Positions 1-64,000 of a stretch of DNA of 64,000 nt are shown piece after piece. Position numbers and translations under genes: made by a program. The stretch is from Lachnospiraceae bacterium (GTDB lineage: Bacteria; Bacillota; Clostridia; Lachnospirales; Lachnospiraceae), in assembly GCA_017396555.1 (NCBI GenBank), contig JAFQLS010000027.1:1-64000 (forward strand). The letters run 5' to 3'. Under the pieces are notes generated by a model. The model saw only the letters and a program-made list of their open reading frames with translations. It had not been told where the DNA came from and did no database searches. Within the stretch, counting starts at the first letter, position 1. The number at the start of each line of letters is the position of its first letter.

Positions 1-680
1 AGAAGAGTCAGGTATTCTCTACAGCAGCAGATAACCAGAGTGCAGTTGATATTAATGTATTACAGGGTGAAAGACAGTTTGCTAAGGATAATAAGAGTCT
101 TGGACAGTTCAGACTTGATGGTATTCCACCGGCAAGAAGAGGTGTTCCACAGATTGAAGTAACATTTGATATAGATGCAAATGGTATTGTAAATGTATCA
201 GCTAAAGATCTTGGTACAGGTAAGGAACAACACATTACAATTACAGCAGGCTCTAATATGTCTGATTCAGATATCGAAAAGGCTGTTAAGGAAGCAGCTG
301 AATTCGAGGCACAGGATAAGAAACGTAAGGAAGCTATTGACGCAAGAAATGATGCGGATTCAATGGTGTTCCAGACAGAAAAGGCACTTGAAGAGGTTGG
401 TGATAAGCTTGATGCAAATGAAAAAGCAGCAGTTGAAGCAGACCTTAATGCTTTAAAGGAACTTATTGCAAGTACAAATCCGGAGGATATGACAGAAGCT
501 CAGGTAGCAGACATTAAGGCTGCACAGGAGAAGTTAATGCAGGGTGCTCAGCAGTTATTTGCTAAGATGTATGAGCAGACTCAGGGAGCAGGAGCAGGTC
601 CTGACATGGGAGCAGCACAGGACATGGGTCAGAGTGCAGCAGATGACGGCGTTGTAGATGGCGATTATAAAGAGGTATAG
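1..680 (+). CDS. dnaK: Molecular chaperone DnaK (Hsp70), C-terminal part
   Basis: The reading frame is open from base 3, so the gene begins before the window. About 225 residues remain: the end of the beta-sandwich substrate-binding domain (with the Hsp70 signature [15 protein letters not shown] and the stretch [22 protein letters not shown]), then the alpha-helical lid rich in Glu, Lys and Ala, and a Gly/Ala/Met-rich tail ending in acidic residues (YKEV). DnaK is the cytosolic ATP-driven chaperone that works with DnaJ and GrpE; the ATPase domain is outside the window. dnaJ follows 67 bases downstream, the usual Firmicute order hrcA-grpE-dnaK-dnaJ. Identification is certain; only the 5' end is missing, by window truncation. 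Confidence 0.97.
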
Positions 681-687
681 TTGATTG

Positions 688-721
688 TTAAGTCGGCAGG
701 GATGAGTCTCTGTCGACTTAA
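688..721 (+). promoter_or_regulatory. Intercistronic hairpin between dnaK and dnaJ
   Basis: Bases 688-699 pair with 710-721 over 12 base pairs (one G-U) around a 10-base loop. No T-run follows, so this does not look like a simple terminator. Its position between dnaK and dnaJ suggests an RNA processing or stability element that sets the ratio of the two chaperones; that role is inferred. Confidence 0.6.
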
Positions 722-747
722 AGAGTTATAACAGAATGGAGAAAATC

Positions 748-1920
748 ATGGCGGATAAAAGAGATTATTACGAGGTATTAGGCGTAGATAAAAACGCAGA
801 TGATGCCGCGTTAAAAAGAGCATATAGAGTTCTTGCTAAGAAATATCATCCTGATACTAATCCGGGAAATGCAGAGGCAGAAGCAAAGTTCAAAGAGGCA
901 TCAGAAGCTTATGCCGTTTTAAGTGATCCGGATAAGAGAAGACAGTACGACCAATTTGGTCATGCTGCATTTGATGGCGGCGCAGGTGGAGGCGGCGCAG
1001 GTGGTTTTGAGTTTAACTTTGATGATATGGGCGATTTATTTGGCGGAATGTTTGGTGATTTCTTCGGAGGAGGAAGAAGACGTCAGAATAATGGACCACA
1101 AAAGGGAGCAAATCTTAGAACCAGTGTCAGAGTAACATTTGAAGAAGCGGTATTTGGTTGTGATAAGGAAATTGAACTTACACTTAAGGAAGAGTGTGGT
1201 ACATGTAAAGGAAGTGGCGCTAAGCCCGGAACTACACCTGAGACATGTTCAAAATGTGGTGGTAAAGGTCAGGTCGTATACACACAGCAATCATTATTTG
1301 GAATGGTTAGAAATGTTCAGGCTTGTCCTGATTGTAATGGAACAGGTAAGGTTATTAAGGATAAATGTACTGAATGTTATGGAACAGGATATAAGAGTGT
1401 TCGCAAACGAATCTCTGTTACTGTACCGGCAGGTATAGAAGGCGGACAGCAGATTCGTATAAGAGATAAGGGTGAACCGGGTATAAACGGTGGACCTAGA
1501 GGTGATTTGTTAGTTGAAGTTGTTGTATCAAGACATCCTGTTTTTGAGAGAAGAGATTATAACCTATATTCAAATTCTCATATATCATTTGCACAGGCGG
1601 CACTTGGTGGAGATATAAGAATTAAAACGATTGACGGAGATGTATTATTCAATATTAAGCCAGGAACACAGACGGATACTAAGATAAGACTTAAGGGTAA
1701 GGGTGTACCTACACTTAGAAATAAGCAGGTAAGAGGAGACCATTATGTAACGCTTGTAGTTAAGGTGCCGGAAAAACTTAATTCTGAGCAGAAGGAAGCA
1801 TTAAGGGCATTTGACGACGCAATGGGTGGCACACTTAATGAAAATTCTGAGGGTAAGGAAAACAAAGATTCTAAAAAGAAAAAAGGCATTTTTGATAAAG
1901 TAAAGGATGTTTTTGATTAA
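748..1920 (+). CDS. dnaJ: Chaperone DnaJ (Hsp40)
   Basis: Co-chaperone that stimulates DnaK ATPase activity and delivers unfolded clients. The architecture is full type I: J domain at about residues 1-70 with the HPD motif (KKYHPDTN), a Gly/Phe-rich segment at about 75-115, four CxxCxGxG zinc-binding repeats ([32 protein letters not shown]) at about 145-215, and the C-terminal peptide-binding and dimer region. I chose the ATG at 748 over the in-frame ATG at 736 because a GGAG lies six bases before 748, the 736 start has no ribosome-binding site, and [13 protein letters not shown] is the usual family start. A Lys-rich tail ([16 protein letters not shown]) extends the end slightly. It follows dnaK and is probably cotranscribed with it. 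Confidence 0.97.
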
Positions 1921-1938
1921 TCTTAGATTGGAGTAGTA

Positions 1939-2904
1939 ATGAAGTGGAATAAATACACAATAGAGACAACAACTCAGGCAGAGGAAATAGTTACCTATAT
2001 ATTATCTGAGCTTGGAATAACAAATGTTGAAATAGAAGACAAAAAACCTCTTAGCGAGGCTGACAAAAAGAAAATGTTTGTTGATATTTTGCCTGATATA
2101 GAAGATGATGGAAAGGCTTATGTAAGCCTTTATCTTGAGTTGTCAGATGACGGAAATGATTCTTTTGATGAAATTATTGAAAATATTGAATCAGAGCTTA
2201 AGTCTATGTCTGAATTTACAGATATGGGAAGTCTTAAGATAACTCAGTCTGTTACAGAGGATGAAGACTGGATAAATAACTGGAAAGCGTATTTTAAACC
2301 GTTTTATATTGATGACATATTGATAAAGCCTACTTGGGAAGAACTTCCTAAAGAGAACAATTATAGTATGTATATTGATATAGATCCGGGGATTGCATTT
2401 GGAACAGGTATGCATGAAACGACCAGATTATGTATAAGACAGCTTAGAAAGTATGTAAATGGTGACATTAATCTGTTAGATGTAGGTTGTGGAAGTGGAA
2501 TATTATCAATAATAGGACTTAAGCTTGGAGCATGCAGAGCCACAGCTATAGATATTGACCCTGATGCAACCAAGGCAACACTTGAAAATGCAGAAGTTAA
2601 TGGTATAGATATGTCTACATATACTGTTTTTGATGGAAATATTTTAGAAGATAAAGAAATACAAGACAAAACAGGATATGAGTGTTATGATATAGTTGTT
2701 GCCAATATATTAGCAGATGTAATTATTCCTCTTCAAAAGATTATTGCGCCTCATATGAAGAAGGATGCAATTCTTATAACTTCCGGTATTATTAATACTA
2801 AGGAAGAGGAAGTTAAGAGTGCAATCGAGGCAAATGATGAACTGGAAATAAAAGAGATTACAAGAGATGGCGACTGGGTTTCTATTACAGCATATAAGAA
2901 ATAG
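1939..2904 (+). CDS. prmA: Ribosomal protein L11 methyltransferase
   Basis: Class I SAM-dependent methyltransferase that methylates lysines and the N terminus of ribosomal protein L11. The 321-residue length is usual. The N-terminal region contains the family stretch EDWINNWKAYFKP at about residues 110-122; the catalytic domain has the SAM-binding LLDVGCGSGILSI at about 180-192 and the substrate-site motif VVANILADV at about 253-261. It begins 19 bases after dnaJ with GGAG upstream. The order dnaK-dnaJ-prmA-rsmE is a well-known Firmicute arrangement, so this is very probably the distal part of the heat-shock operon. Confidence 0.95.
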   Translation: MKWNKYTIETTTQAEEIVTYILSELGITNVEIEDKKPLSEADKKKMFVDILPDIEDDGKAYVSLYLELSDDGNDSFDEIIENIESELKSMSEFTDMGSLKITQSVTEDEDWINNWKAYFKPFYIDDILIKPTWEELPKENNYSMYIDIDPGIAFGTGMHETTRLCIRQLRKYVNGDINLLDVGCGSGILSIIGLKLGACRATAIDIDPDATKATLENAEVNGIDMSTYTVFDGNILEDKEIQDKTGYECYDIVVANILADVIIPLQKIIAPHMKKDAILITSGIINTKEEEVKSAIEANDELEIKEITRDGDWVSITAYKK

Positions 2905-2912
2905 AATGAGCG

Positions 2913-2938
2913 ATTCCTACGCGTAAACGCTTCGGAAT
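2913..2938 (+). promoter_or_regulatory. Intercistronic hairpin between prmA and rsmE
   Basis: Bases 2913-2923 and 2928-2938 form an imperfect stem (an ATTCC/GGAAT base and a GCG/CGC top, with two mismatched positions) closed by a TAAA loop. There is no T-run. It lies just before the rsmE ribosome-binding site and may influence message stability or rsmE translation. Confidence 0.4.
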
Positions 2939-2949
2939 GAGAGGTAAAT

Positions 2950-3696
2950 ATGCATCATTTTTTTGTAACACCGGAGTGTGTAAATGATGAAAATATAATA
3001 ATTAGTGGCAGTGATGTCAATCATATTAAGAATGTTCTTCGCATGAAACAGGGTGAAGAACTTCTTGTAAGTGATGGACAAGGTAAAGACTATCTTTGTG
3101 AAATAGCTTCTGTAGACAGTGAGCAGGTTATTGCCAGGATAATTGATGGTGAGTATGGCGGTACTGAGCTTAAAACTAAATTTTATTTATTTCAGGGTAT
3201 GCCAAAGAGCGATAAAATGGAACTGATTATTCAGAAGGCTGTGGAGCTTGGATGCTTTGAGATAATTCCGGTTCAGACTAAGCGAAGTATAGTTAAGTTG
3301 GATAAGAAGAAAGAAGAATCGAAGCTTAAGAGATGGAATGCTATTTCTGAGAGTGCCGCAAAGCAATCAAGAAGAAGCATAGTTCCGGAAGTTAAGCCTG
3401 TTATGACATTTAAGGAAGCTGTTGAATATGCAAAGGCTTTCGATGTCAATCTCATTCCGTATGAAAATTTCAAGGGAATGAGGGAAACAAAAGAAGCCAT
3501 TTCAAAGGTAAGTTCAGAGCAAAGAGTAGGAATATTCATTGGCCCGGAGGGTGGCTTTGAAGAAAGTGAAGTTGATTTGGCAGTAGATAATGATGTATTG
3601 AGAATCTCTCTTGGGAAAAGGATTCTTAGAACGGAAACAGCAGGTATGACAATTTTATCTGTATTAATGTTCAAGCTTGAAGGAGAACAGGACTAA
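2950..3696 (+). CDS. rsmE: 16S rRNA (uracil-1498-N3)-methyltransferase
   Basis: SPOUT-class methyltransferase that makes m3U1498 in 16S rRNA. The 248-residue protein has the N-terminal PUA-like RNA-binding part (MHHFFVTPECV, then VNHIKNVLRMKQGEELLVSDGQG) and a C-terminal SAM-binding trefoil knot marked by IGPEGGFEESEV at about residues 197-208 and LGKRILRTETA at about 222-232. The ATG at 2950 follows a GAGG at 2941-2944. The stop codon overlaps the next start by one base (TAATG at 3694), indicating translational coupling with the cysteine desulfurase gene. Confidence 0.95.
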   Translation: MHHFFVTPECVNDENIIISGSDVNHIKNVLRMKQGEELLVSDGQGKDYLCEIASVDSEQVIARIIDGEYGGTELKTKFYLFQGMPKSDKMELIIQKAVELGCFEIIPVQTKRSIVKLDKKKEESKLKRWNAISESAAKQSRRSIVPEVKPVMTFKEAVEYAKAFDVNLIPYENFKGMRETKEAISKVSSEQRVGIFIGPEGGFEESEVDLAVDNDVLRISLGKRILRTETAGMTILSVLMFKLEGEQD

Positions 3697-4850
3697 TGAA
3701 AGTGTATTTAGATAATTCTGCAACAACAAAGGTATTGGATAGTGTTAGAGATATTATGGTTAAGACTATGCAGGAGGATTATGGTAATCCGTCATCTATG
3801 CATCTTGTAGGAATGTATGCAGAAAATTATGTTAAAGAAGCGAAGAATATAATAGCTTCGGCATTAAAAGTAGATACGAAGGAAATTTATTTCACTTCGG
3901 GCGGAACAGAATCTAATAATATGACTATTATAGGAAGTGCGATGGCAAATAAGAGAGCAGGAATGCATATTATTACATCGGCTATCGAACATCCGTCTGT
4001 ATCAAATACTATGAAGTATTTGGAAGAACAGGGTTTTGAAGTGACCAGGATAGGCGTTGATTCAGAAGGAATTATTAATCTTGATGAGCTTCAAAATGCA
4101 TTAAGAGAGGATACAATTTTAGTATCTGTTATGTATGTAAATAATGAGATAGGTTCAGTTCAGCCTATATCGGAAATCAGTAAAATTATCAAGAATTATA
4201 ATCATTCAATTTTATTTCATGTGGATGCTATTCAGGCATTTGGTAAATTGGAAATATATCCCAGAAGACTTGGTGTTGATATGATGTCAGTGAGCGGACA
4301 TAAGATACATGGACCAAAGGGTTCGGGATTTGTATATATAAAGGATAAAACAAAAATAAAACCTATTATACATGGTGGAGGACAGCAAAATGCCATGCGT
4401 TCAGGAACAGAAAATGTACCAGGGATAGCTGGTATAGGACAGGCAGTAGCTGATGTATATTCTAATCTTAGAGAAAATTCAGACAAAATGATGAAGATGA
4501 AGAATTACTTTATAGATGAGATAACAAAACTAGAGGGTGTAAGTGTTAATTCCGGTAAGGATGAGAAATTTGCACCGCATATTATTAGTGTAAGTGTGGA
4601 CGGTGTAAGAAGCGAGGTGTTATTACACGCTTTGGAAGAAAAGGGAATATACATTTCGGCAGGAAGTGCATGTTCATCAAATAAGCCGGCGGTGAGCGAA
4701 ACACTTAAAGCAATTGGTCTTCCTAAAAATTTACTTGATTCTACAGTAAGGTTTAGTTTATCATCATTTACAACAAAGGAAGAATTAGATTATGCAATAG
4801 AAGCTATGAAAGAAATGCTTGCTAAGTTAAGAATATATATAAGAAAGTAG
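3696..4850 (+). CDS. iscS: Cysteine desulfurase (class V aminotransferase fold)
   Basis: PLP-dependent enzyme that removes sulfur from cysteine and carries it as a persulfide. The PLP lysine is in SGHKIHGPKGSGF (about K203) and the sulfur-accepting cysteine is in SAGSACSS (about C326). At 384 residues it is of the NifS/IscS type. It couples translationally to rsmE (one-base overlap) and lies nine bases before thiI. No iscU-like scaffold gene is nearby, so its main job here is probably to feed ThiI for 4-thiouridine in tRNA, as NifZ does in B. subtilis. The exact symbol (iscS, nifS or nifZ) is a naming choice; the enzyme class is secure. Confidence 0.93.
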   Translation: MKVYLDNSATTKVLDSVRDIMVKTMQEDYGNPSSMHLVGMYAENYVKEAKNIIASALKVDTKEIYFTSGGTESNNMTIIGSAMANKRAGMHIITSAIEHPSVSNTMKYLEEQGFEVTRIGVDSEGIINLDELQNALREDTILVSVMYVNNEIGSVQPISEISKIIKNYNHSILFHVDAIQAFGKLEIYPRRLGVDMMSVSGHKIHGPKGSGFVYIKDKTKIKPIIHGGGQQNAMRSGTENVPGIAGIGQAVADVYSNLRENSDKMMKMKNYFIDEITKLEGVSVNSGKDEKFAPHIISVSVDGVRSEVLLHALEEKGIYISAGSACSSNKPAVSETLKAIGLPKNLLDSTVRFSLSSFTTKEELDYAIEAMKEMLAKLRIYIRK

Positions 4851-4859
4851 GACGGATAA

Positions 4860-6047
4860 ATGAATAATATGTTTAAAGCATTTTTAATTAAATATGCAGA
4901 AATAGGTGTAAAGGGAAAAAACAGATATATATTTGAGGATGCACTTGTAAGTCAGATTAATAATGCTCTTAAGGGAGTTGACGGAAAATTTACTGTGCAA
5001 AAGACAACAGGAAGAATATATGTGCAGGCGGAATCTGAATATGATTATGATGAAGCTATAACAGCACTTAAGAGGGTGTTTGGTGTATCCGGTATATGTC
5101 CGCTTTTGCAGGTTGAGGATACAGGCTTTGAAGACTTGTGCAAAACTGTTATAGAATATATGGATAAAATGTATCCTGATAAAAATACAACCTTCAAGGT
5201 GTTTTCAAGAAGAGCAAGAAAGAACTACCCACGTTCATCACAGGAAATTAATATGGATATGGGAGAGGCGATTTTAAATGCATTTCCTGAAATAAGAGTA
5301 GATGTTCATAATCCTAAAATCAGTCTAAATATAGAAGTTAGAGAGAAAATAAATATTTATTCGGAAATAATCCCGGGACCTGGTGGAATGCCAATTGGAA
5401 CAGCAGGAAAAGCAATGCTTCTTTTGTCAGGAGGAATAGATAGTCCGGTTGCCGGCTACATGATAGCTAAGAGAGGTGTTCAGCTTGAGGCTACATATTT
5501 CCATGCTCCGCCATATACAAGTGAGAGAGCAAAGCAGAAGGTGGTTGACCTTGCTAAGCTAGTGGCTAAATACTCAGGACCGATTAAATTAAATATAGTT
5601 AATTTTACAGATATCCAGTTATATATATATGATAAATGTCCTCATGATGAATTAACAATAATTATGAGAAGATATATGATGAGAATTGCCGAGCATTTTG
5701 CTAAGGAATCAGGATGTCTTGGACTTATAACAGGTGAAAGTATCGGTCAGGTAGCGAGTCAGACAATGCAAAGTCTAGCTGCAACTAATGAGGTATGTAC
5801 AATTCCGGTGTATCGTCCGGTAATAGCATTTGATAAACAGGATATTGTTGATATAGCTTGTAAAATTGATACATATGAGACTTCAATTTTACCATTTGAG
5901 GATTGTTGTACAATATTCGTTGCAAAACATCCTGTAACAAAGCCTAATCTTAAGGTGATTAATGCTTCTGAAAGAAAATTAGAAGAAAAGATTGATGAGC
6001 TGTTAAAGAAAGCTATAGAATCAGTAGAAATTATAATTGCAGAATAA
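4860..6047 (+). CDS. thiI: tRNA 4-thiouridine synthase ThiI (no rhodanese domain)
   Basis: ATP-dependent enzyme that thiolates uridine 8 of tRNA, using sulfur from a cysteine desulfurase. The 395 residues comprise an N-terminal ferredoxin-like segment and THUMP domain (about 1-165) followed by the PP-loop domain with SGGIDS at about 190-195. The E. coli C-terminal rhodanese domain is absent, as in B. subtilis ThiI, so the persulfide must pass directly from the desulfurase encoded just upstream. A second possible ATG lies three codons in (4869). A terminator hairpin follows four bases after the stop, so the dnaK-to-thiI transcription unit probably ends here. Confidence 0.95.
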   Translation: MNNMFKAFLIKYAEIGVKGKNRYIFEDALVSQINNALKGVDGKFTVQKTTGRIYVQAESEYDYDEAITALKRVFGVSGICPLLQVEDTGFEDLCKTVIEYMDKMYPDKNTTFKVFSRRARKNYPRSSQEINMDMGEAILNAFPEIRVDVHNPKISLNIEVREKINIYSEIIPGPGGMPIGTAGKAMLLLSGGIDSPVAGYMIAKRGVQLEATYFHAPPYTSERAKQKVVDLAKLVAKYSGPIKLNIVNFTDIQLYIYDKCPHDELTIIMRRYMMRIAEHFAKESGCLGLITGESIGQVASQTMQSLAATNEVCTIPVYRPVIAFDKQDIVDIACKIDTYETSILPFEDCCTIFVAKHPVTKPNLKVINASERKLEEKIDELLKKAIESVEIIIAE

Positions 6048-6050
6048 AAA

Positions 6051-6078
6051 AAGAGGATGAGATAATTCTCATCCTCTT
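6051..6078. terminator. Two-way rho-independent terminator between thiI and the HPr-like gene
   Basis: A perfect 11-base-pair stem (6051-6061 with 6068-6078) closes a six-base loop. On the - strand it is followed by a run of six T residues, so it is a classic terminator for the - strand gene; on the + strand only two T follow the stem, a weaker signal. Both convergent genes end close to it. Confidence 0.8.
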
Positions 6079-6104
6079 AAAATATAAAAATTAACTTATG
6101 TTCA

Positions 6105-6341
6105 TTATGCTTCAACTATGTAAGGCTTAAGTACTTCAAGAATTTCATCAATCTTGTCTTCAGCATGGATGTTTAAGTCGATAGCCTTTGTAAGGTCTAA
6201 GCTGAATACGCCCATGATAGACTTTGCATCAACTACATATCTTCCTGATACTAAATCGAAATCAGAATCAAATTTTGTGATTTCGCTAACGAAAGAATTA
6301 ACCTTTGGAATTGAGTTTAAGTTGATTTTTACAGTTTTCAT
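6105..6341 (-). CDS. HPr-fold protein lacking the phosphocarrier histidine (Crh-like)
   Basis: The 78-residue product fits the HPr fold. The middle reads VVDAKSIMGVFSLDL, which matches the conserved HPr segment carrying Ser46, the serine phosphorylated by HPr kinase. The region where HPr has its active-site histidine (usually GLHARPA) is instead SIPKVNSFV, with no histidine, so it cannot accept phosphate from enzyme I in the ordinary way. This resembles Crh of Bacillus, a regulatory HPr paralogue that binds CcpA, although Crh has Gln at that site. A consensus promoter (6408-6436) and an AGGAGG at about 6348-6353 serve it. It is the only clear - strand gene. Regulatory rather than transport function is inferred. 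Confidence 0.85.
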   Translation of the reverse strand: MKTVKINLNSIPKVNSFVSEITKFDSDFDLVSGRYVVDAKSIMGVFSLDLTKAIDLNIHAEDKIDEILEVLKPYIVEA

Positions 6342-6407
6342 AAATACAACCTCCTAGTTATTTTTTTGATTATTTAGCAAGATATGTTAAATCCTACTAT
6401 CACACAT

Positions 6408-6436
6408 ATAGTACAGTTTAAAAAAGTAAAAGTCAA
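6408..6436 (-). promoter_or_regulatory. Sigma-A promoter for the HPr-like gene
   Basis: Read on the - strand: TTGACT (complement of 6431-6436), a 17-base spacer, then TACTAT (complement of 6408-6413). Both boxes differ from consensus by one base and spacing is ideal. Transcription should start near 6401, giving a leader of about 60 bases before the ATG at 6341. Confidence 0.75.
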
Positions 6437-6475
6437 TCATTTTTTGAAAAAACATATAAAGAAAGGGAAAATTAA

Positions 6476-7819
6476 ATGAAAAGTAATGCTAAAAAAGTCG
6501 CTCTTCATAATCTTGGCTGTAAGGTAAATTCATACGAAACAGATGCTATGGCAAAGCTTCTTGAGGAGGCGGGATATGAGTTGATGGAATTTGAGCCGGG
6601 CGCTGATATATATATAATCAATACCTGTACTGTTACAAATATTGCAGACAGAAAATCAAGACAGATGCTTCATAAGGCTAAGAAAATGAATCCCGATGCA
6701 GTTGTAATCGCTGTTGGCTGTTATGTGCAGGCAGCAGGAGAGGAATTAAAGCAGGATGAGGCTATAGATATAATTGTAGGAAATAACAGAAAACATAGTA
6801 TTGTAGATGTAATAAATAATTATTTTGAAAGTAAAGAGGCAGACTCCATAATTGATATAGCTAATGAGAAGTCTTATGAAGCTGCATTTAGTATAGAAAA
6901 ATCAAATGATAGGATGAGGGCATTTATCAAAATTCAGGACGGATGCAATCAGTTTTGCAGTTATTGTATAATTCCGTATGCCAGAGGAAGAATAAGAAGC
7001 AGAAAAATGGATGATATGCTTAAAGAGGTTAAGGCTCTTGCAAAAAATGGATTTAAAGAAATTGTCTTAACAGGAATTCACTTAAGTTCCTATGGTAAAG
7101 ATTTTGAAGAGGAAAACGTTACACTTTTAGATGCTATTTTAGAATGTGCAAGGGTTGAGGGAATAGAAAGGATAAGACTTGGTTCACTAGAGCCGGGGAT
7201 AATTACAAGAGAATTTATTGAGGCTCTTAGCAAAGAAAAGAAGTTTTGTCCTCATTTTCATTTGTCATTACAAAGTGGTTGCAATGAAACTCTTAAAAGA
7301 ATGAACAGGAAGTATACAACAGAAGAGTATTATGAAAAATGTTGTATTATTAGAGAGTATTTTCCGTTTGCGGCAATTACAACTGATGTTATTGTAGGAT
7401 TTCCACAGGAAACAGAGGAAGAATTCCAAAAGACAAAGGAATTTTTGGAAAAGGTTGATTTTGCCGAAATGCATATTTTTAAATATTCTAAGAGAAATGG
7501 AACCGTGGCTGCAAAAATGTCACAACAGGTAGATGATAGAATTAAGAATGAAAGAAGTAATCAGCTTATTGAGCTTGGAGATAAAATGCATAAGGAATTT
7601 GTGAAGCAATTCATAGGAAAGGATATAGAAGTTCTTATTGAAGAAAAAATAACCATCAACAATGAAGATTATTACACAGGCTATACAAAGGAATATGTCA
7701 AAGGTGTGATTTTGGCTGATGGAATTGGGGATAAGTATAATTCAATTGTGACATTTATGGGTAAACAAATTATAGTTGATGAAAGGACAAAAGAAGAAAT
7801 TTTACTTGCCGAAATATAA
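6476..7819 (+). CDS. mtaB: tRNA (N6-L-threonylcarbamoyladenosine-37-C2)-methylthiotransferase MtaB
   Basis: Radical-SAM methylthiotransferase converting t6A37 to ms2t6A37 in ANN-decoding tRNAs. The N-terminal UPF0004 domain has the three cysteines binding one iron-sulfur cluster (LGCKVN, NTCTVT, VGCYVQ). The radical-SAM cysteines are in CNQFCSYC (about C157, C161, C164), followed by IPYARGR. A C-terminal TRAM-like region ends the 447-residue protein. The LGCKVNSYETDAM start and the CxxxCxxC context separate MtaB from MiaB and RimO. It lies 134 bases downstream of the divergent HPr-like gene and 58 bases before ireB; I could not assign a convincing + strand promoter before it. Confidence 0.93.
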   Translation: MKSNAKKVALHNLGCKVNSYETDAMAKLLEEAGYELMEFEPGADIYIINTCTVTNIADRKSRQMLHKAKKMNPDAVVIAVGCYVQAAGEELKQDEAIDIIVGNNRKHSIVDVINNYFESKEADSIIDIANEKSYEAAFSIEKSNDRMRAFIKIQDGCNQFCSYCIIPYARGRIRSRKMDDMLKEVKALAKNGFKEIVLTGIHLSSYGKDFEEENVTLLDAILECARVEGIERIRLGSLEPGIITREFIEALSKEKKFCPHFHLSLQSGCNETLKRMNRKYTTEEYYEKCCIIREYFPFAAITTDVIVGFPQETEEEFQKTKEFLEKVDFAEMHIFKYSKRNGTVAAKMSQQVDDRIKNERSNQLIELGDKMHKEFVKQFIGKDIEVLIEEKITINNEDYYTGYTKEYVKGVILADGIGDKYNSIVTFMGKQIIVDERTKEEILLAEI

Positions 7820-7834
7820 AATTTGTATTAGAAT
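7806..7834 (+). promoter_or_regulatory. Possible sigma-A promoter for the ireB-trhP operon
   Basis: TTGCCG (7806-7811), a 17-base spacer and TAGAAT (7829-7834). The -10 box has one mismatch, the -35 box two or three. It overlaps the 3' end of mtaB and would give a leader of about 35 bases before ireB. Read-through from mtaB is the alternative. Confidence 0.4.
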
Positions 7835-7877
7835 GGTATTACAGTTTTGTACGTGAAGCAGAAAGGTATGAAGAGAT

Positions 7878-8138
7878 ATGAGTAATTTAAGTAATACACA
7901 GTATTTTAAGGCACAAACAGAAAATATTCTTGACGTATCTGAAGTATTAGAGCATGTTTATAAGGCTTTAGTTGAAAAGGGATATAATCCGGTTAATCAG
8001 ATTGTAGGGTATATTATGTCAGGTGATCCAACATATATTACAAGTCATAATAATGCCAGAAGTCTTATTATGAAGGTAGAACGTGATGAATTAATTGAGG
8101 AAGCTTTGGGATATTATATTGACAATAAGCTTAAATAG
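7878..8138 (+). CDS. ireB: IreB family regulatory phosphoprotein (UPF0297)
   Basis: Small 86-residue protein of the UPF0297/YrzL family (segment [40 protein letters not shown]). In Enterococcus faecalis, IreB is phosphorylated near its N terminus by the PASTA kinase IreK and affects cephalosporin tolerance; here Ser5 and Thr7 are the candidate sites. It heads the conserved trio ireB-ruvX-DUF1292 (yrzL-yrrK-yrzB in B. subtilis). The family assignment is firm; a kinase-linked role in this organism is inferred. Confidence 0.93.
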
Positions 8139-8160
8139 AGTCGGAAAGTTAGGTGCGTGT

Positions 8161-8583
8161 ATGAGAATAATGGGCTTGGATTATGGCTCAAAGACTGTGG
8201 GTATAGCTGTTAGCGATACCTTGTTAATTACTGCGCAAAGTGTGGAAATTATACGAAGAGAATCTGAAAATAAATTGCGTAAAACTCTTGCCAGAATAGA
8301 ACAATTGATAAAAGAATATGACGTGAATGAACTTGTGCTTGGTTTGCCTAAGAATATGAATAACTCTGAGGGTGTCAGAGTAGAAAAAACCAGAGAATTT
8401 AAAGAAATGTTAGAGAGACGTACAGGGCTCAAGGTGGTTTTTTGGGATGAAAGATTAACAACTGTAGCTGCTGACAGGGCTATGATGGAAGCTGGAATCA
8501 GACGTGAGGAGAGAAAGAATTACGTCGATAAGATTGCAGCCACCTTTATTTTACAAGGATATTTGGATTCATTAAAAAAATAA
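8161..8583 (+). CDS. ruvX: RNase H-fold nuclease RuvX/YqgF
   Basis: RNase H-like protein with the family signature [16 protein letters not shown] at its start, [10 protein letters not shown] in the middle and WDERLTT plus [14 protein letters not shown] at the end, supplying the acidic residues expected at the metal site. YqgF proteins are linked to 16S rRNA 5'-end maturation and to Holliday-junction resolution. The frame opens at 8095 inside ireB, but the ATG at 8161 is the natural start: it has AGGTG just upstream and gives the family length of 140 residues. It sits between ireB and the DUF1292 gene as in Bacillus. Confidence 0.93.
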
Positions 8584-8605
8584 CTATAAGAAAGAGGTAA
8601 AAAGT

Positions 8606-8875
8606 ATGGAAAATAAAATTAAATTTACAGACGAAGATGGAATGGAAGTTGAATTTACCGTAATAGAACAGACAAAGATTAATGGAAAAAATTATTTACT
8701 GGTTGCAGAGGAAGACGAATCAGATGAAGATGAAACAATTGCTTATATTCTTAAAGACGTATCAGGAGAACAGGATGCGGAAGCTTTATATGAGATGGTT
8801 GAAGATGATATGGAATTAGATTCTGTTTCTAAGATATTTGAAGAATTACTTGGAGAAGATGAAGCATTAGTATAG
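8606..8875 (+). CDS. DUF1292 (YrzB family) protein
   Basis: Acidic 89-residue protein beginning MENKIKFTDEDGMEVEFTVIEQTKINGKNYLLV, typical of the DUF1292/YrzB family that almost always follows yqgF and ireB in Firmicutes. It is rich in Glu and Asp (VAEEDESDEDETIAYIL) and has no signal peptide, membrane segment or metal motif. Its function is unknown to me; the conserved neighbourhood suggests a link to RNA or cell-envelope housekeeping. Confidence 0.88.
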   Translation: MENKIKFTDEDGMEVEFTVIEQTKINGKNYLLVAEEDESDEDETIAYILKDVSGEQDAEALYEMVEDDMELDSVSKIFEELLGEDEALV

Positions 8876-8891
8876 AAAGGGAGGATAATTA

Positions 8892-10571
8892 ATGAGAACT
8901 GTTGTGAATAAAAACAGTAAAAGTAAGGTGAAAATAATTCCGCTTGGCGGATTAGAGCAGATTGGTATGAATATTACTGCTTTTGAATATGAAGAAAGTA
9001 TATTTGTTGTGGATTGTGGTCTGGCATTTCCGGATGACCAGATGCTTGGTATAGACCTTGTTATTCCGGATGTGACCTACCTTAAGGATAATATAGAAAA
9101 AGTAAAAGGATTTGTAATAACTCATGGACATGAGGATCACATAGGAGCTCTTCCGTATATTTTAAAGGACATTCAGGTTCCGATATATGGAACGTTACTA
9201 ACTATGGGGATTATTGAAGGAAAGCTCAAGGAACATAATATGCTTAGGACTGTAAAACGTAAGGTGGTAAAATACGGTCAGTGTATTAATCTTGGAGATT
9301 TCAGGATAGAATTTATAAAAGTTAATCATAGCATTGCCGATGCTGCGGCACTTGCAATATATACACCGGCGGGTGTTATTGTTCATACAGGTGATTTTAA
9401 AATAGATTATACACCTGTATTTGGTGACCCGACAGATTTGACAAGATTTGGCGAACTTGGTAAAAAGGGAGTCCTTGCATTACTTGCTGATAGCACTAAT
9501 GTAATGCGCCCGGGATTTACTATGTCTGAGAAAACAGTAGGTAAAACATTTGATCATATTTTTGCTGAACATACAGACAGAAGAATTATTGTTGCAACTT
9601 TTGCTTCAAATGTCGACAGAGTGCAACAGATTATTAATTCCGCATATCAATACGGACGCAAGGTTGTTATTGAAGGAAGAAGCATGGTTAATGTAATAAA
9701 CACAGCAGATGAGCTTGGTTATATTAACATTCCGGAACATACACTTATTGATATAGAAGAAATGAAGAATTATCCTGATGAAAAAATTGTTATGATTACA
9801 ACAGGAAGTCAGGGTGAATCGATGGCTGCATTATCAAGAATGGCTGCATCTATTCACCGCAAGGTAACAATTAAGCCGGGGGATACAGTAATACTTAGCT
9901 CCACACCTATTCCGGGCAATGAAAAAGCAGTATCAAGGGTTATTAATGAGTTATCAATGAAAGGTGCTAATGTAATCTTTCAGGATACTCATGTATCAGG
10001 ACATGCATGTCAGGAAGAAATAAAGCTTATCTATTCACTTCTTAAGCCAAAGTATTCTGTCCCTGTTCATGGTGAATACAGACATTTAAAGACTCATGCA
10101 GAGTTGGCAATGCAGATGGGGATACCGAAGGAAAATACATTTATTTTAGCCTCGGGAGATGTGCTTGAGTTATCGGATGAATCGGCAAGAGTTGTAGAAC
10201 AGGTTCCGGTAGGAAGCATACTTGTTGATGGTCTTGGTGTAGGAGACGTTGGTAACATCGTATTAAGAGACAGACAGAATCTTGCTGAAAACGGAATAAT
10301 AATTGTAGTTATGACACTTGAAAAATATAGTAATCAGTTACTTGCCGGACCTGATATTGTTACGAGAGGTTTTGTATATGTAAGAGAATCAGAAAATCTT
10401 ATAGACGAAGCAAAACAGGTTGTAGATGATGCTGTTATGGATTGTCTTGATAATCATATATCGGATTGGGGTAAACTCAAAATGGTTGTTAAGGAGTCAT
10501 TAAGTGATTATCTTTGGAAGAAAATGAAAAGAAATCCTATGATTTTACCAATTATAATGGAAGTTGAGTAA
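8892..10571 (+). CDS. rnjA: Ribonuclease J
   Basis: Metallo-beta-lactamase/beta-CASP ribonuclease with 5'-3' exonuclease and endonuclease activity, central to mRNA decay and rRNA maturation in Firmicutes. The zinc-binding motif THGHEDHIGALPY is at about residues 77-89, the beta-CASP domain contains ATFASNVDRVQQI and GRSMVNV, and the C-terminal region carries VPVHGEYRHLKTHAEL, which holds another metal-ligand histidine. The 559-residue length is normal. A GGGAGGA precedes the ATG. The gene lies 16 bases after the DUF1292 gene. Placing it with ylbF, whose Bacillus relative modulates the other decay enzyme RNase Y, makes a small mRNA-turnover unit. Confidence 0.95.
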   Translation: MRTVVNKNSKSKVKIIPLGGLEQIGMNITAFEYEESIFVVDCGLAFPDDQMLGIDLVIPDVTYLKDNIEKVKGFVITHGHEDHIGALPYILKDIQVPIYGTLLTMGIIEGKLKEHNMLRTVKRKVVKYGQCINLGDFRIEFIKVNHSIADAAALAIYTPAGVIVHTGDFKIDYTPVFGDPTDLTRFGELGKKGVLALLADSTNVMRPGFTMSEKTVGKTFDHIFAEHTDRRIIVATFASNVDRVQQIINSAYQYGRKVVIEGRSMVNVINTADELGYINIPEHTLIDIEEMKNYPDEKIVMITTGSQGESMAALSRMAASIHRKVTIKPGDTVILSSTPIPGNEKAVSRVINELSMKGANVIFQDTHVSGHACQEEIKLIYSLLKPKYSVPVHGEYRHLKTHAELAMQMGIPKENTFILASGDVLELSDESARVVEQVPVGSILVDGLGVGDVGNIVLRDRQNLAENGIIIVVMTLEKYSNQLLAGPDIVTRGFVYVRESENLIDEAKQVVDDAVMDCLDNHISDWGKLKMVVKESLSDYLWKKMKRNPMILPIIMEVE

Positions 10572-10588
10572 CTTTAGGAGGATACAAT

Positions 10589-10924
10589 ATGTATGAAATT
10601 AAAGCTAGAGCACGAGATTTGTCGTCAAGCATACTTAGAAGTAAGGAATATCGTAGCTATATAGAAAACTATGAAGAGATAAAAAATGATGAATTTCTTA
10701 TGGTCAGATTGAACGGCTTAAGAAAAAAACGTTTTGGATTACAGTATAATGACGGTTCTAATATGAAACAGCATATGGATGAATTGTATAATGAATTCAG
10801 AGATGTTTATGAAAATGATAAGGCAAGAAGATTCTTGGATTCGGAGATGGCTTTATGTAGAATGCTTCAAAAGGTTAACCGTGCGGTTTTGACTGATTTA
10901 GAAATGAATCTAGACTTTTTGTAA
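10589..10924 (+). CDS. YlbF/YmcA family protein
   Basis: Helical 111-residue protein with the family pattern (DLSSSILRSKEYRSYIENYEEIKNDE, then LYNEFRDVYENDKARRFLDSEMALCRMLQKVNRAVL). In B. subtilis YlbF, YmcA and YaaT form the Y-complex that steers RNase Y and affects sporulation, competence and biofilm formation. TTAGGAGG precedes the ATG and the gene follows rnjA by 17 bases, so the two are cotranscribed. No cysteine cluster for an iron-sulfur centre is visible: the protein has only one cysteine. A role as an mRNA-processing cofactor is inferred from the family. Confidence 0.85.
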   Translation: MYEIKARARDLSSSILRSKEYRSYIENYEEIKNDEFLMVRLNGLRKKRFGLQYNDGSNMKQHMDELYNEFRDVYENDKARRFLDSEMALCRMLQKVNRAVLTDLEMNLDFL

Positions 10925-10975
10925 ATTACAAGGTATAATATCCATTGGTTATTAATGTACAGAATGGAGATATTT

Positions 10976-11347
10976 ATGGTTTTAAAGAAAATATCAAAGG
11001 GAATTCTTGGTATATCTTTTAGAATGGTTGTATATATCGCTATAATAGCTCTTGTGTATGAACTGGCTACGTTTGGTTTTGAAACAGGAGAAAAGATATT
11101 TACTGATAAAGGTTATAAAGAAGCACCGGGAAAAAATATATCAGTGACAGTAAGTGATTCCATGTCCACTATGGAGGTTGGAGAATTGCTTGAGGAAAAG
11201 GGTATTATTGAAGATAAATATATCTTCTGTATTCAGTCGTTCTTGTATGAAGCTGATTTTAAAAGTGGAAAATACAAATTAAATACATCATTAAGTCCGG
11301 AGGATATTATTAATGTTTTATCCACAGAGGCGAGTGAAGGAGAATAA
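10976..11347 (+). CDS. MltG/YceG-like N-terminal fragment (membrane anchor plus LysM-like part, no catalytic domain)
   Basis: A product of about 123 residues with one membrane segment near residues 12-32 (RMVVYIAIIALVYELATFGF), then a segment resembling the N-terminal LysM-like module of endolytic transglycosylase MltG (SMSTMEVGELLEEKGIIED, then FKSGKYKLNTSLSPEDIINVLS). The catalytic YceG domain with its glutamate is absent: the protein simply stops. Its position (after ruvX/DUF1292, before trmR-trhP) is that of yrrL (mltG) in Bacillus. I prefer the ATG at 10976 (GGAG six bases before) to 10955. It is either a decayed mltG or a family of short anchors; no leftover catalytic sequence follows, and trmR begins at once. 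Confidence 0.75.
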   Translation: MVLKKISKGILGISFRMVVYIAIIALVYELATFGFETGEKIFTDKGYKEAPGKNISVTVSDSMSTMEVGELLEEKGIIEDKYIFCIQSFLYEADFKSGKYKLNTSLSPEDIINVLSTEASEGE

Positions 11348-11354
11348 TGTCAAT

Positions 11355-11999
11355 ATGATAGTGAATGAAAGAATAGTGACATATATTCATTCATTAGAGA
11401 GAGATAATAGTCAGGTGTGTATGGAGATTGAAGAATATGCCCACCGGACAGATGTGCCGATTATCCGTAAAGAAATGGAAAGCTTTTTAAAAGTGATGCT
11501 TACCATCAAGAAACCAGCAAAAGTGTTGGAGCTTGGAACTGCTATTGGATATTCGGCTATTTTAATGAGTGAATGTATTCCGGAGGGAAGCACAATTACA
11601 ACAATAGAAAATTATGAGAAAAGAATACCGATAGCAAGGGAAAATATTAGAAAAGCAGGAAAAGAGGATGTAATAACCCTGCTTGAGGGTGATGCTCTGG
11701 AGATAATTCCAAAGCTTAAGGACAAATTTGATTTTGTATTTATGGATGCAGCAAAAGGACAGTATATTAATTTTCTTCCTTTGGTATTAAAGGTTATGAA
11801 TAAGGATGGTATTCTTATAGCTGATAATGTGCTACAGGATGGAGACTTGATAGAATCAAGGTTTGGAATAGAGAGAAGAAATAGAACAATTCACTCAAGA
11901 ATGAGAGAGTATATGTATACGGTCAAAAATATGCCTGAATTAGAGACAACGATTGTTCCTATAGGCGATGGTATAACTGTTAGTGTTTTGAAAGGATGA
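11355..11999 (+). CDS. trmR: tRNA 5-hydroxyuridine methyltransferase (O-methyltransferase family 3)
   Basis: SAM-dependent O-methyltransferase of about 214 residues with motif I VLELGTAIGYSAILM, an acidic ribose-binding ITTIENYEKR, the metal/catalytic FDFVFMDAAKGQY and IADNVLQDG. The family includes caffeoyl-CoA O-methyltransferases, but the location directly before a U32 peptidase gene matches B. subtilis yrrM (TrmR), which methylates ho5U34 of tRNA to mo5U34 after TrhP has hydroxylated the uridine. The start is taken at 11355, after GAAGGAG at 11336-11342; the frame also opens at 11313, but that would overlap the preceding gene. The last bases overlap the frame of the next gene. Confidence 0.85.
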   Translation: MIVNERIVTYIHSLERDNSQVCMEIEEYAHRTDVPIIRKEMESFLKVMLTIKKPAKVLELGTAIGYSAILMSECIPEGSTITTIENYEKRIPIARENIRKAGKEDVITLLEGDALEIIPKLKDKFDFVFMDAAKGQYINFLPLVLKVMNKDGILIADNVLQDGDLIESRFGIERRNRTIHSRMREYMYTVKNMPELETTIVPIGDGITVSVLKG

Positions 12000-12004
12000 T
12001 AGAT

Positions 12005-13231
12005 ATGAAAAAGCCTGAATTACTTGTGCCGGCAAGCAGTCTTGAGGTGTTGAAGACAGCGGTAATATTTGGTGCGGATGCGGTATATATAGGTGGAGAA
12101 GCATTTGGATTAAGAGCAAAGGCAAAGAACTTTTCAAGAGATGATATGATTGAAGGAATTGCATTTGCGCATGAACATAATGTAAAGGTGTATGTGACGG
12201 CAAATATTTTGGCTCATAACAGCGATCTTGAGGGTGTCAGGAAATATTTTGAGGAATTAAAAGAAATAAAGCCGGATGCGTTAATTATAGCTGATCCTGC
12301 AATTTTTACTATAGCAAAAGAGGTTCTTCCTGAAATGGAGCTTCATATAAGTACACAGGCAAATAATACAAACTATGGTACTTATAATTTTTGGTATAAT
12401 CTTGGAGCTAAAAGGGTTGTATCTGCAAGAGAATTGTCTCTTGAAGAGATAAAAGAAATAAGAGCAAATATCCCTGAAGATATGGAAATAGAATCATTTA
12501 TGCATGGTGCTATGTGCATATCGTATTCAGGAAGATGTCTGCTTAGCAGCTTTATGGCGGGAAGAGATGCGAATCAGGGTGCGTGTACACATCCTTGCAG
12601 ATGGAAATATGCGTTGGTCGAAGAATCAAGACCTGGCGAGTATATGCCGGTATATGAAAATGAAAGAGGAACATATATTTTTAATTCTAAGGATTTATGT
12701 ATGATTGAACATATACCGGAATTGTTAGAAGCCGGAATAGACAGCTTTAAAGTAGAAGGAAGAATGAAGACGGCACTATATGTTGCAACTGTAGCAAGAA
12801 CCTATAGGATGGCAATAGATGATTGTCTTAAAGATGTGGAAGTATATAAGAGCAGAATTCCTTTTTACAAGGCTGAAATTGCTAAATGCACTTACAGACA
12901 ATATACAACAGGATTCTTTTTTGGCAAGCCTGATGAAAATACACAGATTTATGATAACAACACATATGTAAAGGAATATACATATCTTGGTATTGTAAAT
13001 GAAATTAAAGATGGTTTGTGTAAAATTGAACAAAAAAACAAGTTTTGTGTTGGCGAAGAAATGGAAATTATGAAACCTAATGGAGAAAATGTAATGGTTT
13101 CTGTTGAGGCGATTTATGATGAAGAGGGAAATGAGCGTGACAGTGCACCTCATCCTAAAGAGATTTTATACGTTAAATTATCAAAATCCGCATCAGTATA
13201 TGATATTTTAAGAAGAAAAGAAAATAATTAA
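12005..13231 (+). CDS. trhP: U32 family protein, tRNA uridine-34 hydroxylation protein TrhP
   Basis: Member of peptidase family U32, of about 408 residues. It begins KKPELLVPASSLEVLKTAVIFGADAVYIGG and carries the family signature around ESFMHGAMCISYSGRCLLSSF and DANQGACTHPCRWKY, where the four cysteines expected for an iron-sulfur centre are visible. In E. coli and B. subtilis these proteins use prephenate to make 5-hydroxyuridine at tRNA position 34, the substrate of TrmR, whose gene is immediately upstream; older databases call it a collagenase-like protease. I chose the ATG at 12005 because AAAGGA lies about nine bases before it; an in-frame ATG at 11996 overlaps the trmR stop and is too close to that site. 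Confidence 0.88.
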   Translation: MKKPELLVPASSLEVLKTAVIFGADAVYIGGEAFGLRAKAKNFSRDDMIEGIAFAHEHNVKVYVTANILAHNSDLEGVRKYFEELKEIKPDALIIADPAIFTIAKEVLPEMELHISTQANNTNYGTYNFWYNLGAKRVVSARELSLEEIKEIRANIPEDMEIESFMHGAMCISYSGRCLLSSFMAGRDANQGACTHPCRWKYALVEESRPGEYMPVYENERGTYIFNSKDLCMIEHIPELLEAGIDSFKVEGRMKTALYVATVARTYRMAIDDCLKDVEVYKSRIPFYKAEIAKCTYRQYTTGFFFGKPDENTQIYDNNTYVKEYTYLGIVNEIKDGLCKIEQKNKFCVGEEMEIMKPNGENVMVSVEAIYDEEGNERDSAPHPKEILYVKLSKSASVYDILRRKENN

Positions 13232-13235
13232 TATG

Positions 13236-13297
13236 GAAAGGCACATTAAAGGTGTTTGGTACATAAAGTGTATTAAATATTCTTTGAGGTGCCTTTC
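13236..13297 (+). promoter_or_regulatory. Inverted repeat overlapping the sigK ribosome-binding site
   Basis: GAAAGGCAC at 13236-13244 is a perfect inverted repeat of GTGCCTTTC at 13289-13297, separated by 44 bases. The right arm overlaps the second half of GAGGTG (13286-13291), the likely ribosome-binding site of the TTG start at 13299. Pairing would partly hide the site, giving translational control. Regulation is inferred; the repeat and its overlap are seen directly. Confidence 0.5.
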
Positions 13298-13298
13298 T

Positions 13299-13925
13299 TT
13301 GAAAACATTTCCGAAACCACTTACATTAGAAGAGGAAAAAATATATTTGGATAAGTATAAAGAAGGAGATAAAAATGCAAGGGATATTCTTATAGAAAGA
13401 AATCTAAGATTAGTTGCACATATTGCAAAAAAATATAATCAGGTTGACAGAGATATGGAGGAATTAATATCTGTTGGAACTATAGGTCTTATAAAAGCTA
13501 TTAATTCTTTTAATGGAAGTAAAGGGAATAAATTGGTTACTTATGCTTCTAAATGTATAGATAATGAAATATTAATGATGATGAGAAATGAAAAAAAGAG
13601 ACAAAGAGATGTATCTTTGTATGAGCCTGTTGGAACTGACAGAGAAGGTAATGAAATAAATTTGCTTGATATTATTGAGAATAATGAAAAAGATATGAGT
13701 GAGGAGTATGCAAAAAAGGAAGATATCAAATGGTTATATACAAAAATAGATGAGGTTCTTACAAATAGAGAGAAAAGCATAATTGTTATGAGGTATGGAT
13801 TGTATGGTGGAACTGAATTCACCCAGCGTGAGGTTGCAAAAATACTTAATATCAGCAGAAGTTATGTTAGCAGAATTGAAAAGAAAGCTATTCAAATATT
13901 AAGAAATTGTGCAAAATGTTCATAA
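13299..13925 (+). CDS. sigK: RNA polymerase sigma factor of the SigK type
   Basis: Sigma-70 family factor of about 208 residues. FPKPLTLEEEKIYLDKYKEGD, then ARDILIERNLRLVAHIAKKY, DMEELISVGTIGLIKAINSF and the C-terminal helix-turn-helix FTQREVAKILNISRSYVSRIEKKA align well with Bacillus SigK, the late mother-cell sporulation factor. The first ATG in frame is at 13233, but it has no good ribosome-binding site; the TTG at 13299 has GAGGTG seven bases upstream and would produce a protein beginning MKTFPKPL, that is, SigK without a pro-sequence, as described for Clostridioides difficile. An inverted repeat spans the leader. The type IV pilus genes start 108 bases downstream, so a role beyond sporulation is possible but unproven. 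Confidence 0.85.
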   Translation: MKTFPKPLTLEEEKIYLDKYKEGDKNARDILIERNLRLVAHIAKKYNQVDRDMEELISVGTIGLIKAINSFNGSKGNKLVTYASKCIDNEILMMMRNEKKRQRDVSLYEPVGTDREGNEINLLDIIENNEKDMSEEYAKKEDIKWLYTKIDEVLTNREKSIIVMRYGLYGGTEFTQREVAKILNISRSYVSRIEKKAIQILRNCAKCS

Positions 13926-14000
13926 ATATGAATAAAAAAAGAACAAATTTGATTGATATTGATAAAAAAAGCTTTATTTATTGTCGAATTAGTGATAGAA

Positions 14001-14006
14001 TATAAT
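14001..14006 (+). promoter_or_regulatory. Possible -10 box of the type IV pilus operon
   Basis: A perfect TATAAT lies 28 bases before the pilB start. At 17 bases upstream the sequence is TTATTG (13978-13983), a poor -35 box. A TAAA (13963-13966) followed after 16 bases by GTCGAATT (13983-13990) is only loosely similar to a sigma-28 promoter. The position before the first pilus gene makes a promoter likely; which sigma factor reads it is unclear. Confidence 0.3.
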
Positions 14007-14033
14007 TTATTAGAGAAAAAAGAGGTTGGTAGT

Positions 14034-15746
14034 ATGGCTAGTATGAAGAAGATTCGTATAGGAGATGTACTGATTGAAAAGGGGCTTATTACCCAGGAAC
14101 AATTAGAATCTGCTCTTACGGAACAAAAGAATAAAGGCAACAAGCTTGGTGAAACTCTTGTTGAGATGGGACTCGTGAGTGAAGACGATATTATTGATGT
14201 GTTGTGCGAGAAGCTTGGTGTTGAATATGTTGATTTGAGACGTATTAAGATTGATGAGTCGGTTGTAAAACTTATAAAAGAAGATTACATGAAGAAAAAC
14301 TGTCTGATTCCTATAGGATATGACCCGTTGGCTCCTAATATATTAAGAGTTGCGATGGCTGATCCTATGGATATTATGGCTATTGATGATATTGCAATCA
14401 TTACTAATCTTCAGGTTGAGCCGGTGATTAGTTCGAAGACTCAGATTAATGCACAGTTGGACAAGCTTTTTGGTGCTAAAAATGCCATGGAAGCGGCTGA
14501 GCAATATAAGAAGGAACGTGAAAAAGATAAGATTGCCATTAACAGTGTGGATGAAGAAGCTAACAAAGGAAAGGAAGAAATTGAAAATTCTCCTATTGTA
14601 CAGTTAGTTAATACAATCCTTGAGCAGGCTGTAAGAAGAAGAGCCAGTGATATACATATAGAAGCTTTGGAATTTGAAGTTAGAGTCAGATATAGAATTG
14701 ATGGTTCGTTAGTTCAGGTTATGAATTATGATATAGATTTATTAACTGCTATTGTAGCCAGAATTAAGATTATTGGTGGAATGGATATTTCTGAAAAGAG
14801 AAAACCACAGGATGGTCGTATTGCTATTACGGTAGACAGAAAGGATTACGATGTCCGTGTATCTGTTCTTCCTACGGTTCACGGCGAGAAGGTCGTTATG
14901 CGTATGACCAGCAAGGAAGGTCTTACAAAAGATAAGAAGAATCTTGGATTTAGTGATGAAGAGATGACTAAGTTTGAACGTATTCTTAAAAATCCTCATG
15001 GTATCATCCTTGTAACAGGTCCTACAGGTAGTGGTAAGTCTACTACACTTTATACAGCCCTAAGTGAACTTAACACAGAAGATGTTAATATTATTACCGT
15101 AGAAGATCCGGTCGAAGCTGACCTTGATGGTATTAATCAGGTTCATGTTAACGCAAAGGCTGGACTTACATTTGCAAGTGCTCTTAGATCTATCCTTCGT
15201 CAGGATCCGGATATCATTATGATCGGTGAAATTCGAGATGGTGAGACTGCGGATATAGCTGTAAAAGCGGCTATCACAGGACACTTGGTTGTTAGTACGT
15301 TGCATACTAACGGTACAGCCAGTACGGTAACGCGTCTTATTGATATGGGTATTGAGGATTACCTTATCGGTGATTCACTCGTAGGTGTTATCGCACAGCG
15401 ACTTGTAAGACGTCTTTGTACGGATTGTAAAAAGGCGAAATTTGCAGAACCGGAAGAAAAACGTCTTCTTGGTGTAAATGAAATGGAAGATTTACTTATA
15501 TATGAGCCTTGTGGTTGTGATGCCTGCAATGGTACAGGCTATATGGGACGTATCGGTGTATATGAAATTATGCAGGTTACTCCCGGACTTAGAATTAAGA
15601 TATCTTCCGGAGCTAATGCTAACCAGATAAAGGAACAGGCAATGTCGGAAGGAATGCGTACTCTTAAAGATGGTGCGATAAGACTGTGTCTTGATGGTAT
15701 TACATCATTTAAGGAAGCATTGAAGATTGCATACGAGGCAGAGTAA
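14034..15746 (+). CDS. pilB: Type IV pilus assembly ATPase PilB (GspE family)
   Basis: Cytoplasmic hexameric ATPase that powers pilus extension. The N-terminal MshEN-type domain starts IRIGDVLIEKGLITQEQLESAL and continues LVEMGLVSEDDIIDVLCEKLGVEYVDL; the core has Walker A GPTGSGKST (about residues 329-337), the Asp box VEDPVE, Walker B IIMIGEIRD and the His box VVSTLHTN. A zinc tetracysteine typical of PilB/GspE is present (CTDC near 462-465 and CGCDAC near 493-498). MshEN domains bind c-di-GMP in some relatives, which is possible here. The start at 14034 is supported by AGAGG at 14021-14025; the frame opens earlier at 13953 without a ribosome-binding site. It heads the pilus operon. Confidence 0.95.
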   Translation: MASMKKIRIGDVLIEKGLITQEQLESALTEQKNKGNKLGETLVEMGLVSEDDIIDVLCEKLGVEYVDLRRIKIDESVVKLIKEDYMKKNCLIPIGYDPLAPNILRVAMADPMDIMAIDDIAIITNLQVEPVISSKTQINAQLDKLFGAKNAMEAAEQYKKEREKDKIAINSVDEEANKGKEEIENSPIVQLVNTILEQAVRRRASDIHIEALEFEVRVRYRIDGSLVQVMNYDIDLLTAIVARIKIIGGMDISEKRKPQDGRIAITVDRKDYDVRVSVLPTVHGEKVVMRMTSKEGLTKDKKNLGFSDEEMTKFERILKNPHGIILVTGPTGSGKSTTLYTALSELNTEDVNIITVEDPVEADLDGINQVHVNAKAGLTFASALRSILRQDPDIIMIGEIRDGETADIAVKAAITGHLVVSTLHTNGTASTVTRLIDMGIEDYLIGDSLVGVIAQRLVRRLCTDCKKAKFAEPEEKRLLGVNEMEDLLIYEPCGCDACNGTGYMGRIGVYEIMQVTPGLRIKISSGANANQIKEQAMSEGMRTLKDGAIRLCLDGITSFKEALKIAYEAE

Positions 15747-15768
15747 TAAGAAATAGGAGGAAATAATA

Positions 15769-16833
15769 ATGATAACAATTGAAGAAATACTTATAGAGGC
15801 AGCTAATCATAAAGCGTCCGATGTACATATTACCGTAGGTGTGCCACCTAAGATGAGAGTTAATGGAGCTCTTATCAGTATGGATTTTCCGAGATTAGGA
15901 CCGGAAGATACAGATGAGATAATAGATTCCTTTTTGGATAGAAGACATAAGGAAGTATATAATGAGAAAGGTGAGGTTGACTTTTCGATTTCTATTCCGC
16001 AGATTGGTCGATACCGTGTTAACGTATTCCGTCAGAGAGGTTCTGCGGCAGCGGCACTCAGAGTTGTAGGAACACAGATTCCTAATCCGGATGATTTGGG
16101 TGTGCCATATGCGGTTCAGGAATTACATAAAAAGAAGAGGGGACTGGTACTTGTAACAGGTCCTACAGGTAGTGGTAAATCTACTACACTTGCTTCTATT
16201 ATAGATTTGGTGAATACTAATACTAATAATCATGTTGTTACTTTGGAAGATCCTATAGAATATCTTCATTCACATAAGAACTCGATGGTTAACCAAAGAG
16301 AAATAGGTTTGGATTCTATGTCGTATGCGAATGCACTTAGAGCAGTACTTCGTGAGGATCCGGATGTTATTCTTGTAGGTGAGATGCGAGACCTTGAGAC
16401 GATTTCTATTGCTGTTACGGCGGCTGAAACAGGTCACTTGGTATTTTCTACATTGCATACAATTGGTGCGGCAGCAACTATCGATCGTGTGATTGACGTA
16501 TTTCCGCCACATCAGCAGCAACAGATAAGAATTCAGCTTGCCATGGTATTAGAGGGAGTTATATCTCAGCAGTTAATTCCTACTATGGATAAGAGACGAA
16601 GAGTTGCGGCTTTTGAAGTAATGATGACTAATCCGGCTATTAAGAACCTTATTCGTGAGAACAAGACATATCAGATAGGTACGCAGATTCAGACTAATCG
16701 TAAGCTTGGTATGATTACGATGGATGATGCTATTTATGATTTGTATAGAAGAGGCGAGATTAGTGGTGAAAGTGCACTTAATTATGCGCAGGATCAGTTG
16801 AGTATGGATAAGAAACTTAAGGGATTGGTGTAA
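15769..16833 (+). CDS. pilT: Type IV pilus retraction ATPase PilT
   Basis: Hexameric ATPase that depolymerises pili, giving twitching and DNA pull-in. The 354-residue protein has the PilT-type N-terminal PAS-like region (HKASDVHITVGVPPKMRVNG), Walker A GPTGSGKST near residues 131-138, VTLEDPIEYLH, Walker B VILVGEMRD, the His box VFSTLHT, and the C-terminal region beginning AFEVMMTNPAIKNLIRE that includes the retraction-specific AIRNLIRE-like motif (here AIKNLIRE). The zinc tetracysteine of PilB is absent, as expected. GGAGGA precedes the ATG and 22 bases separate it from pilB. Its presence argues for retractable pili rather than a simple type II-like pseudopilus. Confidence 0.95.
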   Translation: MITIEEILIEAANHKASDVHITVGVPPKMRVNGALISMDFPRLGPEDTDEIIDSFLDRRHKEVYNEKGEVDFSISIPQIGRYRVNVFRQRGSAAAALRVVGTQIPNPDDLGVPYAVQELHKKKRGLVLVTGPTGSGKSTTLASIIDLVNTNTNNHVVTLEDPIEYLHSHKNSMVNQREIGLDSMSYANALRAVLREDPDVILVGEMRDLETISIAVTAAETGHLVFSTLHTIGAAATIDRVIDVFPPHQQQQIRIQLAMVLEGVISQQLIPTMDKRRRVAAFEVMMTNPAIKNLIRENKTYQIGTQIQTNRKLGMITMDDAIYDLYRRGEISGESALNYAQDQLSMDKKLKGLV

Positions 16834-16856
16834 AAAATTTTACAAAAATGTTAATT

Positions 16857-16886
16857 TTGGTAAAAAAAATAGGAAATTATTACTAT
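16857..16886 (+). promoter_or_regulatory. Possible internal promoter before pilC
   Basis: The 92-base gap before pilC is very AT-rich. TTGGTA (16857-16862), an 18-base spacer and TACTAT (16881-16886) make a moderate sigma-A candidate; a separate TATAAT at 16893-16898 lacks a matching -35 box. It could raise expression of pilC and the pilins over that of the ATPases. Confidence 0.3.
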
Positions 16887-16925
16887 ATATGATATAATCC
16901 AATAGAGGGAGAGAGGAGTGCGAAA

Positions 16926-18143
16926 ATGCCTAATTTTAAGTATACCGCTTACGACAGTAAGGGTAAAGAAATCAAAGGAACGATTGAAGCGAGCGATATG
17001 CAGGAAGCTTCGAAGAAGATTAAAGCCGAAGGTAACACACCGATATCGGTTAATGAAGAAGGATTACTTGATAAAGATTTGAACATAAGCTTTGGAGGCA
17101 AGAAAGTAAAGGTTCGAGATTTGTCAGTATTCTGTAGACAGTTTGTAAGTATAGTAAGATCTGGTGTAGCTATTGTAGATGCTCTTGAGATGTTGGCTAT
17201 GCAGACCGAGAATCCTAATTTGCAGGGAGCTATACAGGATGTTATGACATCAGTGCAAAAGGGTGATACTCTTGCTAATAGTATGAGACTGAGAAAAGAT
17301 GTATTTCCTAATCTTCTTATTACAATGGTTGAAGCGGGTGAAGCTTCCGGTAGTTTGGAGATAGCTTTTGACAGAATGGGTACACAGTTTGAAAAGGATG
17401 CAAAATTAAAGGGTATGATGAAAAAAGCCCTTATGTATCCGATAGCGATTATGGTTGTAGTTATAGTTGTAGTTATAGCAATGATGATGTTCGTTATTCC
17501 TACGTTTGCGGATATGTATGCGGATATGGGGCAGGAATTGCCACTTATTACCAGAATGGTAGTCGGACTTAGTAACTTTCTTATTGATAACTGGTTACTT
17601 TGTCTTATAGGAGTGTTTGCTATTGCAGCAGGATATAAAGTGTTTGCAAGAACTACATTTGGTTCTTATCTGATAGCGGATATTTCGAGAAAAGTACCGG
17701 TGTTTGGTGTTTTAACAGTTAAGTCTGCGAGTGCCTCGTTTGCAAGAACACTTTCAACATTGGTTGCAGCAGGTGTGTCTATGATGGATGCTCTTGAGAT
17801 TACGGCTAAGACTATGACTAATTTGAGATTTAGAGATGCGGTTATGGAAGCAAAGGAAAAGGTGGCACAGGGTCGTCCTTTATCAGAACCGCTTAAAGCC
17901 AGTGGAATATTTCCACCTATGATAGTACATATGATTGGTATCGGTGAAGAAACCGGTAATATGGAGCATATGCTTGATACGGCAGCTTCTTATTATGAAG
18001 AGGAAGTGGAGAATACTACAGCTCAGGTTGCTACGCTTCTTGAACCTATGATAGTTGTGGTTATGGCGGTTATTGTAGGTGTAGTAATTATGGCGGTTCT
18101 TATACCAATGTTTGGTATGTATGAAATTGCCGGTGAGTCGTAA
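16926..18143 (+). CDS. pilC: Type IV pilus inner-membrane platform protein PilC
   Basis: Polytopic membrane protein at the base of the pilus machine, which couples ATPase motion to pilin insertion. The N terminus reads MPNFKYTAYDSKGKEIKGTIEA as in PilC/GspF. Two GspF domains follow, each with the repeat pattern (VFCRQFVSIVRSGVAIVDALEMLA and SFARTLSTLVAAGVSMMDALEITA) and the EAGE/GEETG motifs (VEAGEASGSLE, IGIGEETGNMEHML). Membrane spans occur near residues 170-195, 225-245 and 380-400. Length of 405 residues is standard. GAGAGGAG stands upstream of the ATG. Confidence 0.95.
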   Translation: MPNFKYTAYDSKGKEIKGTIEASDMQEASKKIKAEGNTPISVNEEGLLDKDLNISFGGKKVKVRDLSVFCRQFVSIVRSGVAIVDALEMLAMQTENPNLQGAIQDVMTSVQKGDTLANSMRLRKDVFPNLLITMVEAGEASGSLEIAFDRMGTQFEKDAKLKGMMKKALMYPIAIMVVVIVVVIAMMMFVIPTFADMYADMGQELPLITRMVVGLSNFLIDNWLLCLIGVFAIAAGYKVFARTTFGSYLIADISRKVPVFGVLTVKSASASFARTLSTLVAAGVSMMDALEITAKTMTNLRFRDAVMEAKEKVAQGRPLSEPLKASGIFPPMIVHMIGIGEETGNMEHMLDTAASYYEEEVENTTAQVATLLEPMIVVVMAVIVGVVIMAVLIPMFGMYEIAGES

Positions 18144-18172
18144 GAGACTGCGTATAGAAGAAGGTGAGATTT

Positions 18173-18589
18173 ATGAAGAAGGATAACGAAGGTTTTTCAT
18201 TAATCGAATTAATAATTGTTATAGCTATTATGGCAGTACTTGTTGCGATAATAGCACCTAATTTAACCAAGTATCTTGGAGAGTCGAAACATAATGCAGA
18301 TATCGCTAATATGGATACTGTCAAAGAAATTATTGAACAGGCATGTGCTCTTAGCGGAGTAGAATGTTCAGAACCTACTAATCTTGGAACATGGGTTGAA
18401 TTAAAGGAAGGTAGTGCGTACTATAATTCGACTGCTGCAAATGTTAATGGATATATGGCGTTTCCAAGATATGTGGCAAGCGTGCTTGGTGAGGTTCCGG
18501 TATCTAAAGAAAACGGCAAGAATTTCGAGGTAAAGATAACCGGTTCCAGTGGTGACAGATATACTGTAGAGATAAGGGTAAAGCCTTAA
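18173..18589 (+). CDS. Type IV prepilin (pilin 1 of a sister pair)
   Basis: Prepilin of 138 residues with a short leader KKDNEG and class III-type cleavage site before FSLIELIIVIAIMAVLVAI; Phe1 and Glu5 of the mature pilin are present. The hydrophobic helix and the following IAPNLTKYLG are identical to the next gene, while the globular part differs and carries two nearby cysteines (ACALSGVEC). The start is the ATG at 18173 with AAGGTGA upstream; the frame also opens with a GTG at 18164. It may be a minor pilin or alternative major subunit. Lower use of C-ending codons than in its sister suggests lower expression. Confidence 0.85.
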   Translation: MKKDNEGFSLIELIIVIAIMAVLVAIIAPNLTKYLGESKHNADIANMDTVKEIIEQACALSGVECSEPTNLGTWVELKEGSAYYNSTAANVNGYMAFPRYVASVLGEVPVSKENGKNFEVKITGSSGDRYTVEIRVKP

Positions 18590-18604
18590 TAACTAAATGG
18601 TCAG

Positions 18605-18618
18605 AACGCGCTAGCGTT
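18605..18618 (+). promoter_or_regulatory. Small hairpin before the main pilin gene
   Basis: AACGC (18605-18609) pairs with GCGTT (18614-18618) around a GCTA loop; the whole is a near-palindrome. It sits between the two pilin genes. It could protect the downstream pilin message or be a protein-binding site; neither is shown. Confidence 0.35.
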
Positions 18619-18660
18619 TATGATAAATAAAATAATATAATTAAAAGGAGAGTTGGTTTT

Positions 18661-19077
18661 ATGAAAAAAACAAACAACAAAGGTTTCTCATTAATCGAGC
18701 TTATCATCGTTATTGCTATTATGGCAGTATTAGTAGCGATTATTGCTCCAAACTTAACAAAGTATCTTGGTTCATCTAAGACAAGTGCAGACACAAAGAA
18801 TCTTGATGAAATTCAGTCTACACTTAATACTTGTATCACAGATTACGAGATGAGCAATTCTACATTGATTGCTAATGGTGCTTCAACAACTGTTACAGCT
18901 AAATGGACATCAGCAGGATTAACATCAACAGGTATCACATCACTTGATGCTATTATCAATGGTGCTATTGACGCTACTAAGTGCCAGAGTAAAGAAGATA
19001 CTTCTAAATGGGCACAGGCTGTAATTTCAAAGGATTCTTCTACAAATGCTTATGTAATTACAATGAGCTGGGTGTAA
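18661..19077 (+). CDS. pilA: Type IV prepilin, probable major pilin
   Basis: Prepilin of 138 residues: leader KKTNNKG, cleavage before FSLIELIIVIAIMAVLVAI, then a Thr/Ser/Ala-rich globular domain with two cysteines (NTCITDY and ATKCQSK) that could form a disulfide. Mature residues Phe1 and Glu5 are present. AAAAGGAG lies upstream. Codons for Ile, Asn, Thr and Phe shift toward ATC, AAC, ACA and TTC compared with neighbours, the usual sign of a highly expressed gene, so this is the likely main filament subunit. It shares about its first 30 mature residues with the preceding prepilin, indicating an old duplication. Confidence 0.88.
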   Translation: MKKTNNKGFSLIELIIVIAIMAVLVAIIAPNLTKYLGSSKTSADTKNLDEIQSTLNTCITDYEMSNSTLIANGASTTVTAKWTSAGLTSTGITSLDAIINGAIDATKCQSKEDTSKWAQAVISKDSSTNAYVITMSWV

Positions 19078-19094
19078 TCAATAGGTGATTTGAA

Positions 19095-19844
19095 ATGGAA
19101 GCGTTATTACTTATTATTACAATTACATATGGAATCTTAATTGGAAGCTTCTTAAATGTTTGCATTTATCGAATTCCTAATGGTGAGAGTATAGTAGTGA
19201 CGCGTTCACACTGTATGAAATGTGGAAAACAGATCAAGTGGTACGATTTAGTGCCACTTGTGAGTTTTCTTGTTTTAAGAGGAAAATGCAGATATTGTAA
19301 GGATAAGCTGTCATGGCAATATCCGGCAGTAGAAGCGCTTAATGGTATCTTGTATGGCATTATTGTCATTGTTAATGGCTTTAATGAGGTTAGTATATTA
19401 TACTGTCTTGCAACATCAGCCTTGCTGACACTTAGTATAATTGATTGGAGAACCTATGAGATACCGGTTGGATTTAATATTTTTATAGGAATACTCGGAG
19501 CTATCAGAGTGTTGACAGACTTGGAGCATTGGTATGATTATGTCATAGGCTTTTTTGCTGTGAGTCTATTTTTACTTATTCTTTATTATGCAACCAACGG
19601 AAAAGGTATTGGTGGCGGAGACATAAAACTGATGGCAGCGGCAGGCTTGCTTATTGGATGGAAACTTATAATCCTTTCGCTTGGATTAGGGTGTATATTA
19701 GGTTCTGTCATCCATTTGATCTTAATGAAAGTTCAAAATAAAGATAGAGTCCTGGCATTCGGACCATACCTATCATTAGGTATATATATTTCCATGCTAT
19801 ATGGAGAACAAATAATAGATTGGTATATTAGTACTATGTTTTAA
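19095..19844 (+). CDS. pilD: Prepilin peptidase / N-methyltransferase
   Basis: Membrane aspartic protease that removes prepilin leaders and methylates the new N terminus. The protein has the N-terminal A24 segment GILIGSFLNVCIYRIP, a cytoplasmic loop with two CxxC pairs (CMKC, CRYC) for zinc, the first catalytic aspartate in LSIIDWRTYEIP, and the second in GIGGGDIKLMAA. Six to eight membrane spans are apparent. The 249-residue length is typical of bifunctional enzymes. AGGTGA precedes the ATG. It serves the seven or so prepilin-like products of this operon. Confidence 0.95.
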   Translation: MEALLLIITITYGILIGSFLNVCIYRIPNGESIVVTRSHCMKCGKQIKWYDLVPLVSFLVLRGKCRYCKDKLSWQYPAVEALNGILYGIIVIVNGFNEVSILYCLATSALLTLSIIDWRTYEIPVGFNIFIGILGAIRVLTDLEHWYDYVIGFFAVSLFLLILYYATNGKGIGGGDIKLMAAAGLLIGWKLIILSLGLGCILGSVIHLILMKVQNKDRVLAFGPYLSLGIYISMLYGEQIIDWYISTMF

Positions 19845-19860
19845 TGTCCGCAGGACATTA
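19842..19860 (+). promoter_or_regulatory. Intercistronic hairpin between pilD and pilM
   Basis: TAATGTCC (19842-19849) pairs with GGACATTA (19853-19860) over 8 base pairs around a three-base loop, and includes the pilD stop codon. There is no T-run. It could mark an RNA processing or stability boundary. Confidence 0.4.
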
Positions 19861-19893
19861 TCTTACTGACAAAACTATAAGGGAGGCTACAAA

Positions 19894-21522
19894 ATGGCGG
19901 CTAAAATATTGACAATAGAAATCGGTAATGATTTCATTAAAATTTGTGAAGCTCAACAGCTTAAAGGAAAAACAGTTACAGTACACAATGCGGTATCTAT
20001 TCAGACACCGGAAAATGCTGTGGAAGATGGTATAATTAGAGATATGGAAGGAGTAGCAGCAGCTATTCGTAATGCAATGACTGATGAACAGATAGTAGCA
20101 AGTTCAGTTACATTTATTTTATCATCAGCAAGAGTTGCTTCTAAGGAAGTAATACTTCCAATTATAAAGAAGGAAAAAATACAGGAAATGATCAATGTTA
20201 ATGCATCTGAATATTTCCCAATTAATATAGACGATTATGTATTGTCATATACAGTATTAGAAACTAAGAACACTAAGGAAGAGAAGAAGACAAGAGTTCT
20301 CGTGTATGCTGCACCGGAGCATATGGTTAAGGGTTATTACCAGCTTGCAGAATTATTAAAGATGAAGGTTACAGCAGTAGACTTCGTAGGTAATAGTACA
20401 ATGCAGTTGGTTAAAACACAGATTGATGACAGACCTACACTTGTTATTCAGATGGGTATGGATGCAACAATTGTTTCGGTAATGAACAAAAAAGTTCTTC
20501 AATTACAGAGAACTGTTCCTTATGGCGAGTCTTTGTTACTTAATGCTGTTATGGAAGAAAAGAAGGTTTCAGCTAAGGTTGCGATGGAACTTTTAGGTCA
20601 GGCTAAATTAGTAAAGGCTAAAATAGATGAAGATAAGACAACAGAATCACTTAAGTATCTTGTAAGTAATGTTAACAGAGTGGTTGAATATTATACAGGA
20701 AGAAATGCTGAAGCTCCACTTCAGAAAGCTGTAATCATCGGTGATGGTGCAGAGGTTCTTGGACTTGATGAATTATTTACTAATGAATTAAGCCTTACAA
20801 CAGAGAGAATCACATTGCTTAAGAATGTTGAGTCTTATAACAGAATTAAGTTATCTACATCACTTCTTAAGTTATATATGGCAAATATTGGTGCTACACT
20901 TTCACCAATTAATTTCCAGTTAAAGGAGCAGAATGCTTCAAAGGAGAAGGCTGCCGGCAAGAAACAGGCTAATAGTGCTATATATTATATTGTTGGTCTT
21001 GTTGGGATAATTGCTGCAATAGGTCTTTATGCAATTCCTGCGTTTATGTATTTACAGAAGGAAGCAGAGAAAGAGCAGATTGAGAAGGATATTGAAGAGA
21101 TTAAAGGTATTGAAGCAACAATGAATGAATATTATGCTTCTGAAGACAGATTGCTTGATTTACAGGCATTTGTACTTACAACAGAGAATGATAATGAGTG
21201 GACATTAGAGTTTATTAAGACATTGGAAGAAAAAATGCCTGCTAAGATGGAGATAACTAATCTTTCGGCAACTGATGGAGTAGTAAGTATTATGGGTGCG
21301 TGTGCATCTAAGGATGATGTTGCGGATTTAGTTGTATCATTAAAGAGTGTTAAAAATATAATCGATGTACAATGTAAAGTTGTAACTGAAACTAAAGATA
21401 ATCCTGAAAAGGGAACTAAATCAGGAGTTTCATTTGATATGCAGTGCACATACGTAAACGATGTTGATAAATTGGCAGAACAAGAAACAGCAGAACAGAC
21501 AACAGCTGCTCAGGCTGAATAG
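19894..21522 (+). CDS. pilM: PilM-PilN fusion protein of the pilus alignment complex
   Basis: 542 residues that combine two proteins usually encoded separately. Residues 1 to about 330 are an actin-like PilM (ILTIEIGNDFIKICEAQ start, YFPINIDDYVLSY, LVIQMGMDATIVSVM). Near residue 338 comes SPINFQLKEQ, the short cytoplasmic motif by which PilN normally docks on PilM, followed by a membrane segment at about 360-383 (IYYIVGLVGIIAAIGLYAIP), a coiled coil and a PilN-like extracytoplasmic domain, then a Glu/Thr/Ala-rich tail. The fusion hard-wires the PilM-PilN contact. PilO is encoded next. The start has GGGAGG upstream. High confidence for both halves, judged by motif and order. Confidence 0.88.
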   Translation: MAAKILTIEIGNDFIKICEAQQLKGKTVTVHNAVSIQTPENAVEDGIIRDMEGVAAAIRNAMTDEQIVASSVTFILSSARVASKEVILPIIKKEKIQEMINVNASEYFPINIDDYVLSYTVLETKNTKEEKKTRVLVYAAPEHMVKGYYQLAELLKMKVTAVDFVGNSTMQLVKTQIDDRPTLVIQMGMDATIVSVMNKKVLQLQRTVPYGESLLLNAVMEEKKVSAKVAMELLGQAKLVKAKIDEDKTTESLKYLVSNVNRVVEYYTGRNAEAPLQKAVIIGDGAEVLGLDELFTNELSLTTERITLLKNVESYNRIKLSTSLLKLYMANIGATLSPINFQLKEQNASKEKAAGKKQANSAIYYIVGLVGIIAAIGLYAIPAFMYLQKEAEKEQIEKDIEEIKGIEATMNEYYASEDRLLDLQAFVLTTENDNEWTLEFIKTLEEKMPAKMEITNLSATDGVVSIMGACASKDDVADLVVSLKSVKNIIDVQCKVVTETKDNPEKGTKSGVSFDMQCTYVNDVDKLAEQETAEQTTAAQAE

Positions 21523-21539
21523 AGAAGGAGATGAATGAT

Positions 21540-22244
21540 ATGAAAGATAACAAAGCTGGTATTGGACAATACATTCCGTTAATATTCTTATTATTGGGCC
21601 TTGGTCTTGCAGTAGTTTCATATTTGTATGGATATCAGGCTTTTAATGAGAAAACAAATACTATTAATGATGAGATTAAAGTACTCGATGAGAGATATAA
21701 TAATTTAAAGAAGTTATATGATAATAAAAAACAGTTCGAAGAAGATAAAGAAAAGAAAGATGCAGAATATGAAAAGTTACTGGGCGAATATGATGCAGAT
21801 GTTACTGATGAATCAGTAATTATGGATTTATTTAACGCACAGAACGAACATAAGTTACATATAAGCAACATTACTATTAGCCAGAAGGTGCCGGTATATT
21901 CATTTGGTCAGTTAGCATCAGTTAATCCAAATAATCCGCAGATTTCCGGAATTAATTCATCGTTTATTGGCTCTGAGAAGGAATATACTATTCAAGGTGA
22001 AGCTGCTTATGATTCTGTAAAAGCTTTTATGGATGATTTACAGAACACTACAAGAAAGAGAAGAGTTCCTACCACTGTAACTTTAAGATATGATGATGAA
22101 GACAGAATAGTAAAATTTAATTACACTGTTAAAGAGTATGCAATTAGTGGTGACGGATTAGAACCATTAGATGTTAATATTCCTACTAAGGAACATGGAA
22201 ATGAAAATATCTTTGATGTAGGTGTTGTTTACGTAGAAGAATAA
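21540..22244 (+). CDS. pilO: Pilus assembly protein PilO-like
   Basis: A 234-residue protein with one N-terminal membrane helix (YIPLIFLLLGLGLAVVSYLYGY, about residues 10-31), a long charged coiled coil (about 32-90) and a small alpha/beta extracytoplasmic domain (SFIGSEKEYTIQGEAAYDSVKAFMDDLQ). This is the PilO/GspM plan, and it follows the PilM-PilN fusion with which PilO should pair. The ATG at 21540 is preferred because AAGGAG (21525-21530) directly abuts the alternative ATG at 21531. Sequence identity to well-studied PilO is low, so the assignment rests mainly on layout and position. Confidence 0.78.
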   Translation: MKDNKAGIGQYIPLIFLLLGLGLAVVSYLYGYQAFNEKTNTINDEIKVLDERYNNLKKLYDNKKQFEEDKEKKDAEYEKLLGEYDADVTDESVIMDLFNAQNEHKLHISNITISQKVPVYSFGQLASVNPNNPQISGINSSFIGSEKEYTIQGEAAYDSVKAFMDDLQNTTRKRRVPTTVTLRYDDEDRIVKFNYTVKEYAISGDGLEPLDVNIPTKEHGNENIFDVGVVYVEE

Positions 22245-22279
22245 TAGGCGTTTTATTATAAAGGGAGGAGAATGCTCGA

Positions 22280-23440
22280 ATGGGTAAAAATAATAAAAAC
22301 AAAGGTTTTACCTTGATTGAATTAGTTATAAGTGTTGCCATTCTGGCGATTGTAACAGCTCCAATTCTAAATGCGTTTGTTATTGCAGCTAAGAATACTT
22401 CAACAGCTAATGCCAGACAGATAGCTAATAATCATGCTGAAAGTGTCATGGAGAAGTTCAAGGCAACATCATTTGAAATGCTTACAGAGGAATTCACTCT
22501 TATAGATAAGGCTGTAATAGCCGATAATGAGGGTACAAAGTATTATTATTATGATGTTGCAACAGATAGTTATGTATTTAGCGTTCCAGGTTCGGAATTA
22601 TCAGGTGGTGCATCTGATAATTTCCGAGTGGATGTTACTATGAAACCGGAAAAATATGATGCACCTGACTTGGCAGATGTAGATGGAACTAAGACAGCAA
22701 TGTTGATTAGTGAGGTTTACAGATATGATGAGAATGCATTAATTGAGCTTACTGCATTAGCAAATGCAAAGGATGATAGTCTGAAATATCAAAAGTTTGA
22801 TAAGATTGATGCTAGTGGTAATCCTAATGCTTCTCTAAGTGAAAATATACGTGACAATATTGTACGTGAAGTATACATAGAAATCATGTATGGTACGGGT
22901 ACAGCACCATATTCAGTATTGGTTGATGTGTCTTATTCATGTAAGATTGGTTCGGCATTGACAGTTAGCAAGGTATATCAGAAGGTTTTCCTTAATAATT
23001 ATGAGAATGTACCTGATGTGCTCATGTTTTATGCACCTTATCAGTATACGACACCTGGATTATATAGAGACAAAATAATTGTTAATAATAGTATTCCGAA
23101 TGATGTTATTCTTGCAGCAGGAAAGAAGAGCAAGGTGTATATTTCTAATCAGGAGGTATCAGCAATATCAGGCTGTACACTTAAGTATCAGGCTGGTGGC
23201 GGAAATATCGTTATCAAAGAAAATAATCTTGAGAAAGATATATACAGTGATAACTTGACAACAGGTCTTAGAAATACGGAAGTGTTATTATCAGAAAGTA
23301 TTACTGGTGCACCATCAGGTGAAACTAATTCTTTGGTTGGTAAGAAAGAAGCTGTAAAAATATATGGTTTAACAGTTGATGTATTTTGGAATGGAGAAAT
23401 TACAAATACAATGGTGTCAACAACAGATGGACAGAACTAG
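22280..23440 (+). CDS. Large minor prepilin (PilV/GspI-like)
   Basis: 386 residues with a class III prepilin start: leader GKNNKNKG, cleavage before FTLIELVISVAILAIVTAPILNAF, Glu5 present. The segment after the helix (ANARQIANNHAESVMEKF) resembles PilV/GspI minor pilins, where an ANA-A-E pattern is usual. The remaining 330 residues are beta-rich and much longer than a typical minor pilin. GGGAGGAG lies upstream. Likely part of the minor-pilin initiation complex with the next three genes. The exact minor-pilin type is inferred from order and the helix end. Confidence 0.8.
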   Translation: MGKNNKNKGFTLIELVISVAILAIVTAPILNAFVIAAKNTSTANARQIANNHAESVMEKFKATSFEMLTEEFTLIDKAVIADNEGTKYYYYDVATDSYVFSVPGSELSGGASDNFRVDVTMKPEKYDAPDLADVDGTKTAMLISEVYRYDENALIELTALANAKDDSLKYQKFDKIDASGNPNASLSENIRDNIVREVYIEIMYGTGTAPYSVLVDVSYSCKIGSALTVSKVYQKVFLNNYENVPDVLMFYAPYQYTTPGLYRDKIIVNNSIPNDVILAAGKKSKVYISNQEVSAISGCTLKYQAGGGNIVIKENNLEKDIYSDNLTTGLRNTEVLLSESITGAPSGETNSLVGKKEAVKIYGLTVDVFWNGEITNTMVSTTDGQN

Positions 23441-23449
23441 GAGGGTTAT

Positions 23450-26023
23450 ATGCAAAGATTATTCAGATTAAGAAAAGATAATAGAGGCGATACTCTTGTT
23501 ATAGTCTTAGTAGGAATCTTCCTGGTAGGATTACTTGGTTCTGCTATATTGGCTAGTACTGTAGTAAACTATGAAATGAAGAGTATAGATAGAGGAAATA
23601 AAAAGACGTTCTATACAGCTGAACAGGCTTTAGATGAAGTTTATGCAGGTATCGGTAATGATGTAATGTTAAGTATGCAATATGCGTACTCGTATGTTCT
23701 TGATAATATGTTGGAAACAGATCCAACTACGGGTAAATATGTTACCGGTGATAATGATGAATTAAATAAGGCATTCAGAAATATCTTTTATTATTCATTG
23801 ACATTACAGGAGCCGACAGACAAGGCGACTAACTGGACCAGTATTAAGAGTGATATTACTTCAGAGGTTGCATCTACTCCGACAGACTTGTATAATAAAA
23901 ATGATCCTTATGCCGTATATAAGAATAGTGATAGAACGGCATTAGAGAATTATTTGAACGGATTTGTTAACGCAACAGTTTCTACATATGCGCCTGAAGT
24001 GTCAATTAATACTTCTGCCGGTAGTGTTGCTGTTATGTATACAGCTAAAACAGGTGTGGATAATGATGGAAATAATGTTACAATTGATACATTTACTTTA
24101 AAAGATGTATTAGTTACATGTACAACGGATCAGGGAGTAACAAGTAATGTATCTACAGATATCATAGTAGAAGTACCAATTATTGATATTAACTTCTCAG
24201 AAGTAACATCAATTGATTATGGTGAGTTGTTAAAATATTCAATTGTTGCAGAAGGAGATACAACATCGACAGATGCAACTATGACTGTTAATTCTAATCT
24301 TTCTGTAAATGGTAATGTATATGCAGGTAAACTTGCCTCAGATAATAAGGTTGGTATAAAGCTTGACAGTGCTATATTTGATATGACTGGAAGTAATATA
24401 GTAACTTCCGGAGATTTTATTCTGGAGGATTCACAGTTTAAGTTAAATAGAGCAGATACAGCTGCAAGCTTAAGATTTTGGGCTAAGAATCTTATAACCA
24501 CAGGTAATGAAGATGTAATCGAGATGAATAATACAGATTGTATCCTTAAGGATGATTTACAGATAGAAGGTTCAGCATCAAAAGTAACTATTACAGGAAG
24601 CTATTATGGAATAGGATATCGTGACGATGGAACCGGTGTCGAGGCTGACAGTGAAGAAAATGATTGGGCATACTTTGAGTCAGCAGGAAGACAGGCTTTT
24701 GATGCAGATGGAAATCTTGTAGGAAGTCCTATACAGTATGAGCATGAGAGAAGTAGTGCTATTCTTGTTAATGGTGGTGAAGCTTCACTTGATTTTAGCG
24801 GTCTTGATAATTTATTTTTAGCAGGAAGAGCTTATGTTGACTTGCTTAATCCTGATGATGTAGGTGTTAATTCTACATATATGACAGGTGAGTCAATATC
24901 TATTAAGGGTAGTCAGGAATCGTATCTTGCTGATTATACATCAACTGAATATTTTAATTTCGTTGATGGTAAACCGGTTGTACTAACAAATCCGGTTACT
25001 GAGGAATTCTTTGATACTAAGGTTAAAGGTAAAAATATTCTAACTGATAAGACTGTAGCCAAGAAAGTAGGCTCTAGTGTGTATTTTTACAAAAAAGTCA
25101 GAAGTCCGCTTGAACAGACAAAGACTTATGAAGAATATTTTAATATAACAAAGAATAAGAGAACACTTAGGGAAAAAGTAGATAATTTAGGTGTTGAAAA
25201 GTTATTGATTGGCAATAATACAAATATTTTGTCGGTTGGTACATTACTTAAAATCGATCACAGCTTAACAGAGACACAGAGTGTTTTGGTTATGAATCAC
25301 AATGTAGAAAATGGTAATGCTGTTAATGTCGTATCAGGAAATAAGTTTTATAGTAAGTCATTTGTTAATTATGTATCTGATTGTAATGTAAGATTTAAGG
25401 CTATGCTTACAGAATTAAAGGATTATGGTGATATTGTTGATTACAGTGTTCCATCAGCATATATTACATCCATAAATAATTCAACAGCCACACCGATTAC
25501 AACATATATTAATGCAGATAATTTTGAGAAGATATTTGATATGACTTTGGATGGACTTGATATGAGTAAGGTGGCTGGTAATACATATGTTAATTCATTG
25601 GAAACAGTTGCCAGTGGTGTATTTACTTCACAAGAATATGCTGATTACAATATTAATAATTCAAGAGCTAGTATAATCATTACTAAGGAATCTGACTATG
25701 TTTTGGACCCAAGTGTTGATTGCGGTGTTGTTATCGCTTCTGGAAATGTCAAAGTTACAAGTGACTTTACGGGAATAATAATATGCGCAGGTGATATTGA
25801 GGTTGATAATCCTGTTGGCAATATTGAGCTGAATTCGCATGCTAATCTTGTTAGATGGCTTGCTGATAATGATACAACATTTTCACAGTGTTTAAAGGGT
25901 TATTTATCAGTTAGTGAATCAGGTGATGGTGATGCTACAGGAAGTGTTACTATCAATAATATTAGTTATCAGGATTTAGTATCATATCAGAATTGGAGGA
26001 AGCTGTCACCAAATGCTTCATAA
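23450..26023 (+). CDS. Very large PilX/GspK-like minor pilin, candidate pilus tip protein
   Basis: 857 residues. The N terminus (RKDNRGDTLVIVLVGIFLVGLLGSAILAS) has a prepilin-like leader ending in Gly and a hydrophobic helix, but mature position 5 is Ile rather than Glu. A missing Glu5 is the hallmark of GspK, the tip-most pseudopilin. The segment TFYTAEQALDEVYAGI is like the AEAAL region of PilX/GspK. The rest is Thr/Asn/Asp-rich, beta-strand-prone, and lacks a sortase motif. AGGAGGG is upstream and the gene sits among other minor pilins. A tip adhesin or initiator is the best guess; the bulk of the sequence is not recognised. Confidence 0.72.
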   Translation: MQRLFRLRKDNRGDTLVIVLVGIFLVGLLGSAILASTVVNYEMKSIDRGNKKTFYTAEQALDEVYAGIGNDVMLSMQYAYSYVLDNMLETDPTTGKYVTGDNDELNKAFRNIFYYSLTLQEPTDKATNWTSIKSDITSEVASTPTDLYNKNDPYAVYKNSDRTALENYLNGFVNATVSTYAPEVSINTSAGSVAVMYTAKTGVDNDGNNVTIDTFTLKDVLVTCTTDQGVTSNVSTDIIVEVPIIDINFSEVTSIDYGELLKYSIVAEGDTTSTDATMTVNSNLSVNGNVYAGKLASDNKVGIKLDSAIFDMTGSNIVTSGDFILEDSQFKLNRADTAASLRFWAKNLITTGNEDVIEMNNTDCILKDDLQIEGSASKVTITGSYYGIGYRDDGTGVEADSEENDWAYFESAGRQAFDADGNLVGSPIQYEHERSSAILVNGGEASLDFSGLDNLFLAGRAYVDLLNPDDVGVNSTYMTGESISIKGSQESYLADYTSTEYFNFVDGKPVVLTNPVTEEFFDTKVKGKNILTDKTVAKKVGSSVYFYKKVRSPLEQTKTYEEYFNITKNKRTLREKVDNLGVEKLLIGNNTNILSVGTLLKIDHSLTETQSVLVMNHNVENGNAVNVVSGNKFYSKSFVNYVSDCNVRFKAMLTELKDYGDIVDYSVPSAYITSINNSTATPITTYINADNFEKIFDMTLDGLDMSKVAGNTYVNSLETVASGVFTSQEYADYNINNSRASIIITKESDYVLDPSVDCGVVIASGNVKVTSDFTGIIICAGDIEVDNPVGNIELNSHANLVRWLADNDTTFSQCLKGYLSVSESGDGDATGSVTINNISYQDLVSYQNWRKLSPNAS

Positions 26024-26059
26024 TAATAAGAACTAATGGTGAGAGGGAGGAGAACTTTT

Positions 26060-26608
26060 ATGGAAAAAAAGAATAACAAAGGTTTTTCGCTGATAGAAAT
26101 TATTGTTGCATTAGCTATTATGGGGCTTTGTGTAGCGGGTGCTGTATCATTGTATAGTTCTCTATCCGGAGCAAAGGTTAATAGTGCAGCGACTAAGCTT
26201 GATAGTCAGTTATCTTTAACGAGAACAAATACGCTAACAAAAAAAGGTGATTGGATATTAGAGGTCAACAAAACATCGGGAAAATATTATGCTATATTAT
26301 TCTATGATGGAGATGGAACCGGCTTGGAAGAATTCAAGAAGGTTGAACTTGGTGATGCGGGCAGCATTGATATAAAATATACAAAAGTTATCTATGATGC
26401 CACATCAGGCACGACAACAAAGACACCTGGAGTAGCTATAGATACCGTTCCTATGAAAATTGGATATGATAATGGTTCGGGTGCCTGTGTTGCAGTAACT
26501 ACTCATGGAGTGACTAATTATTATGTTGGCGATATTACAATAACTGATGGTAAAAAGACAAGAGAAATATCTATAACAAGGGCAACAGGTAAGCATTATT
26601 TGGATTAG
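26060..26608 (+). CDS. Minor prepilin (GspH/FimT-like)
   Basis: 182 residues starting MEKKNNKG with cleavage before FSLIEIIVALAIMGLCVAGAVSLY; Glu5 is present. A stretch after the helix, AATKLDSQLSLTRTNTLTKKG, resembles the GspH/FimT pattern with a basic hinge followed by strands. The start at 26060 is preferred because GGGAGGAG (26044-26051) precedes it; the frame opens at 26036 without a ribosome-binding site. Probably one of four minor pilins that prime filament assembly. The GspH-like label is tentative. Confidence 0.82.
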   Translation: MEKKNNKGFSLIEIIVALAIMGLCVAGAVSLYSSLSGAKVNSAATKLDSQLSLTRTNTLTKKGDWILEVNKTSGKYYAILFYDGDGTGLEEFKKVELGDAGSIDIKYTKVIYDATSGTTTKTPGVAIDTVPMKIGYDNGSGACVAVTTHGVTNYYVGDITITDGKKTREISITRATGKHYLD

Positions 26609-26626
26609 TGAAAGGAAGATGTTGAT

Positions 26627-27256
26627 ATGAATAAAACACAATTAAATAATAAAGGCTTTTCGCTAATTGAAATGCTTATAAGTTTGGCAATAGCGGGATT
26701 TGTAGTTGTTTCGGCTATAACTGTTGTAACTTATGCTATGAGAATGTATGGAAATGGTTCTAAGGAAACAAAAATCCAGTCAGAGGTTCAATTTACCGGT
26801 AATCTTGTTGGAGATTTGATAAAAACAGGAAATAGCACAAAGTCGTATATAGTGGTTAACAAGGACACCGTGGGAAATGTTATTGAAGTGTATGTATTTC
26901 CTTCAGCTGGTCTTGATGCACTTGGCAATATTGATACATCTACAGGAGTTACTAAACAGTATTTGTATTATAATGTTTCAAAGAAATCATTATATGTATA
27001 CGAAGGTAATGAAACCGTTGATACCTCTGATGAGGATGATATGAGCTTACATTTAGTTAGCAGATTTATAGAAAATTTTAGTGCTGAATATGTACAGACT
27101 AAGAAAGATGTAACTGTAAATAATGACATTTATCCTACAGATGATATGAAGGATATGTATGCAAGTGATTCAAATGTAATCAAGGTTGACATTGATTATA
27201 AGGTTAATGAGAGAAGCAAGAGTACATCAATCACTTATAAGATTAGAAATAAATAA
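26627..27256 (+). CDS. Minor prepilin (PilW/GspJ-like)
   Basis: 209 residues, leader NKTQLNNKG, cleavage before FSLIEMLISLAIAGFVVVSAITVV with Glu5. The helix is followed by EVQFTGNLVGDLIKTGNSTKSY, which is like the QLRQDL-type region of GspJ/PilW, then a beta-rich domain. It is the last recognised prepilin of the cluster and precedes the giant gene by 11 bases, so the two are cotranscribed. Its neighbours complete a likely GspH-I-J-K style set. The exact subtype is inferred. Confidence 0.82.
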   Translation: MNKTQLNNKGFSLIEMLISLAIAGFVVVSAITVVTYAMRMYGNGSKETKIQSEVQFTGNLVGDLIKTGNSTKSYIVVNKDTVGNVIEVYVFPSAGLDALGNIDTSTGVTKQYLYYNVSKKSLYVYEGNETVDTSDEDDMSLHLVSRFIENFSAEYVQTKKDVTVNNDIYPTDDMKDMYASDSNVIKVDIDYKVNERSKSTSITYKIRNK

Positions 27257-27267
27257 CAGGAGGGAAA

Positions 27268-30200
27268 ATGATGAAAAAATTTATTGGAAGACATAGAAAA
27301 GTAATTTCATTAATGGGTGTATTATTAGCCGCAGTCATTATCTCTGTTGTGACTTTCGGTGGAGTTGTGAATGATGTTATCGCTGGAGTATTCAAAGGGG
27401 AAAATGACAAGGATAAGGTTGCAAAGGATAGTACTAACAAGATAGTAATTCTTGAAATCGTTCCTCAGTATGGACAGCAGATATTAGGATATACAATTCC
27501 GGGATATGAACCAATTACTAAGGAGGCAATTGAGGCATATCCTGTCAATAACGGAGGAAGATTAAATCCGACAAGTGCAGATTTCAAAAATGCTACAGGT
27601 TGGGTAGTAAAAGAAGCTTCAGGAAAATATTATGTAACAGATAATGTTTTAGAGGATTCGTTTAATGCAAATGTATTAGCTGAATCAATGGATGTATACG
27701 AGAATGCTGAAATTGAACTTATTGTTAAACAGGCAAATGATGTAGTTGCAAAAGATATTACCAATTGTGACCTCATTTATGTTAATAATCCGATTGAGAA
27801 TAGTAGTAACTTATTATATTATTATGATCAGATTATGAACTATGATGCTAGTACAAATAAATTTAGCGATAAAGTTGAGCAGGGAAATGTTGGAGCATAT
27901 TATGATAGTGTTACATATGAAGATACACTTGCAAAAGAGTTAGCAATGAGATTAATCAGAAATGCTGCAGGACGTGTAACTGCCAAAGACCTTGAAACAG
28001 CAATGAGCGAATATTTTGCTAAAATTGGTATTACAAATACCAGAAGTATTTTTGAGATAGCTGGTATGGAGAATTATTATGAATATAATAATGCAGAGTA
28101 CATTTTAGCTATAGAGGAAGCTGAAAAAGGAAGCATTTCAGAAGAAGAAGATTTAGATATCTTATTATCAAGAATTAATTTGAGAGTTAGTGAAGAATCT
28201 AAGAATAGAATATATGAAATCTCAAAAGATGCATCTTACTTTAATAATGAAGAAAATAAGGAAGAATTCAAAACTTTGTTGAAAAAGGCAGCTCTTGTAG
28301 ATACTAACACAGGTCTTCCTTTATACATTGAAGAGAATTTTGAAAGTTATGCATATTCCGATGATGAGATAAGAGAAGGATATTTTGACAGATTTAAGAG
28401 TATGTGCTCGCAAGGTGCAATTACAATGGAATCATCAATATATTCAACACTTACATCTGTTAACGGAAATATGAGTAACACTATGTTAAATGTTATCAAT
28501 AGAGCATTGGCAGATACATCTGATGAGCGTGTTGATAATATTAAAAATAAGTTGAGTGCAGAGATTTTTGTAAAATTAAATTATGATATTGTTGATGCAC
28601 TTAATGCAGAACAGTATGCAGAAGAGCTTTGTAAGTCAAGTGAGGTATCATCAACATCTCTTATGGAGTTAATTACTAAGGTTAACGAAGAAGAGAAGAA
28701 TGTTTCAAGACGTAAAATCGCAGAAGCAGCAGGAAATGAAGCATTGATTTCAGAGCTTACACATAGAGATTTTGCAGTGGCATTATTTGAAATTTATGAA
28801 GAGGATTTCCTTGACAAATATAAAGAAGCATTGGTAAATGCTAATAAGGATGACTTAATTAATGTTGAAGTAATTGATATGCCTGTTTATACAGAGGATT
28901 CGACATCAAATGTAATTGTACATTTTAAGTCTGGTGTTGATTGGGAATCAAAATATGTTACTGTTGAATATTTAGCCGAAGGTGCAGAAGATTATGTGCC
29001 ATTAGAGGATAAAGCTTTAGTTTCTGAAGATGTTAATGGATATTATAGAGTAGTTCTTGGTGCTATGCCGGAAGCTACTGTTATTAAGAACTTAAGATTA
29101 ACATTTAATAATGTTGCTACTGTTATTGAAGAAGAAACAGAAGAGGAGTCATCAACAGAAGAGGAGTCATCAACAGAAGAGGAGTCATCAACAGAAGAAG
29201 AGTCATCAACAGAAGAAACTACGGAAGGCTCTGCTGTTGAGAAACTTAGCTTAGACCCAATCGAAATTATAGTGCCTGAGGAAGGAACTGTATATGGAGA
29301 GTATTGGTGTGTATATAATCCGGATGGTGCAGGTAAAGTCTTTACATCTGCTGAGGATATTAAGAACGACTTAGCATATGGAGATGAATATGCATATGAA
29401 ACAAAAGATATAGTAACATTCTATGAAGAGAATATGTTGGCAATCCTAATGGATGTGAATAATACATGTTCTATGTTACCGGGTGAAGTTACTTATGACT
29501 TCTATTCATGGGATATAGCAAAAGAGCTTTATAGATATTCAACTACTGATGAAAGTGGTTTGGTATTTAATACTGAAATTATCAAAGAAATTGGTGGTTG
29601 TAAGTATGACAGCGACCAGACAGCTATTAGAATGGATGATACAATTACAGATGCAGATAGAACTAATCTTGTATATAAGTCATTGATGGCTGTAAAGTTA
29701 TATGCTGCAGGTAAATTTAGCGATACTACGTTGGAATTGATTGATGAAGAAGGATTGTATTATGCAAATGGAATAGAGTCAGGAAATGGTGTGGATGAGT
29801 GGACACTGGGAATGTTTGGTGGAACATCTGATTATAAGATTCCGTTATATGCACTTTCTAAGCGTGTGTTCACATATGCTAATACAAAGATGACTGTAAG
29901 TTTTAATGGTTCAAACTTCATTAAGTATAATTACGATATTAATATGGATACAGTTCTTGAAAAATCAAAAGATGATATGAGTTCATATAGTGCTGATTTT
30001 AAGCGTACATGGAAGAATATCTTTGATAAGAAAGAGAAAGAGAGTCCGTCAAGCGCTTATGGATATCATACATTAGGTGATATTTTAAGATATACAATGA
30101 ATCTTTATATTAATGAATTGTACGTTTATCCTTTAAGAGTTCTTGAAATTCAACCGGCAGCTATGGTATCTGACTTTGGTACATTTTCAAGTAGTGCTGA

Positions 30201-33200
30201 TACTAAATTAGCTGGTGCAAAGAAGATAGCTGATTGGTTAAGAATAGATTACTCTGAGATGACAAATTCAAATTATTCTGATTATATTTCTATTAAGACA
30301 ATGAGTGTAAGAGAATTTAATACTCAGAATAAGGACTTGACAGCAGAATATGACCTTATATATTTTGGTGTGAATTCAGGAAATATGCGTAAAGGTTCTA
30401 ACGGAAGAACGGCATTTAATGATGATAATCTTAATGGATATGTATATACAAGTATTGGTGATAAGTTTCAGGTTAATAAATATGGTGAAAGAGGTTCACT
30501 TTGGTTAGACTATGTTGCAGTACCTAATAAAACCATAAATGATCTTGCATCGGTATATCCAGATACAGACTACAATTCAAGTGGTTATGCATACTACAAT
30601 TATAACAGAGATTATAAAATTTGGCTTAAATACTTTACACAGGCGTATGAAGGGCAAATGGATGAAAATAAGATATATACATTAGTTAATTCATATCCAA
30701 AAGCCAGAACTAGTGCTAATGATATTACAGTTAGAAAATCAGAAGAATTGATGGAATATCTTAAGGCAGGAAGTCCTATAATTTTTGATGATAAGATATT
30801 GTATGCTGATGAATATAAGACATCAAAGCAGACAACAGAGTCTAAAAACTGGTCATATGTAGACATTAATTCTAAGTTGTATCATTTTGTTATTGATGCA
30901 AAAAAACTTGGATATGATGAGGAAACAGGTACATATACAGGTAAAGATGAAGAAGGTAATGATGTATTCGCCGATGGAGGCAAATATGCAAACTTAGTAT
31001 CTGTTGATTATGCAAAATATGGTAGTACTCCGGAAAATCTTCCAACTGAAGATAAATTTAAGGGTGGTCTGTCATTTGCAACTAAGAGAAACTTTAAGAT
31101 AGACTTTGAATATAAAGAAGGTCCTAAGGAATACGATGATGGAAAAAGTCAAGGACAAATTGGTAATATTATTAAGTATAAGAACGATGATGGATCTAAA
31201 AATAAAGATTATTCAGAGTATAGAATCGTTTTGGGTGTGCCGAAAGGAATTGATATTGAATGGGTAGAAGAAAATTATGGATTCCAGATGCATATAGATA
31301 AATCTGGTCTTGGTAGATTTTCAGATGAAAATACAATTCAGCTTGATCCGGAAGTGGATTTTAATATAAGTACGAGAGAGATTTATATTGAGGGTAATTG
31401 GCCAGCAGCAGATGATGAATCTATGGGTGGTTTCATACCTTGGAAAGTTGAAGTATATTCAAAAACTAATCCTAATAATCATTATGTATATACCGGTTTC
31501 TCAGCGTTTGAGAAGATAGATAAGAACGGTAAACCTAAGGTGGAAGTTATTGAGGTATTATATGTAAAACCTGATGATAATAAAGCTAGATTTGATTTTG
31601 AAACGCAGATTGTTAATTTAACAAAGGGAAATGATCCTACATATGTTCTTCCTGAGTATACTATTAATTGTACTACTACAACGTATAAAAACTTTTCAAA
31701 TGGTGGACATTGGGATAAAGATGATGATGGTTTAGAATATGATTCTACTAATACAAAGCTTAAGGTAGGAGAATTTAATTCAAGTGCTCCGGCAGATAGA
31801 AAAGAAAAAGAATTTAATATGATTGTATTTGGTTATACAGATTCGTATACAGGAATGGATATTGATAATATTAATGCTTTGAGAGATATTGATTATTTTG
31901 TATGTTCAGGACATTCTGTAATATTCTCTCATGATAATACAGGTGAAATTGCTTCTGTTAATAATTATTCTCTTAGTGGTAATAGTTTAAAAACACAGAC
32001 TGATAGTTATTATTATGGTAAATATACAACATCATATATGAGAGGTATGCTTGGTATGGATGCATATGGAACATCATATTCACCTTCTGCATTCATATAT
32101 GGTTATGAGAAAGATAGTGCAGGAAATGCAGATTTGTCAAAACCTGTAACTAAGGAAGAAGCAGATGAAAATACGATTCTCAACCCTAATTATGTTGAAG
32201 CTATGTATAATGCACGTTTATATATTGATGATTCATATGACCCAGAGATATTTAGAGGATTGAATGAAGGAACTGTACTTAGACAGAAGGGTAGTGGTTC
32301 ATGGCCTTATGCATTAAATAATGGAACAGGAAATCAAATTTCAGTTAGTTTGCCTACTACTGAATCGGTTAGATTTACAAATAAGGGACAGGTTACAATG
32401 TATCCTTATGTACTTGGAGATACAACTGTTAAGATACTTGGAACTCACTTCCAGTATCAGGCACTTAATCTTGAAGATGAAGATGTGCAGGTATGGGCAA
32501 CATTCGATTCTACTGACAAAGATAGTTATTATGGTATGACAAGAGGAGATGGTGCTAATGGATATTATATTTATACCAAAGGCAACATTACATATTCAGG
32601 AACAGGACATACAAAAGGTACTGATAATGAAATGGAAAGAAAGCTTTTCCTTAATACTGTAGTAGCAGCAATCAAGGCAGGTAACTATGGTCCGGAAATC
32701 AAATTTACAAATTCAGATGCGGAACAGGATGGAGAATCAGTTATCTATTCGTATGATTCAGAAGAATTTGTAACACTTAAGTTCAAGGTAAGTGATGTTG
32801 ATTCTAAGGTCGGAGCAACAGGTGTATTCAGTAATGTAGATATTTTCTTTGATAAGATTGGTGATACTGATGCTGCAGGAAATGATTTGGATGATGCTAA
32901 TCCATTCTATAATGATACTTCGGATATATTATTGAATGATCCGGATGATGATATTGATATTATGAGAGATGCATCAGGCATTAATAAAGTTAACTATACT
33001 GAAGAAAATATAGAGAATAAGGTTGAGTATACAATAAAGATATCTTATGCGGATATTGCTACGTTGTATAATCAGATCCATGGTTATTCAGATGTGTATA
33101 CAACTGATGCTGAGGGTAATTACTATAAGAATGGTGTTGCAGGTTCATATAGTGCAGAGGTACAAAATCTTGTAGCTAAGTTTTTTGAGGAATACAGATT

Positions 33201-33318
33201 TGCAGTAACAGCAACTGATATCCCTAAAAACCTTAATGGTACTAATGTTAAGGGTACAGGTATCACAAAATCTGCAGTTGCAAGAGTTGCATTCAGATCA
33301 TTATTTGACCTTAACTAA
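27268..33318 (+). CDS. 2016-residue membrane-anchored extracellular protein of unknown function
   Basis: The largest gene of the window. Residues about 10-33 form a signal anchor (VISLMGVLLAAVIISVVTFGG) with no lipobox, prepilin site or C-terminal LPXTG, so it is probably anchored by its N terminus with the bulk outside. Three regions begin with a similar strand: VILEIVPQ near residue 60, RVLEIQPA near 957 and VEVIEVLYV near 1425. Each is followed by a DLIYFG-like strand (CDLIYVNN near 167, EYDLIYFG near 1026, EFNMIVFG near 1515), and the last two by GSPIIFDD and GHSVIFSHD. This hints at repeated alpha/beta domains of the glutamine-amidotransferase-like type. A linker EEESST x4 splits the protein near 625-648. 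It may belong to the Lachnospiraceae DUF5057-type proteins (uncertain). Being last in the pilus operon suggests a surface role with the pili. Confidence 0.7.
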   Translation: MMKKFIGRHRKVISLMGVLLAAVIISVVTFGGVVNDVIAGVFKGENDKDKVAKDSTNKIVILEIVPQYGQQILGYTIPGYEPITKEAIEAYPVNNGGRLNPTSADFKNATGWVVKEASGKYYVTDNVLEDSFNANVLAESMDVYENAEIELIVKQANDVVAKDITNCDLIYVNNPIENSSNLLYYYDQIMNYDASTNKFSDKVEQGNVGAYYDSVTYEDTLAKELAMRLIRNAAGRVTAKDLETAMSEYFAKIGITNTRSIFEIAGMENYYEYNNAEYILAIEEAEKGSISEEEDLDILLSRINLRVSEESKNRIYEISKDASYFNNEENKEEFKTLLKKAALVDTNTGLPLYIEENFESYAYSDDEIREGYFDRFKSMCSQGAITMESSIYSTLTSVNGNMSNTMLNVINRALADTSDERVDNIKNKLSAEIFVKLNYDIVDALNAEQYAEELCKSSEVSSTSLMELITKVNEEEKNVSRRKIAEAAGNEALISELTHRDFAVALFEIYEEDFLDKYKEALVNANKDDLINVEVIDMPVYTEDSTSNVIVHFKSGVDWESKYVTVEYLAEGAEDYVPLEDKALVSEDVNGYYRVVLGAMPEATVIKNLRLTFNNVATVIEEETEEESSTEEESSTEEESSTEEESSTEETTEGSAVEKLSLDPIEIIVPEEGTVYGEYWCVYNPDGAGKVFTSAEDIKNDLAYGDEYAYETKDIVTFYEENMLAILMDVNNTCSMLPGEVTYDFYSWDIAKELYRYSTTDESGLVFNTEIIKEIGGCKYDSDQTAIRMDDTITDADRTNLVYKSLMAVKLYAAGKFSDTTLELIDEEGLYYANGIESGNGVDEWTLGMFGGTSDYKIPLYALSKRVFTYANTKMTVSFNGSNFIKYNYDINMDTVLEKSKDDMSSYSADFKRTWKNIFDKKEKESPSSAYGYHTLGDILRYTMNLYINELYVYPLRVLEIQPAAMVSDFGTFSSSADTKLAGAKKIADWLRIDYSEMTNSNYSDYISIKTMSVREFNTQNKDLTAEYDLIYFGVNSGNMRKGSNGRTAFNDDNLNGYVYTSIGDKFQVNKYGERGSLWLDYVAVPNKTINDLASVYPDTDYNSSGYAYYNYNRDYKIWLKYFTQAYEGQMDENKIYTLVNSYPKARTSANDITVRKSEELMEYLKAGSPIIFDDKILYADEYKTSKQTTESKNWSYVDINSKLYHFVIDAKKLGYDEETGTYTGKDEEGNDVFADGGKYANLVSVDYAKYGSTPENLPTEDKFKGGLSFATKRNFKIDFEYKEGPKEYDDGKSQGQIGNIIKYKNDDGSKNKDYSEYRIVLGVPKGIDIEWVEENYGFQMHIDKSGLGRFSDENTIQLDPEVDFNISTREIYIEGNWPAADDESMGGFIPWKVEVYSKTNPNNHYVYTGFSAFEKIDKNGKPKVEVIEVLYVKPDDNKARFDFETQIVNLTKGNDPTYVLPEYTINCTTTTYKNFSNGGHWDKDDDGLEYDSTNTKLKVGEFNSSAPADRKEKEFNMIVFGYTDSYTGMDIDNINALRDIDYFVCSGHSVIFSHDNTGEIASVNNYSLSGNSLKTQTDSYYYGKYTTSYMRGMLGMDAYGTSYSPSAFIYGYEKDSAGNADLSKPVTKEEADENTILNPNYVEAMYNARLYIDDSYDPEIFRGLNEGTVLRQKGSGSWPYALNNGTGNQISVSLPTTESVRFTNKGQVTMYPYVLGDTTVKILGTHFQYQALNLEDEDVQVWATFDSTDKDSYYGMTRGDGANGYYIYTKGNITYSGTGHTKGTDNEMERKLFLNTVVAAIKAGNYGPEIKFTNSDAEQDGESVIYSYDSEEFVTLKFKVSDVDSKVGATGVFSNVDIFFDKIGDTDAAGNDLDDANPFYNDTSDILLNDPDDDIDIMRDASGINKVNYTEENIENKVEYTIKISYADIATLYNQIHGYSDVYTTDAEGNYYKNGVAGSYSAEVQNLVAKFFEEYRFAVTATDIPKNLNGTNVKGTGITKSAVARVAFRSLFDLN
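29140..29211 (+). repeat. Tandem 18-base repeat encoding EEESST, four copies
   Basis: Four consecutive 18-base units (GAAGAGGAGTCATCAACA, the last with one base changed) lie in frame within the 2016-residue protein gene. The unit is a multiple of three, so gain or loss of copies would change linker length without a frameshift. Ser/Thr/Glu content is typical of an extended, surface-exposed linker. Confidence 0.9.
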
Positions 33319-33331
33319 TTAAAGAGTTTTT

Positions 33332-33370
33332 AAAAGAGATTTGCTAAAAAATATGCAAATCTCTTTTTTT
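33332..33370 (+). terminator. Rho-independent terminator of the pilus operon
   Basis: A 12-base-pair perfect stem (33333-33344 with 33355-33366), extendable by one pair, is followed by a T-run through 33370. It lies 14 bases after the stop codon of the giant gene and upstream of the comM promoter, so it ends the pilus operon cleanly. Confidence 0.9.
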
Positions 33371-33384
33371 ATTACAGAAGTATA

Positions 33385-33413
33385 TTGACAAAATATAAAA
33401 TATACTATAATAT
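33385..33413 (+). promoter_or_regulatory. Sigma-A promoter of comM-dprA-topA-codY
   Basis: TTGACA (33385-33390, perfect) is followed after 17 bases by TAATAT (33408-33413); an overlapping TATAAT (33406-33411) has 15-base spacing. It lies between the pilus terminator and comM. Transcription should begin near 33420, giving a leader of about 30 bases. Confidence 0.75.
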
Positions 33414-33451
33414 ATACATATAATATATAAAGTGAAGAAAAGAGGGATGAT

Positions 33452-34963
33452 TTGTATAATATATTATTTAGTGGAGGAATAACAAGTATTGAGGGTAATG
33501 TTATTTCTGTTGAGACAGATGTTACGTCTGGTTTACCATATTTTTCTATGGTAGGTTTACTCTCATCAGAGGTTAAGGAATCAGGAGAAAGGGTCAAAAG
33601 TGCAATTCGTAATTCAGGATATTATGTTTCGCCGGGAAGAATAACTGTAAGTCTTACTCCGGGAGACATAAGAAAAGAAGGAACAGGTTTTGATTTAGCT
33701 ATTGCATTAGGAATATTAATGTCAGCTAAGGTCTTAGTACTAAAGGATGAAGATATGCAGAGGTTGAATAAGACATTAATATTAGGAGAGCTTGGTCTGG
33801 ATGGAAGTGTAAAGGGGATTAATGGTGTTTTGCCAATTATATTAAAAGCTAAGTTAAGGGGATTTACCTGTTGTATTATTCCAAAATCTAATGCAGGAGA
33901 AACGCATATGATTGATGGAATGAAGATTTATCTTGTAAATAATTTAAAAGAGGCTGTAGATGCCATAAATGGAAATATTATGCCCTATGACAACAATATT
34001 GAATACAATAAGAATGATGGTTATAGATTTGACATATCTAATGTTTATGGTAATGACTATGCTAAGAGAGCATTATTAATTGCGGTATGCGGAATGCACA
34101 ATATTCTGTTTATGGGACCACCGGGAGCAGGAAAATCTATGTTGGCTAAGTGCGTGCCTTCTATAATGCCAGAGCCGGATATGGCTGAAAGAATTGATAT
34201 AGCTTCTATATATAGTATATGCGGGTTATTAAAGGATGATATTTCTTTTGTAAAGAGACCTTTTAGAATGCCTCATCATTCGATAACTCTTAAGGCATTT
34301 ACTGGAGGAGGAAGCTATCCTAAGCCGGGAGAGTTGACATTAGCACATAGAGGTGTCTTATTTTTGGATGAATTACCTGAATTTAAGAGTGAAGTTCTGG
34401 AATCACTTCGAGAACCTTTAGAAGACAGATATATTAATATAGTAAGAAATAAAGGAACATATAAATTTCCGGCAGATTTTTTACTTGTTGCGGCGATGAA
34501 CAATTGTAAATGTGGTTATTATCCTGATAGGAATTTGTGTAAATGCAGTGAGGTCGAAGTTTCAAAGTATTTAAATAGGGTTAGAGGACCTTTAATGGAT
34601 AGAATTGATATGTGTATCAATATTCCGAGGGTAAATATTAATGAAATTGAAGCCAAAAGAGGTAATAATTCTTCTGAACTTAAGAATATTGTAGATAAAG
34701 TAATGAATATTCAGCAGATACGATTTAAAGATTTGGATATAAGATATAATTCTCAGATGAATAATGAACAGGTAAAAGAGTATTGTACCATGACTTCTGA
34801 GGCAAGTAATATATTAAAGCTTGCTTATGATAAAATGCATATGAGTGTAAGGATATATTATAAGATTATTAAAGTTGCAAGAACTATTGCTGATATAGAT
34901 AATAGCGATGTTATAAATGAGAAGCATATAGCGGAGGCTATTGGATATAGGAATATGATATAG
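33452..34963 (+). CDS. comM: ComM/YifB family Mg-chelatase-like AAA+ ATPase
   Basis: 503-residue AAA+ protein of the ComM family. In naturally competent bacteria ComM is a branch-migration helicase that extends integration of transformed DNA. The N-terminal subunit ChlI-like domain (VISVETDVTSGLPYFSMVGLLSSEVKESGERVKSAI) and Walker A GPPGAGKS at about 221-228, followed by FLDELPEF and MNNCKCGYYPD, are typical. It starts with TTG at 33452: GAGGG lies five bases before, the nearby ATG at 33447 is out of frame, and the N terminus MYNILFSGGITSIEG matches the family. A new promoter precedes it. With dprA next and a retractable pilus upstream, it suggests a DNA-uptake role; ComM is also widely kept in non-competent species. 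Confidence 0.92.
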   Translation: MYNILFSGGITSIEGNVISVETDVTSGLPYFSMVGLLSSEVKESGERVKSAIRNSGYYVSPGRITVSLTPGDIRKEGTGFDLAIALGILMSAKVLVLKDEDMQRLNKTLILGELGLDGSVKGINGVLPIILKAKLRGFTCCIIPKSNAGETHMIDGMKIYLVNNLKEAVDAINGNIMPYDNNIEYNKNDGYRFDISNVYGNDYAKRALLIAVCGMHNILFMGPPGAGKSMLAKCVPSIMPEPDMAERIDIASIYSICGLLKDDISFVKRPFRMPHHSITLKAFTGGGSYPKPGELTLAHRGVLFLDELPEFKSEVLESLREPLEDRYINIVRNKGTYKFPADFLLVAAMNNCKCGYYPDRNLCKCSEVEVSKYLNRVRGPLMDRIDMCINIPRVNINEIEAKRGNNSSELKNIVDKVMNIQQIRFKDLDIRYNSQMNNEQVKEYCTMTSEASNILKLAYDKMHMSVRIYYKIIKVARTIADIDNSDVINEKHIAEAIGYRNMI

Positions 34964-35010
34964 CGAGGTGATTAGATATAGAACAGTATTGGTTATGGTT
35001 AGTTAATATA

Positions 35011-36060
35011 ATGGATATGCATAATGAAAAAATCAGCAAAATAATGAAAGTATTTTCAACTCCAAGAGAGATTTATTATGCATCATCCAAGAAAATGTTA
35101 GCATCAGGTGTGCTGAGTGAAACTGATATAGAGAGAATTTGTAAATCCAGAAAAGAATACTCTTTTGATAAGGAAAAGGAGAAGCTAATAAAACATAATA
35201 TCAGATTTGTTTCTATAGAAAGTGTATTATATCCTGATAAATTGAAAAATATATATAATCCACCATATGGCTTGTTCTTTAGGGGAAATATTATTGATAG
35301 TAAGAGACCGGCAGTTGCGATTATAGGAGCAAGGAATTGTACAGAATACGGTAAAATGGTGGCTGAGCATATTTCAGAGGTATTAAGCTATAATAATATT
35401 AGCGTAATAAGTGGTATGGCAAGAGGAATTGATTCAAGTGCGCATAAGGGAGCTATCAGGAATAACGGAGAAACGTATGCAGTACTGGGGTGTGGAGTTG
35501 ATGTATGTTATCCGAATGAAAATATAAATATGTATTTTAAGATACAAAATAAAGGAGGTATAATATCTGAATATCCAGTAGGCTCTGAACCATTAAGATG
35601 GCATTTTCCGGCAAGAAATAGAATTATTAGCGGGTTGGCAGATGTAATAGTTATAGTCGAAGCAAAGGAAAAGAGTGGTTCGCTAATTACAGCAGAATAT
35701 GCTCTTGAACAGGGAAAAGATATTTATGCTGTTCCGGGGAGGGTTTCAGATGAATTATCAAAGGGGTGTAATGCCTTAATAAAAGCGGGTGCAGAGTTGT
35801 TTAATACACCGGAAGATGTAATTGAACATTTAAGAATTAAGTATCCTTTAAGTGAACAAATTTTAAAAAAAGAAAAATATGCTATTGCAAAAGAATTTGA
35901 AGTGTTGTATAGTGGACTAGATTTGAGCCCTAAAAATTTGAACACTATAATAGAAGAAACAGGGTTAACCAGTGAGGAAATTTTAGAAAAATTACTTAAG
36001 ATGCAGCTCATGAATCTGGTAGAAGAACCAATTAAAGGATATTACGTTAGAAAGTTTTGA
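35011..36060 (+). CDS. dprA: DNA-processing protein DprA/Smf
   Basis: Single-strand DNA-binding protein that loads RecA onto incoming DNA. The Rossmann-like DprA core is clear: PAVAIIGARNCTEYG, SGMARGIDSSAHKGAI, AVLGCGVDVCYP, GGIISEYPVG, FPARNRIISGLAD, VIVEAKEKSGSLITAEYALEQG. The C-terminal winged-helix-like region is also present. The coordinates begin at the first ordinary start (ATG 35011), but there is no ribosome-binding site there and the conserved N-terminal QYWLWLVNI lies in frame just upstream, preceded by GAGGTG at 34965-34970 and an ATA at 34978. The true start is therefore probably that ATA, giving 360 residues. It follows comM and precedes topA, the order known from B. subtilis (smf-topA). 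Confidence 0.92.
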   Translation: MDMHNEKISKIMKVFSTPREIYYASSKKMLASGVLSETDIERICKSRKEYSFDKEKEKLIKHNIRFVSIESVLYPDKLKNIYNPPYGLFFRGNIIDSKRPAVAIIGARNCTEYGKMVAEHISEVLSYNNISVISGMARGIDSSAHKGAIRNNGETYAVLGCGVDVCYPNENINMYFKIQNKGGIISEYPVGSEPLRWHFPARNRIISGLADVIVIVEAKEKSGSLITAEYALEQGKDIYAVPGRVSDELSKGCNALIKAGAELFNTPEDVIEHLRIKYPLSEQILKKEKYAIAKEFEVLYSGLDLSPKNLNTIIEETGLTSEEILEKLLKMQLMNLVEEPIKGYYVRKF

Positions 36061-36087
36061 TAAATTATTTAGAAGGGAAATAGAAAA

Positions 36088-38157
36088 ATGGCAAAGAATT
36101 TAGTAATCGTTGAGTCACCTGCAAAAGTAAAGACAATAAAGAAGTTTTTAGGAAGTAATTATACTGTTGTTGCTTCAAATGGTCATGTTAGAGATTTACC
36201 TAAGAGCACAATGGGGCTTGATATTGAAAATGATTATGAACCTAAATATATTACTATAAGGGGAAAAGGTGACAAACTTGCAGAATTAAGAAAAGAGGTT
36301 AAGAAGGCAGATAAAGTTTATCTGGCAACTGACCCGGATAGAGAAGGAGAAGCTATCTCATGGCATTTGGCTGCGGCTCTTAATCTTGATTCTAAGAAGA
36401 TGAAGAGAATTACATTTAATGAGATTACTAAAAATGCAGTTAAGGCATCAATTAAATCACCAAGAGCAATTGATTTGTCTCTCGTTGATTCACAACAGAC
36501 AAGAAGAATTCTTGATAGAATGGTTGGATATAGTATAAGTCCTGTATTGTGGAAAAAAGTAAAGAGAGGACTAAGTGCAGGAAGAGTGCAGTCTGTTGCA
36601 CTGAGAATGATTTGTGACAGAGAAGATGAGATTAATGCATTTATTCCGGAAGAATATTGGTCTCTTGATGCAAAGTTCTTATTAGAAGGTCAGAAGAAAC
36701 CTATTGTTGCAAAATACTATGGTACAACAGAAGGAAAAAAAGAATTAAAATCAGAAAAAGAAGTTGAAAATATTCTTAACGATTTAAAGAAGACAGATTA
36801 TTTTATAAAAGAAGTTAAGAGAGGAGAAAGAGTAAAGAAGGCACCTCTTCCGTTTATAACAAGTACACTTCAACAGGAGGCATCTAAAACTCTTAATTTT
36901 TCTACACAGAAAACAATGAGAATAGCACAGCAGTTATATGAAGGTGTTGATATAAAAGGTAAAGGCACAATTGGTTTAATAACATACTTGAGAACTGATT
37001 CTATAAGAGTTTCGGATGAAGCTAAAATAATGGCGAAGGATTTTATAGAAAGTAATTATGGTGCTGATTATGTAGCACAGGAAGAGTTGAAAAAAAAGAC
37101 TGAAGGTAAGATTCAGGATGCGCATGAATCTATTAGACCTACAAATCTTGATCTCACTCCGACTGTAGTTAAAGATCAGTTGCCAAGAGATGCGTTTAGA
37201 TTATATCAGTTGATTTGGAAAAGATTTGTTGCAAGTAGAATGACAGCAGCAAAGTATGAAACTATTTCTATAAAAATACAAGGTGGAGAGCATTTGTTTA
37301 GTGCTGCAACATCTAAAATGCTTTTTGATGGTTTTATGTCAGTATATGTTTCCTCTGACGATAAGGAAGAAGCTAATAATGTGATGTTAAGTAAAATTGA
37401 TAAGGATACCAATATAGAATTTGATGAATTTGAATCCAAACAGCATTTTACACAGCCACCGGCCCATTATACAGAAGCAGCTTTGGTTAAGGCTTTGGAA
37501 GAACAGGGGATAGGAAGACCTAGTACATATGCTCCTACTATTTCAACAATAATAGCAAGAAGATATGTAGCTAAGGAAAATAAGAACTTATATGTAACAG
37601 AATTGGGTGAGGCTGTTAATGATATTATGAAAGCATCATTTCCGGTTATAGTAGATATGAGTTTTACGGCTAATCTTGAGAGCTTGCTTGATAAGATTGA
37701 AGAGGGTGTTATTCCTTGGAAAACAGTTGTAAGAAACTTTTATCCTGATTTGGCAGAGGCTGTAAAGATTGCTGAGGAAGAATTAGAAAAAATTGAAATA
37801 AGAGATGAGGAAACGGATGTAAAATGTGAATTGTGTGGTAGAAATATGGTTATTAAATATGGACCACATGGTAAATTTATGGCATGTCCGGGATTCCCTG
37901 AATGTAAGAATACAAAGCCTTATTTTGAAAAGATAGGTGTTCCTTGTCCTATATGCGGAAAGGATGTAGTAATTAAGAAGACTAAAAAGGGAAGAAAATA
38001 TTTTGGATGTGAGAATAATCCTGAATGTGATTTTATCTCTTGGCAGCCACCACTTGTTGAAAAATGTCCGGAATGTGGCAAATATATGTTGAAAAAGGGT
38101 AACAAAGCGGTATGTTCAGATGAACAGTGCGGCTATTCAGAAGAGATAAAAAAATAG
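36088..38157 (+). CDS. topA: DNA topoisomerase I
   Basis: Type IA topoisomerase that relaxes negative supercoils. The Toprim domain is at the N terminus (VESPAKVKTIKKFLGSNY; ATDPDREGEAISWH), the active-site tyrosine is in YLRTDSIRVSDEA (about Y300), and GIGRPSTYAPTISTI follows. Three C4 zinc ribbons close the protein (CELCGRNM..CPGFPEC; CPICGKDV..CENNPEC; CPECGKYM..CSDEQC). The 689-residue length is standard for Firmicutes. The gene is 27 bases after dprA and ten before codY; the trmFO, xerC and hslVU genes that lie between topA and codY in Bacillus are absent. Confidence 0.97.
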   Translation: MAKNLVIVESPAKVKTIKKFLGSNYTVVASNGHVRDLPKSTMGLDIENDYEPKYITIRGKGDKLAELRKEVKKADKVYLATDPDREGEAISWHLAAALNLDSKKMKRITFNEITKNAVKASIKSPRAIDLSLVDSQQTRRILDRMVGYSISPVLWKKVKRGLSAGRVQSVALRMICDREDEINAFIPEEYWSLDAKFLLEGQKKPIVAKYYGTTEGKKELKSEKEVENILNDLKKTDYFIKEVKRGERVKKAPLPFITSTLQQEASKTLNFSTQKTMRIAQQLYEGVDIKGKGTIGLITYLRTDSIRVSDEAKIMAKDFIESNYGADYVAQEELKKKTEGKIQDAHESIRPTNLDLTPTVVKDQLPRDAFRLYQLIWKRFVASRMTAAKYETISIKIQGGEHLFSAATSKMLFDGFMSVYVSSDDKEEANNVMLSKIDKDTNIEFDEFESKQHFTQPPAHYTEAALVKALEEQGIGRPSTYAPTISTIIARRYVAKENKNLYVTELGEAVNDIMKASFPVIVDMSFTANLESLLDKIEEGVIPWKTVVRNFYPDLAEAVKIAEEELEKIEIRDEETDVKCELCGRNMVIKYGPHGKFMACPGFPECKNTKPYFEKIGVPCPICGKDVVIKKTKKGRKYFGCENNPECDFISWQPPLVEKCPECGKYMLKKGNKAVCSDEQCGYSEEIKK

Positions 38158-38167
38158 GAAAAGGAAA

Positions 38168-38935
38168 ATGGGTGTACAATTATTAGATAAGACGAGAAAA
38201 TTAAATAATTTACTTCATAACAACAGTTCTAATAAAGTTGTTTTTAATGATATGTGTGATGTATTGAGTGATGTGTTGGCATCAAGAACGTTGATTTTGA
38301 GCAAAAAGGGTAAACTGTTGGGTTATAGCATAAGTGTTGAAATGGGAAATGGAGAAAAACTCATACCTTCAAGGGTTGGAGAATTTGTTGACAAGGATTT
38401 GAATGAACGTTTGTTGGAGATTCTTTCTACTAAAGAGAATGTAAATTTGGAAACGTTGGGGTTTGAAGGAAAGTTTACTGATTTGTATAATGCTATTGTA
38501 ACGCCAATTAGTATTGCCGGAGAGCGATATGGTACGATGTTTGCATATCGTGCAGATAAGAAATATAATATAGATGATATTATATTGAGTGAATATGGTG
38601 CCACGATTGCAGGATTAGAATTAATAAGATCTCATAACGAAGAAACAGAAGAAATTTATCGTAATTCAAATATAGTTTCAGCTGCAGTTGCTACATTATC
38701 ATCATCGGAAAAAGAGGCTATATGTGAGATAATGAAAAAAATCAGAAGTGAAAAAAGCGAGTTGATTATTGCTAGTAGAATTTCGCAGGAAACAGGTATT
38801 ACACGTTCTATTATAGTCAATGCATTAAGAAAGCTTGAAAGTGCAGGCGTAATAAAATGCAAGGGGGCTGGTATGAAGGGAACGCGAATACGAGTATTGA
38901 ATACAGCTATTTACAGTCAGCTTGGAATTATTTAG
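38168..38935 (+). CDS. codY: GTP-sensing transcriptional pleiotropic repressor CodY
   Basis: Global regulator that senses branched-chain amino acids and GTP and represses genes for nutrient scavenging, competence and motility in rich medium. The N-terminal GAF domain (MGVQLLDKTRKLNNLLHNN start, LASRTLILSKKGKLLGYS, SRVGEFVDKDLNERLLEI) and the C-terminal winged helix ASRISQETGITRSIIVNALRKLESAGVIKCKGAGMKG match CodY closely. Length of 255 residues is typical. It sits directly before the flagellar operon as in B. subtilis, where CodY represses fla/che. It is the last gene of the comM transcription unit; a promoter and terminator lie in the 260-base gap after it. Confidence 0.97.
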   Translation: MGVQLLDKTRKLNNLLHNNSSNKVVFNDMCDVLSDVLASRTLILSKKGKLLGYSISVEMGNGEKLIPSRVGEFVDKDLNERLLEILSTKENVNLETLGFEGKFTDLYNAIVTPISIAGERYGTMFAYRADKKYNIDDIILSEYGATIAGLELIRSHNEETEEIYRNSNIVSAAVATLSSSEKEAICEIMKKIRSEKSELIIASRISQETGITRSIIVNALRKLESAGVIKCKGAGMKGTRIRVLNTAIYSQLGII

Positions 38936-38953
38936 TAATATATATGAAAACTA

Positions 38954-38982
38954 TTGAAAAATATGTCGAATTGTATTAAAAT
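38954..38982 (+). promoter_or_regulatory. Sigma-A-type promoter just after codY
   Basis: TTGAAA (38954-38959), a 17-base spacer and TAAAAT (38977-38982), each one base off consensus. It starts 18 bases after the codY stop codon. A transcript would begin near 38989 and meet the hairpin terminator ending at 39062. Confidence 0.55.
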
Positions 38983-38988
38983 ATATGT

Positions 38989-39062
38989 ATCAGATGACAT
39001 AAAAGGAATTAGTACTGTCTTCAAAATGCAAAAGGATTTGCAGTTCTGAGGGCAGTTTTTTT
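38989..39062 (+). ncRNA. Candidate short untranslated RNA between codY and flgB
   Basis: The interval from the predicted start of the promoter at 38954-38982 to the T-run at 39056-39062 is about 74 bases, contains no open reading frame of note and ends in a two-part hairpin. It could be a small RNA gene or an attenuated leader ahead of the flagellar operon. It might equally be only the codY 3' end with a chance AT-rich promoter match. I do not recognise a known riboswitch in it. Confidence 0.3.
39014..39062 (+). terminator. Rho-independent terminator after codY
   Basis: An outer stem of nine pairs (39014-39022 with 39048-39056, two G-U) encloses an inner hairpin TGCAAA/TTTGCA (39027-39032 with 39037-39042). 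A run of T through 39062 follows. It separates codY from the flagellar promoter at 39098. Confidence 0.8.
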
Positions 39063-39097
39063 ATTGTAATATTATTGTGATAGAGAGCAAAATGCAC

Positions 39098-39126
39098 TTG
39101 ATATTTTGGTGTAAAAATTTTATAAT
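39098..39126 (+). promoter_or_regulatory. Main sigma-A promoter of the flagellar operon
   Basis: TTGATA (39098-39103), exactly 17 bases, then a perfect TATAAT (39121-39126). Transcription should begin near 39133, giving a 63-base leader to flgB. Overlapping it, TAAA (39126-39129) and GTCGAAAA (39144-39151) with 14-base spacing loosely resemble a sigma-28 promoter. The spacer and -10 contain AATTTTATAATAAAA, which matches the CodY box at 10 of 15 positions, a weak match in AT-rich DNA. Confidence 0.7.
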
Positions 39127-39195
39127 AAAAAGAGTGTTATTTTGTCGAAAATGTAATGTTGAATATAAATAAACTTGTAGGATAGGAGGTTTGCT

Positions 39196-39591
39196 ATGAT
39201 TAGTTCAAGTATTTATAATTATGTTAATGTTCTTGATAAGGCAGCAGATGCAAGTTGGTTAAGAAATGAAGTAATATCAAATAATATAGCTAATGCAACT
39301 ACGCCTAATTTTAAAAGGAAAGACGTGGAATTTGAAGAATATCTCAGAGAAGAATTAGTAGGTGCGGAATCAGCAACACTTAATGCAACAGTTGCAGGTG
39401 TGGAATTAGGACATTTGGATGCTCGTTCATATGTAGATATGACAGAACTTTCGTACAGGCTTGATGGAAATAATGTTGATATTGATACGGAGAATGTGGA
39501 ACTTGCATCAAACCAAATAAAGTATAATACTATTCTTGAGAGTATAACTCATCAGTTTAGTTTAATAAAGACGGCATTAACAACATCGTAA
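39196..39591 (+). CDS. flgB: Flagellar basal-body rod protein FlgB
   Basis: Proximal rod subunit, 131 residues. The N-terminal Flg_bb_rod motif NEVISNNIANATTPNFKRKDVEFEE is characteristic, and the C terminus QIKYNTILESITHQFSLIKTAL is the conserved FlgB end. GGAGG lies six bases before the ATG. It is the first gene of the flagellar operon, as in B. subtilis (codY-flgB). Confidence 0.96.
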   Translation: MISSSIYNYVNVLDKAADASWLRNEVISNNIANATTPNFKRKDVEFEEYLREELVGAESATLNATVAGVELGHLDARSYVDMTELSYRLDGNNVDIDTENVELASNQIKYNTILESITHQFSLIKTALTTS

Positions 39592-39613
39592 AAAGTCAGA
39601 ATGGAGGTAGCAT

Positions 39614-40051
39614 ATGGGATTATTTACATCATTTAACATCAATGCTTCAGGGATGACAGCACAAAGATTACGTTCGGATACGATTTCGGCTAATATAGCT
39701 AATGTAAATACGACGAATACAGGTGATGGAACACCTTATAGAAGAAAAACTGTAGTTTTTACAGAAAAAGGAACCAGCACGTTCAATAATAAATTACTTA
39801 CAGCACAGGGGTATGTTGGTTCAGGAGTTAAGGTTTCTGCAATAGTTGAAGATACAGAAACCGAAATGAACAAGGTTTATGATCCGGCACATCCGGATGC
39901 GGACGAAGATGGATATGTTACATATCCTAATGTTAATATTGTAACAGAGATGACAAATATGATTGATGCATCTCGTGCATACGAAGCGAATGTAACAGCT
40001 TTTGGTGCCAGCAAGGCTATGGCATTAAAGGGATTAGAGATAGGAAAATAA
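39614..40051 (+). CDS. flgC: Flagellar basal-body rod protein FlgC
   Basis: Rod protein of 145 residues. The N terminus FNINASGMTAQRLRSDTISANIANVNTT is the rod signature; YVTYPNVNIVTEMTNMIDASRAYEANVTAF near the end is the FlgC-specific C-terminal motif. GGAGG is seven bases before the ATG. It follows flgB by 22 bases and is followed by fliE, the standard order. FlgC assembles with FlgB, FlgF/G and FliE between MS ring and hook. Confidence 0.96.
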   Translation: MGLFTSFNINASGMTAQRLRSDTISANIANVNTTNTGDGTPYRRKTVVFTEKGTSTFNNKLLTAQGYVGSGVKVSAIVEDTETEMNKVYDPAHPDADEDGYVTYPNVNIVTEMTNMIDASRAYEANVTAFGASKAMALKGLEIGK

Positions 40052-40072
40052 TAAAGTTTGGAGGAAAAAGGT

Positions 40073-40405
40073 ATGGCTGATTTAACGTCATCAATTGGAA
40101 TAACATCAGATTATATAAACAGCGTACTTGGAACAAAATCTAAGACAGGTACCCAGACGACAAAAACAGAGACCGAACAGGCATTTTCTTCTTTATTAGA
40201 TTCTGCTATGCAGAGATTAAGTGAAACAAATACACTTGCTAATAACGCTGATACGGCACAGATGAATTTTGCTATGGGATACTCAGATAATACACATGAT
40301 TTAGCTATTGCACAGCAGAAAGCATCTTTATCATTGCAATATACTGTAGCAATTAAAAATCAGTTATTAGCATCATACAAAGAGATAATGAATATGCAAA
40401 TTTAG
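40073..40405 (+). CDS. fliE: Flagellar hook-basal body complex protein FliE
   Basis: Adaptor linking the MS ring to the rod, 110 residues. The C-terminal half contains the usual FliE pattern AQQKASLSLQYTVAIKNQLLASYKEIMNMQI, and FSSLLDSAMQRLSETNTLANNADTAQMNFAMG precedes it. The start at 40073 has GGAGG (40060-40064) at the right distance; an in-frame TTG at 40058 overlaps that site and is rejected. Confidence 0.95.
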   Translation: MADLTSSIGITSDYINSVLGTKSKTGTQTTKTETEQAFSSLLDSAMQRLSETNTLANNADTAQMNFAMGYSDNTHDLAIAQQKASLSLQYTVAIKNQLLASYKEIMNMQI

Positions 40406-40425
40406 CATACTAGGGAGTCAGTTGC

Positions 40426-42039
40426 ATGAACGAACAGTTGAAAAATATATTGGACAAAATCAAAGAATTTTGGAATAAATATAACAAAAAGCAAAAGACT
40501 TTAATGATAAGTATAGTAGCTGTTCTTACAGTGGCATTTGTTATTATGTATTTTGTTTTTAATAAAACTACATATGTAACCTTGGTAGAGTGTGAATCTG
40601 CTCAGATGGCTTCTTCTGTAAGAGAATGTCTTGATGGAGCAGGAATACCATATAAGATTTCGGATACATGGGTTGTTACGGTTGATAAGGCAGACAAGGT
40701 AGAAGCTGAAATGGCAATTTCAGTTGAGGGTGTAATGGCTACAGGATATTCGCTTGATGATGCGCTTAGCGGAGGTTTTGATCAGACAGAAGCAGATAAA
40801 GAGAAAAAGTATAAGGCTTATTTAGAAGATAAGATAAGACTTTCGTTAGAAAGCCTTGATTATGTAAGAAGTGCTTCGGTTTATTTGAATATACCTACCA
40901 GTAAATTAAGTGTTTTAAATTCTGACGAAGAATCATCAGCGAGTATTACTCTTAAATTGAAAAAGGATATTTCAAGTGATGTTTCTGAAAATATGGCGCA
41001 ATGGGTTGCTACTGCACTTGGAAATGATACTACAGGTTCAATTACAATTATTGATACAGAAGGCAATATGCTTTTTAGAGGAACAAATTCTGGTGACGGA
41101 GACGGATATGTAGGTAATAGCAAGAACGAAATGCGTGAAGTAGCTATGGATACGGTAGTTACTAATATCAGACAATTGTTTGAAGCTGCTAATATGTATC
41201 AGACCGTTGAAGTGTCTCCGTATCTTGATATGAACTTTGATACTGTTGAAGTTGAATCTATAATATATGATACAGGTGACAGAGAGCAGGGACCATATAC
41301 CAGCTCTTATGAATCTAACTCAGAAGGAGTGACAGGAGTTGGAGGAGTTCCGGGAACAGATTCAAATGATGAAGATATTACATATGAAATTGACACAGGT
41401 GGTAATTCTACTAGTACATATACATTGAAAAAATATGAATATGCGGTTAATCAGGTTATAGAAAGAAGAACCGGTGAAAGAGGAAAGATTGATTATACAA
41501 CATCAAGTGTAGCAATTTCAGCAAGTAGTTATGTTGTATATGATGAAGAAGTTGTTGAAGAAGCAGGACTGCTTGAGGATATGACATGGGAAGAATTTAA
41601 GACCCAGAATGCAAATAACATTGAAATAACACCGGAAGGTGAGGAGTTAGATAAGATTAAAGAGCTTATTTCTAATGCTACAGGATTTGCGGAAGATAAT
41701 ATTACAATTATGGCATATCAGATTCCTCAATTTGTAGATAAGATTCAGCCGACAGGAAGTGTTATGGATTACATTCCATATTTCTTTGCAATTGTTATAC
41801 TTGCATTACTTGCATTTGTTGTATATAAGAGTACAAGACCGGTAGAAGTTGTTGAAATGGAACCGGAATTATCAGTGGAAGCATTATTATCTTCGACAGC
41901 AGAACAACAGCGTGCGGTTGATGATATTGATCTTAATGAAAAATCTGAAACAAGAATGGCAATTGAGAAGTTTGTAGATGAGAATCCTGAAGCAGTTGCA
42001 GCATTGTTGCGTAACTGGTTAGAAGAAGGTTGGGAATAG
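40426..42039 (+). CDS. fliF: Flagellar M-ring protein FliF
   Basis: 537-residue protein forming the membrane MS ring, the first structure of the basal body. It has two membrane spans, about residues 26-46 (TLMISIVAVLTVAFVIMYFVF) and about 448-468 (DYIPYFFAIVILALLAFVVYKS), with the YscJ/FliF ring-building domain between them (SMVRS-like LDYVRSASVYLNIPTSKLSVL) and a cytoplasmic C terminus (MAIEKFVDENPEAVAALLRNWL) that binds FliG. ERRTGERGKIDYTTSSVAIS is the conserved RBM3 stretch. The cytoplasmic tail is normal in length. It is followed by fliG after 15 bases. Confidence 0.96.
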   Translation: MNEQLKNILDKIKEFWNKYNKKQKTLMISIVAVLTVAFVIMYFVFNKTTYVTLVECESAQMASSVRECLDGAGIPYKISDTWVVTVDKADKVEAEMAISVEGVMATGYSLDDALSGGFDQTEADKEKKYKAYLEDKIRLSLESLDYVRSASVYLNIPTSKLSVLNSDEESSASITLKLKKDISSDVSENMAQWVATALGNDTTGSITIIDTEGNMLFRGTNSGDGDGYVGNSKNEMREVAMDTVVTNIRQLFEAANMYQTVEVSPYLDMNFDTVEVESIIYDTGDREQGPYTSSYESNSEGVTGVGGVPGTDSNDEDITYEIDTGGNSTSTYTLKKYEYAVNQVIERRTGERGKIDYTTSSVAISASSYVVYDEEVVEEAGLLEDMTWEEFKTQNANNIEITPEGEELDKIKELISNATGFAEDNITIMAYQIPQFVDKIQPTGSVMDYIPYFFAIVILALLAFVVYKSTRPVEVVEMEPELSVEALLSSTAEQQRAVDDIDLNEKSETRMAIEKFVDENPEAVAALLRNWLEEGWE

Positions 42040-42054
42040 TAGCGGGAGGCTTAT

Positions 42055-43077
42055 ATGGCTAAAAATTATGGACAAAGCAGTGAATCACAAGGTGTACAGA
42101 AGGCGGCAATACTCCTTATTTCCTTGGGACCGGAGAAATCTGCTCAAATATTTAAACATTTAAAAGAAGATGAAATAGAAGAACTTACTTTGGAAATAGC
42201 CAATACAAGAAGTGTGTCTCCACAGGCAAAGGAAGAGGTATTAAATGAATTTTACGAAATTTGTTTGGCTCAGCAGTATATTGCAGAAGGTGGTATTGGC
42301 TATGCTAAGGAGCTTTTAGAGAAAGCACTGGGTGCGGAAAAAGCACAGGATGTTATTGGAAGACTTACAGCATCGTTACAGGTTAGACCTTTTGAATTTA
42401 TTAGAAAAACAGATGCTTCGCAGTTGCTTAACTTTATTCAGGATGAACATCCTCAGACTATTGCTCTTATTTTAGCATATTTACCGTCGATTCAGGCATC
42501 ACAGATTGTATCTGCATTACCACTCGAAAAACAGGCGGATGTTGCTAAACGTATTGCACAGATGGATAGAACATCACCGGATATTATTAAAGAAGTTGAA
42601 AAAATACTTGAGAGAAAGCTTGCATCGCTTGTTAACCAGGATTACACAATTGTTGGTGGTGTTGATGCGATTGTTGAAATTCTTAACTCTGTTGACAGAG
42701 GAACAGAAAAACATATTATGGAAAATCTGGAAATCGAAGAACCGGAACTTGCAGAAGAAATCAAGAGAAAGATGTTTGTATTCGAAGATATTCTTTCGCT
42801 TGATGATAAGACAATTCAGCGTGTACTTAGAGATGTTGATAATAATGACCTTGGAGTTGCGCTCAAAGCAGCTACAGAGGAAGTTCAGAATGTTATTTTC
42901 AACAACCTTTCAAAACGTTTGGCTGCCATGATAAAGGAAGATATGGAATTTATGGGTCCTGTACGTATGAAGGATGTAGAAGAAGCACAGCAGAAGATTG
43001 TAAATATTATAAGAAAGCTCGAGGATTCAGGAGAAATTATTGTTGCTCGTGGCGGAGGTGACGAGATAGTTGTCTAA
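42055..43077 (+). CDS. fliG: Flagellar motor switch protein FliG
   Basis: 340-residue rotor protein that contacts FliF, FliM and MotA. N domain: GVQKAAILLISLGPEKSAQIFKHLKEDEIEELTLEIA; middle EHPQTIALILAYL (EHPQ motif that binds FliM); C domain with charged helix MFVFEDILSLDDKTIQRVLRDVD that faces the stator. The end overlaps fliH by eight bases. Every expected domain is present and the length is usual. Confidence 0.97.
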   Translation: MAKNYGQSSESQGVQKAAILLISLGPEKSAQIFKHLKEDEIEELTLEIANTRSVSPQAKEEVLNEFYEICLAQQYIAEGGIGYAKELLEKALGAEKAQDVIGRLTASLQVRPFEFIRKTDASQLLNFIQDEHPQTIALILAYLPSIQASQIVSALPLEKQADVAKRIAQMDRTSPDIIKEVEKILERKLASLVNQDYTIVGGVDAIVEILNSVDRGTEKHIMENLEIEEPELAEEIKRKMFVFEDILSLDDKTIQRVLRDVDNNDLGVALKAATEEVQNVIFNNLSKRLAAMIKEDMEFMGPVRMKDVEEAQQKIVNIIRKLEDSGEIIVARGGGDEIVV

Positions 43078-43870
43078 TCTATTTAAGTTTAATGGTGTTT
43101 CGTATGAGAATACAGAAACAAAGGTTATTGATTACAACACCATTATTTCAGAAAAGATATCAAAACTTCAAAATGAGATAAAAAGTAATGCTGTAATGTC
43201 GCAAAATGATGGTTTTATAGAAGGCTTAAATGCTGGACATGTAGAAGAACTACTAAGTGAAGATGTTATTGAGGATGCTAACGAGACGGCAAGAGAGATA
43301 ATTGACAAAGCTACAGAAGAGGCACAGGCAATAACAGCCAGAGCACAGGAAGAGGCAGAATTACTAAAGAAGGAATCCTATGAATCGGGAAAAGAGCAGG
43401 GTTATAACGAAGGCTATCAGAGGGCTATGTACGAGCTTGATAATCTAAAAAAGGATTTAGAAAATCAGAGAGAACAGCTAGAGATGGATTATCAAAAAAG
43501 GGTTAATGACATAGAACCTATGTTGGTAGAAGCTATACTAGAGGTGTTTGAAAAAGTAACAAATGTTTTAAGTATGGATAAAAAGGATATTGTTTTAAAC
43601 CTTGTGAATGATGTGTTGAGTAAATCAGAGGTTAGTAAAGAATTTTTAATTAAGGTTTCGCCGGAGGATTACGAATATCTTCAGGAAAATAGAGAGAAGA
43701 TTTACGGAGTGGTTTCTAAGAAGGTGCAAATAGAGATAATCGAAGAAGCATCCTTTAAAAAGAATCAGTGCGTAGTTGAAAGTGATAGTGGAATATATGA
43801 TTGTAGTCTGGATGTTCAGATGAATAATCTTATCCAGACGATTAAATTATTATCTTGTACAGCGGAGTAG
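43070..43870 (+). CDS. fliH: Flagellar export apparatus stator protein FliH
   Basis: Peripheral export protein that binds and holds the FliI ATPase. 266 residues: an N-terminal segment, a long Glu/Ala/Lys-rich coiled coil (EDANETAREIIDKATEEAQAITARAQEEAE, then KEQGYNEGYQRAMYELDNLKK with GxxxG-like repeats), and the C-terminal domain of the FliH/HrpE family. It begins with TTG at 43070 inside fliG; GGAGGTG (43054-43060) lies nine bases before, and no ATG is close by. The identification relies on layout and neighbours (fliG, fliI), since FliH sequences vary widely. Confidence 0.88.
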   Translation: MSNLFKFNGVSYENTETKVIDYNTIISEKISKLQNEIKSNAVMSQNDGFIEGLNAGHVEELLSEDVIEDANETAREIIDKATEEAQAITARAQEEAELLKKESYESGKEQGYNEGYQRAMYELDNLKKDLENQREQLEMDYQKRVNDIEPMLVEAILEVFEKVTNVLSMDKKDIVLNLVNDVLSKSEVSKEFLIKVSPEDYEYLQENREKIYGVVSKKVQIEIIEEASFKKNQCVVESDSGIYDCSLDVQMNNLIQTIKLLSCTAE

Positions 43871-43877
43871 ATATTTT

Positions 43878-45188
43878 ATGCCGGAAATTAATTTAAATAA
43901 ATATTTAAAATTAACAGAAAAATCATTTGTCAAAAAAATGGGCAAGGTTGTAAAGATAGTTGGTTTGACTGTTGAATCTGTTGGACCGGATGCAAATATT
44001 AATGATGTTTGTAAAATCATTTCAAAAGAAGATGAGAACAAATGGGTAATGGCAGAGGTAGTAGGTTTTAGAGATAAACGCATACTACTGATGCCATTTG
44101 ATAATATTGAGGGTATAGGTCCGGGAAGTGTTGTTGAAAACACAGGAAAACCACTACAGATAAATGTTGGAAGTCAACTTCTTGGTAAGACACTTGATGG
44201 TCTTGGGGTTCCTATAGATGGCTCTAGTATTCAGGTGTATAATTCGTATCCTGTGGATGCTCCACCGCCAGACCCATTGGAGAGACAGATTATATCTGAA
44301 GTTTTACCACTTGGGGTAAAAGCAGTAGATGGACTTATTACAGTTGGTAAAGGTCAGCGTATTGGTATATTTGCAGGAAGTGGTGTTGGTAAAAGTACTT
44401 TGCTTGGTATGTTTGCAAGGAATACAAAAGCTGATATAAATGTAATTGCTCTTATAGGAGAACGAGGAAGAGAAGTTAGAGAGTTTATTGAGCGAGATTT
44501 AGGCGAAGAGGGTATGAAAAGAAGTATTGTTATTGTAGCAACTTCTGACAAGCCGGCTTTGATTCGTAAGACAGCAGCCAAAACAGCCACGGCAATTGCT
44601 GAATATTACAGAGATAAGGGTAAAGATGTGTTGTTGATGATGGATTCACTAACACGTTTTTCAATGGCTCAGCGAGAAATAGGACTAGCTTCGGGAGAAC
44701 CTCCTGTTACAAGAGGGTATCCGCCTAGTGTGTATAGTGAAATGCCGAAGTTACTTGAACGTGCGGGATATGCAGGAGAAGGCTCAATAACAGGGCTTTA
44801 TACGGTTCTTGTTGATGGTGATGATTTTAATGAACCAATTACAGATACGGCAAGAGGCATACTTGATGGACATATAATGTTGTCAAGAAAGCTGGGACAC
44901 AAAAATCATTATCCTGCGATTGATATTTTGCAGAGTATATCCCGTGTAATGAGTTCAATTACAACAAAAGAGCATAAGGCAGCTGCAGGCGGACTTAAAA
45001 ATGTTCTTGCTACTTATAGTGAGGCAGAAGATTTGATAAATATTGGTGCTTATAAAAGCGGTTCAAATAAAAATATCGATTATGCAATTGAGAAAATTGA
45101 TAAGGTAAATGAATTTTTAATGCAGGGCGTGTATGAGAAGTTTTCCTTTGATGATGAAGTTAGATTGCTGATGGAAATTTTTGATTAG
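43878..45188 (+). CDS. fliI: Flagellum-specific export ATPase FliI
   Basis: F1-beta-like ATPase of the flagellar type III export apparatus. Walker A GIFAGSGVGKSTLLGM at about residues 164-179, Walker B VLLMMDSLTRFSMAQREIGLASGEPP, and the DILQSISRVM stretch near the C terminus are all typical. The 436 residues are normal length. It lies seven bases after fliH and 20 before fliJ; the three form the export ATPase complex. Confidence 0.97.
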   Translation: MPEINLNKYLKLTEKSFVKKMGKVVKIVGLTVESVGPDANINDVCKIISKEDENKWVMAEVVGFRDKRILLMPFDNIEGIGPGSVVENTGKPLQINVGSQLLGKTLDGLGVPIDGSSIQVYNSYPVDAPPPDPLERQIISEVLPLGVKAVDGLITVGKGQRIGIFAGSGVGKSTLLGMFARNTKADINVIALIGERGREVREFIERDLGEEGMKRSIVIVATSDKPALIRKTAAKTATAIAEYYRDKGKDVLLMMDSLTRFSMAQREIGLASGEPPVTRGYPPSVYSEMPKLLERAGYAGEGSITGLYTVLVDGDDFNEPITDTARGILDGHIMLSRKLGHKNHYPAIDILQSISRVMSSITTKEHKAAAGGLKNVLATYSEAEDLINIGAYKSGSNKNIDYAIEKIDKVNEFLMQGVYEKFSFDDEVRLLMEIFD

Positions 45189-45208
45189 TAAATGAGGAAT
45201 GATTTTCA

Positions 45209-45652
45209 ATGGCAAAGTTTTCTTATAAGCTACAGAATATATTGGATATTAAAAATAAACTTGAGACTCAGGCTCAGTCAGTATATGCAGAAGAAATTGA
45301 AAAATTAAGGCAAGAAGAGTTAAAGTTAGACGCCATTCGTGCCGATATATATAAATATCAGAATGCTATTCGTGGCATGGGCGAGTCGAAAGTTAATATT
45401 TCTGAACTTAAAAGATGTTCGGAAGCTATAGAACTTAAGAAAGAAGAGGCTAAGACACAGATTGTCAGAATTAAAAGGGCTGAGAAAAATGTGGAAATTG
45501 CAAGACAAAAGCTAAGCGAAGCGATGAAGGAAAGAAAGACTCATGAAAAACTCAGAGAAAAAGCCTTTGAAAATTTTTTGATAGAATTAGAAGGTTCCGA
45601 AATGAAGGAAATTGACGAATTAGTGAGTTTTACATTTAATAAACAAGAATAG
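45209..45652 (+). CDS. fliJ: Flagellar export chaperone/stalk protein FliJ
   Basis: 147-residue all-helical coiled-coil protein beginning FSYKLQNILDIKNKLETQAQSVYAEEIEKLR, the usual FliJ opening. FliJ projects into the FliI hexamer and promotes its interaction with FlhA. Charged heptad-like sequence runs from end to end with no membrane segment. Assignment follows from position after fliI and the coiled-coil plan. Confidence 0.9.
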   Translation: MAKFSYKLQNILDIKNKLETQAQSVYAEEIEKLRQEELKLDAIRADIYKYQNAIRGMGESKVNISELKRCSEAIELKKEEAKTQIVRIKRAEKNVEIARQKLSEAMKERKTHEKLREKAFENFLIELEGSEMKEIDELVSFTFNKQE

Positions 45653-45663
45653 CAGGTGAGATA

Positions 45664-46416
45664 ATGGCTAAGAAAAAAGATGATTTTGATATAGAAGATG
45701 TTGAAAAAAAAGAGAATAAACTGGTTTCTACGATTATTACAATAGTGGTTATTTTGATTTGGATAGCTATAATAGCGATTCTTATTAAATTAGACGTAGG
45801 AGAATTTGGAACAAAGATAACACCTATATTTAAGGATGTACCTGTAATTAATAAAATTTTACCGGAAAATACATCTGAAAAGACAGAGAATGATGAAGAT
45901 TATCCTTATAAGAGTCTGGGTGATGCTATTTCATATATAAAGGAATTAGAAGTGCAGTTGGCAGACAAACAGAAGAATAATGGAAAGCTTAAGAATAAAA
46001 ATGAAGATCTTCAAAAAGAAGTAGATAGATTAAAGGTTTTTGAAAATAATCAAAAGGAATTTGAAAGCCTTAAAAAGCAATTTAGTGAAGAAGTTGTATT
46101 TGGTGAAGATGCAATCGACTATGAGAATTATATGAAGTATTATGAGTTGATATCACCGGATGTTGCTAAGGAGTTGTACGAAGAAGCGGTTGACAGATAT
46201 GCTTGTAATGAAGCTTATATGGAACAGGCTGATGCATATGCAAGAATGGAACCGGATGCCGCCGCAGCTATATTTATTGAAATGACAGGTGATTTGGATA
46301 TTGTAATCAATCTCCTAAAATGTATGAAGAGTGCGGATAGAGCAGAAATAATTGGAGCAATTAGCGAAGTTGATCCTAACTATGCTGGTAAGCTTACAAA
46401 ATTAATTGTACCTTAG
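45664..46416 (+). CDS. MotE/YlxF-like protein (MgtE N-terminal-like domain)
   Basis: 250 residues: a charged N terminus, one membrane helix at about 20-44 (LVSTIITIVVILIWIAIIAILIKL), a long coiled coil (about 85-135) and a C-terminal domain with YARMEPDAAAAIFIEMTGDLDIVINLLKCMKSADRAEIIGAI, which matches the MgtE N-like (MotE, COG3334) pattern. The Bacillus counterpart YlxF lies in the same place between fliJ and fliK, and in alphaproteobacteria MotE aids MotC folding. AGGTGAG precedes the ATG. A role in stator assembly or motor support is inferred. Confidence 0.82.
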   Translation: MAKKKDDFDIEDVEKKENKLVSTIITIVVILIWIAIIAILIKLDVGEFGTKITPIFKDVPVINKILPENTSEKTENDEDYPYKSLGDAISYIKELEVQLADKQKNNGKLKNKNEDLQKEVDRLKVFENNQKEFESLKKQFSEEVVFGEDAIDYENYMKYYELISPDVAKELYEEAVDRYACNEAYMEQADAYARMEPDAAAAIFIEMTGDLDIVINLLKCMKSADRAEIIGAISEVDPNYAGKLTKLIVP

Positions 46417-46417
46417 G

Positions 46418-46439
46418 TTTTAGAGCGAAAGCTTTAAGA
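46418..46439 (+). promoter_or_regulatory. GAAA-tetraloop hairpin before fliK
   Basis: TTAGAGC (46420-46426) pairs with GCTTTAA (46431-46437, one G-U) around a GAAA tetraloop, extendable by two pairs. It lies just after the MotE-like gene. GNRA loops are very stable, so an RNA stability or processing role is plausible. Confidence 0.4.
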
Positions 46440-46467
46440 TATAAAATAAAGAGAAAGGAGGAAATGT

Positions 46468-47778
46468 ATGGTTAGTGCAGGTGTTATGGGAAGTAATTTC
46501 TTGCCGGTAAGCCAAAACACAGAAACTAATACAGTAGACGCTTCTGAGTCAAAGGTTGATTCGTTTAAGAATTTTATGGATTCTGCAAAAACTGGTTCGG
46601 ACTCGAAGGAAGTTAATGTAGGCGAAACTAAAGGTGATAAAGCAGAAGAAATAAAGAACCTATTTGAAAAAAGTACTGTTAATCAAGGAAATGCTACAGA
46701 TAAGATAACCGAAGAGGAAATTGTAGAAGCAACAGAAGAACTTGTAACAGATTTGATTAAGAATGTTGTTGAAATAGTTTCGGAAGTGATGGGAATCGAC
46801 GAAAAAGAAGTTGAAGAGGCTATTAAAGAACTTAACCTTGATACAGAGGCGCTACTTAGTAAGAATGGATTGTCAGAGCTTATGAAACAGCTTACTGGAA
46901 AAGAAAATGTAATCGAATTACTTACAAATAGTGAACTCTCGGATATGTTTAAAAACATAGTTGAACAGGTTGAAGAGACTGTTAAGTTATTTATGGAAAC
47001 AAATTCCATAAGCAAAGAACAGTTGCTAGAAATGGTTTCTGAGATTGATTTGCAGTCGGTATCGGAAGAAGTTACAGAAGAAGTTGTGACTGACAACGAG
47101 GTAAAAACAGAGACAGCTTATCATTTAGAGAAAGAAAGCATAGTTACGGAAGGTAATAAAGATGCTTTTGAGAATGTATCGGAATTTAAAAATGATACTG
47201 TTCAGACTACAGAAAAGTTTAACGATACTTCGAAGGAAAACGGAAATGATATGATGCAAAACAATCAGTCGTCAGCTTTTGGTCTTGCAGAGAATATTGC
47301 TAATGCTGTTGAAGAGTTAAATATTGATATGGATATTGAGCCACAGCAATTAGTAAGACAGATTGTTGATGAGATAAGAGCTTCTGTAAATGAAAATGTA
47401 AGTTCTATAGAAATGCAGCTTAATCCGGAAAGTTTGGGAAAACTTAATATCCAGCTGGTTTCAAGAAATGGCGAAGTTACAGCTAATATTATAGCTCAGT
47501 CAGAAAATGTAAAAGAAGTTATTGAAAGCCAGATAACAATGCTTAAAGATACACTTCTTGAACAGGGAATCAAGATAGAAGCGGTAGAAGTTACAGTTGC
47601 AAGCAAAGGTTTTGAGGAAAATTTTGAAAATCAAGAAAGAGGCAATGAAGAACATAAGCAAAAGAAACATATAAGCCAGCAGGAGTTGGACGAGATAAAT
47701 GGTGTTCAAAATGTGTCGGATATTCTTGAAGAAGAAATGATGAAGCAAAGTGGAAATTCAGTAAGTATAAAAGCGTAA
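46468..47778 (+). CDS. fliK: Flagellar hook-length control protein FliK
   Basis: 436 residues. The N-terminal two-thirds is low-complexity, acidic and Ser/Thr/Glu-rich, as is usual for this molecular ruler; the C-terminal substrate-specificity-switch domain is clear: SSIEMQLNPESLGKLNIQLVSRNG then VTANIIAQSENVKEVIESQITMLKDTLLEQGI. It measures hook length and flips FlhB specificity from hook to filament export. AAAGGAGG precedes the ATG. It comes directly before flgD and flgE, the proteins it regulates. Confidence 0.92.
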   Translation: MVSAGVMGSNFLPVSQNTETNTVDASESKVDSFKNFMDSAKTGSDSKEVNVGETKGDKAEEIKNLFEKSTVNQGNATDKITEEEIVEATEELVTDLIKNVVEIVSEVMGIDEKEVEEAIKELNLDTEALLSKNGLSELMKQLTGKENVIELLTNSELSDMFKNIVEQVEETVKLFMETNSISKEQLLEMVSEIDLQSVSEEVTEEVVTDNEVKTETAYHLEKESIVTEGNKDAFENVSEFKNDTVQTTEKFNDTSKENGNDMMQNNQSSAFGLAENIANAVEELNIDMDIEPQQLVRQIVDEIRASVNENVSSIEMQLNPESLGKLNIQLVSRNGEVTANIIAQSENVKEVIESQITMLKDTLLEQGIKIEAVEVTVASKGFEENFENQERGNEEHKQKKHISQQELDEINGVQNVSDILEEEMMKQSGNSVSIKA

Positions 47779-47783
47779 GCTTT
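47770..47783 (+). promoter_or_regulatory. GTAA-tetraloop hairpin at the fliK stop codon
   Basis: AAAGC (47770-47774) pairs with GCTTT (47779-47783) around a GTAA tetraloop; the fliK stop codon TAA lies in the loop. It is small, and functional importance is uncertain; it resembles the hairpin before fliK. Confidence 0.3.
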
Positions 47784-47798
47784 GGAAAGGAGGAAAAA

Positions 47799-48263
47799 AT
47801 GGGATATAGTGCAAATATTGTGGATGGTGTTCTTGAATTTAACACAACTCCAACAAATAACAAACCTGATACAAAAGGTACAGATTCTCTTGGGAAAGAT
47901 GCGTTCTTGCAATTGTTGGTTGCTCAGATGCAGTCTCAGGATCCGCTTAATCCATCAAGTGATACAGAATACATAAGTCAGTTGGCTCAGTTTTCTTCTT
48001 TGGAAGAAATGCAGAACTTAAATACTGCTATTGATAATAGTAGTGCACATAATCTGGTTGGAAAGAATGTTATTATGGAAGTTGGAAAATCAACAGGTGC
48101 CACTACTACAACTACAGTCGCAGGATATGTTCAGTTTGTTGAGATAAGAGATGGAAAAGCTTATCTTGGTATCGGTGGAGAAACTTATAGCTATGAGGAT
48201 TTGGACACAGTAATTGACGAAGCTTATTTGGATTCGATTCTTAATAGTGGGGAAGAGGTATAG
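47799..48263 (+). CDS. flgD: Flagellar hook capping protein FlgD
   Basis: Scaffold cap needed for hook assembly. The conserved N-terminal domain is intact (KDAFLQLLVAQMQSQDPLNPSSDTEYISQLAQFSSLEEMQNLN, about residues 30-72). At 154 residues it is the short Firmicute form, with only a small beta domain (GYVQFVEIRDGKAYLGIGGE) in place of the longer FnIII/Tudor-like C terminus of enterobacteria. It lies 20 bases after fliK and follows AAAGGAGG. Confidence 0.94.
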   Translation: MGYSANIVDGVLEFNTTPTNNKPDTKGTDSLGKDAFLQLLVAQMQSQDPLNPSSDTEYISQLAQFSSLEEMQNLNTAIDNSSAHNLVGKNVIMEVGKSTGATTTTTVAGYVQFVEIRDGKAYLGIGGETYSYEDLDTVIDEAYLDSILNSGEEV

Positions 48264-48293
48264 TTTTAATACAGCAAAGGAGTGCTGAAGGTT

Positions 48294-48668
48294 ATGAAAA
48301 TTAATAATAATTTCGTATCCATTGAACAAATTACCGATCAATTATTAAGGCAAAATCAACAGGTAACAAATCAAAATGTTGAAGAAAAAATTTCTTTTGC
48401 AGATGTTTTGGAAAGTAAGGTTAAGTTTTCTAAACATGCAGGTGAGAGATTAGCTGATAGAAATATCAGACTTACCGAGTCACAGCTTGAACGTTTGGAA
48501 GAAGGAACAAGAAGGGCTGATGAAAAAGGAATTAATGAATCGTTGGTTTTGGTTGACGATATGGCATTTATTGTTAATGTGAAAAATAATACAGTAATAA
48601 CAGCAATGGATCAAAACGATAATAAGGAAAATATATTTACAAATATCGACGGAGCCGTAATAATGTAG
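48294..48668 (+). CDS. Flagellar operon protein of the TIGR02530 family
   Basis: About 124 residues, with the family stretch KVKFSKHAGERLADRNIRLTESQLERLEEGTRRADEKGINESLVLVDDMAFIVNVKNNTVITAMD. Proteins of this family occur between flgD and flgE in Firmicutes; the function is not established, and a hook-assembly or regulatory role is only suggested by position. The start is uncertain: ATG 48294 is used, but a GTG at 48282 directly follows AAGGAG. Confidence 0.85.
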   Translation: MKINNNFVSIEQITDQLLRQNQQVTNQNVEEKISFADVLESKVKFSKHAGERLADRNIRLTESQLERLEEGTRRADEKGINESLVLVDDMAFIVNVKNNTVITAMDQNDNKENIFTNIDGAVIM

Positions 48669-48741
48669 CTGGACCTTTAATGGAAGCTAGTGCCTCTGAA
48701 TGACAGATGAGGCAAGCGGCAGGTCGATGACTAAGGAGGTC
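48666..48741 (+). promoter_or_regulatory. Structured leader before flgE
   Basis: The gap before flgE holds several pairings: TAGCT/AGCTA (48666-48670 with 48685-48689), TGCCTC/GAGGCA (48691-48696 with 48709-48714), and GACCT (48672-48676), which can pair either with AGGTC at 48721-48725 or with AGGTC at 48737-48741. The latter overlaps the AAGGAGG ribosome-binding site (48733-48739). Mutually exclusive pairings could regulate hook protein translation. It does not match a riboswitch I know. Confidence 0.4.
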
Positions 48742-48748
48742 GTTAATT

Positions 48749-50038
48749 ATGATGAGATCATTATATTCTGGTGTATCAGGTTTAAAAGCTCACCAGACAA
48801 AAATGGACGTTATTGGTAATAATATTGCAAACGTTAATACAGTTGGTTTTAAATCATCAAGAGTAACATTCAGTGAATTGTTCTACCAGACAACACAGGT
48901 TGCATCAGGACCAAACGCTGATACAAATACAGGTGGACAAAATGCTAAGCAGATAGGTCTTGGTACAAATATGGGTTCTATATCTGTGGATGTAACAACA
49001 GAAGGTGGTACACAGTCAACAGGTAATCCGTTTGACCTTAAAATAAGTGGAGACAGTTTCTTTGTAGTGTCAAGTGGTGGTGCCAATTATTTTACAAAAG
49101 CAGGTAATTTTACTACAGATGCAAGTGGTAATCTTGTTACACAGTCTGGTGGACTTGTTATGGGTTATATTGCAGAAACACCGGGTGCGATGTTACAGAC
49201 AGACCAGATAAGACCATTATCTATTTATGGTGCACAGTATACAAATACACCACCGGAGATAACAACAGCTGCTACATATTCCGGAAATATTAATTCGGAA
49301 GATTCGAATTTTGCAGAAGGACTTCCTATTACAACATTTATTCCTGTTTATGATAATTTGGGATATAAGTACGAGGTTCAGGTTCAGGTTACAAAAGTAT
49401 CTGCAACAGAGTATACAGCAGAGGCAACAGGTGTATATAGTGGAAATCAGTTAATTGAAGATTTGACAGCAGAAATGAGCGGAACTCTTACATTTGATGG
49501 AGCTACAGGTCTTATTGCGGAAGGCTCTGAATCATCATTTGAATTAACACTTAGCGGTAAAGATTCCTTTACATCACCGGTAACAGTTGATTTTTCAAGT
49601 CTTACATGTTATGGAAATGAAAGTACTATTGACTGTGTGAGAGGCGATAAGAACGGCGAAGGTGCCGGTAAGGCTGTAGGAACAATGATAAGTGTTGGTG
49701 TTCAGACTGATGGTAAGATAGTTGCTGCATATAGTAATGGAGATAATGAGGTTATCGGTCAGATTGCAGTTGCTAATTTTTCAAATCCGGCTGGTCTTGA
49801 AAAGGTTGGAGATAATCTTTTTGCAGCAACTCTTAACTCGGGAGAATTCAATGGTATAGGTGAAGATGTTACTGCGAATGGTGGAAGTATATCATCTGGA
49901 ACATTGGAAATGTCAAATGTAGATTTATCTACAGAGTTTACTGATATGATTGTTACACAAAGAGGTTTTCAGGCTAACTCAAGAATTATAACAACATCGG
50001 ATACTATGATAGAAGAGTTGTTAAGTCTTAAGAGATAA
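48749..50038 (+). CDS. flgE: Flagellar hook protein FlgE
   Basis: 429-residue hook subunit. N terminus MMRSLYSGVSGLKAHQTKMDVIGNNIANVNTVGFKSSRVTFSE and the C terminus EFTDMIVTQRGFQANSRIITTSDTMIEELLSLKR are the paired helical D0/D1 signatures of hook and rod proteins; the middle has the variable beta domains (TAATYSGNINSEDSNF, FIPVYDNLGYKYEVQVQVTKV). AAGGAGG eight bases upstream of the first ATG supports 48749. Codon use is fairly biased, fitting an abundant structural protein. A strong hairpin follows the stop. Confidence 0.96.
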   Translation: MMRSLYSGVSGLKAHQTKMDVIGNNIANVNTVGFKSSRVTFSELFYQTTQVASGPNADTNTGGQNAKQIGLGTNMGSISVDVTTEGGTQSTGNPFDLKISGDSFFVVSSGGANYFTKAGNFTTDASGNLVTQSGGLVMGYIAETPGAMLQTDQIRPLSIYGAQYTNTPPEITTAATYSGNINSEDSNFAEGLPITTFIPVYDNLGYKYEVQVQVTKVSATEYTAEATGVYSGNQLIEDLTAEMSGTLTFDGATGLIAEGSESSFELTLSGKDSFTSPVTVDFSSLTCYGNESTIDCVRGDKNGEGAGKAVGTMISVGVQTDGKIVAAYSNGDNEVIGQIAVANFSNPAGLEKVGDNLFAATLNSGEFNGIGEDVTANGGSISSGTLEMSNVDLSTEFTDMIVTQRGFQANSRIITTSDTMIEELLSLKR

Positions 50039-50045
50039 TTAAACT

Positions 50046-50087
50046 ATATATTAATAGGGTGGCTATGCCGCCCTATTAATATATTTT
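50046..50087 (+). terminator. Strong hairpin with T-run between flgE and flbD
   Basis: An 18-base-pair stem (50046-50063 with 50067-50084, one G-U) has a GC-rich top closing a three-base loop, then T residues through 50087. It looks like a partial terminator inside the operon, so that flgE is made more than downstream genes, or a 3' stabiliser for flgE mRNA. Confidence 0.75.
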
Positions 50088-50104
50088 AGAAATGAGGTGA
50101 GAAT

Positions 50105-50290
50105 GTGATAGAAGTTACAAGGCTAAATGGAGAACCGTTAAGTATAAATGAAGATTTGATAGAATTTATGGAAGAAACGCCTGATACGGTGATATCATTT
50201 CTCACTGGGAAAAAGTTGGTTGTTAAAGAAAAAATATCAGAAATTGAAGAAAAAATTGTAGTATTTAAAAAGAAAATCTATCAAAATTAA
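50105..50290 (+). CDS. flbD: FlbD/SwrD family flagellar protein
   Basis: 61-residue protein with the family opening MIEVTRLNGEPLSINEDLIEFMEETPDTVISFLTGKKLVVKE. The Bacillus counterpart SwrD (YlzI), encoded after flgE too, raises motor torque and is needed for swarming. GTG start at 50105 with GAGGTG five bases before. No transmembrane segment. A possible link with motAB, whose genes follow, is supported by position. Confidence 0.9.
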   Translation: MIEVTRLNGEPLSINEDLIEFMEETPDTVISFLTGKKLVVKEKISEIEEKIVVFKKKIYQN

Positions 50291-50401
50291 AAAAATAGGT
50301 AAAAAATATAAAAAACTAACAAAAATGATAGCGAAATTTGTATAAATATGATAGAATGTATTAGAATGAGTTTAGACTAGGTAGTTAGGCAGGTGAAGAA
50401 A

Positions 50402-51205
50402 ATGGATTTGGCATCAATCATTGGATTGGTAGGATGCGTCGTTGTAGTATTCTTTGGTATTATTTCTGGTAATCAGGGATTTTCTGCACTAGGCAATTTC
50501 TACGACTTACCATCTATTTTTATTACAATTGGTGGTACGTTTTTCTGTGTAATGATTTCATATTCATTATCTGATTTTTTTAGTTCTTTTAAAGCATTTA
50601 AAAATGCTATTAAAACAACTAAGAATGATAACGTAGAGACAATTAAAAATATTATAGATTTATCAAATATAGCTCGTAAAGAGGGTCTTTTAGCTCTTGA
50701 AGAAGCCGCAAATAATTTGGAAGACCAATTTATGAAAAAGGGAGTTCTACTTATTGTAGATGGTACTGACCCTGAACTTGTAAGAGCTATTATGGAAACA
50801 GAATTGTCTTGTATTGAGAGTAGACATAAGAGTGTTGTTGGTTTTTATGAAAATATTGCAAGTATGGGTCCTGCTTGGGGTATGATTGGTACTCTTATCG
50901 GACTTGTTAATATGTTGAAGGAGCTTAGTGATATAGCATCGGTTGGACCGAATATGGCTGTTGCTTTACTTACAACCTTATATGGTTCCTTGATTGCAAA
51001 CTGGATAGCTATTCCTATTTCAGGAAAGCTTAAGTTTAACAATAACACAGAAGTTATGTTGAAGGAAGTAATGATTGAAGGTTTGTTATCTATTCAGGCA
51101 GGAGAAAATCCTAGAGTAATAGAAGAAAAACTTAAGTCGTTCCTTTCACCAGCACAAAGAAATTCTATTGGAAATGAAGATGAGAATGGCTTCGGAGGTG
51201 AATAG
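50402..51205 (+). CDS. motA: Flagellar stator protein MotA
   Basis: Proton- or sodium-channel stator subunit of about 267 residues. Four membrane spans are apparent (SIIGLVGCVVVVFFGIISG; SIFITIGGTFFCVMISYS; SMGPAWGMIGTLIGLVNML; MAVALLTTLYGSLIANWIAIPIS), with a large cytoplasmic loop between spans 2 and 3 where the FliG-contacting charged residues lie. The ATG at 50402 follows AGGTGA; the frame also opens with a GTG at 50393 inside that site. Stop is followed two bases later by motB. Confidence 0.95.
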   Translation: MDLASIIGLVGCVVVVFFGIISGNQGFSALGNFYDLPSIFITIGGTFFCVMISYSLSDFFSSFKAFKNAIKTTKNDNVETIKNIIDLSNIARKEGLLALEEAANNLEDQFMKKGVLLIVDGTDPELVRAIMETELSCIESRHKSVVGFYENIASMGPAWGMIGTLIGLVNMLKELSDIASVGPNMAVALLTTLYGSLIANWIAIPISGKLKFNNNTEVMLKEVMIEGLLSIQAGENPRVIEEKLKSFLSPAQRNSIGNEDENGFGGE

Positions 51206-51207
51206 TA

Positions 51208-52053
51208 GTGGCAAGAAATAAGAAAGAAGATCCACCAGCACCTGGTTCGCCTGCGTGGATGGCTACATTTAGTGATCTTATGAATCTTCTCTTGTGTTTC
51301 TTTGTTTTACTATTTGCGATGTCATCAGTTGATGAAGACAAGTTTGAACAGCTTGTTGCATCCTTATCAGCGAGCTTTGGAGTTATGGAAGGTGGTTCGA
51401 CATCAGTAATTGAAGGAACTTTGATTTCCAATGGGGTTAGTGATTTGAATGAGCTGAATGAGTATTATGAGAGTCTTGGTCTTGATCAGGAAGGCGAAGC
51501 TAACAGTATGATACAGGATCTTTCTGAGGGACAGCAGGAAGAACTAATGGAAATGCTTGAGGAACAGCAATATGAGGAAATGCTAAAAGAATCAGAAGAG
51601 ATGGCTGAGCAGATTGAATATATGGCTGAGGCAGAGGGAATAGGCGGACAGTTAGAAATTGATTTTACTGCACAATATGTTCAAATCACACTTAACGGAG
51701 CATTATTATTTGACCCTGCGATGCCTGAAGTAAGAAAAGATGCTATTCCTCTTATGAGCAAGGTTGGAGATATACTTAAGAATTATTCTACAAATATGAT
51801 AGAAGTTACAGGACATACAGATTCAGTTCCTTTGTTGGATGATCCTAAGTATGATGATAACTGGGATTTGTCAAGTGCAAGAGCAAAGAATGTTTTGATG
51901 TATCTTGTGAAAGAAAAAGGATTAAATATTGACAAAATGAAGTCAGCAGGCAGAGGTGAATATGAACCTATTGCAAGTAATGAAACTAATGAAGGACGTG
52001 CACAAAACAGACGTGTGGAGATAAAAATTTATAATCACTTTTCCGGATTTTAG
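51208..52053 (+). CDS. motB: Flagellar stator protein MotB
   Basis: 281 residues. One N-terminal membrane helix, FSDLMNLLLCFFVLLFAMSSV (about residues 21-41), contains the ion-conducting aspartate (about D23). A Glu/Gln-rich plug and linker region follow (about 90-145), then an OmpA-like peptidoglycan-binding domain (VTGHTDSVPL, WDLSSARAKNVLMYLV, AGRGEYEPIASNETNEGRAQNRRVEI). It starts with GTG at 51208 preceded by GGAGGTG seven bases upstream. It anchors the stator to the wall while MotA turns the rotor. Confidence 0.95.
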   Translation: MARNKKEDPPAPGSPAWMATFSDLMNLLLCFFVLLFAMSSVDEDKFEQLVASLSASFGVMEGGSTSVIEGTLISNGVSDLNELNEYYESLGLDQEGEANSMIQDLSEGQQEELMEMLEEQQYEEMLKESEEMAEQIEYMAEAEGIGGQLEIDFTAQYVQITLNGALLFDPAMPEVRKDAIPLMSKVGDILKNYSTNMIEVTGHTDSVPLLDDPKYDDNWDLSSARAKNVLMYLVKEKGLNIDKMKSAGRGEYEPIASNETNEGRAQNRRVEIKIYNHFSGF

Positions 52054-52074
52054 TTTTAGTTGGAGGAAAATGAA

Positions 52075-52590
52075 ATGAAAAAGAATCTTTTAAACATTAT
52101 TATATTAGTTCTTGTGTTGACTAATACGGTGTTAAATGGCATACTTGTTTTTGTTATTCTTAAGCCTATGCAGGATACCGGAAAAATGGTTGACAAGATA
52201 TGTAAGGTTTTGGATTTGGAACTTGAGGCGGATAAGAATGATATAGACATTGCCGATATTCCGATTGAGGATTTGGATTACTTTGCATTAGATGAAAAAC
52301 TTACGGTTCCACTTAAGAGAACCTCAGATGGAGTACAGCATTACGCGCAGATTTATCCATCTTTAGCATTATATACAAAACATGACGATTATGCTAAATT
52401 TAAAGATAATCTTATTAATCAGAAGGCTGCTATTACGCAACATATACAGGATGTAATACAGCAGTATACATATTCTGAGATGCTTTCTAATCCGGAAATT
52501 ATTAGAAGAGAAGCAGCGAAAGAATTACAGGAATTATATGATTCTGAATTTATCGTAGAAGTTATTTTTGATAAAACTACATTGCAGTAA
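52075..52590 (+). CDS. fliL: Flagellar basal body-associated protein FliL-like
   Basis: 171 residues with an N-terminal membrane helix (LLNIIILVLVLTNTVLNGILVFVIL) and a beta-rich outer domain, FliL-like in layout and position between motB and fliM. The start at 52075 is supported by GGAGG (52062-52066); an in-frame TTG at 52060 overlaps this site. FliL supports stator function around the MS ring. Sequence similarity to well-known FliL is weak by eye, so some uncertainty remains. Confidence 0.78.
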   Translation: MKKNLLNIIILVLVLTNTVLNGILVFVILKPMQDTGKMVDKICKVLDLELEADKNDIDIADIPIEDLDYFALDEKLTVPLKRTSDGVQHYAQIYPSLALYTKHDDYAKFKDNLINQKAAITQHIQDVIQQYTYSEMLSNPEIIRREAAKELQELYDSEFIVEVIFDKTTLQ

Positions 52591-52625
52591 AATAGCTGGA
52601 AGAATTGACTTGGAGGTGAAGATGA

Positions 52626-53603
52626 GTGAGTGAGGTTTTATCACAGGACGAGATTGATAACCTGCTGAAAGCTTTGAGTTCAGGTGAACTGGATGTTGAT
52701 GAGTATAAAGAAAGCAATGAAGTTCAGGTTAAAAATTATGATTTCACCAGACCAGCAAAATTCTCAAAAGAGCATCTTCGTACTCTGGAGATTATATTTG
52801 AACATTATGGCAGATTGTTATATACGAACCTGCCGGCATATTTAAGAAAAAATGTTAGTGTAGAGGTAATGAATTCGGAGGCAGTTGCGTATTCGGAGTT
52901 TGCCAATGCATTGTCTAATCCTGTTTTGTTAGGATTGGTAGAGTTTGCACCGCTGACTGGTAATGTCATCATGGAACTAGCTCCTAATCTGGGATACGCG
53001 ATGATAGACAGGTTACTTGGCGGTTCGGGAGTTTCTCTTGAAAAAAAGAGAAATTTCTCTGAAATAGAAATAAATATTTTGGAACGTATTTTTACGGTTT
53101 GTGTGGATTTGATTAGAGAACCATGGCAGAATGTTGTAGAGTTACGTCCAAGACTTGAAAGAATTGAAACAAATTCACAGTTTGCACAAATTATATCACC
53201 TAGTGAGATGATAGCGATTGTGACTTTGAATATAAAGATAGGTGAAATAGAGGGACTTATGAATATTTGTCTTCCGTTTTTGACCTTGGAATCTGTAATG
53301 GATAAGTTGAATACAAAGTATTGGTATTCTACTATGCAGGAAAAAGACGATGAAACCTATCAGGAAATAATAGAAACACTTATTCAGAAAGCAAATATTC
53401 CGGTTAAGGCTATGCTTGGAAGGAGTACAATTTCTGTTGGAGATTTTGCTAATCTCCAAAAAGGTGATATAATAAAGCTAGATACAAATATTGAAGATGA
53501 ACTTGAGGTGTTTGTTGGTAATATTAAGAAGTTTAAATCAATGCCAGGTTCGTTTTCGGATAAATACGCAGTTAGAGTTACATCAATAATTAGGGAGGAG
53601 TAG
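52626..53603 (+). CDS. fliM: Flagellar motor switch protein FliM
   Basis: 325-residue C-ring protein that binds CheY-phosphate and passes the turn signal to FliG. The CheY-binding N-terminal peptide is present (SEVLSQDEIDNLLKALSSGE); the middle CheC-like domain contains YDFTRPAKFSKEHLRTLEIIFEHYGRLL and LGYAMIDRLLGGSGV; the C-terminal SpoA domain follows. Start is GTG at 52626 with GGAGGTG (52612-52618) seven bases before; the ATG at 52622 is out of frame and stops at once. It precedes fliY by five bases. Confidence 0.96.
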   Translation: MSEVLSQDEIDNLLKALSSGELDVDEYKESNEVQVKNYDFTRPAKFSKEHLRTLEIIFEHYGRLLYTNLPAYLRKNVSVEVMNSEAVAYSEFANALSNPVLLGLVEFAPLTGNVIMELAPNLGYAMIDRLLGGSGVSLEKKRNFSEIEINILERIFTVCVDLIREPWQNVVELRPRLERIETNSQFAQIISPSEMIAIVTLNIKIGEIEGLMNICLPFLTLESVMDKLNTKYWYSTMQEKDDETYQEIIETLIQKANIPVKAMLGRSTISVGDFANLQKGDIIKLDTNIEDELEVFVGNIKKFKSMPGSFSDKYAVRVTSIIREE

Positions 53604-53608
53604 GAACT

Positions 53609-54844
53609 ATGGATGGAATGCTATCACAAGAAGAGATTAACGCATTACTAAGTGGCATGTCAGAAGCTTCATCCGAACCTGAAGAGTCTGTTTCAGAAGA
53701 GACATCAGAAGGTGAAGTCCTTACAGAACTTGAAAAAGATACAATAGGTGAGATTTCCAATATCAGTATGGGAACCGCAGCTACAACCTTATCTTCACTT
53801 GTTAATCAGAAAGTTAATATAAGTACACCGGTTGTCAGTATAACCAAATGGGAAGACCTTGTACAAGGTTATGACAGACCATGTGTATTTTTACAAATAT
53901 CATATAGAGAAGGTCTTAATGGTAATAACATTCTTATTTTAAGAGAAAATGACGTTAAGATAATTGCAGACCTTATGATGGGCGGAGATGGAACTAATAC
54001 AGATGGAGAACTTGGAGAACTTCATCTTAGTGCTATTTCTGAAGCGATGAACCAAATGATGGGTTCGGCTTCGACATCGTTATCATCTATGATGAATATG
54101 AAGGTGGATATAAGTCCTCCGATAGCCAGTCTTATAGATATGAATGATGTCGTAGATGAGAATGAGATTTCTTCTTTCTTAAAAGAGGGATTCGTCAGAA
54201 ATTCGTTTGATATGACCATAGGTGATTTGGTAGATAGTGAAATAATGCAGTTATTTCCTATTGATTTTGCCAAAGATTTATGTAATAGATTCATGGTTCA
54301 GGATGAACCAGAACAACCTGCGGAACCACCAAAGCAGGAGGCACCAGTGGAACAGGCTCCGGTTACACCACAGCCACAGCCACAGGCGCAACAGGTTGCA
54401 CCACAGCCGGTTGCACCACAACCACAGGCAATGCCACCACAAATGGGTATGGATCCGTATGCACAACCTATGATGGGATATCCAATGTATCCGCAAAGCG
54501 GATATCCACCACAAATGCCTTATGGACAGCCAATGCAACCAGTTGCAGAGGTAAATGTTCAACCGGCGACATTCCAGCAGTTCACTGGAGACTTAGCAGC
54601 AGTTACTCAGAAGGAAAATATCAATTTAATTATGGATGTTCCTTTGGAAGTAACCGTAGAACTAGGTAGAACATCTAAATCAATTCAAGATATCCTTGAA
54701 TTTGCACCAGGAACTATTATAGAATTAGATAAAATAGCTGGAGAACCAATAGATGTTCTTGTTAACGGTAAATTCGTAGCCAAGGGAGAAGTTGTTGTTA
54801 TTGAAGAAAGCTTTGGTGTACGAGTGACAGAAATAATCAAATAA
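53609..54844 (+). CDS. fliY: Flagellar motor switch phosphatase FliY (CheC-FliN type)
   Basis: 411 residues in four parts: an N-terminal peptide like the FliM CheY-binding one (MLSQEEINALLSGM), a CheC-like phosphatase domain with two active sites (EKDTIGEISNISMG and LSAISEAMNQMMG, each E-x-x-N), a long Pro/Gln/Met-rich linker at about 230-320, and a C-terminal FliN-like SpoA domain (LIMDVPLEVTVELGRTSKSIQDILEFAPGTIIELD). FliY both builds the C ring and removes phosphate from CheY. It lies just before cheY. The linker is unusually long and repetitive, which explains the antisense open frame found there. Confidence 0.94.
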   Translation: MDGMLSQEEINALLSGMSEASSEPEESVSEETSEGEVLTELEKDTIGEISNISMGTAATTLSSLVNQKVNISTPVVSITKWEDLVQGYDRPCVFLQISYREGLNGNNILILRENDVKIIADLMMGGDGTNTDGELGELHLSAISEAMNQMMGSASTSLSSMMNMKVDISPPIASLIDMNDVVDENEISSFLKEGFVRNSFDMTIGDLVDSEIMQLFPIDFAKDLCNRFMVQDEPEQPAEPPKQEAPVEQAPVTPQPQPQAQQVAPQPVAPQPQAMPPQMGMDPYAQPMMGYPMYPQSGYPPQMPYGQPMQPVAEVNVQPATFQQFTGDLAAVTQKENINLIMDVPLEVTVELGRTSKSIQDILEFAPGTIIELDKIAGEPIDVLVNGKFVAKGEVVVIEESFGVRVTEIIK

Positions 54845-54874
54845 TTAATATTTTTTACGAATGGAGAGAATTTT

Positions 54875-55237
54875 ATGGCAAAAAATATTTTGATATGCGA
54901 TGATGCAGCATTTATGAGAATGATGATCAAGGATATCCTTACAAAAAATGGATATAATGTAGCGGCAGAAGCAGAAAATGGTGTTAAAGCTATTGAAAAG
55001 TATTCTGAGACAAAACCAGACCTTGTACTTATGGATATTACAATGCCTGAGATGGATGGTATTCAAGCTTTAAAGAAAATTAAGGAGTTAGACCCTGGTG
55101 CGTCTGTTATTATGTGTTCGGCAATGGGACAGCAGGCAATGGTTATTGAATCAATTCAGTCAGGTGCTAAGGACTTTATTGTTAAGCCATTCCAGGCAGA
55201 CAGAGTTATTGAAGCTGTTAAAAAAGTAGTAGGATAG
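54875..55237 (+). CDS. cheY: Chemotaxis response regulator CheY
   Basis: Single receiver domain, 120 residues. The acidic pair D9/D10 (ILICDDAAFMRMM), the phosphate-accepting aspartate in LVLMDITMPEMDG (about D54), Ser in VIMCSAMGQ and Lys in FIVKPF (about K104) are all present, so it should be active. No output domain. CheY-phosphate binds FliM and FliY to change motor rotation. It lies between fliY and fliO, as in B. subtilis. Confidence 0.96.
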   Translation: MAKNILICDDAAFMRMMIKDILTKNGYNVAAEAENGVKAIEKYSETKPDLVLMDITMPEMDGIQALKKIKELDPGASVIMCSAMGQQAMVIESIQSGAKDFIVKPFQADRVIEAVKKVVG

Positions 55238-55249
55238 GTGAACGGTTCT

Positions 55250-55648
55250 ATGATAATTATGGCATCTCAGATAGAGAACATAATGAAGTTTTTTGCAGTT
55301 CTTGTAGCCTTTGTATTTGTGTTAGTAATAACATATATGACTACAAAGTGGATTGGCGGTTATCAGAAGAATCATTTTTCGGGAAGGAATATTGAATATA
55401 TAGAGGGTCTGAGGTTAGACGCAAATAAATATATTCAGATTTTTAAGGTTGGTGGAGAATATGTTGCATTTGTATCATGTAAAGATAGTGTGACATTTCT
55501 TACCAAAATTAATAAAGAAGATTTGATATTGGATGATAATAGTCAAATGGTAAATAAGCAGTCTTTTGGAGATGTGCTTGAAAAGTTAATAAACAGAAGA
55601 ACCAGCGATAAGGATGAGATGAATGAGGATAATGAAGATAATACCTAG
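55250..55648 (+). CDS. fliO: Flagellar biosynthesis protein FliO-like
   Basis: About 132 residues with one N-terminal membrane helix (MKFFAVLVAFVFVLVITYMTT) and a small cytoplasmic domain (RNIEYIEGLRLDANKYIQIFKVGGEYVAFVSCKDSVTFLTKI), the FliO/FliZ plan. FliO helps FliP assemble in the export gate. AGGTGA lies eight bases before ATG 55250; the frame also opens with a GTG at 55238 inside that site. It overlaps fliP by 26 bases. Identification is by layout and position. Confidence 0.85.
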   Translation: MIIMASQIENIMKFFAVLVAFVFVLVITYMTTKWIGGYQKNHFSGRNIEYIEGLRLDANKYIQIFKVGGEYVAFVSCKDSVTFLTKINKEDLILDDNSQMVNKQSFGDVLEKLINRRTSDKDEMNEDNEDNT

Positions 55649-56444
55649 GTTTTTATACAGCTTTATAATTATTCTTATGCTTGTTTTTTCGAATGTTGTA
55701 GTAACGGAAGCAACAGAGGTAGAGAATACTACGGAAGATAGTAGTGTTACAGATGGAACAGATACCACAGGTAATAATATTTTTGGTGTTGAATTATCTA
55801 CAGATGATGATAGTACGATGTCGGGAGCCATACAGATTGTTATTGTGCTTACGATATTAGCTTTGTGTCCGTCAATTCTTATATTGCTTACTTCTTTTAC
55901 TAGGATAATAATTGTACTTCACTTTACGAGAGCGGCACTGAGTACTCAGACAGCACCGCCTAATCAGGTTTTGATTGGATTGGCATTGTTCTTAACATTT
56001 TTTATAATGGCACCTGTATTTAATCAGATTAATACGGAAGCGATACAGCCGTTGTCAAGAGGTGAGATAACACAAGAAGAAGCATTTGAAGCTGGTGTTA
56101 AACCAATTAGGAATTTTATGTTGAATCAGGTTAAGGATGAAGATCTTGATTCAATGGCAGCTATAGCGGGTTATGACAATATATCTACACAGGAAGAAAT
56201 TCCGTTAGTTGTATTAATTCCAAGTTTTATTTTAAGCGAGTTAAGAATCGCTTTTTGGATAGGATTTTTAATATATATACCATTTTTGGTTATTGATATG
56301 GTTGTATCTTCAGTACTTATGTCTATGGGTATGATGATGCTTCCACCTACGACGATATCCATGCCATTTAAAATATTGCTATTTGTATTGGCAGATGGTT
56401 GGAATTTAATTATTGTGAATTTGATGTCTACCTTTGTTACATAG
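55623..56444 (+). CDS. fliP: Flagellar export gate protein FliP
   Basis: Core membrane protein of the flagellar type III export gate. The N-terminal cleavable signal-like segment is followed by an acidic stretch, then the family region SGAIQIVIVLTILALCPSILILLTSFTRIIIVLHFTRAALSTQTAPPNQVLIGLALFLTFFIMAP and the C-terminal LPPTTISMPFKILLFVLADGWNLI. The 273-residue length is usual. The frame begins inside fliO, with AAGGA before 55623; a second ATG at 55632 is possible. Confidence 0.96.
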   Translation: MRIMKIIPRFLYSFIIILMLVFSNVVVTEATEVENTTEDSSVTDGTDTTGNNIFGVELSTDDDSTMSGAIQIVIVLTILALCPSILILLTSFTRIIIVLHFTRAALSTQTAPPNQVLIGLALFLTFFIMAPVFNQINTEAIQPLSRGEITQEEAFEAGVKPIRNFMLNQVKDEDLDSMAAIAGYDNISTQEEIPLVVLIPSFILSELRIAFWIGFLIYIPFLVIDMVVSSVLMSMGMMMLPPTTISMPFKILLFVLADGWNLIIVNLMSTFVT

Positions 56445-56491
56445 TTGTATGCAGGGGTAGACTAACTTTGTTTATGAAAGGAGTGTTTTTC

Positions 56492-56761
56492 TTGACGCAA
56501 CAGGAAGTTCTTAATATCACAAGTGAAACTATATGGCTTATTATTAAGACCGCAGGACCGTTATTAATCATATCTTTGATTGTAGGACTTATTGTAAGTG
56601 TTTTTCAGACAGTTACTTCAATTCAAGAACAAACACTCACATTTGTTCCAAAGATAGTATCAATATTTTTGGGTATTATGTTGTTGGGCTCATATATACT
56701 AACCTCAATAGTTGAATTTATGGAAAGTCTTTGGGGTAGTTTTGGAGAATTTATATTATGA
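56492..56761 (+). CDS. fliQ: Flagellar export gate protein FliQ
   Basis: 89-residue protein with two membrane helices (GPLLIISLIVGLIVSVFQTV and IVSIFLGIMLLGSYILTSI) and the family opening MTQQEVLNITSETIWLIIKTAG. I chose TTG 56492: AAAGGAG (56477-56483) lies eight bases before it, and the product then has exactly the usual FliQ length. Longer in-frame starts (56399, 56474) would add non-conserved residues. It overlaps fliR by four bases (ATGA). Confidence 0.93.
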   Translation: MTQQEVLNITSETIWLIIKTAGPLLIISLIVGLIVSVFQTVTSIQEQTLTFVPKIVSIFLGIMLLGSYILTSIVEFMESLWGSFGEFIL

Positions 56762-57540
56762 TTCAGGTAACTGTAACACAGGAAAATCTTGAATACTTTT
56801 TGTTGATTTTGATGAGAATATCCTCATTTATGTCGATAGCCCCTTTTTTCGGGCAATCCAATACACCTATGCGTTTGAAGGTTGGATTTAGCATATTTAT
56901 ATCATATATTGTGTATATTTTAGTTCCGTTAAGCGAAGCAGTTCCGGAATATAGTACTGTGATTGAATATGCGTCATTGGTTGTTAAAGAGAGTATTACA
57001 GGATTGCTAATAGGTTATTCGGCATTCATTTGTAACACTATATTACAGTTTAGCGGAAGAATGATGGATATGGAGATAGGTATGTCTATGGCACAGATGT
57101 TTGACCCGGTTACCCAGAGTCAGGTTGGTCTTACAGGAACTTTATATAGCTATCTTGTGTTTTTCTTAATGCTTGTTTCTAATATGCATATTTATTTGTT
57201 AAATGCTGTAGTAGATTCATTTAGCTATGTTCCTATAGGCGGCATAAGTGTCGGAGAGGATTTGTATTCTACAGTTGTTGGATTCGTATCAAACTATTTT
57301 ATTATAGGTTTTAGGATAATATTACCTGTGTTTGCGATTACACTTATACTAAATTGTGTGTTGGGTATTATGGCAAAGGTCGCACCACAGATGAATATGT
57401 TTGCTGTTGGTATTCAGTTTAAGGTTATAGTTGGATTGATTGTTATGTTTGCAACAGTAAGATTATTGCCTTCTATTGCGAATTTTATTTTTGAACAGAT
57501 GCAGCAGATGGTTAATGGTGTGATAAGAGGAATGATGTAA
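56758..57540 (+). CDS. fliR: Flagellar export gate protein FliR
   Basis: 260-residue membrane protein with six or so spans and the family opening NLEYFLLILMRISSFMSIAPFFGQSNTPMRLKVGFSIFISY. FSGRMMDMEIGMSMAQMFDPVTQSQVGLTGTLYSYL is the conserved central loop. It overlaps fliQ at the start (ATGA) and flhB at the end (TAATG), showing tight coupling of the export-gate genes. No sign of the FliR-FlhB fusion known from some clostridia: the two are separate here. Confidence 0.96.
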   Translation: MIQVTVTQENLEYFLLILMRISSFMSIAPFFGQSNTPMRLKVGFSIFISYIVYILVPLSEAVPEYSTVIEYASLVVKESITGLLIGYSAFICNTILQFSGRMMDMEIGMSMAQMFDPVTQSQVGLTGTLYSYLVFFLMLVSNMHIYLLNAVVDSFSYVPIGGISVGEDLYSTVVGFVSNYFIIGFRIILPVFAITLILNCVLGIMAKVAPQMNMFAVGIQFKVIVGLIVMFATVRLLPSIANFIFEQMQQMVNGVIRGMM

Positions 57541-58658
57541 TGGCTTATTTAAGATATAACCTGCAGTTTTTTGCAAAAGATGGTCCGGGTGGAGAAAAAA
57601 CTGAGCCGGCTACAGCCAAGAAGCTGGAAGATGCAAGAAAAGATGGTAGTGTTCCTAAAAGTAGAGAAATAGTTACATCAGTATCCATGCTGGTTAGTTT
57701 TTTTTTCCTGAAGATATATCTTGGAAGTATCGGCAATAGCTTGATGGATGAATACGTTAGAATATATAATAAAATTTCTACACTGGCATCCCCATATAAT
57801 GACGAGATAAATATAAATACTGCAATGGCATTAATGAGTGAAACATTAATTAATATCTTACTTGTGATTGCACCAATAATGTTGTTGATGTTTGCTATTG
57901 CGTTTATTGGCGATTTTGTTCAATTTAAATGGAAAGTAACTACAAAGCCGCTTCAACCAAAGTTGGATAAGATAAGTCCGTTGAAAGGGTTTAAAAGGAT
58001 ATTTTCAAAGCAGTCACTGGTGAATTTTTTGAAATCAGCGGCATTGGTGTGCATAATAGGATATATATTATATGGAGAAATATCAGATTTGAATGGTTTC
58101 GTGCTGGGAATGTATGATGTATCACTTCCAGCAGCAATTGGGCTTATAGGTGAAAAAGCGTTGGATTTAGCCATAAAAATAAGCTTTGTATATGTCATTG
58201 TCGGTGTAATTGACTTGATTTGGCAACGACACAAATTCAAAGAAGATATGAAGATGACAAAGCAGGAAATTAAGGATGAAATGAAGAATGCGGAAGGTAA
58301 TCCGCAGATTAAGAGCCAAATAAGAAGAAAAATGCTGCAGGTATCACAGAGAAGAATGATGCAGAGTGTGCCTGAAGCAGATGTAGTTATTACAAACCCT
58401 ACACATTTTGCAGTTGCTATAAAATATGATCCGGATAAGGCAAGAGCTCCTATTGTTGTTGCAAAAGGAGAGGATTATCTGGCACAAAAGATTAAACAGA
58501 CGGCAAAAGAGAATAATGTAGAAATTGTAGAGAATAAACCATTAGCAAGAGCTTTATATGCTAATGTTGACATAGGAATGGAAATACCAGAGGAATTATA
58601 TCAGACTGTTGCTGAGATACTTGCTATGGTATACAGATTAAAAGGTAAGACAAGATAG
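57540..58658 (+). CDS. flhB: Flagellar export switch protein FlhB
   Basis: 372-residue export protein with four membrane spans and a cytoplasmic domain. The start is typical (LQFFAKDGPGGEKTEPATAKKLEDARKDGSVPKSREIVTS), and the autocleavage site NPTH is at about residues 286-289 (VVITNPTHFAVAI), so it should cleave itself and switch substrate class on the FliK signal. It overlaps fliR by one base and is followed by AAGGAGG and flhA. Confidence 0.97.
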   Translation: MAYLRYNLQFFAKDGPGGEKTEPATAKKLEDARKDGSVPKSREIVTSVSMLVSFFFLKIYLGSIGNSLMDEYVRIYNKISTLASPYNDEININTAMALMSETLINILLVIAPIMLLMFAIAFIGDFVQFKWKVTTKPLQPKLDKISPLKGFKRIFSKQSLVNFLKSAALVCIIGYILYGEISDLNGFVLGMYDVSLPAAIGLIGEKALDLAIKISFVYVIVGVIDLIWQRHKFKEDMKMTKQEIKDEMKNAEGNPQIKSQIRRKMLQVSQRRMMQSVPEADVVITNPTHFAVAIKYDPDKARAPIVVAKGEDYLAQKIKQTAKENNVEIVENKPLARALYANVDIGMEIPEELYQTVAEILAMVYRLKGKTR

Positions 58659-58676
58659 TAAAAGGAGGTAAAAGTG

Positions 58677-60719
58677 ATGAAGGCAAGAAAAACCGATATT
58701 GGTGTGGGTTTATATTTACTTTCAGCAATTATTTTCTTAATAATCACATTACCTTCAGAATTATTAGACGTATTAATTGCAATAAATATTGCTATAGCAC
58801 TTGTAATAGTGTTTAATGCATTATTTGCAAAGGAAGTAATGGATATGTCGGCATTTCCGACTATATTACTTCTTACAACATTGTTTAGAATTTCATTAAA
58901 TGTTTCCTCAACAAAGCTTATTCTGGGTACAGGTGATCCGGGAAAGGTTGTTAGAGTATTTGGTGAATTCGTTGGTGGAAATGACCTTATAATAGGTACG
59001 ATTATTTTCATAATCCTGTTGATTGTACAGTTTATGGTAATCAATAAAGGTTCTGAAAGAGTTGCAGAAGTAACAGCAAGATTTACACTTGATGCTATGC
59101 CTGGTAAACAGATGGCTATTGATGCTGATTTGAACACAGGAGCTATCAATGATGCACAGGCTAAAATCAGACGTGAAAAATTACAGGAAGAATCAGCATT
59201 CTTTGGTTCTATGGACGGTGCTGTTAAGTATGTAAAGGGAGATGCTACTGCCGGACTTATAATTACTGCCGTAAATATTGTTGGTGGAATTATTATGGGT
59301 GTAACTAAACAGGGATTGAGTATTACAGATGCACTTCAGGAATACACCATAATTACAATTGGTGATGGTCTTGTGAGTCAGATTCCATCGTTACTTATTT
59401 CTCTTGCAACAGGTATACTTGTTACAAAAGCATCTAAAGAGGCTGAAATTGGAGATGTAATCTTTGGTCAGCTCTTTTCTACAGGGAAGGTTCTGTTGGT
59501 TTCAGGTGTAACGCTTGCATTTTTAGGTATAGTAACACCATTGCCCGGAATTGTATTTATACCATTGGGTGGAATACTTGTAATTCTTGGATTGAGAATG
59601 AAGGAATCAAAGGAAACAGATGCTATTGAAGCAGAGACACAGGCTGCTGAAATGGAAGCAGACGAAATTAGAAGACCTGAAAATGTTAATTCGCTTCTTC
59701 AGGTCGACCCAATAGAATTGGAATTTGGATATGGAATTATTCCACTTGCTGATGTAAATCAGGGTGGTGATTTAATAGATAGAGTTGTAATGATTAGAAG
59801 GCAAATAGCACTTGAATTAGGTGCAGTTGTTCCAATTATAAGATTAAGGGACAATATTCAGCTCAACCCTAATCAATATATTATTAAAATTAAAGGAATA
59901 CAGGTTAGTGAAGGTGAGGTATTGTTTGATCACTATATGGCAATGAATCCTGGCTTCGTAACAGAGGAAATTACTGGAATACCTACATTTGAGCCTTCGT
60001 TCCATTTGCCGGCTATATGGATTACGGAAAATCAGAGGGAAAGAGCAGAAACATTGGGTTATACGGTCGTTGATCCACCTTCTATTATTGCTACACATTT
60101 GACAGAGATTGTAAGGAATCATATTTCTGAACTTCTTACAAGGCAGGATGTTCAGAATCTTATCAATAACATTAAAGATAACAATCAGACACTTGTTGAT
60201 GAACTTGTGCCAAAGCTGTTAAATGTTGGTGAAATACAAAAGGTGCTTCAGAATCTCTTAAGCGAGGGAATTTCAATAAGAGATTTACTTACGATTTTTG
60301 AAACTTTGGCGGACCATGCATCCGTTACGAGGGATACAGATGTTTTAACAGAATATGCAAGGCAGAGCCTTAAAAGAGCAATATCAAATAAATATTTTCC
60401 GGCTAATGAGACTACAAGTGTTGTAACACTTGATCCTAAGATTGAACAGGATATTATGGCAAGTGTTAAGCAGACGGAGCAGGGTGCATATCTTACATTA
60501 TCACCTGAGAAATCAGAAAAGATAATAAAAGCAACCGGTGAAGAGGTGGACAAGCTGGAAAAACTTGGAAAAGCTCCGATAATAATCACTTCTCCAATTG
60601 TTAGAATGTATTTCAAGAAGCTTACACAGGATTATTTTAGAGATTTGATTGTTGTATCATATAATGAAGTTGAAACAAATATAGAATTACAGTCAGTAGG
60701 GATGGTGAGTGTTGAATGA
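58677..60719 (+). CDS. flhA: Flagellar export gate protein FlhA
   Basis: 680 residues. Eight N-terminal membrane spans contain the FHIPEP family signature (LDAMPGKQMAIDADLNTGAINDAQAKIRREKLQEESAFFGSMDGA), and the large cytoplasmic domain (from about 325) docks export chaperones and FliI/FliJ. AAAGGAGG stands eight bases before the ATG at 58677; a GTG at 58674 is closer to the site. The last four bases overlap flhF (ATGA). Opposite this gene lies a long - strand open frame that I regard as an artefact. Confidence 0.97.
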   Translation: MKARKTDIGVGLYLLSAIIFLIITLPSELLDVLIAINIAIALVIVFNALFAKEVMDMSAFPTILLLTTLFRISLNVSSTKLILGTGDPGKVVRVFGEFVGGNDLIIGTIIFIILLIVQFMVINKGSERVAEVTARFTLDAMPGKQMAIDADLNTGAINDAQAKIRREKLQEESAFFGSMDGAVKYVKGDATAGLIITAVNIVGGIIMGVTKQGLSITDALQEYTIITIGDGLVSQIPSLLISLATGILVTKASKEAEIGDVIFGQLFSTGKVLLVSGVTLAFLGIVTPLPGIVFIPLGGILVILGLRMKESKETDAIEAETQAAEMEADEIRRPENVNSLLQVDPIELEFGYGIIPLADVNQGGDLIDRVVMIRRQIALELGAVVPIIRLRDNIQLNPNQYIIKIKGIQVSEGEVLFDHYMAMNPGFVTEEITGIPTFEPSFHLPAIWITENQRERAETLGYTVVDPPSIIATHLTEIVRNHISELLTRQDVQNLINNIKDNNQTLVDELVPKLLNVGEIQKVLQNLLSEGISIRDLLTIFETLADHASVTRDTDVLTEYARQSLKRAISNKYFPANETTSVVTLDPKIEQDIMASVKQTEQGAYLTLSPEKSEKIIKATGEEVDKLEKLGKAPIIITSPIVRMYFKKLTQDYFRDLIVVSYNEVETNIELQSVGMVSVE

Positions 60720-61885
60720 TAATCAAAAAATTTCAGGCTGAAACAGAGACAGAAGCTATTATGATGGCAAAAGAAGAGATGGGTAAAGATGCAGTTGTCC
60801 TGAATGTTAAGACCACTAAGCAAAAAGGTTTTAAGAGATTATTTAAAAAAGATATAGTAGAAATAACAGCAGCGTTAGAGGAAAAGAGAACAACAGCTAA
60901 TATTCCTATCGCTGAAATAAAAAAGGAAAGTGAAGTTAAAGAGGTTAAAGAAGATAACAATAAGTCATCAGCTATAGAAGAAAAACTGAATAATCTTCAG
61001 AGTATGATTGAAACTAAGCTTAATTCACCTGCTGATAATAATGATGTATCAGAAATGACAGAGCCGGCAGAAAAGAACGTAAATTTTGCATTCTTAAGAC
61101 TTGTATACAGTCAGTTGTTAGATAATGAGGTTGATGAGAAGTATGCCAATATGATTATTGGTGAAATTGAGGCAGCTTTAAAAAAGGAATCTAATATAGA
61201 TAGTATTTTGTCTGGTATATACCAGAAAATCATATTAAAGCTCGGTCAGCCGGAACCAATAGAACTGGTTGATAATAAAACAAAACTTGTATTTTTAGTT
61301 GGACCTACGGGTGTTGGAAAAACTACTACAATTGCAAAGCTTGCATCGGAATTTAAGCTTAATAAAAAAGCCAAGGTCGGTATGATTACATCTGATACTT
61401 ACAGAATAGCGGCAGTTGAGCAGTTAAGAACTTATGCAAGTATATTGGATATTCCGTTACAGGTTGTATTCACAATAGAGGAGTTAAATTCGGCTGTAAA
61501 ACAATTCGAAGGGTATGATATTGTATTTGTTGATACAGCAGGACGTTCTCATAGAAATGTCGAGCAGTGCGATGAACTGTTCCACTTGATTAAGGATATT
61601 GATATTGATTCAGAACAAATAGATAAAGAGATATATCTGGTACTTAGTACAGCAACAAAATATAAGGATTTGTTAAAAATAACAGATACCTATGAAAATT
61701 TATCAAATTATAAGTTGATATTTACTAAGGTTGATGAAACATCAGCTATAGGAAATATTCTTAATATTAAGTTAAAAACAAAAGCACCACTGTCGTATAT
61801 CACAGGTGGACAGGCTGTTCCTGATGATATTTCTGTTGTAGATATGCAAAAAATTGCAAAACAATTACTTGGTGGTAGTGAATGA
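60716..61885 (+). CDS. flhF: Flagellar biosynthesis GTPase FlhF
   Basis: SRP-type GTPase that sets flagellar position and number. 389 residues: N-terminal basic region (MIIKKFQAETETEAIMMAKEEMGKDAVVLNVKTTKQKG), a variable Lys/Glu-rich linker, an N domain and the G domain with GPTGVGKTTTIAKLA (about 196-210), DTYRIAAVEQLRTYA, VDTAGRSHRN and FTKVDETSAIG. It is translationally coupled to flhA (ATGA overlap) and precedes its partner flhG. Confidence 0.96.
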   Translation: MIIKKFQAETETEAIMMAKEEMGKDAVVLNVKTTKQKGFKRLFKKDIVEITAALEEKRTTANIPIAEIKKESEVKEVKEDNNKSSAIEEKLNNLQSMIETKLNSPADNNDVSEMTEPAEKNVNFAFLRLVYSQLLDNEVDEKYANMIIGEIEAALKKESNIDSILSGIYQKIILKLGQPEPIELVDNKTKLVFLVGPTGVGKTTTIAKLASEFKLNKKAKVGMITSDTYRIAAVEQLRTYASILDIPLQVVFTIEELNSAVKQFEGYDIVFVDTAGRSHRNVEQCDELFHLIKDIDIDSEQIDKEIYLVLSTATKYKDLLKITDTYENLSNYKLIFTKVDETSAIGNILNIKLKTKAPLSYITGGQAVPDDISVVDMQKIAKQLLGGSE

Positions 61886-61910
61886 TTCTAAGAACATGGA
61901 GGTTAAAAGC

Positions 61911-62798
61911 ATGGATCAGGCAGAAAAGCTAAGAGATATGATGAAAATGCAGACAAAAGAGAAAAAACTCCAAGCTAGAATTATTACAGTTACCAGTGGC
62001 AAGGGTGGAGTTGGAAAATCTAGTATATCAGTTAATTTGGCTTTGGAATTTAAAAAGCAGGGGAAGAAGGTAATTATATTTGATGCGGATTTTGGACTTG
62101 CAAACATAGAAGTTATGATAGGTGCTATTCCAAAATATAATCTTGCAGATCTTATATATAAGGGTAAAGAGCTTAAGGACATAATAGTTAATGGACCTAT
62201 GGATATTGGTTTTATTTCAGGTGGTTCGGGTATTAGCAGTTTGTCAAATATGAGTAAGGATCAAGTGTTGTATTTAGTATACAAACTAAGAGAATTAGAA
62301 AATCTTGCAGACATCATTATTATTGATACAGGTGCAGGAATATCGGATACAGTATTGGAATTTGTATCTAAGAGTTCTGAAATATTGCTTGTTGCAACAC
62401 CGGAACCTACATCAATAACGGATTCATATGCATTGCTAAAAGCATTGAATTCAAGAAAAGATTTTGATAATACGGATTCTGTTATTAAGGTTGTTGCTAA
62501 CAGAGTTGTCAGTAGAGATGAAGGGGATAATTTATATAACAAGTTAAGTGTGGTGGTTAATAAATTCTTGGATGTCAATATGGAATACCTAGGAATGATA
62601 CCTGTTGATACCAATATGTCAATGGCAGTAATGCAGCAAAAACCAATCACATTGGCATATCCAAACTCACAGGCATCAAAATCCATAGAGCAGTTGGCAT
62701 CAAAGCTTCTGGATATTGAGATATCAGAAGATGAAAAAAAGAATGGAATTGCCGCGATGTTTGCTAAAATGTTTAAGGGTAAAAAAGGAGGTGTATAG
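61911..62798 (+). CDS. flhG: MinD-like ATPase FlhG (YlxH)
   Basis: Deviant-Walker ParA/MinD ATPase that stimulates FlhF GTPase activity and restricts flagellar number. Walker A TSGKGGVGKSSIS at about 28-40, the MinD-type IIFDADFGLANIEVMIG and IIIDTGAGISD motifs are present; the N-terminal DQAEKLRDMM is the FlhF-activating helix. The frame opens at 61854 inside flhF, but ATG 61911 has GGAGG (61898-61902) and gives the usual 295 residues. The next start codon follows its stop without a gap. Confidence 0.95.
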   Translation: MDQAEKLRDMMKMQTKEKKLQARIITVTSGKGGVGKSSISVNLALEFKKQGKKVIIFDADFGLANIEVMIGAIPKYNLADLIYKGKELKDIIVNGPMDIGFISGGSGISSLSNMSKDQVLYLVYKLRELENLADIIIIDTGAGISDTVLEFVSKSSEILLVATPEPTSITDSYALLKALNSRKDFDNTDSVIKVVANRVVSRDEGDNLYNKLSVVVNKFLDVNMEYLGMIPVDTNMSMAVMQQKPITLAYPNSQASKSIEQLASKLLDIEISEDEKKNGIAAMFAKMFKGKKGGV

Positions 62799-63533
62799 AT
62801 GCTTTCTAAAGTTATTTCGTTAGGAGACAGACTTGAATTAAAAAAGACCGGTTCGGATAATAAGAAAAAGGAAATTGGTGATGAACCTGACAGAACCTAT
62901 ATTAGTCAGGTGTATGAAGTTATTAATGAGGATGAATTAAAAATCGCTATGCCTATTGTTGAAGGTAGAATTGTACCTTTGCCCCTTAACGGAAGATTTG
63001 ATTTGTGTTTCTATACATCTCATGGGTTATATCAATGCAGAGCAACTGTTACAGACAGATATAAGGAAGACGGATTATTTGTATTACAGATAGAAATAAC
63101 CTCTGAACTTAAGAAGTATCAAAGAAGACAATATTTTCGTCTGGAATGTACCTTGGATATTTTATATAAAATTTTGCCAAAGGAGGAAGTTCTTGAAGTT
63201 ATTACAAATAAAGATAATATTCAGGAATTTTTACATAGCGGACTGGAGCATGGTGTAGCACTTGATATTAGTGGAGGAGGAATGCGTTTTACTTCAAAAC
63301 AAAAGCATAATCTTGGAGATTGTATTATAATTGTTGTTAAGATAAAGAAGAACAATGATAATGTAATGTGTATATTGCCAGGAACTATAATAAGGACAGG
63401 TAGGATACACCACCGAGATGATGTGTTTGAGCATAGAGTAGAGTATAATAATTTGCAAGGAGCAGTTAGGGAAACACTTATAAAATTTATTTTTGAAGAA
63501 GAACGTCGAATGAGACAGAAGGAAAAAGGATAA
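62799..63533 (+). CDS. PilZ-domain protein of the YcgR/YpfA flagellar brake type
   Basis: 244 residues with an N-terminal YcgR-like domain (about 1-105) and a PilZ domain. The c-di-GMP-binding motifs are both visible: RRQYFRL (RxxxR) near residue 110 and DISGGGMRF (DxSxxG) near 158. YcgR and its Bacillus counterpart (YpfA/DgrA/MotI) slow or stall the motor when c-di-GMP is high. It lies between flhG and cheB within the flagellar operon, with AAGGAGG (62785-62791) eight bases upstream, which supports the motility role. The stop overlaps cheB by one base. Confidence 0.9.
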   Translation: MLSKVISLGDRLELKKTGSDNKKKEIGDEPDRTYISQVYEVINEDELKIAMPIVEGRIVPLPLNGRFDLCFYTSHGLYQCRATVTDRYKEDGLFVLQIEITSELKKYQRRQYFRLECTLDILYKILPKEEVLEVITNKDNIQEFLHSGLEHGVALDISGGGMRFTSKQKHNLGDCIIIVVKIKKNNDNVMCILPGTIIRTGRIHHRDDVFEHRVEYNNLQGAVRETLIKFIFEEERRMRQKEKG

Positions 63534-64000
63534 TGAAGAAAAAAATTTTAATTGTTGATGACTCTGCACTTATGAGAAGGGTTATATCTGATATAATAGA
63601 ATCAGATGACAGATTCGAGGTAAAAGATTTTGCCCGTGATGGTGTGGAAGGTCTTGAACTTATTGAAAAAAATAAGGATTATTATGATGCGGTTATCTTA
63701 GACATTAACATGCCTAGAATGGATGGTCTTGAGGTTTTGGACAGATTACAAAAAAAGAATATTTCCGTTAAGATAGTTTTAGTAAGTACAATCGCTAAAG
63801 AGGGTGCAAAAGAAACTATTATTGCATTGGAAAAAGGAGTTTTTGATTTTGTCACTAAGCCCGAGAACTACTTCGAAGTTAAGAGTGAGAAGTTTAAGAA
63901 TAAGCTTATCAATACTTTGGCATTAGCAACGGGAATTAAGAGTACGAATGAATCGTCAGGCATACAACTTAATGAAATACATGGAAAGACGAAATGTATT
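63533..64000 (+). CDS. cheB: Chemotaxis methylesterase CheB, N-terminal part
   Basis: The frame continues to the end of the window, so the gene is cut off; about 156 residues are visible. They form a receiver domain with the acidic pair in ILIVDDSALMRRVISDII, the phospho-aspartate in AVILDINMPRMDGLEVL, and a Lys in FVTKPEN, preceded by STIAKEGAKETIIALEKGVFDF. The SALMRR and KEGA-T--ALE-G pattern is characteristic of CheB rather than CheY. The methylesterase domain should lie beyond base 64000. TAATG overlap with the PilZ gene supports cotranscription. Confidence 0.88.
   Translation, partial: MKKKILIVDDSALMRRVISDIIESDDRFEVKDFARDGVEGLELIEKNKDYYDAVILDINMPRMDGLEVLDRLQKKNISVKIVLVSTIAKEGAKETIIALEKGVFDFVTKPENYFEVKSEKFKNKLINTLALATGIKSTNESSGIQLNEIHGKTKCI

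Follow-up and report, generated by a model that had tools for sequence, protein, structure and literature searches.

Non-pilin partners such as PilY1 help set the adhesion targets of type IV pili and whether the pili stay extended, and the PilY1 gene adjoins minor-pilin genes. The available text of two papers describes PilC/PilY1 proteins as conserved at the C-terminus and variable at the N-terminus and proposes that they are presented through minor pilins (PMC4471445, PMC8179133); the accessible part of the review presents them as predominantly proteobacterial (PMC4471445). GIFT-type domains are reported, in the available text, from ciliary transport, glycosylation and gliding (PMC7226087, PMC10191852), with sugar binding proposed for them in the former paper (PMC7226087). 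As far as its text was accessible, the literature searched held no PilY1-like role for any protein of the Lachnospiraceae pili considered here. We describe a 2016-residue protein encoded in a 64,000-nucleotide stretch of the genome of a gut-type Lachnospiraceae member (the window), which we read, at a probability of roughly 55%, as a secreted non-pilin partner of its type IV pilus, perhaps located at the pilus tip.

The gene closes a pil operon (Table 1). Its reading frame begins with ATG, has no internal stop, occurs once in its own assembly (85% complete) and lies exactly 11 bases behind the preceding pilin gene (26627-27256). We take the ORFs at 13953..16833 to be pilB and pilT, judging from their sequence, and presume the name pilD from sequence and place; the 857-aa protein has no Pfam match and was named by its N-terminal sequence and place. 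Counterparts of the 209-aa pilin reach 670-1145 aa in many relatives, and among five such long proteins scanned, one (locus L053) contains an F5/8 type C domain and another Ig domains. A consensus scan of 26000-33600, to which loops above 8 nt are invisible, returned no terminator; reading and folding of the sequence just past the stop gave a hairpin (33332-33367) followed by a T run, with a minimum free energy of -17.7 kcal/mol vs -9.1 for shuffles (z -3.6). The sequence-only reading, which had placed a 2016-residue protein at the end of a pilus operon, behind an 11-base gap and before a terminator, holds on each count.

Table 1 Features of the pil operon and of the DUF5057 protein in the 64,000-nucleotide window
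Feature	Position	Strand	Basis
pilB and pilT (presumed)	13953..16833	+	references for finding relatives
pilC	16926..18143	+	GspF/PilC models
two pilin genes, 141 and 138 aa	18164..19077	+	138-aa: NCBIfam; 141-aa: N-terminal sequence
249-aa ORF, probably prepilin peptidase pilD	19095..19844	+	no NCBIfam match
pilM-pilN fusion	19894..21522	+	PilM_2 and PilN models
237-aa ORF in pilO position	21531..22244	+	place only; nothing above curated cut-off
386-aa pilin, 857-aa PilX/GspK-like protein, 190-aa and 209-aa minor pilins	22280..27256	+	N_methyl in 3/4
ribosome-binding site AGGAGGG, right behind stop of preceding pilin gene	27258..27264	+	sequence
DUF5057 protein gene, 2016 aa, last of type IV pilus operon	27268..33318	+	ORF, Pfam
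hydrophobic segment, predicted cleavable Sec signal peptide, residues 1-39, cleavage between VIA and G	27268..27384	+	sequence, family statistics
D1 first part, residues about 55-200, ILEIVP strand to DLIYV strand	27430..27867	+	alignment with relatives, profile match, homologue model
insertion within D1, residues about 201-739	27868..29484	+	alignment A4
D1 second part, residues about 740-930	29485..30057	+	alignment A4
D2, residues about 953-1276, alpha/beta, probably GATase1-like	30124..31095	+	model, D2-D3 profile match, homologue L118
Pfam DUF5057 match, residues 1151-1556: D2 end, Ig-like, D3 start	30718..31935	+	Pfam
Ig-like beta-sandwich linking D2 and D3, residues about 1277-1419	31096..31524	+	model
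D3, residues about 1420-1804, ThuA/GIFT-like, with invariant residues	31525..32679	+	model, alignment
C-terminal beta-rich, Ig-like region, residues about 1806-2016	32683..33315	+	
intrinsic operon terminator, 13-bp stem, 10-nt loop, T run	33332..33374	+	sequence reading, folding

The protein matches Pfam PF16480 (DUF5057) at 115.9 bits (cut-off 27.9) across the entire model, positions 1-378, so that the suggested DUF5057 profile was indeed found. This model, which carries no function annotation, disregards domain borders: it runs from late D2 through an Ig-like domain into early D3, and D1, the beginning of D2 and the conserved C-terminal stretch of D3 fall outside it; the name DUF5057 was absent from the literature searched. 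Co-occurrence with pilM-pilN fusions, which had been proposed as a survey, proved tight: across 200 genera of the same family, 43 of 44 DUF5057 genomes carry the fusion and 1 of 138 genomes without the fusion has DUF5057, at a fusion cut-off (E 1e-19 or better) chosen after inspection of the list and with counts uncorrected for kinship. Relaxing the cut-off to E 1e-3 raises the genomes matched by the fusion query to 77 and leaves the overlap unchanged (43/44). No DUF5057 match turned up in 19 of the 62 fusion genomes, and the protein is therefore not essential to this pilus type. Fourteen of these 19 loci were examined: three hold a D1-type relative, and profiles found none in 11 (in one, L081, the contig ends before the place).

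Gene order is also fixed. Among loci that could be assessed, a pilin-like ORF lies immediately upstream (<=150 bp) in 40 of 43 from DUF5057 genomes and in 60 of 68 from the best 80 of 174 confirmed ones, two sets that share genomes; 2/45 and 12/80 loci, respectively, were left out because a contig end truncates the gene or the sequence before it. Of the 44 DUF5057 genomes, 42 supply the 45 loci, with G092 and the window's own locus left out. Relatives searched from the single protein yielded none, and the 174 loci were obtained by an alignment-based search with the pattern YYIY[SN]xGN[IV]; this stretch is accordingly conserved by construction among the best 80, because the pattern selected them. 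These 80 include Roseburia, Lachnospira and Anaerocolumna. Eleven loci lack an adjacent pilin: in seven a 160-190-aa CYTH-like ORF stands between, still within a pil operon, and the other four comprise one split-gene-like case, one gene directly after pilC and two that lie apart from any pil locus (L151 and the weak member L049). Three genomes (G165, G039, G068) have two pil operons each, every one closed by a family member. Further afield, three genomes of a second family carry the gene on the other strand, flanked by pilBTCADMN on one side and minor-pilin genes of prepilin type on the other; in one genome of yet another family it sits inside the pil locus.

The window protein has a single hydrophobic stretch, at its N-terminus, and lacks a prepilin motif, a lipobox and LPxTG, in line with what had been read from the sequence. 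Signal statistics drew on 113 family members uncut by contig ends, some of them the same protein from two collections: an N-terminal hydrophobic stretch occurs in 103, one elsewhere in 1 and a C-terminal one in none, the prepilin motif and LPxTG are each found in 0/113, and a lipobox-like match in 2/113. With no prepilin signal the DUF5057 protein is not itself a pilin, and type IV pilin identity was set aside, the class III (prepilin) signal being absent from the window protein and from all 113 members. The stretch had been called an anchor helix; its singularity stands, and the anchor role gives way, because 79 of those 103 members have [AV]xA behind the helix, in excess of 200 shuffles (mean 48, maximum 62), so that a cleaved signal peptide fits better. 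From its sequence, the segment is probably a cleavable Sec signal peptide.

A helix left uncleaved may instead hold the protein on the cell surface or within the assembly machine. The best-surviving alternative, which we hold to be unlikely, builds on this: a membrane-anchored part of that machine, guiding the filament through the thick monoderm wall in place of diderm outer-membrane parts. One N-terminal hydrophobic helix with hardly any other, strict synteny, one copy per operon and great length would suit such a part, but the [AV]xA excess, the lack of a DUF5057 match in 19 fusion genomes, odd for a core component, and the fast-changing N-terminal half speak against it.

Three spaced segments sharing strand motifs had been noticed and interpreted as repeated amidotransferase-like alpha/beta domains. 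All three were located in the window protein: VILEIVP (60-66) and DLIYV (168-172) in the first; VLEIQP (958-963), DLIYFG (1029-1034) and IIFDD (1171-1175) in the second; VEVIEV (1425-1430), MIVFG (1518-1522) and VIFSHD (1551-1556) in the third, the third strand being present in two. Profile comparison of D1, D2 and D3, restricted to columns at least 60% occupied and with D1 built from relatives (first row L118), gave probabilities of 97.1% for D2-D3 (E 5.7e-11), 86.8% for D1-D2 (E 4.2e-6) and 15.0% for D1-D3 (E 0.0018), where 60 column shuffles per pair peaked at 1.9%, 0.8% and 0.8%, respectively. A first comparison had given 96.5%, 77.8% and 5.1%, and no more than 3.2% for unrelated segments. 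Shuffles of unfiltered columns stayed at or below 0.4% for D2-D3, yet shuffled D1, whose alignment contains many sparse columns, reached up to 98.8% and exceeded the observed D1 values. The three segments are similar beyond chance, D1 being the weaker link (D1-D3 only 15%). A D1 profile without close relatives matched residues 45-325 of the window protein at a domain E of 5.2e-7, with a whole-sequence E of 1 and strong bias. D1 was assigned in the window protein by alignment with relatives (A4; six close relatives and six others), by the D1-D2 profile match using relatives and by the homologue model. Its large insertion, confined in A4 to the closest relatives or to the window protein alone, includes a low-complexity EEESST linker (29128-29229).

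By structure prediction, D3 clearly has a class-I glutamine-amidotransferase-like (ThuA/GIFT) fold. D1 and D2 probably share this GATase1-like fold, judging from models whose fold matches are moderate (D2 pLDDT 83.7, its structural matches obtained through L118); the amidotransferase-like proposal stands for D3 and is less firm for D1 and D2. By sequence, similarity to Pfam ThuA (PF06283) is marginal: with E allowed up to 10, the model matches 8 of 70 members (best 0.0027) and not the window D3, and Peptidase_C39_2 weakly matches 7 of 69 D2 segments (best E 0.002). Sequence searches of solved structures gave no match for the whole protein and chance-level matches for D3 (best an antibody chain, E 0.019); NCBIfam models did not match the 2016-aa protein, and PHROGs gave two weak matches, neither with a function. 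Foldseek returned no row at E 0.001 for the L118 D1+D2 model and nothing informative for the C-terminal half, where long low-TM alignments and Ig domains head the rows. Its top row there, a phage N4 tail protein, was rejected (TM 0.08). A phage or tail origin was considered and set aside, as was a vWA-type adhesin, for which the window protein has no Pfam match.

Identity of relatives to the window protein is 21-38% in the C-terminal half and 13-27% in the N-terminal half, whose length varies greatly. A strictly conserved polar cluster survives in D3 only; it lies at the C-terminal strand ends, the ligand-binding place of ThuA/GIFT-type folds. The invariant residues of D3 are H1555, D1556, H1727, Q1729, W1743, H1781 and E1790. 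A single invariant polar residue (D1152) is left in D2 and, over all sequences, none in D1; a His or Cys conserved at 90% occurs in neither domain. The invariant His, Asp, Gln and Glu were verified on A1, 22 sequences collected with PF16480 (21 of the 45 DUF5057-genome loci plus the window protein); A2 comprises the window and 69 of the best 80 of 174 loci, 11 fragments, near-duplicates and oversized sequences being left out, and A3, A6 and A7 hold 57 of 63, 69 of 70 and 53 of 63 prepared sequences. The conserved catalytic cysteine of a class-I glutamine amidotransferase enzyme is lacking: whether in the C-terminal half (70 sequences), the N-terminal half (57), D3 (70) or D2 (69), no invariant or 90% column is a cysteine, so the alpha/beta domains are probably a binding scaffold; the D3 cluster suggests catalysis or specific ligand binding there rather than mere scaffolding.

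This cluster and the ThuA-like fold, in a large, secreted-looking protein with no second anchor, would also suit a soluble enzyme or effector exported by the pilus machine as in type II secretion, with its activity in D3; we think this improbable, since one member per operon even in two-operon genomes suggests a component over cargo, and D1 and D2 are so poor in invariant polar residues. Very doubtful is a glycan-binding protein or enzyme whose ThuA/GIFT domain binds or modifies sugars of pilins or of plant or mucus polysaccharides: it draws on the sugar binding proposed for GIFT domains, on the F5/8 type C domain of the adjoining L053 minor pilin and on ricin-type lectin matches in 1/22 whole proteins (E 0.00021) and 2/69 D2 segments (best E 1e-7), but that proposal is based on similarity and most scanned relatives match no carbohydrate-binding family.

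Taken as a secreted pilus partner, the protein would be exported by the Sec machinery and its N-terminal helix then removed by signal peptidase. The conserved C-terminal half (D2, Ig-like, D3, Ig-like) could dock on the minor-pilin complex encoded upstream, at or near tip or base, a placement we infer because gene order is fixed and each pil operon has one copy. The fast-changing N-terminal half (D1 and insertions) would be displayed outwards, contacting surfaces or ligands during PilB/PilT-driven extension and retraction. Linkage, signal-peptide-like start, architecture and fold all support the surface-exposed partner that the sequence-only reading had proposed. If true, the protein is a named target for how these bacteria hold mucus, fibre or each other, and GIFT-type domains are placed in a bacterial pilus system. 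A bolder version, which we consider rather unlikely, would make DUF5057 proteins the tip proteins of an entire class of type IV pili in Gram-positive bacteria, evolved independently of PilY1 and with a working ligand or catalytic site in D3: a retractable filament bearing an active ThuA-type head, probably directed at glycans.

By analogy, the chances are slightly better than even that the DUF5057 protein works like proteobacterial PilC/PilY1, to which it is not related. Both, as far as the available PilC/PilY1 text describes, are large non-pilins whose C-terminal half is conserved and whose N-terminal half varies, the DUF5057 protein being secreted-looking, and its gene likewise adjoins pilin-like ORFs (40/43 and 60/68 loci in overlapping sets, the latter from the best 80 of 174). 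They differ in that the PilC/PilY1 propeller PF05567 is unmatched in the window protein (E up to 1), whose conserved half is alpha/beta and Ig-like. A PF05567 search of 200 genomes was also empty, with the control genomes equally silent, and so carries no weight on absence. Modular minor pilins such as PilB of Streptococcus sanguinis, as presented in the available text, likewise display a functional module on a monoderm pilus (PMC8179133); the DUF5057 protein differs in being no pilin itself, with a prepilin signal in 0/113 members. Compared with ThuA-like/GIFT proteins (OST48/Wbp1, IFT52, GldG; a comparison made without GldG itself), the DUF5057 protein combines three such domains (the fold support for D1 and D2 being moderate), with Ig-like spacers, in one secreted-looking, pilus-linked bacterial protein.

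Coordinates of the features in the window and in the fetched loci of relatives (L numbers).
Feature	Locus	Coordinates	Strand	Details
DUF5057 protein gene	window	27268-33318	+	intact ORF, 2016 aa, single copy in own genome assembly
Intrinsic terminator	window	33332-33367		strong, 3' of the DUF5057 gene
PilX/GspK-like protein	window	23450-26023		857 aa, similarity at N-terminus, no Pfam match
comM/Mg-chelatase-like, dprA, topA	window	33452-38157		follow the operon
Last minor pilin	L053	7937-10630		F5/8 type C domain
Last minor pilin	L054	8221-10248		Ig domains
Last minor pilin	L057	8244-11468
pilB, pilT, pilC, then DUF5057 piece	L059	3648-9607		piece of 652 aa, no signal peptide
ORF with prepilin-type N-terminus	L082	9225-16649		2475 aa
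Secreted-looking ORF	L182	9165-12869		1234 aa
Relative of the DUF5057 protein	L184	9914-18325		2803 aa

The large ORF that the sequence-only reading had placed at the end of a type IV pilus operon was confirmed there. Upstream, by match or place, lie pilB, pilT, pilC, two pilins, pilD, the pilM-pilN fusion, pilO, a 386-aa pilin, the PilX/GspK-like protein, and two minor pilins; the names pilB, pilT, pilD, pilO, and PilX are our presumption from sequence and position. Both proposed signs of cotranscription were found, namely the terminator and an 11-base gap after the last minor-pilin gene, with a good ribosome-binding site inside. The suggested profile search assigned residues 1151-1556 to Pfam DUF5057 (115.9 bits, cut-off 27.9), and an NCBIfam scan gave no match. 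In most relatives with a locus long enough to judge, a counterpart of the PilX/GspK-like protein, usually of 670-1080 aa, is encoded at this position. The comM-like/dprA/topA order after the DUF5057 gene is kept in 5/45 and 11/80 fetched loci (counts limited by the flanks), so the pilus operon adjoins genes for DNA uptake and processing.

Across 200 same-family genomes, one per genus, DUF5057 tracks the pilM-pilN fusion, as had been proposed for survey. With a cut of E 1e-19, chosen after the list had been seen, the fusion was matched in 62 genomes, 43 of which carry DUF5057, versus 1/138 others (Fisher p 1.5e-27, kinship not corrected); a looser cut of E 1e-3 gave 43/77 versus 1/123. In the sole DUF5057 genome without the fusion (G025, locus L059), a DUF5057 piece directly follows pilB-pilT-pilC and the 19 kb fetched revealed no further pil gene, as if the rest of the operon had been removed, like a deletion. 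Fourteen loci were fetched from fusion genomes without DUF5057, and three (L077, L087, L088) hold in the same place an 802-1024-aa protein consisting of the half with D1, the first alpha/beta domain, alone. A pil operon without DUF5057 also encodes the long prepilin-type ORF of L082, which may be an extreme modular pilin.

Far from lying mostly away from pilus loci, homologues follow a pilin-like ORF directly, within 150 bp in 40 of 43 judgeable loci (45 fetched) and again in 60 of 68 judgeable loci (80 named), the two sets coming partly from the same genomes. In seven of the 11 exceptions (3 + 8), namely L105, L111, L113, L114, L120, and the twins L050 and L106, a 160-190-aa ORF, which we take to be a CYTH-domain-like protein, is inserted in the pil operon and separates the DUF5057 gene from the last minor pilin. 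In L107 the upstream ORF resembles the first piece of the same DUF5057 gene, in L059 the gene follows pilC, and L049 (a weak member) and L151 (same assembly as L107) lie away from pil genes. Two pil operons are present in each of three genomes. Both operons end with a DUF5057 protein in G165 and likewise in G039, and in G068 Pfam finds one, the second operon ending with the L184 relative, which matches the N-terminal-half profile (E 5.4e-42) and gives no match to the C-terminal-half profile. A distant family (L179-L181) carries the gene on the other strand, flanked by pilB-T-C-A-D-M on one side and by prepilin-type minor-pilin genes on the other (weak minor-pilin matches, E 0.006 to 1.6e-6). 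L182, from another family of the class, has it inside the pil locus and close to minor pilins. This persistence through changed gene order speaks for function rather than an inherited block. A further secreted-looking ORF separates the DUF5057 gene of L182 from its minor pilins.

Of 113 members untruncated by contig edges, 103 have a hydrophobic stretch close to the N-terminus (elsewhere in 1, C-terminal in 0). The claimed absence of other signals extends to the family, with prepilin motifs and LPxTG each in 0/113 and lipobox-like matches in 2/113. The single N-terminal helix stood, and its reading as an anchor became the less likely one: in 79 members the stretch is followed by an [AV]xA motif (shuffle mean 48, maximum 62; VIA|GVF in the window protein), which suggests a secreted protein whose signal peptide is probably cleaved. 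Fusion co-occurrence, minor-pilin neighbours, and this secreted-looking start support the pilus-partner reading, and we favor a PilY1-like role at the pilus (probability roughly 0.55). An anchored part of the pilus assembly machine would account for the hydrophobic helix and is unlikely given the motif excess.

Identity to the corresponding half of the window protein is 21-38% for C-terminal halves and 13-27% for N-terminal ones, the length before the C-terminal half ranging from ~25 residues (L109, an 858-aa Lachnospira multipara protein) to over 1200 (L133). Seven residues of the ThuA/GIFT-like third domain, D3 (H1555, D1556, H1727, Q1729, W1743, H1781, and E1790), never vary in 22 Pfam-collected sequences or in 70 collected by DNA pattern, where the YYIY..GN stretch is invariant by construction. 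Judged by the strand borders of the model, H1555/D1556, H1727, and H1781 directly follow strands and E1790 sits close to where the last helix begins, positions at the edge where such folds usually bind ligand. Such residues could suit an exported enzyme, which we consider quite improbable; none of the domains has a cysteine conserved to 90%, an argument against an amidotransferase. A sugar-directed domain is the least probable reading. Ricin-type lectin matches occur in 2/69 segments of the second domain, D2 (best E 1e-7), and weak Peptidase_C39_2 matches in 7/69 (best E 0.002). The adjoining minor pilin is 670-1145 aa in many relatives (676-1075 aa in L053, L054, and L057), and among five long ones scanned the F5/8 type C and Ig domains, each in one, fit a ligand-binding head on the pilus.

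DUF5057 occurs in 44/200 same-family genomes, each another genus, and 7/398 drawn across the phylum (window's own counted in both), three of the seven being one other family with 5.6-6.8 Mb genomes, and in 0/14 control genomes. Titles of the best 80 of 174 named relatives are mostly Lachnospiraceae, including Roseburia faecis, Lachnospira multipara, Anaerocolumna aminovalerica, Butyribacter intestini, and Mobilisporobacter senegalensis. DUF5057 is a previously named domain of unknown function; the literature searched yielded no mention of it, of the probable triple amidotransferase-like repeat, or of its pilus tie. Among the papers listed for PF16480 or 'type IV pili' none contained PF16480, a search that leaves room for papers naming PF16480 alone, and Roseburia, Lachnospir-, Paenibacillus, and PilY1 are absent by word search from the main text of Imam et al. 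2011 (PMC3244431). An operon figure for the Paenibacillus thiaminolyticus pilus notes hypothetical proteins of unknown function (PMC9765702).

Overall, the original observation was confirmed and its interpretation supported. Like PilC/PilY1, which passages of PMC4471445 place predominantly in Proteobacteria and for which passages of PMC8179133 describe a proposed display at the pilus tip by way of minor pilins, the DUF5057 protein is a secreted-looking non-pilin, one per pil operon, adjoining minor pilins, conserved in its C-terminal half and variable in its N-terminal half; unlike PilY1, the window protein lacks a propeller match.
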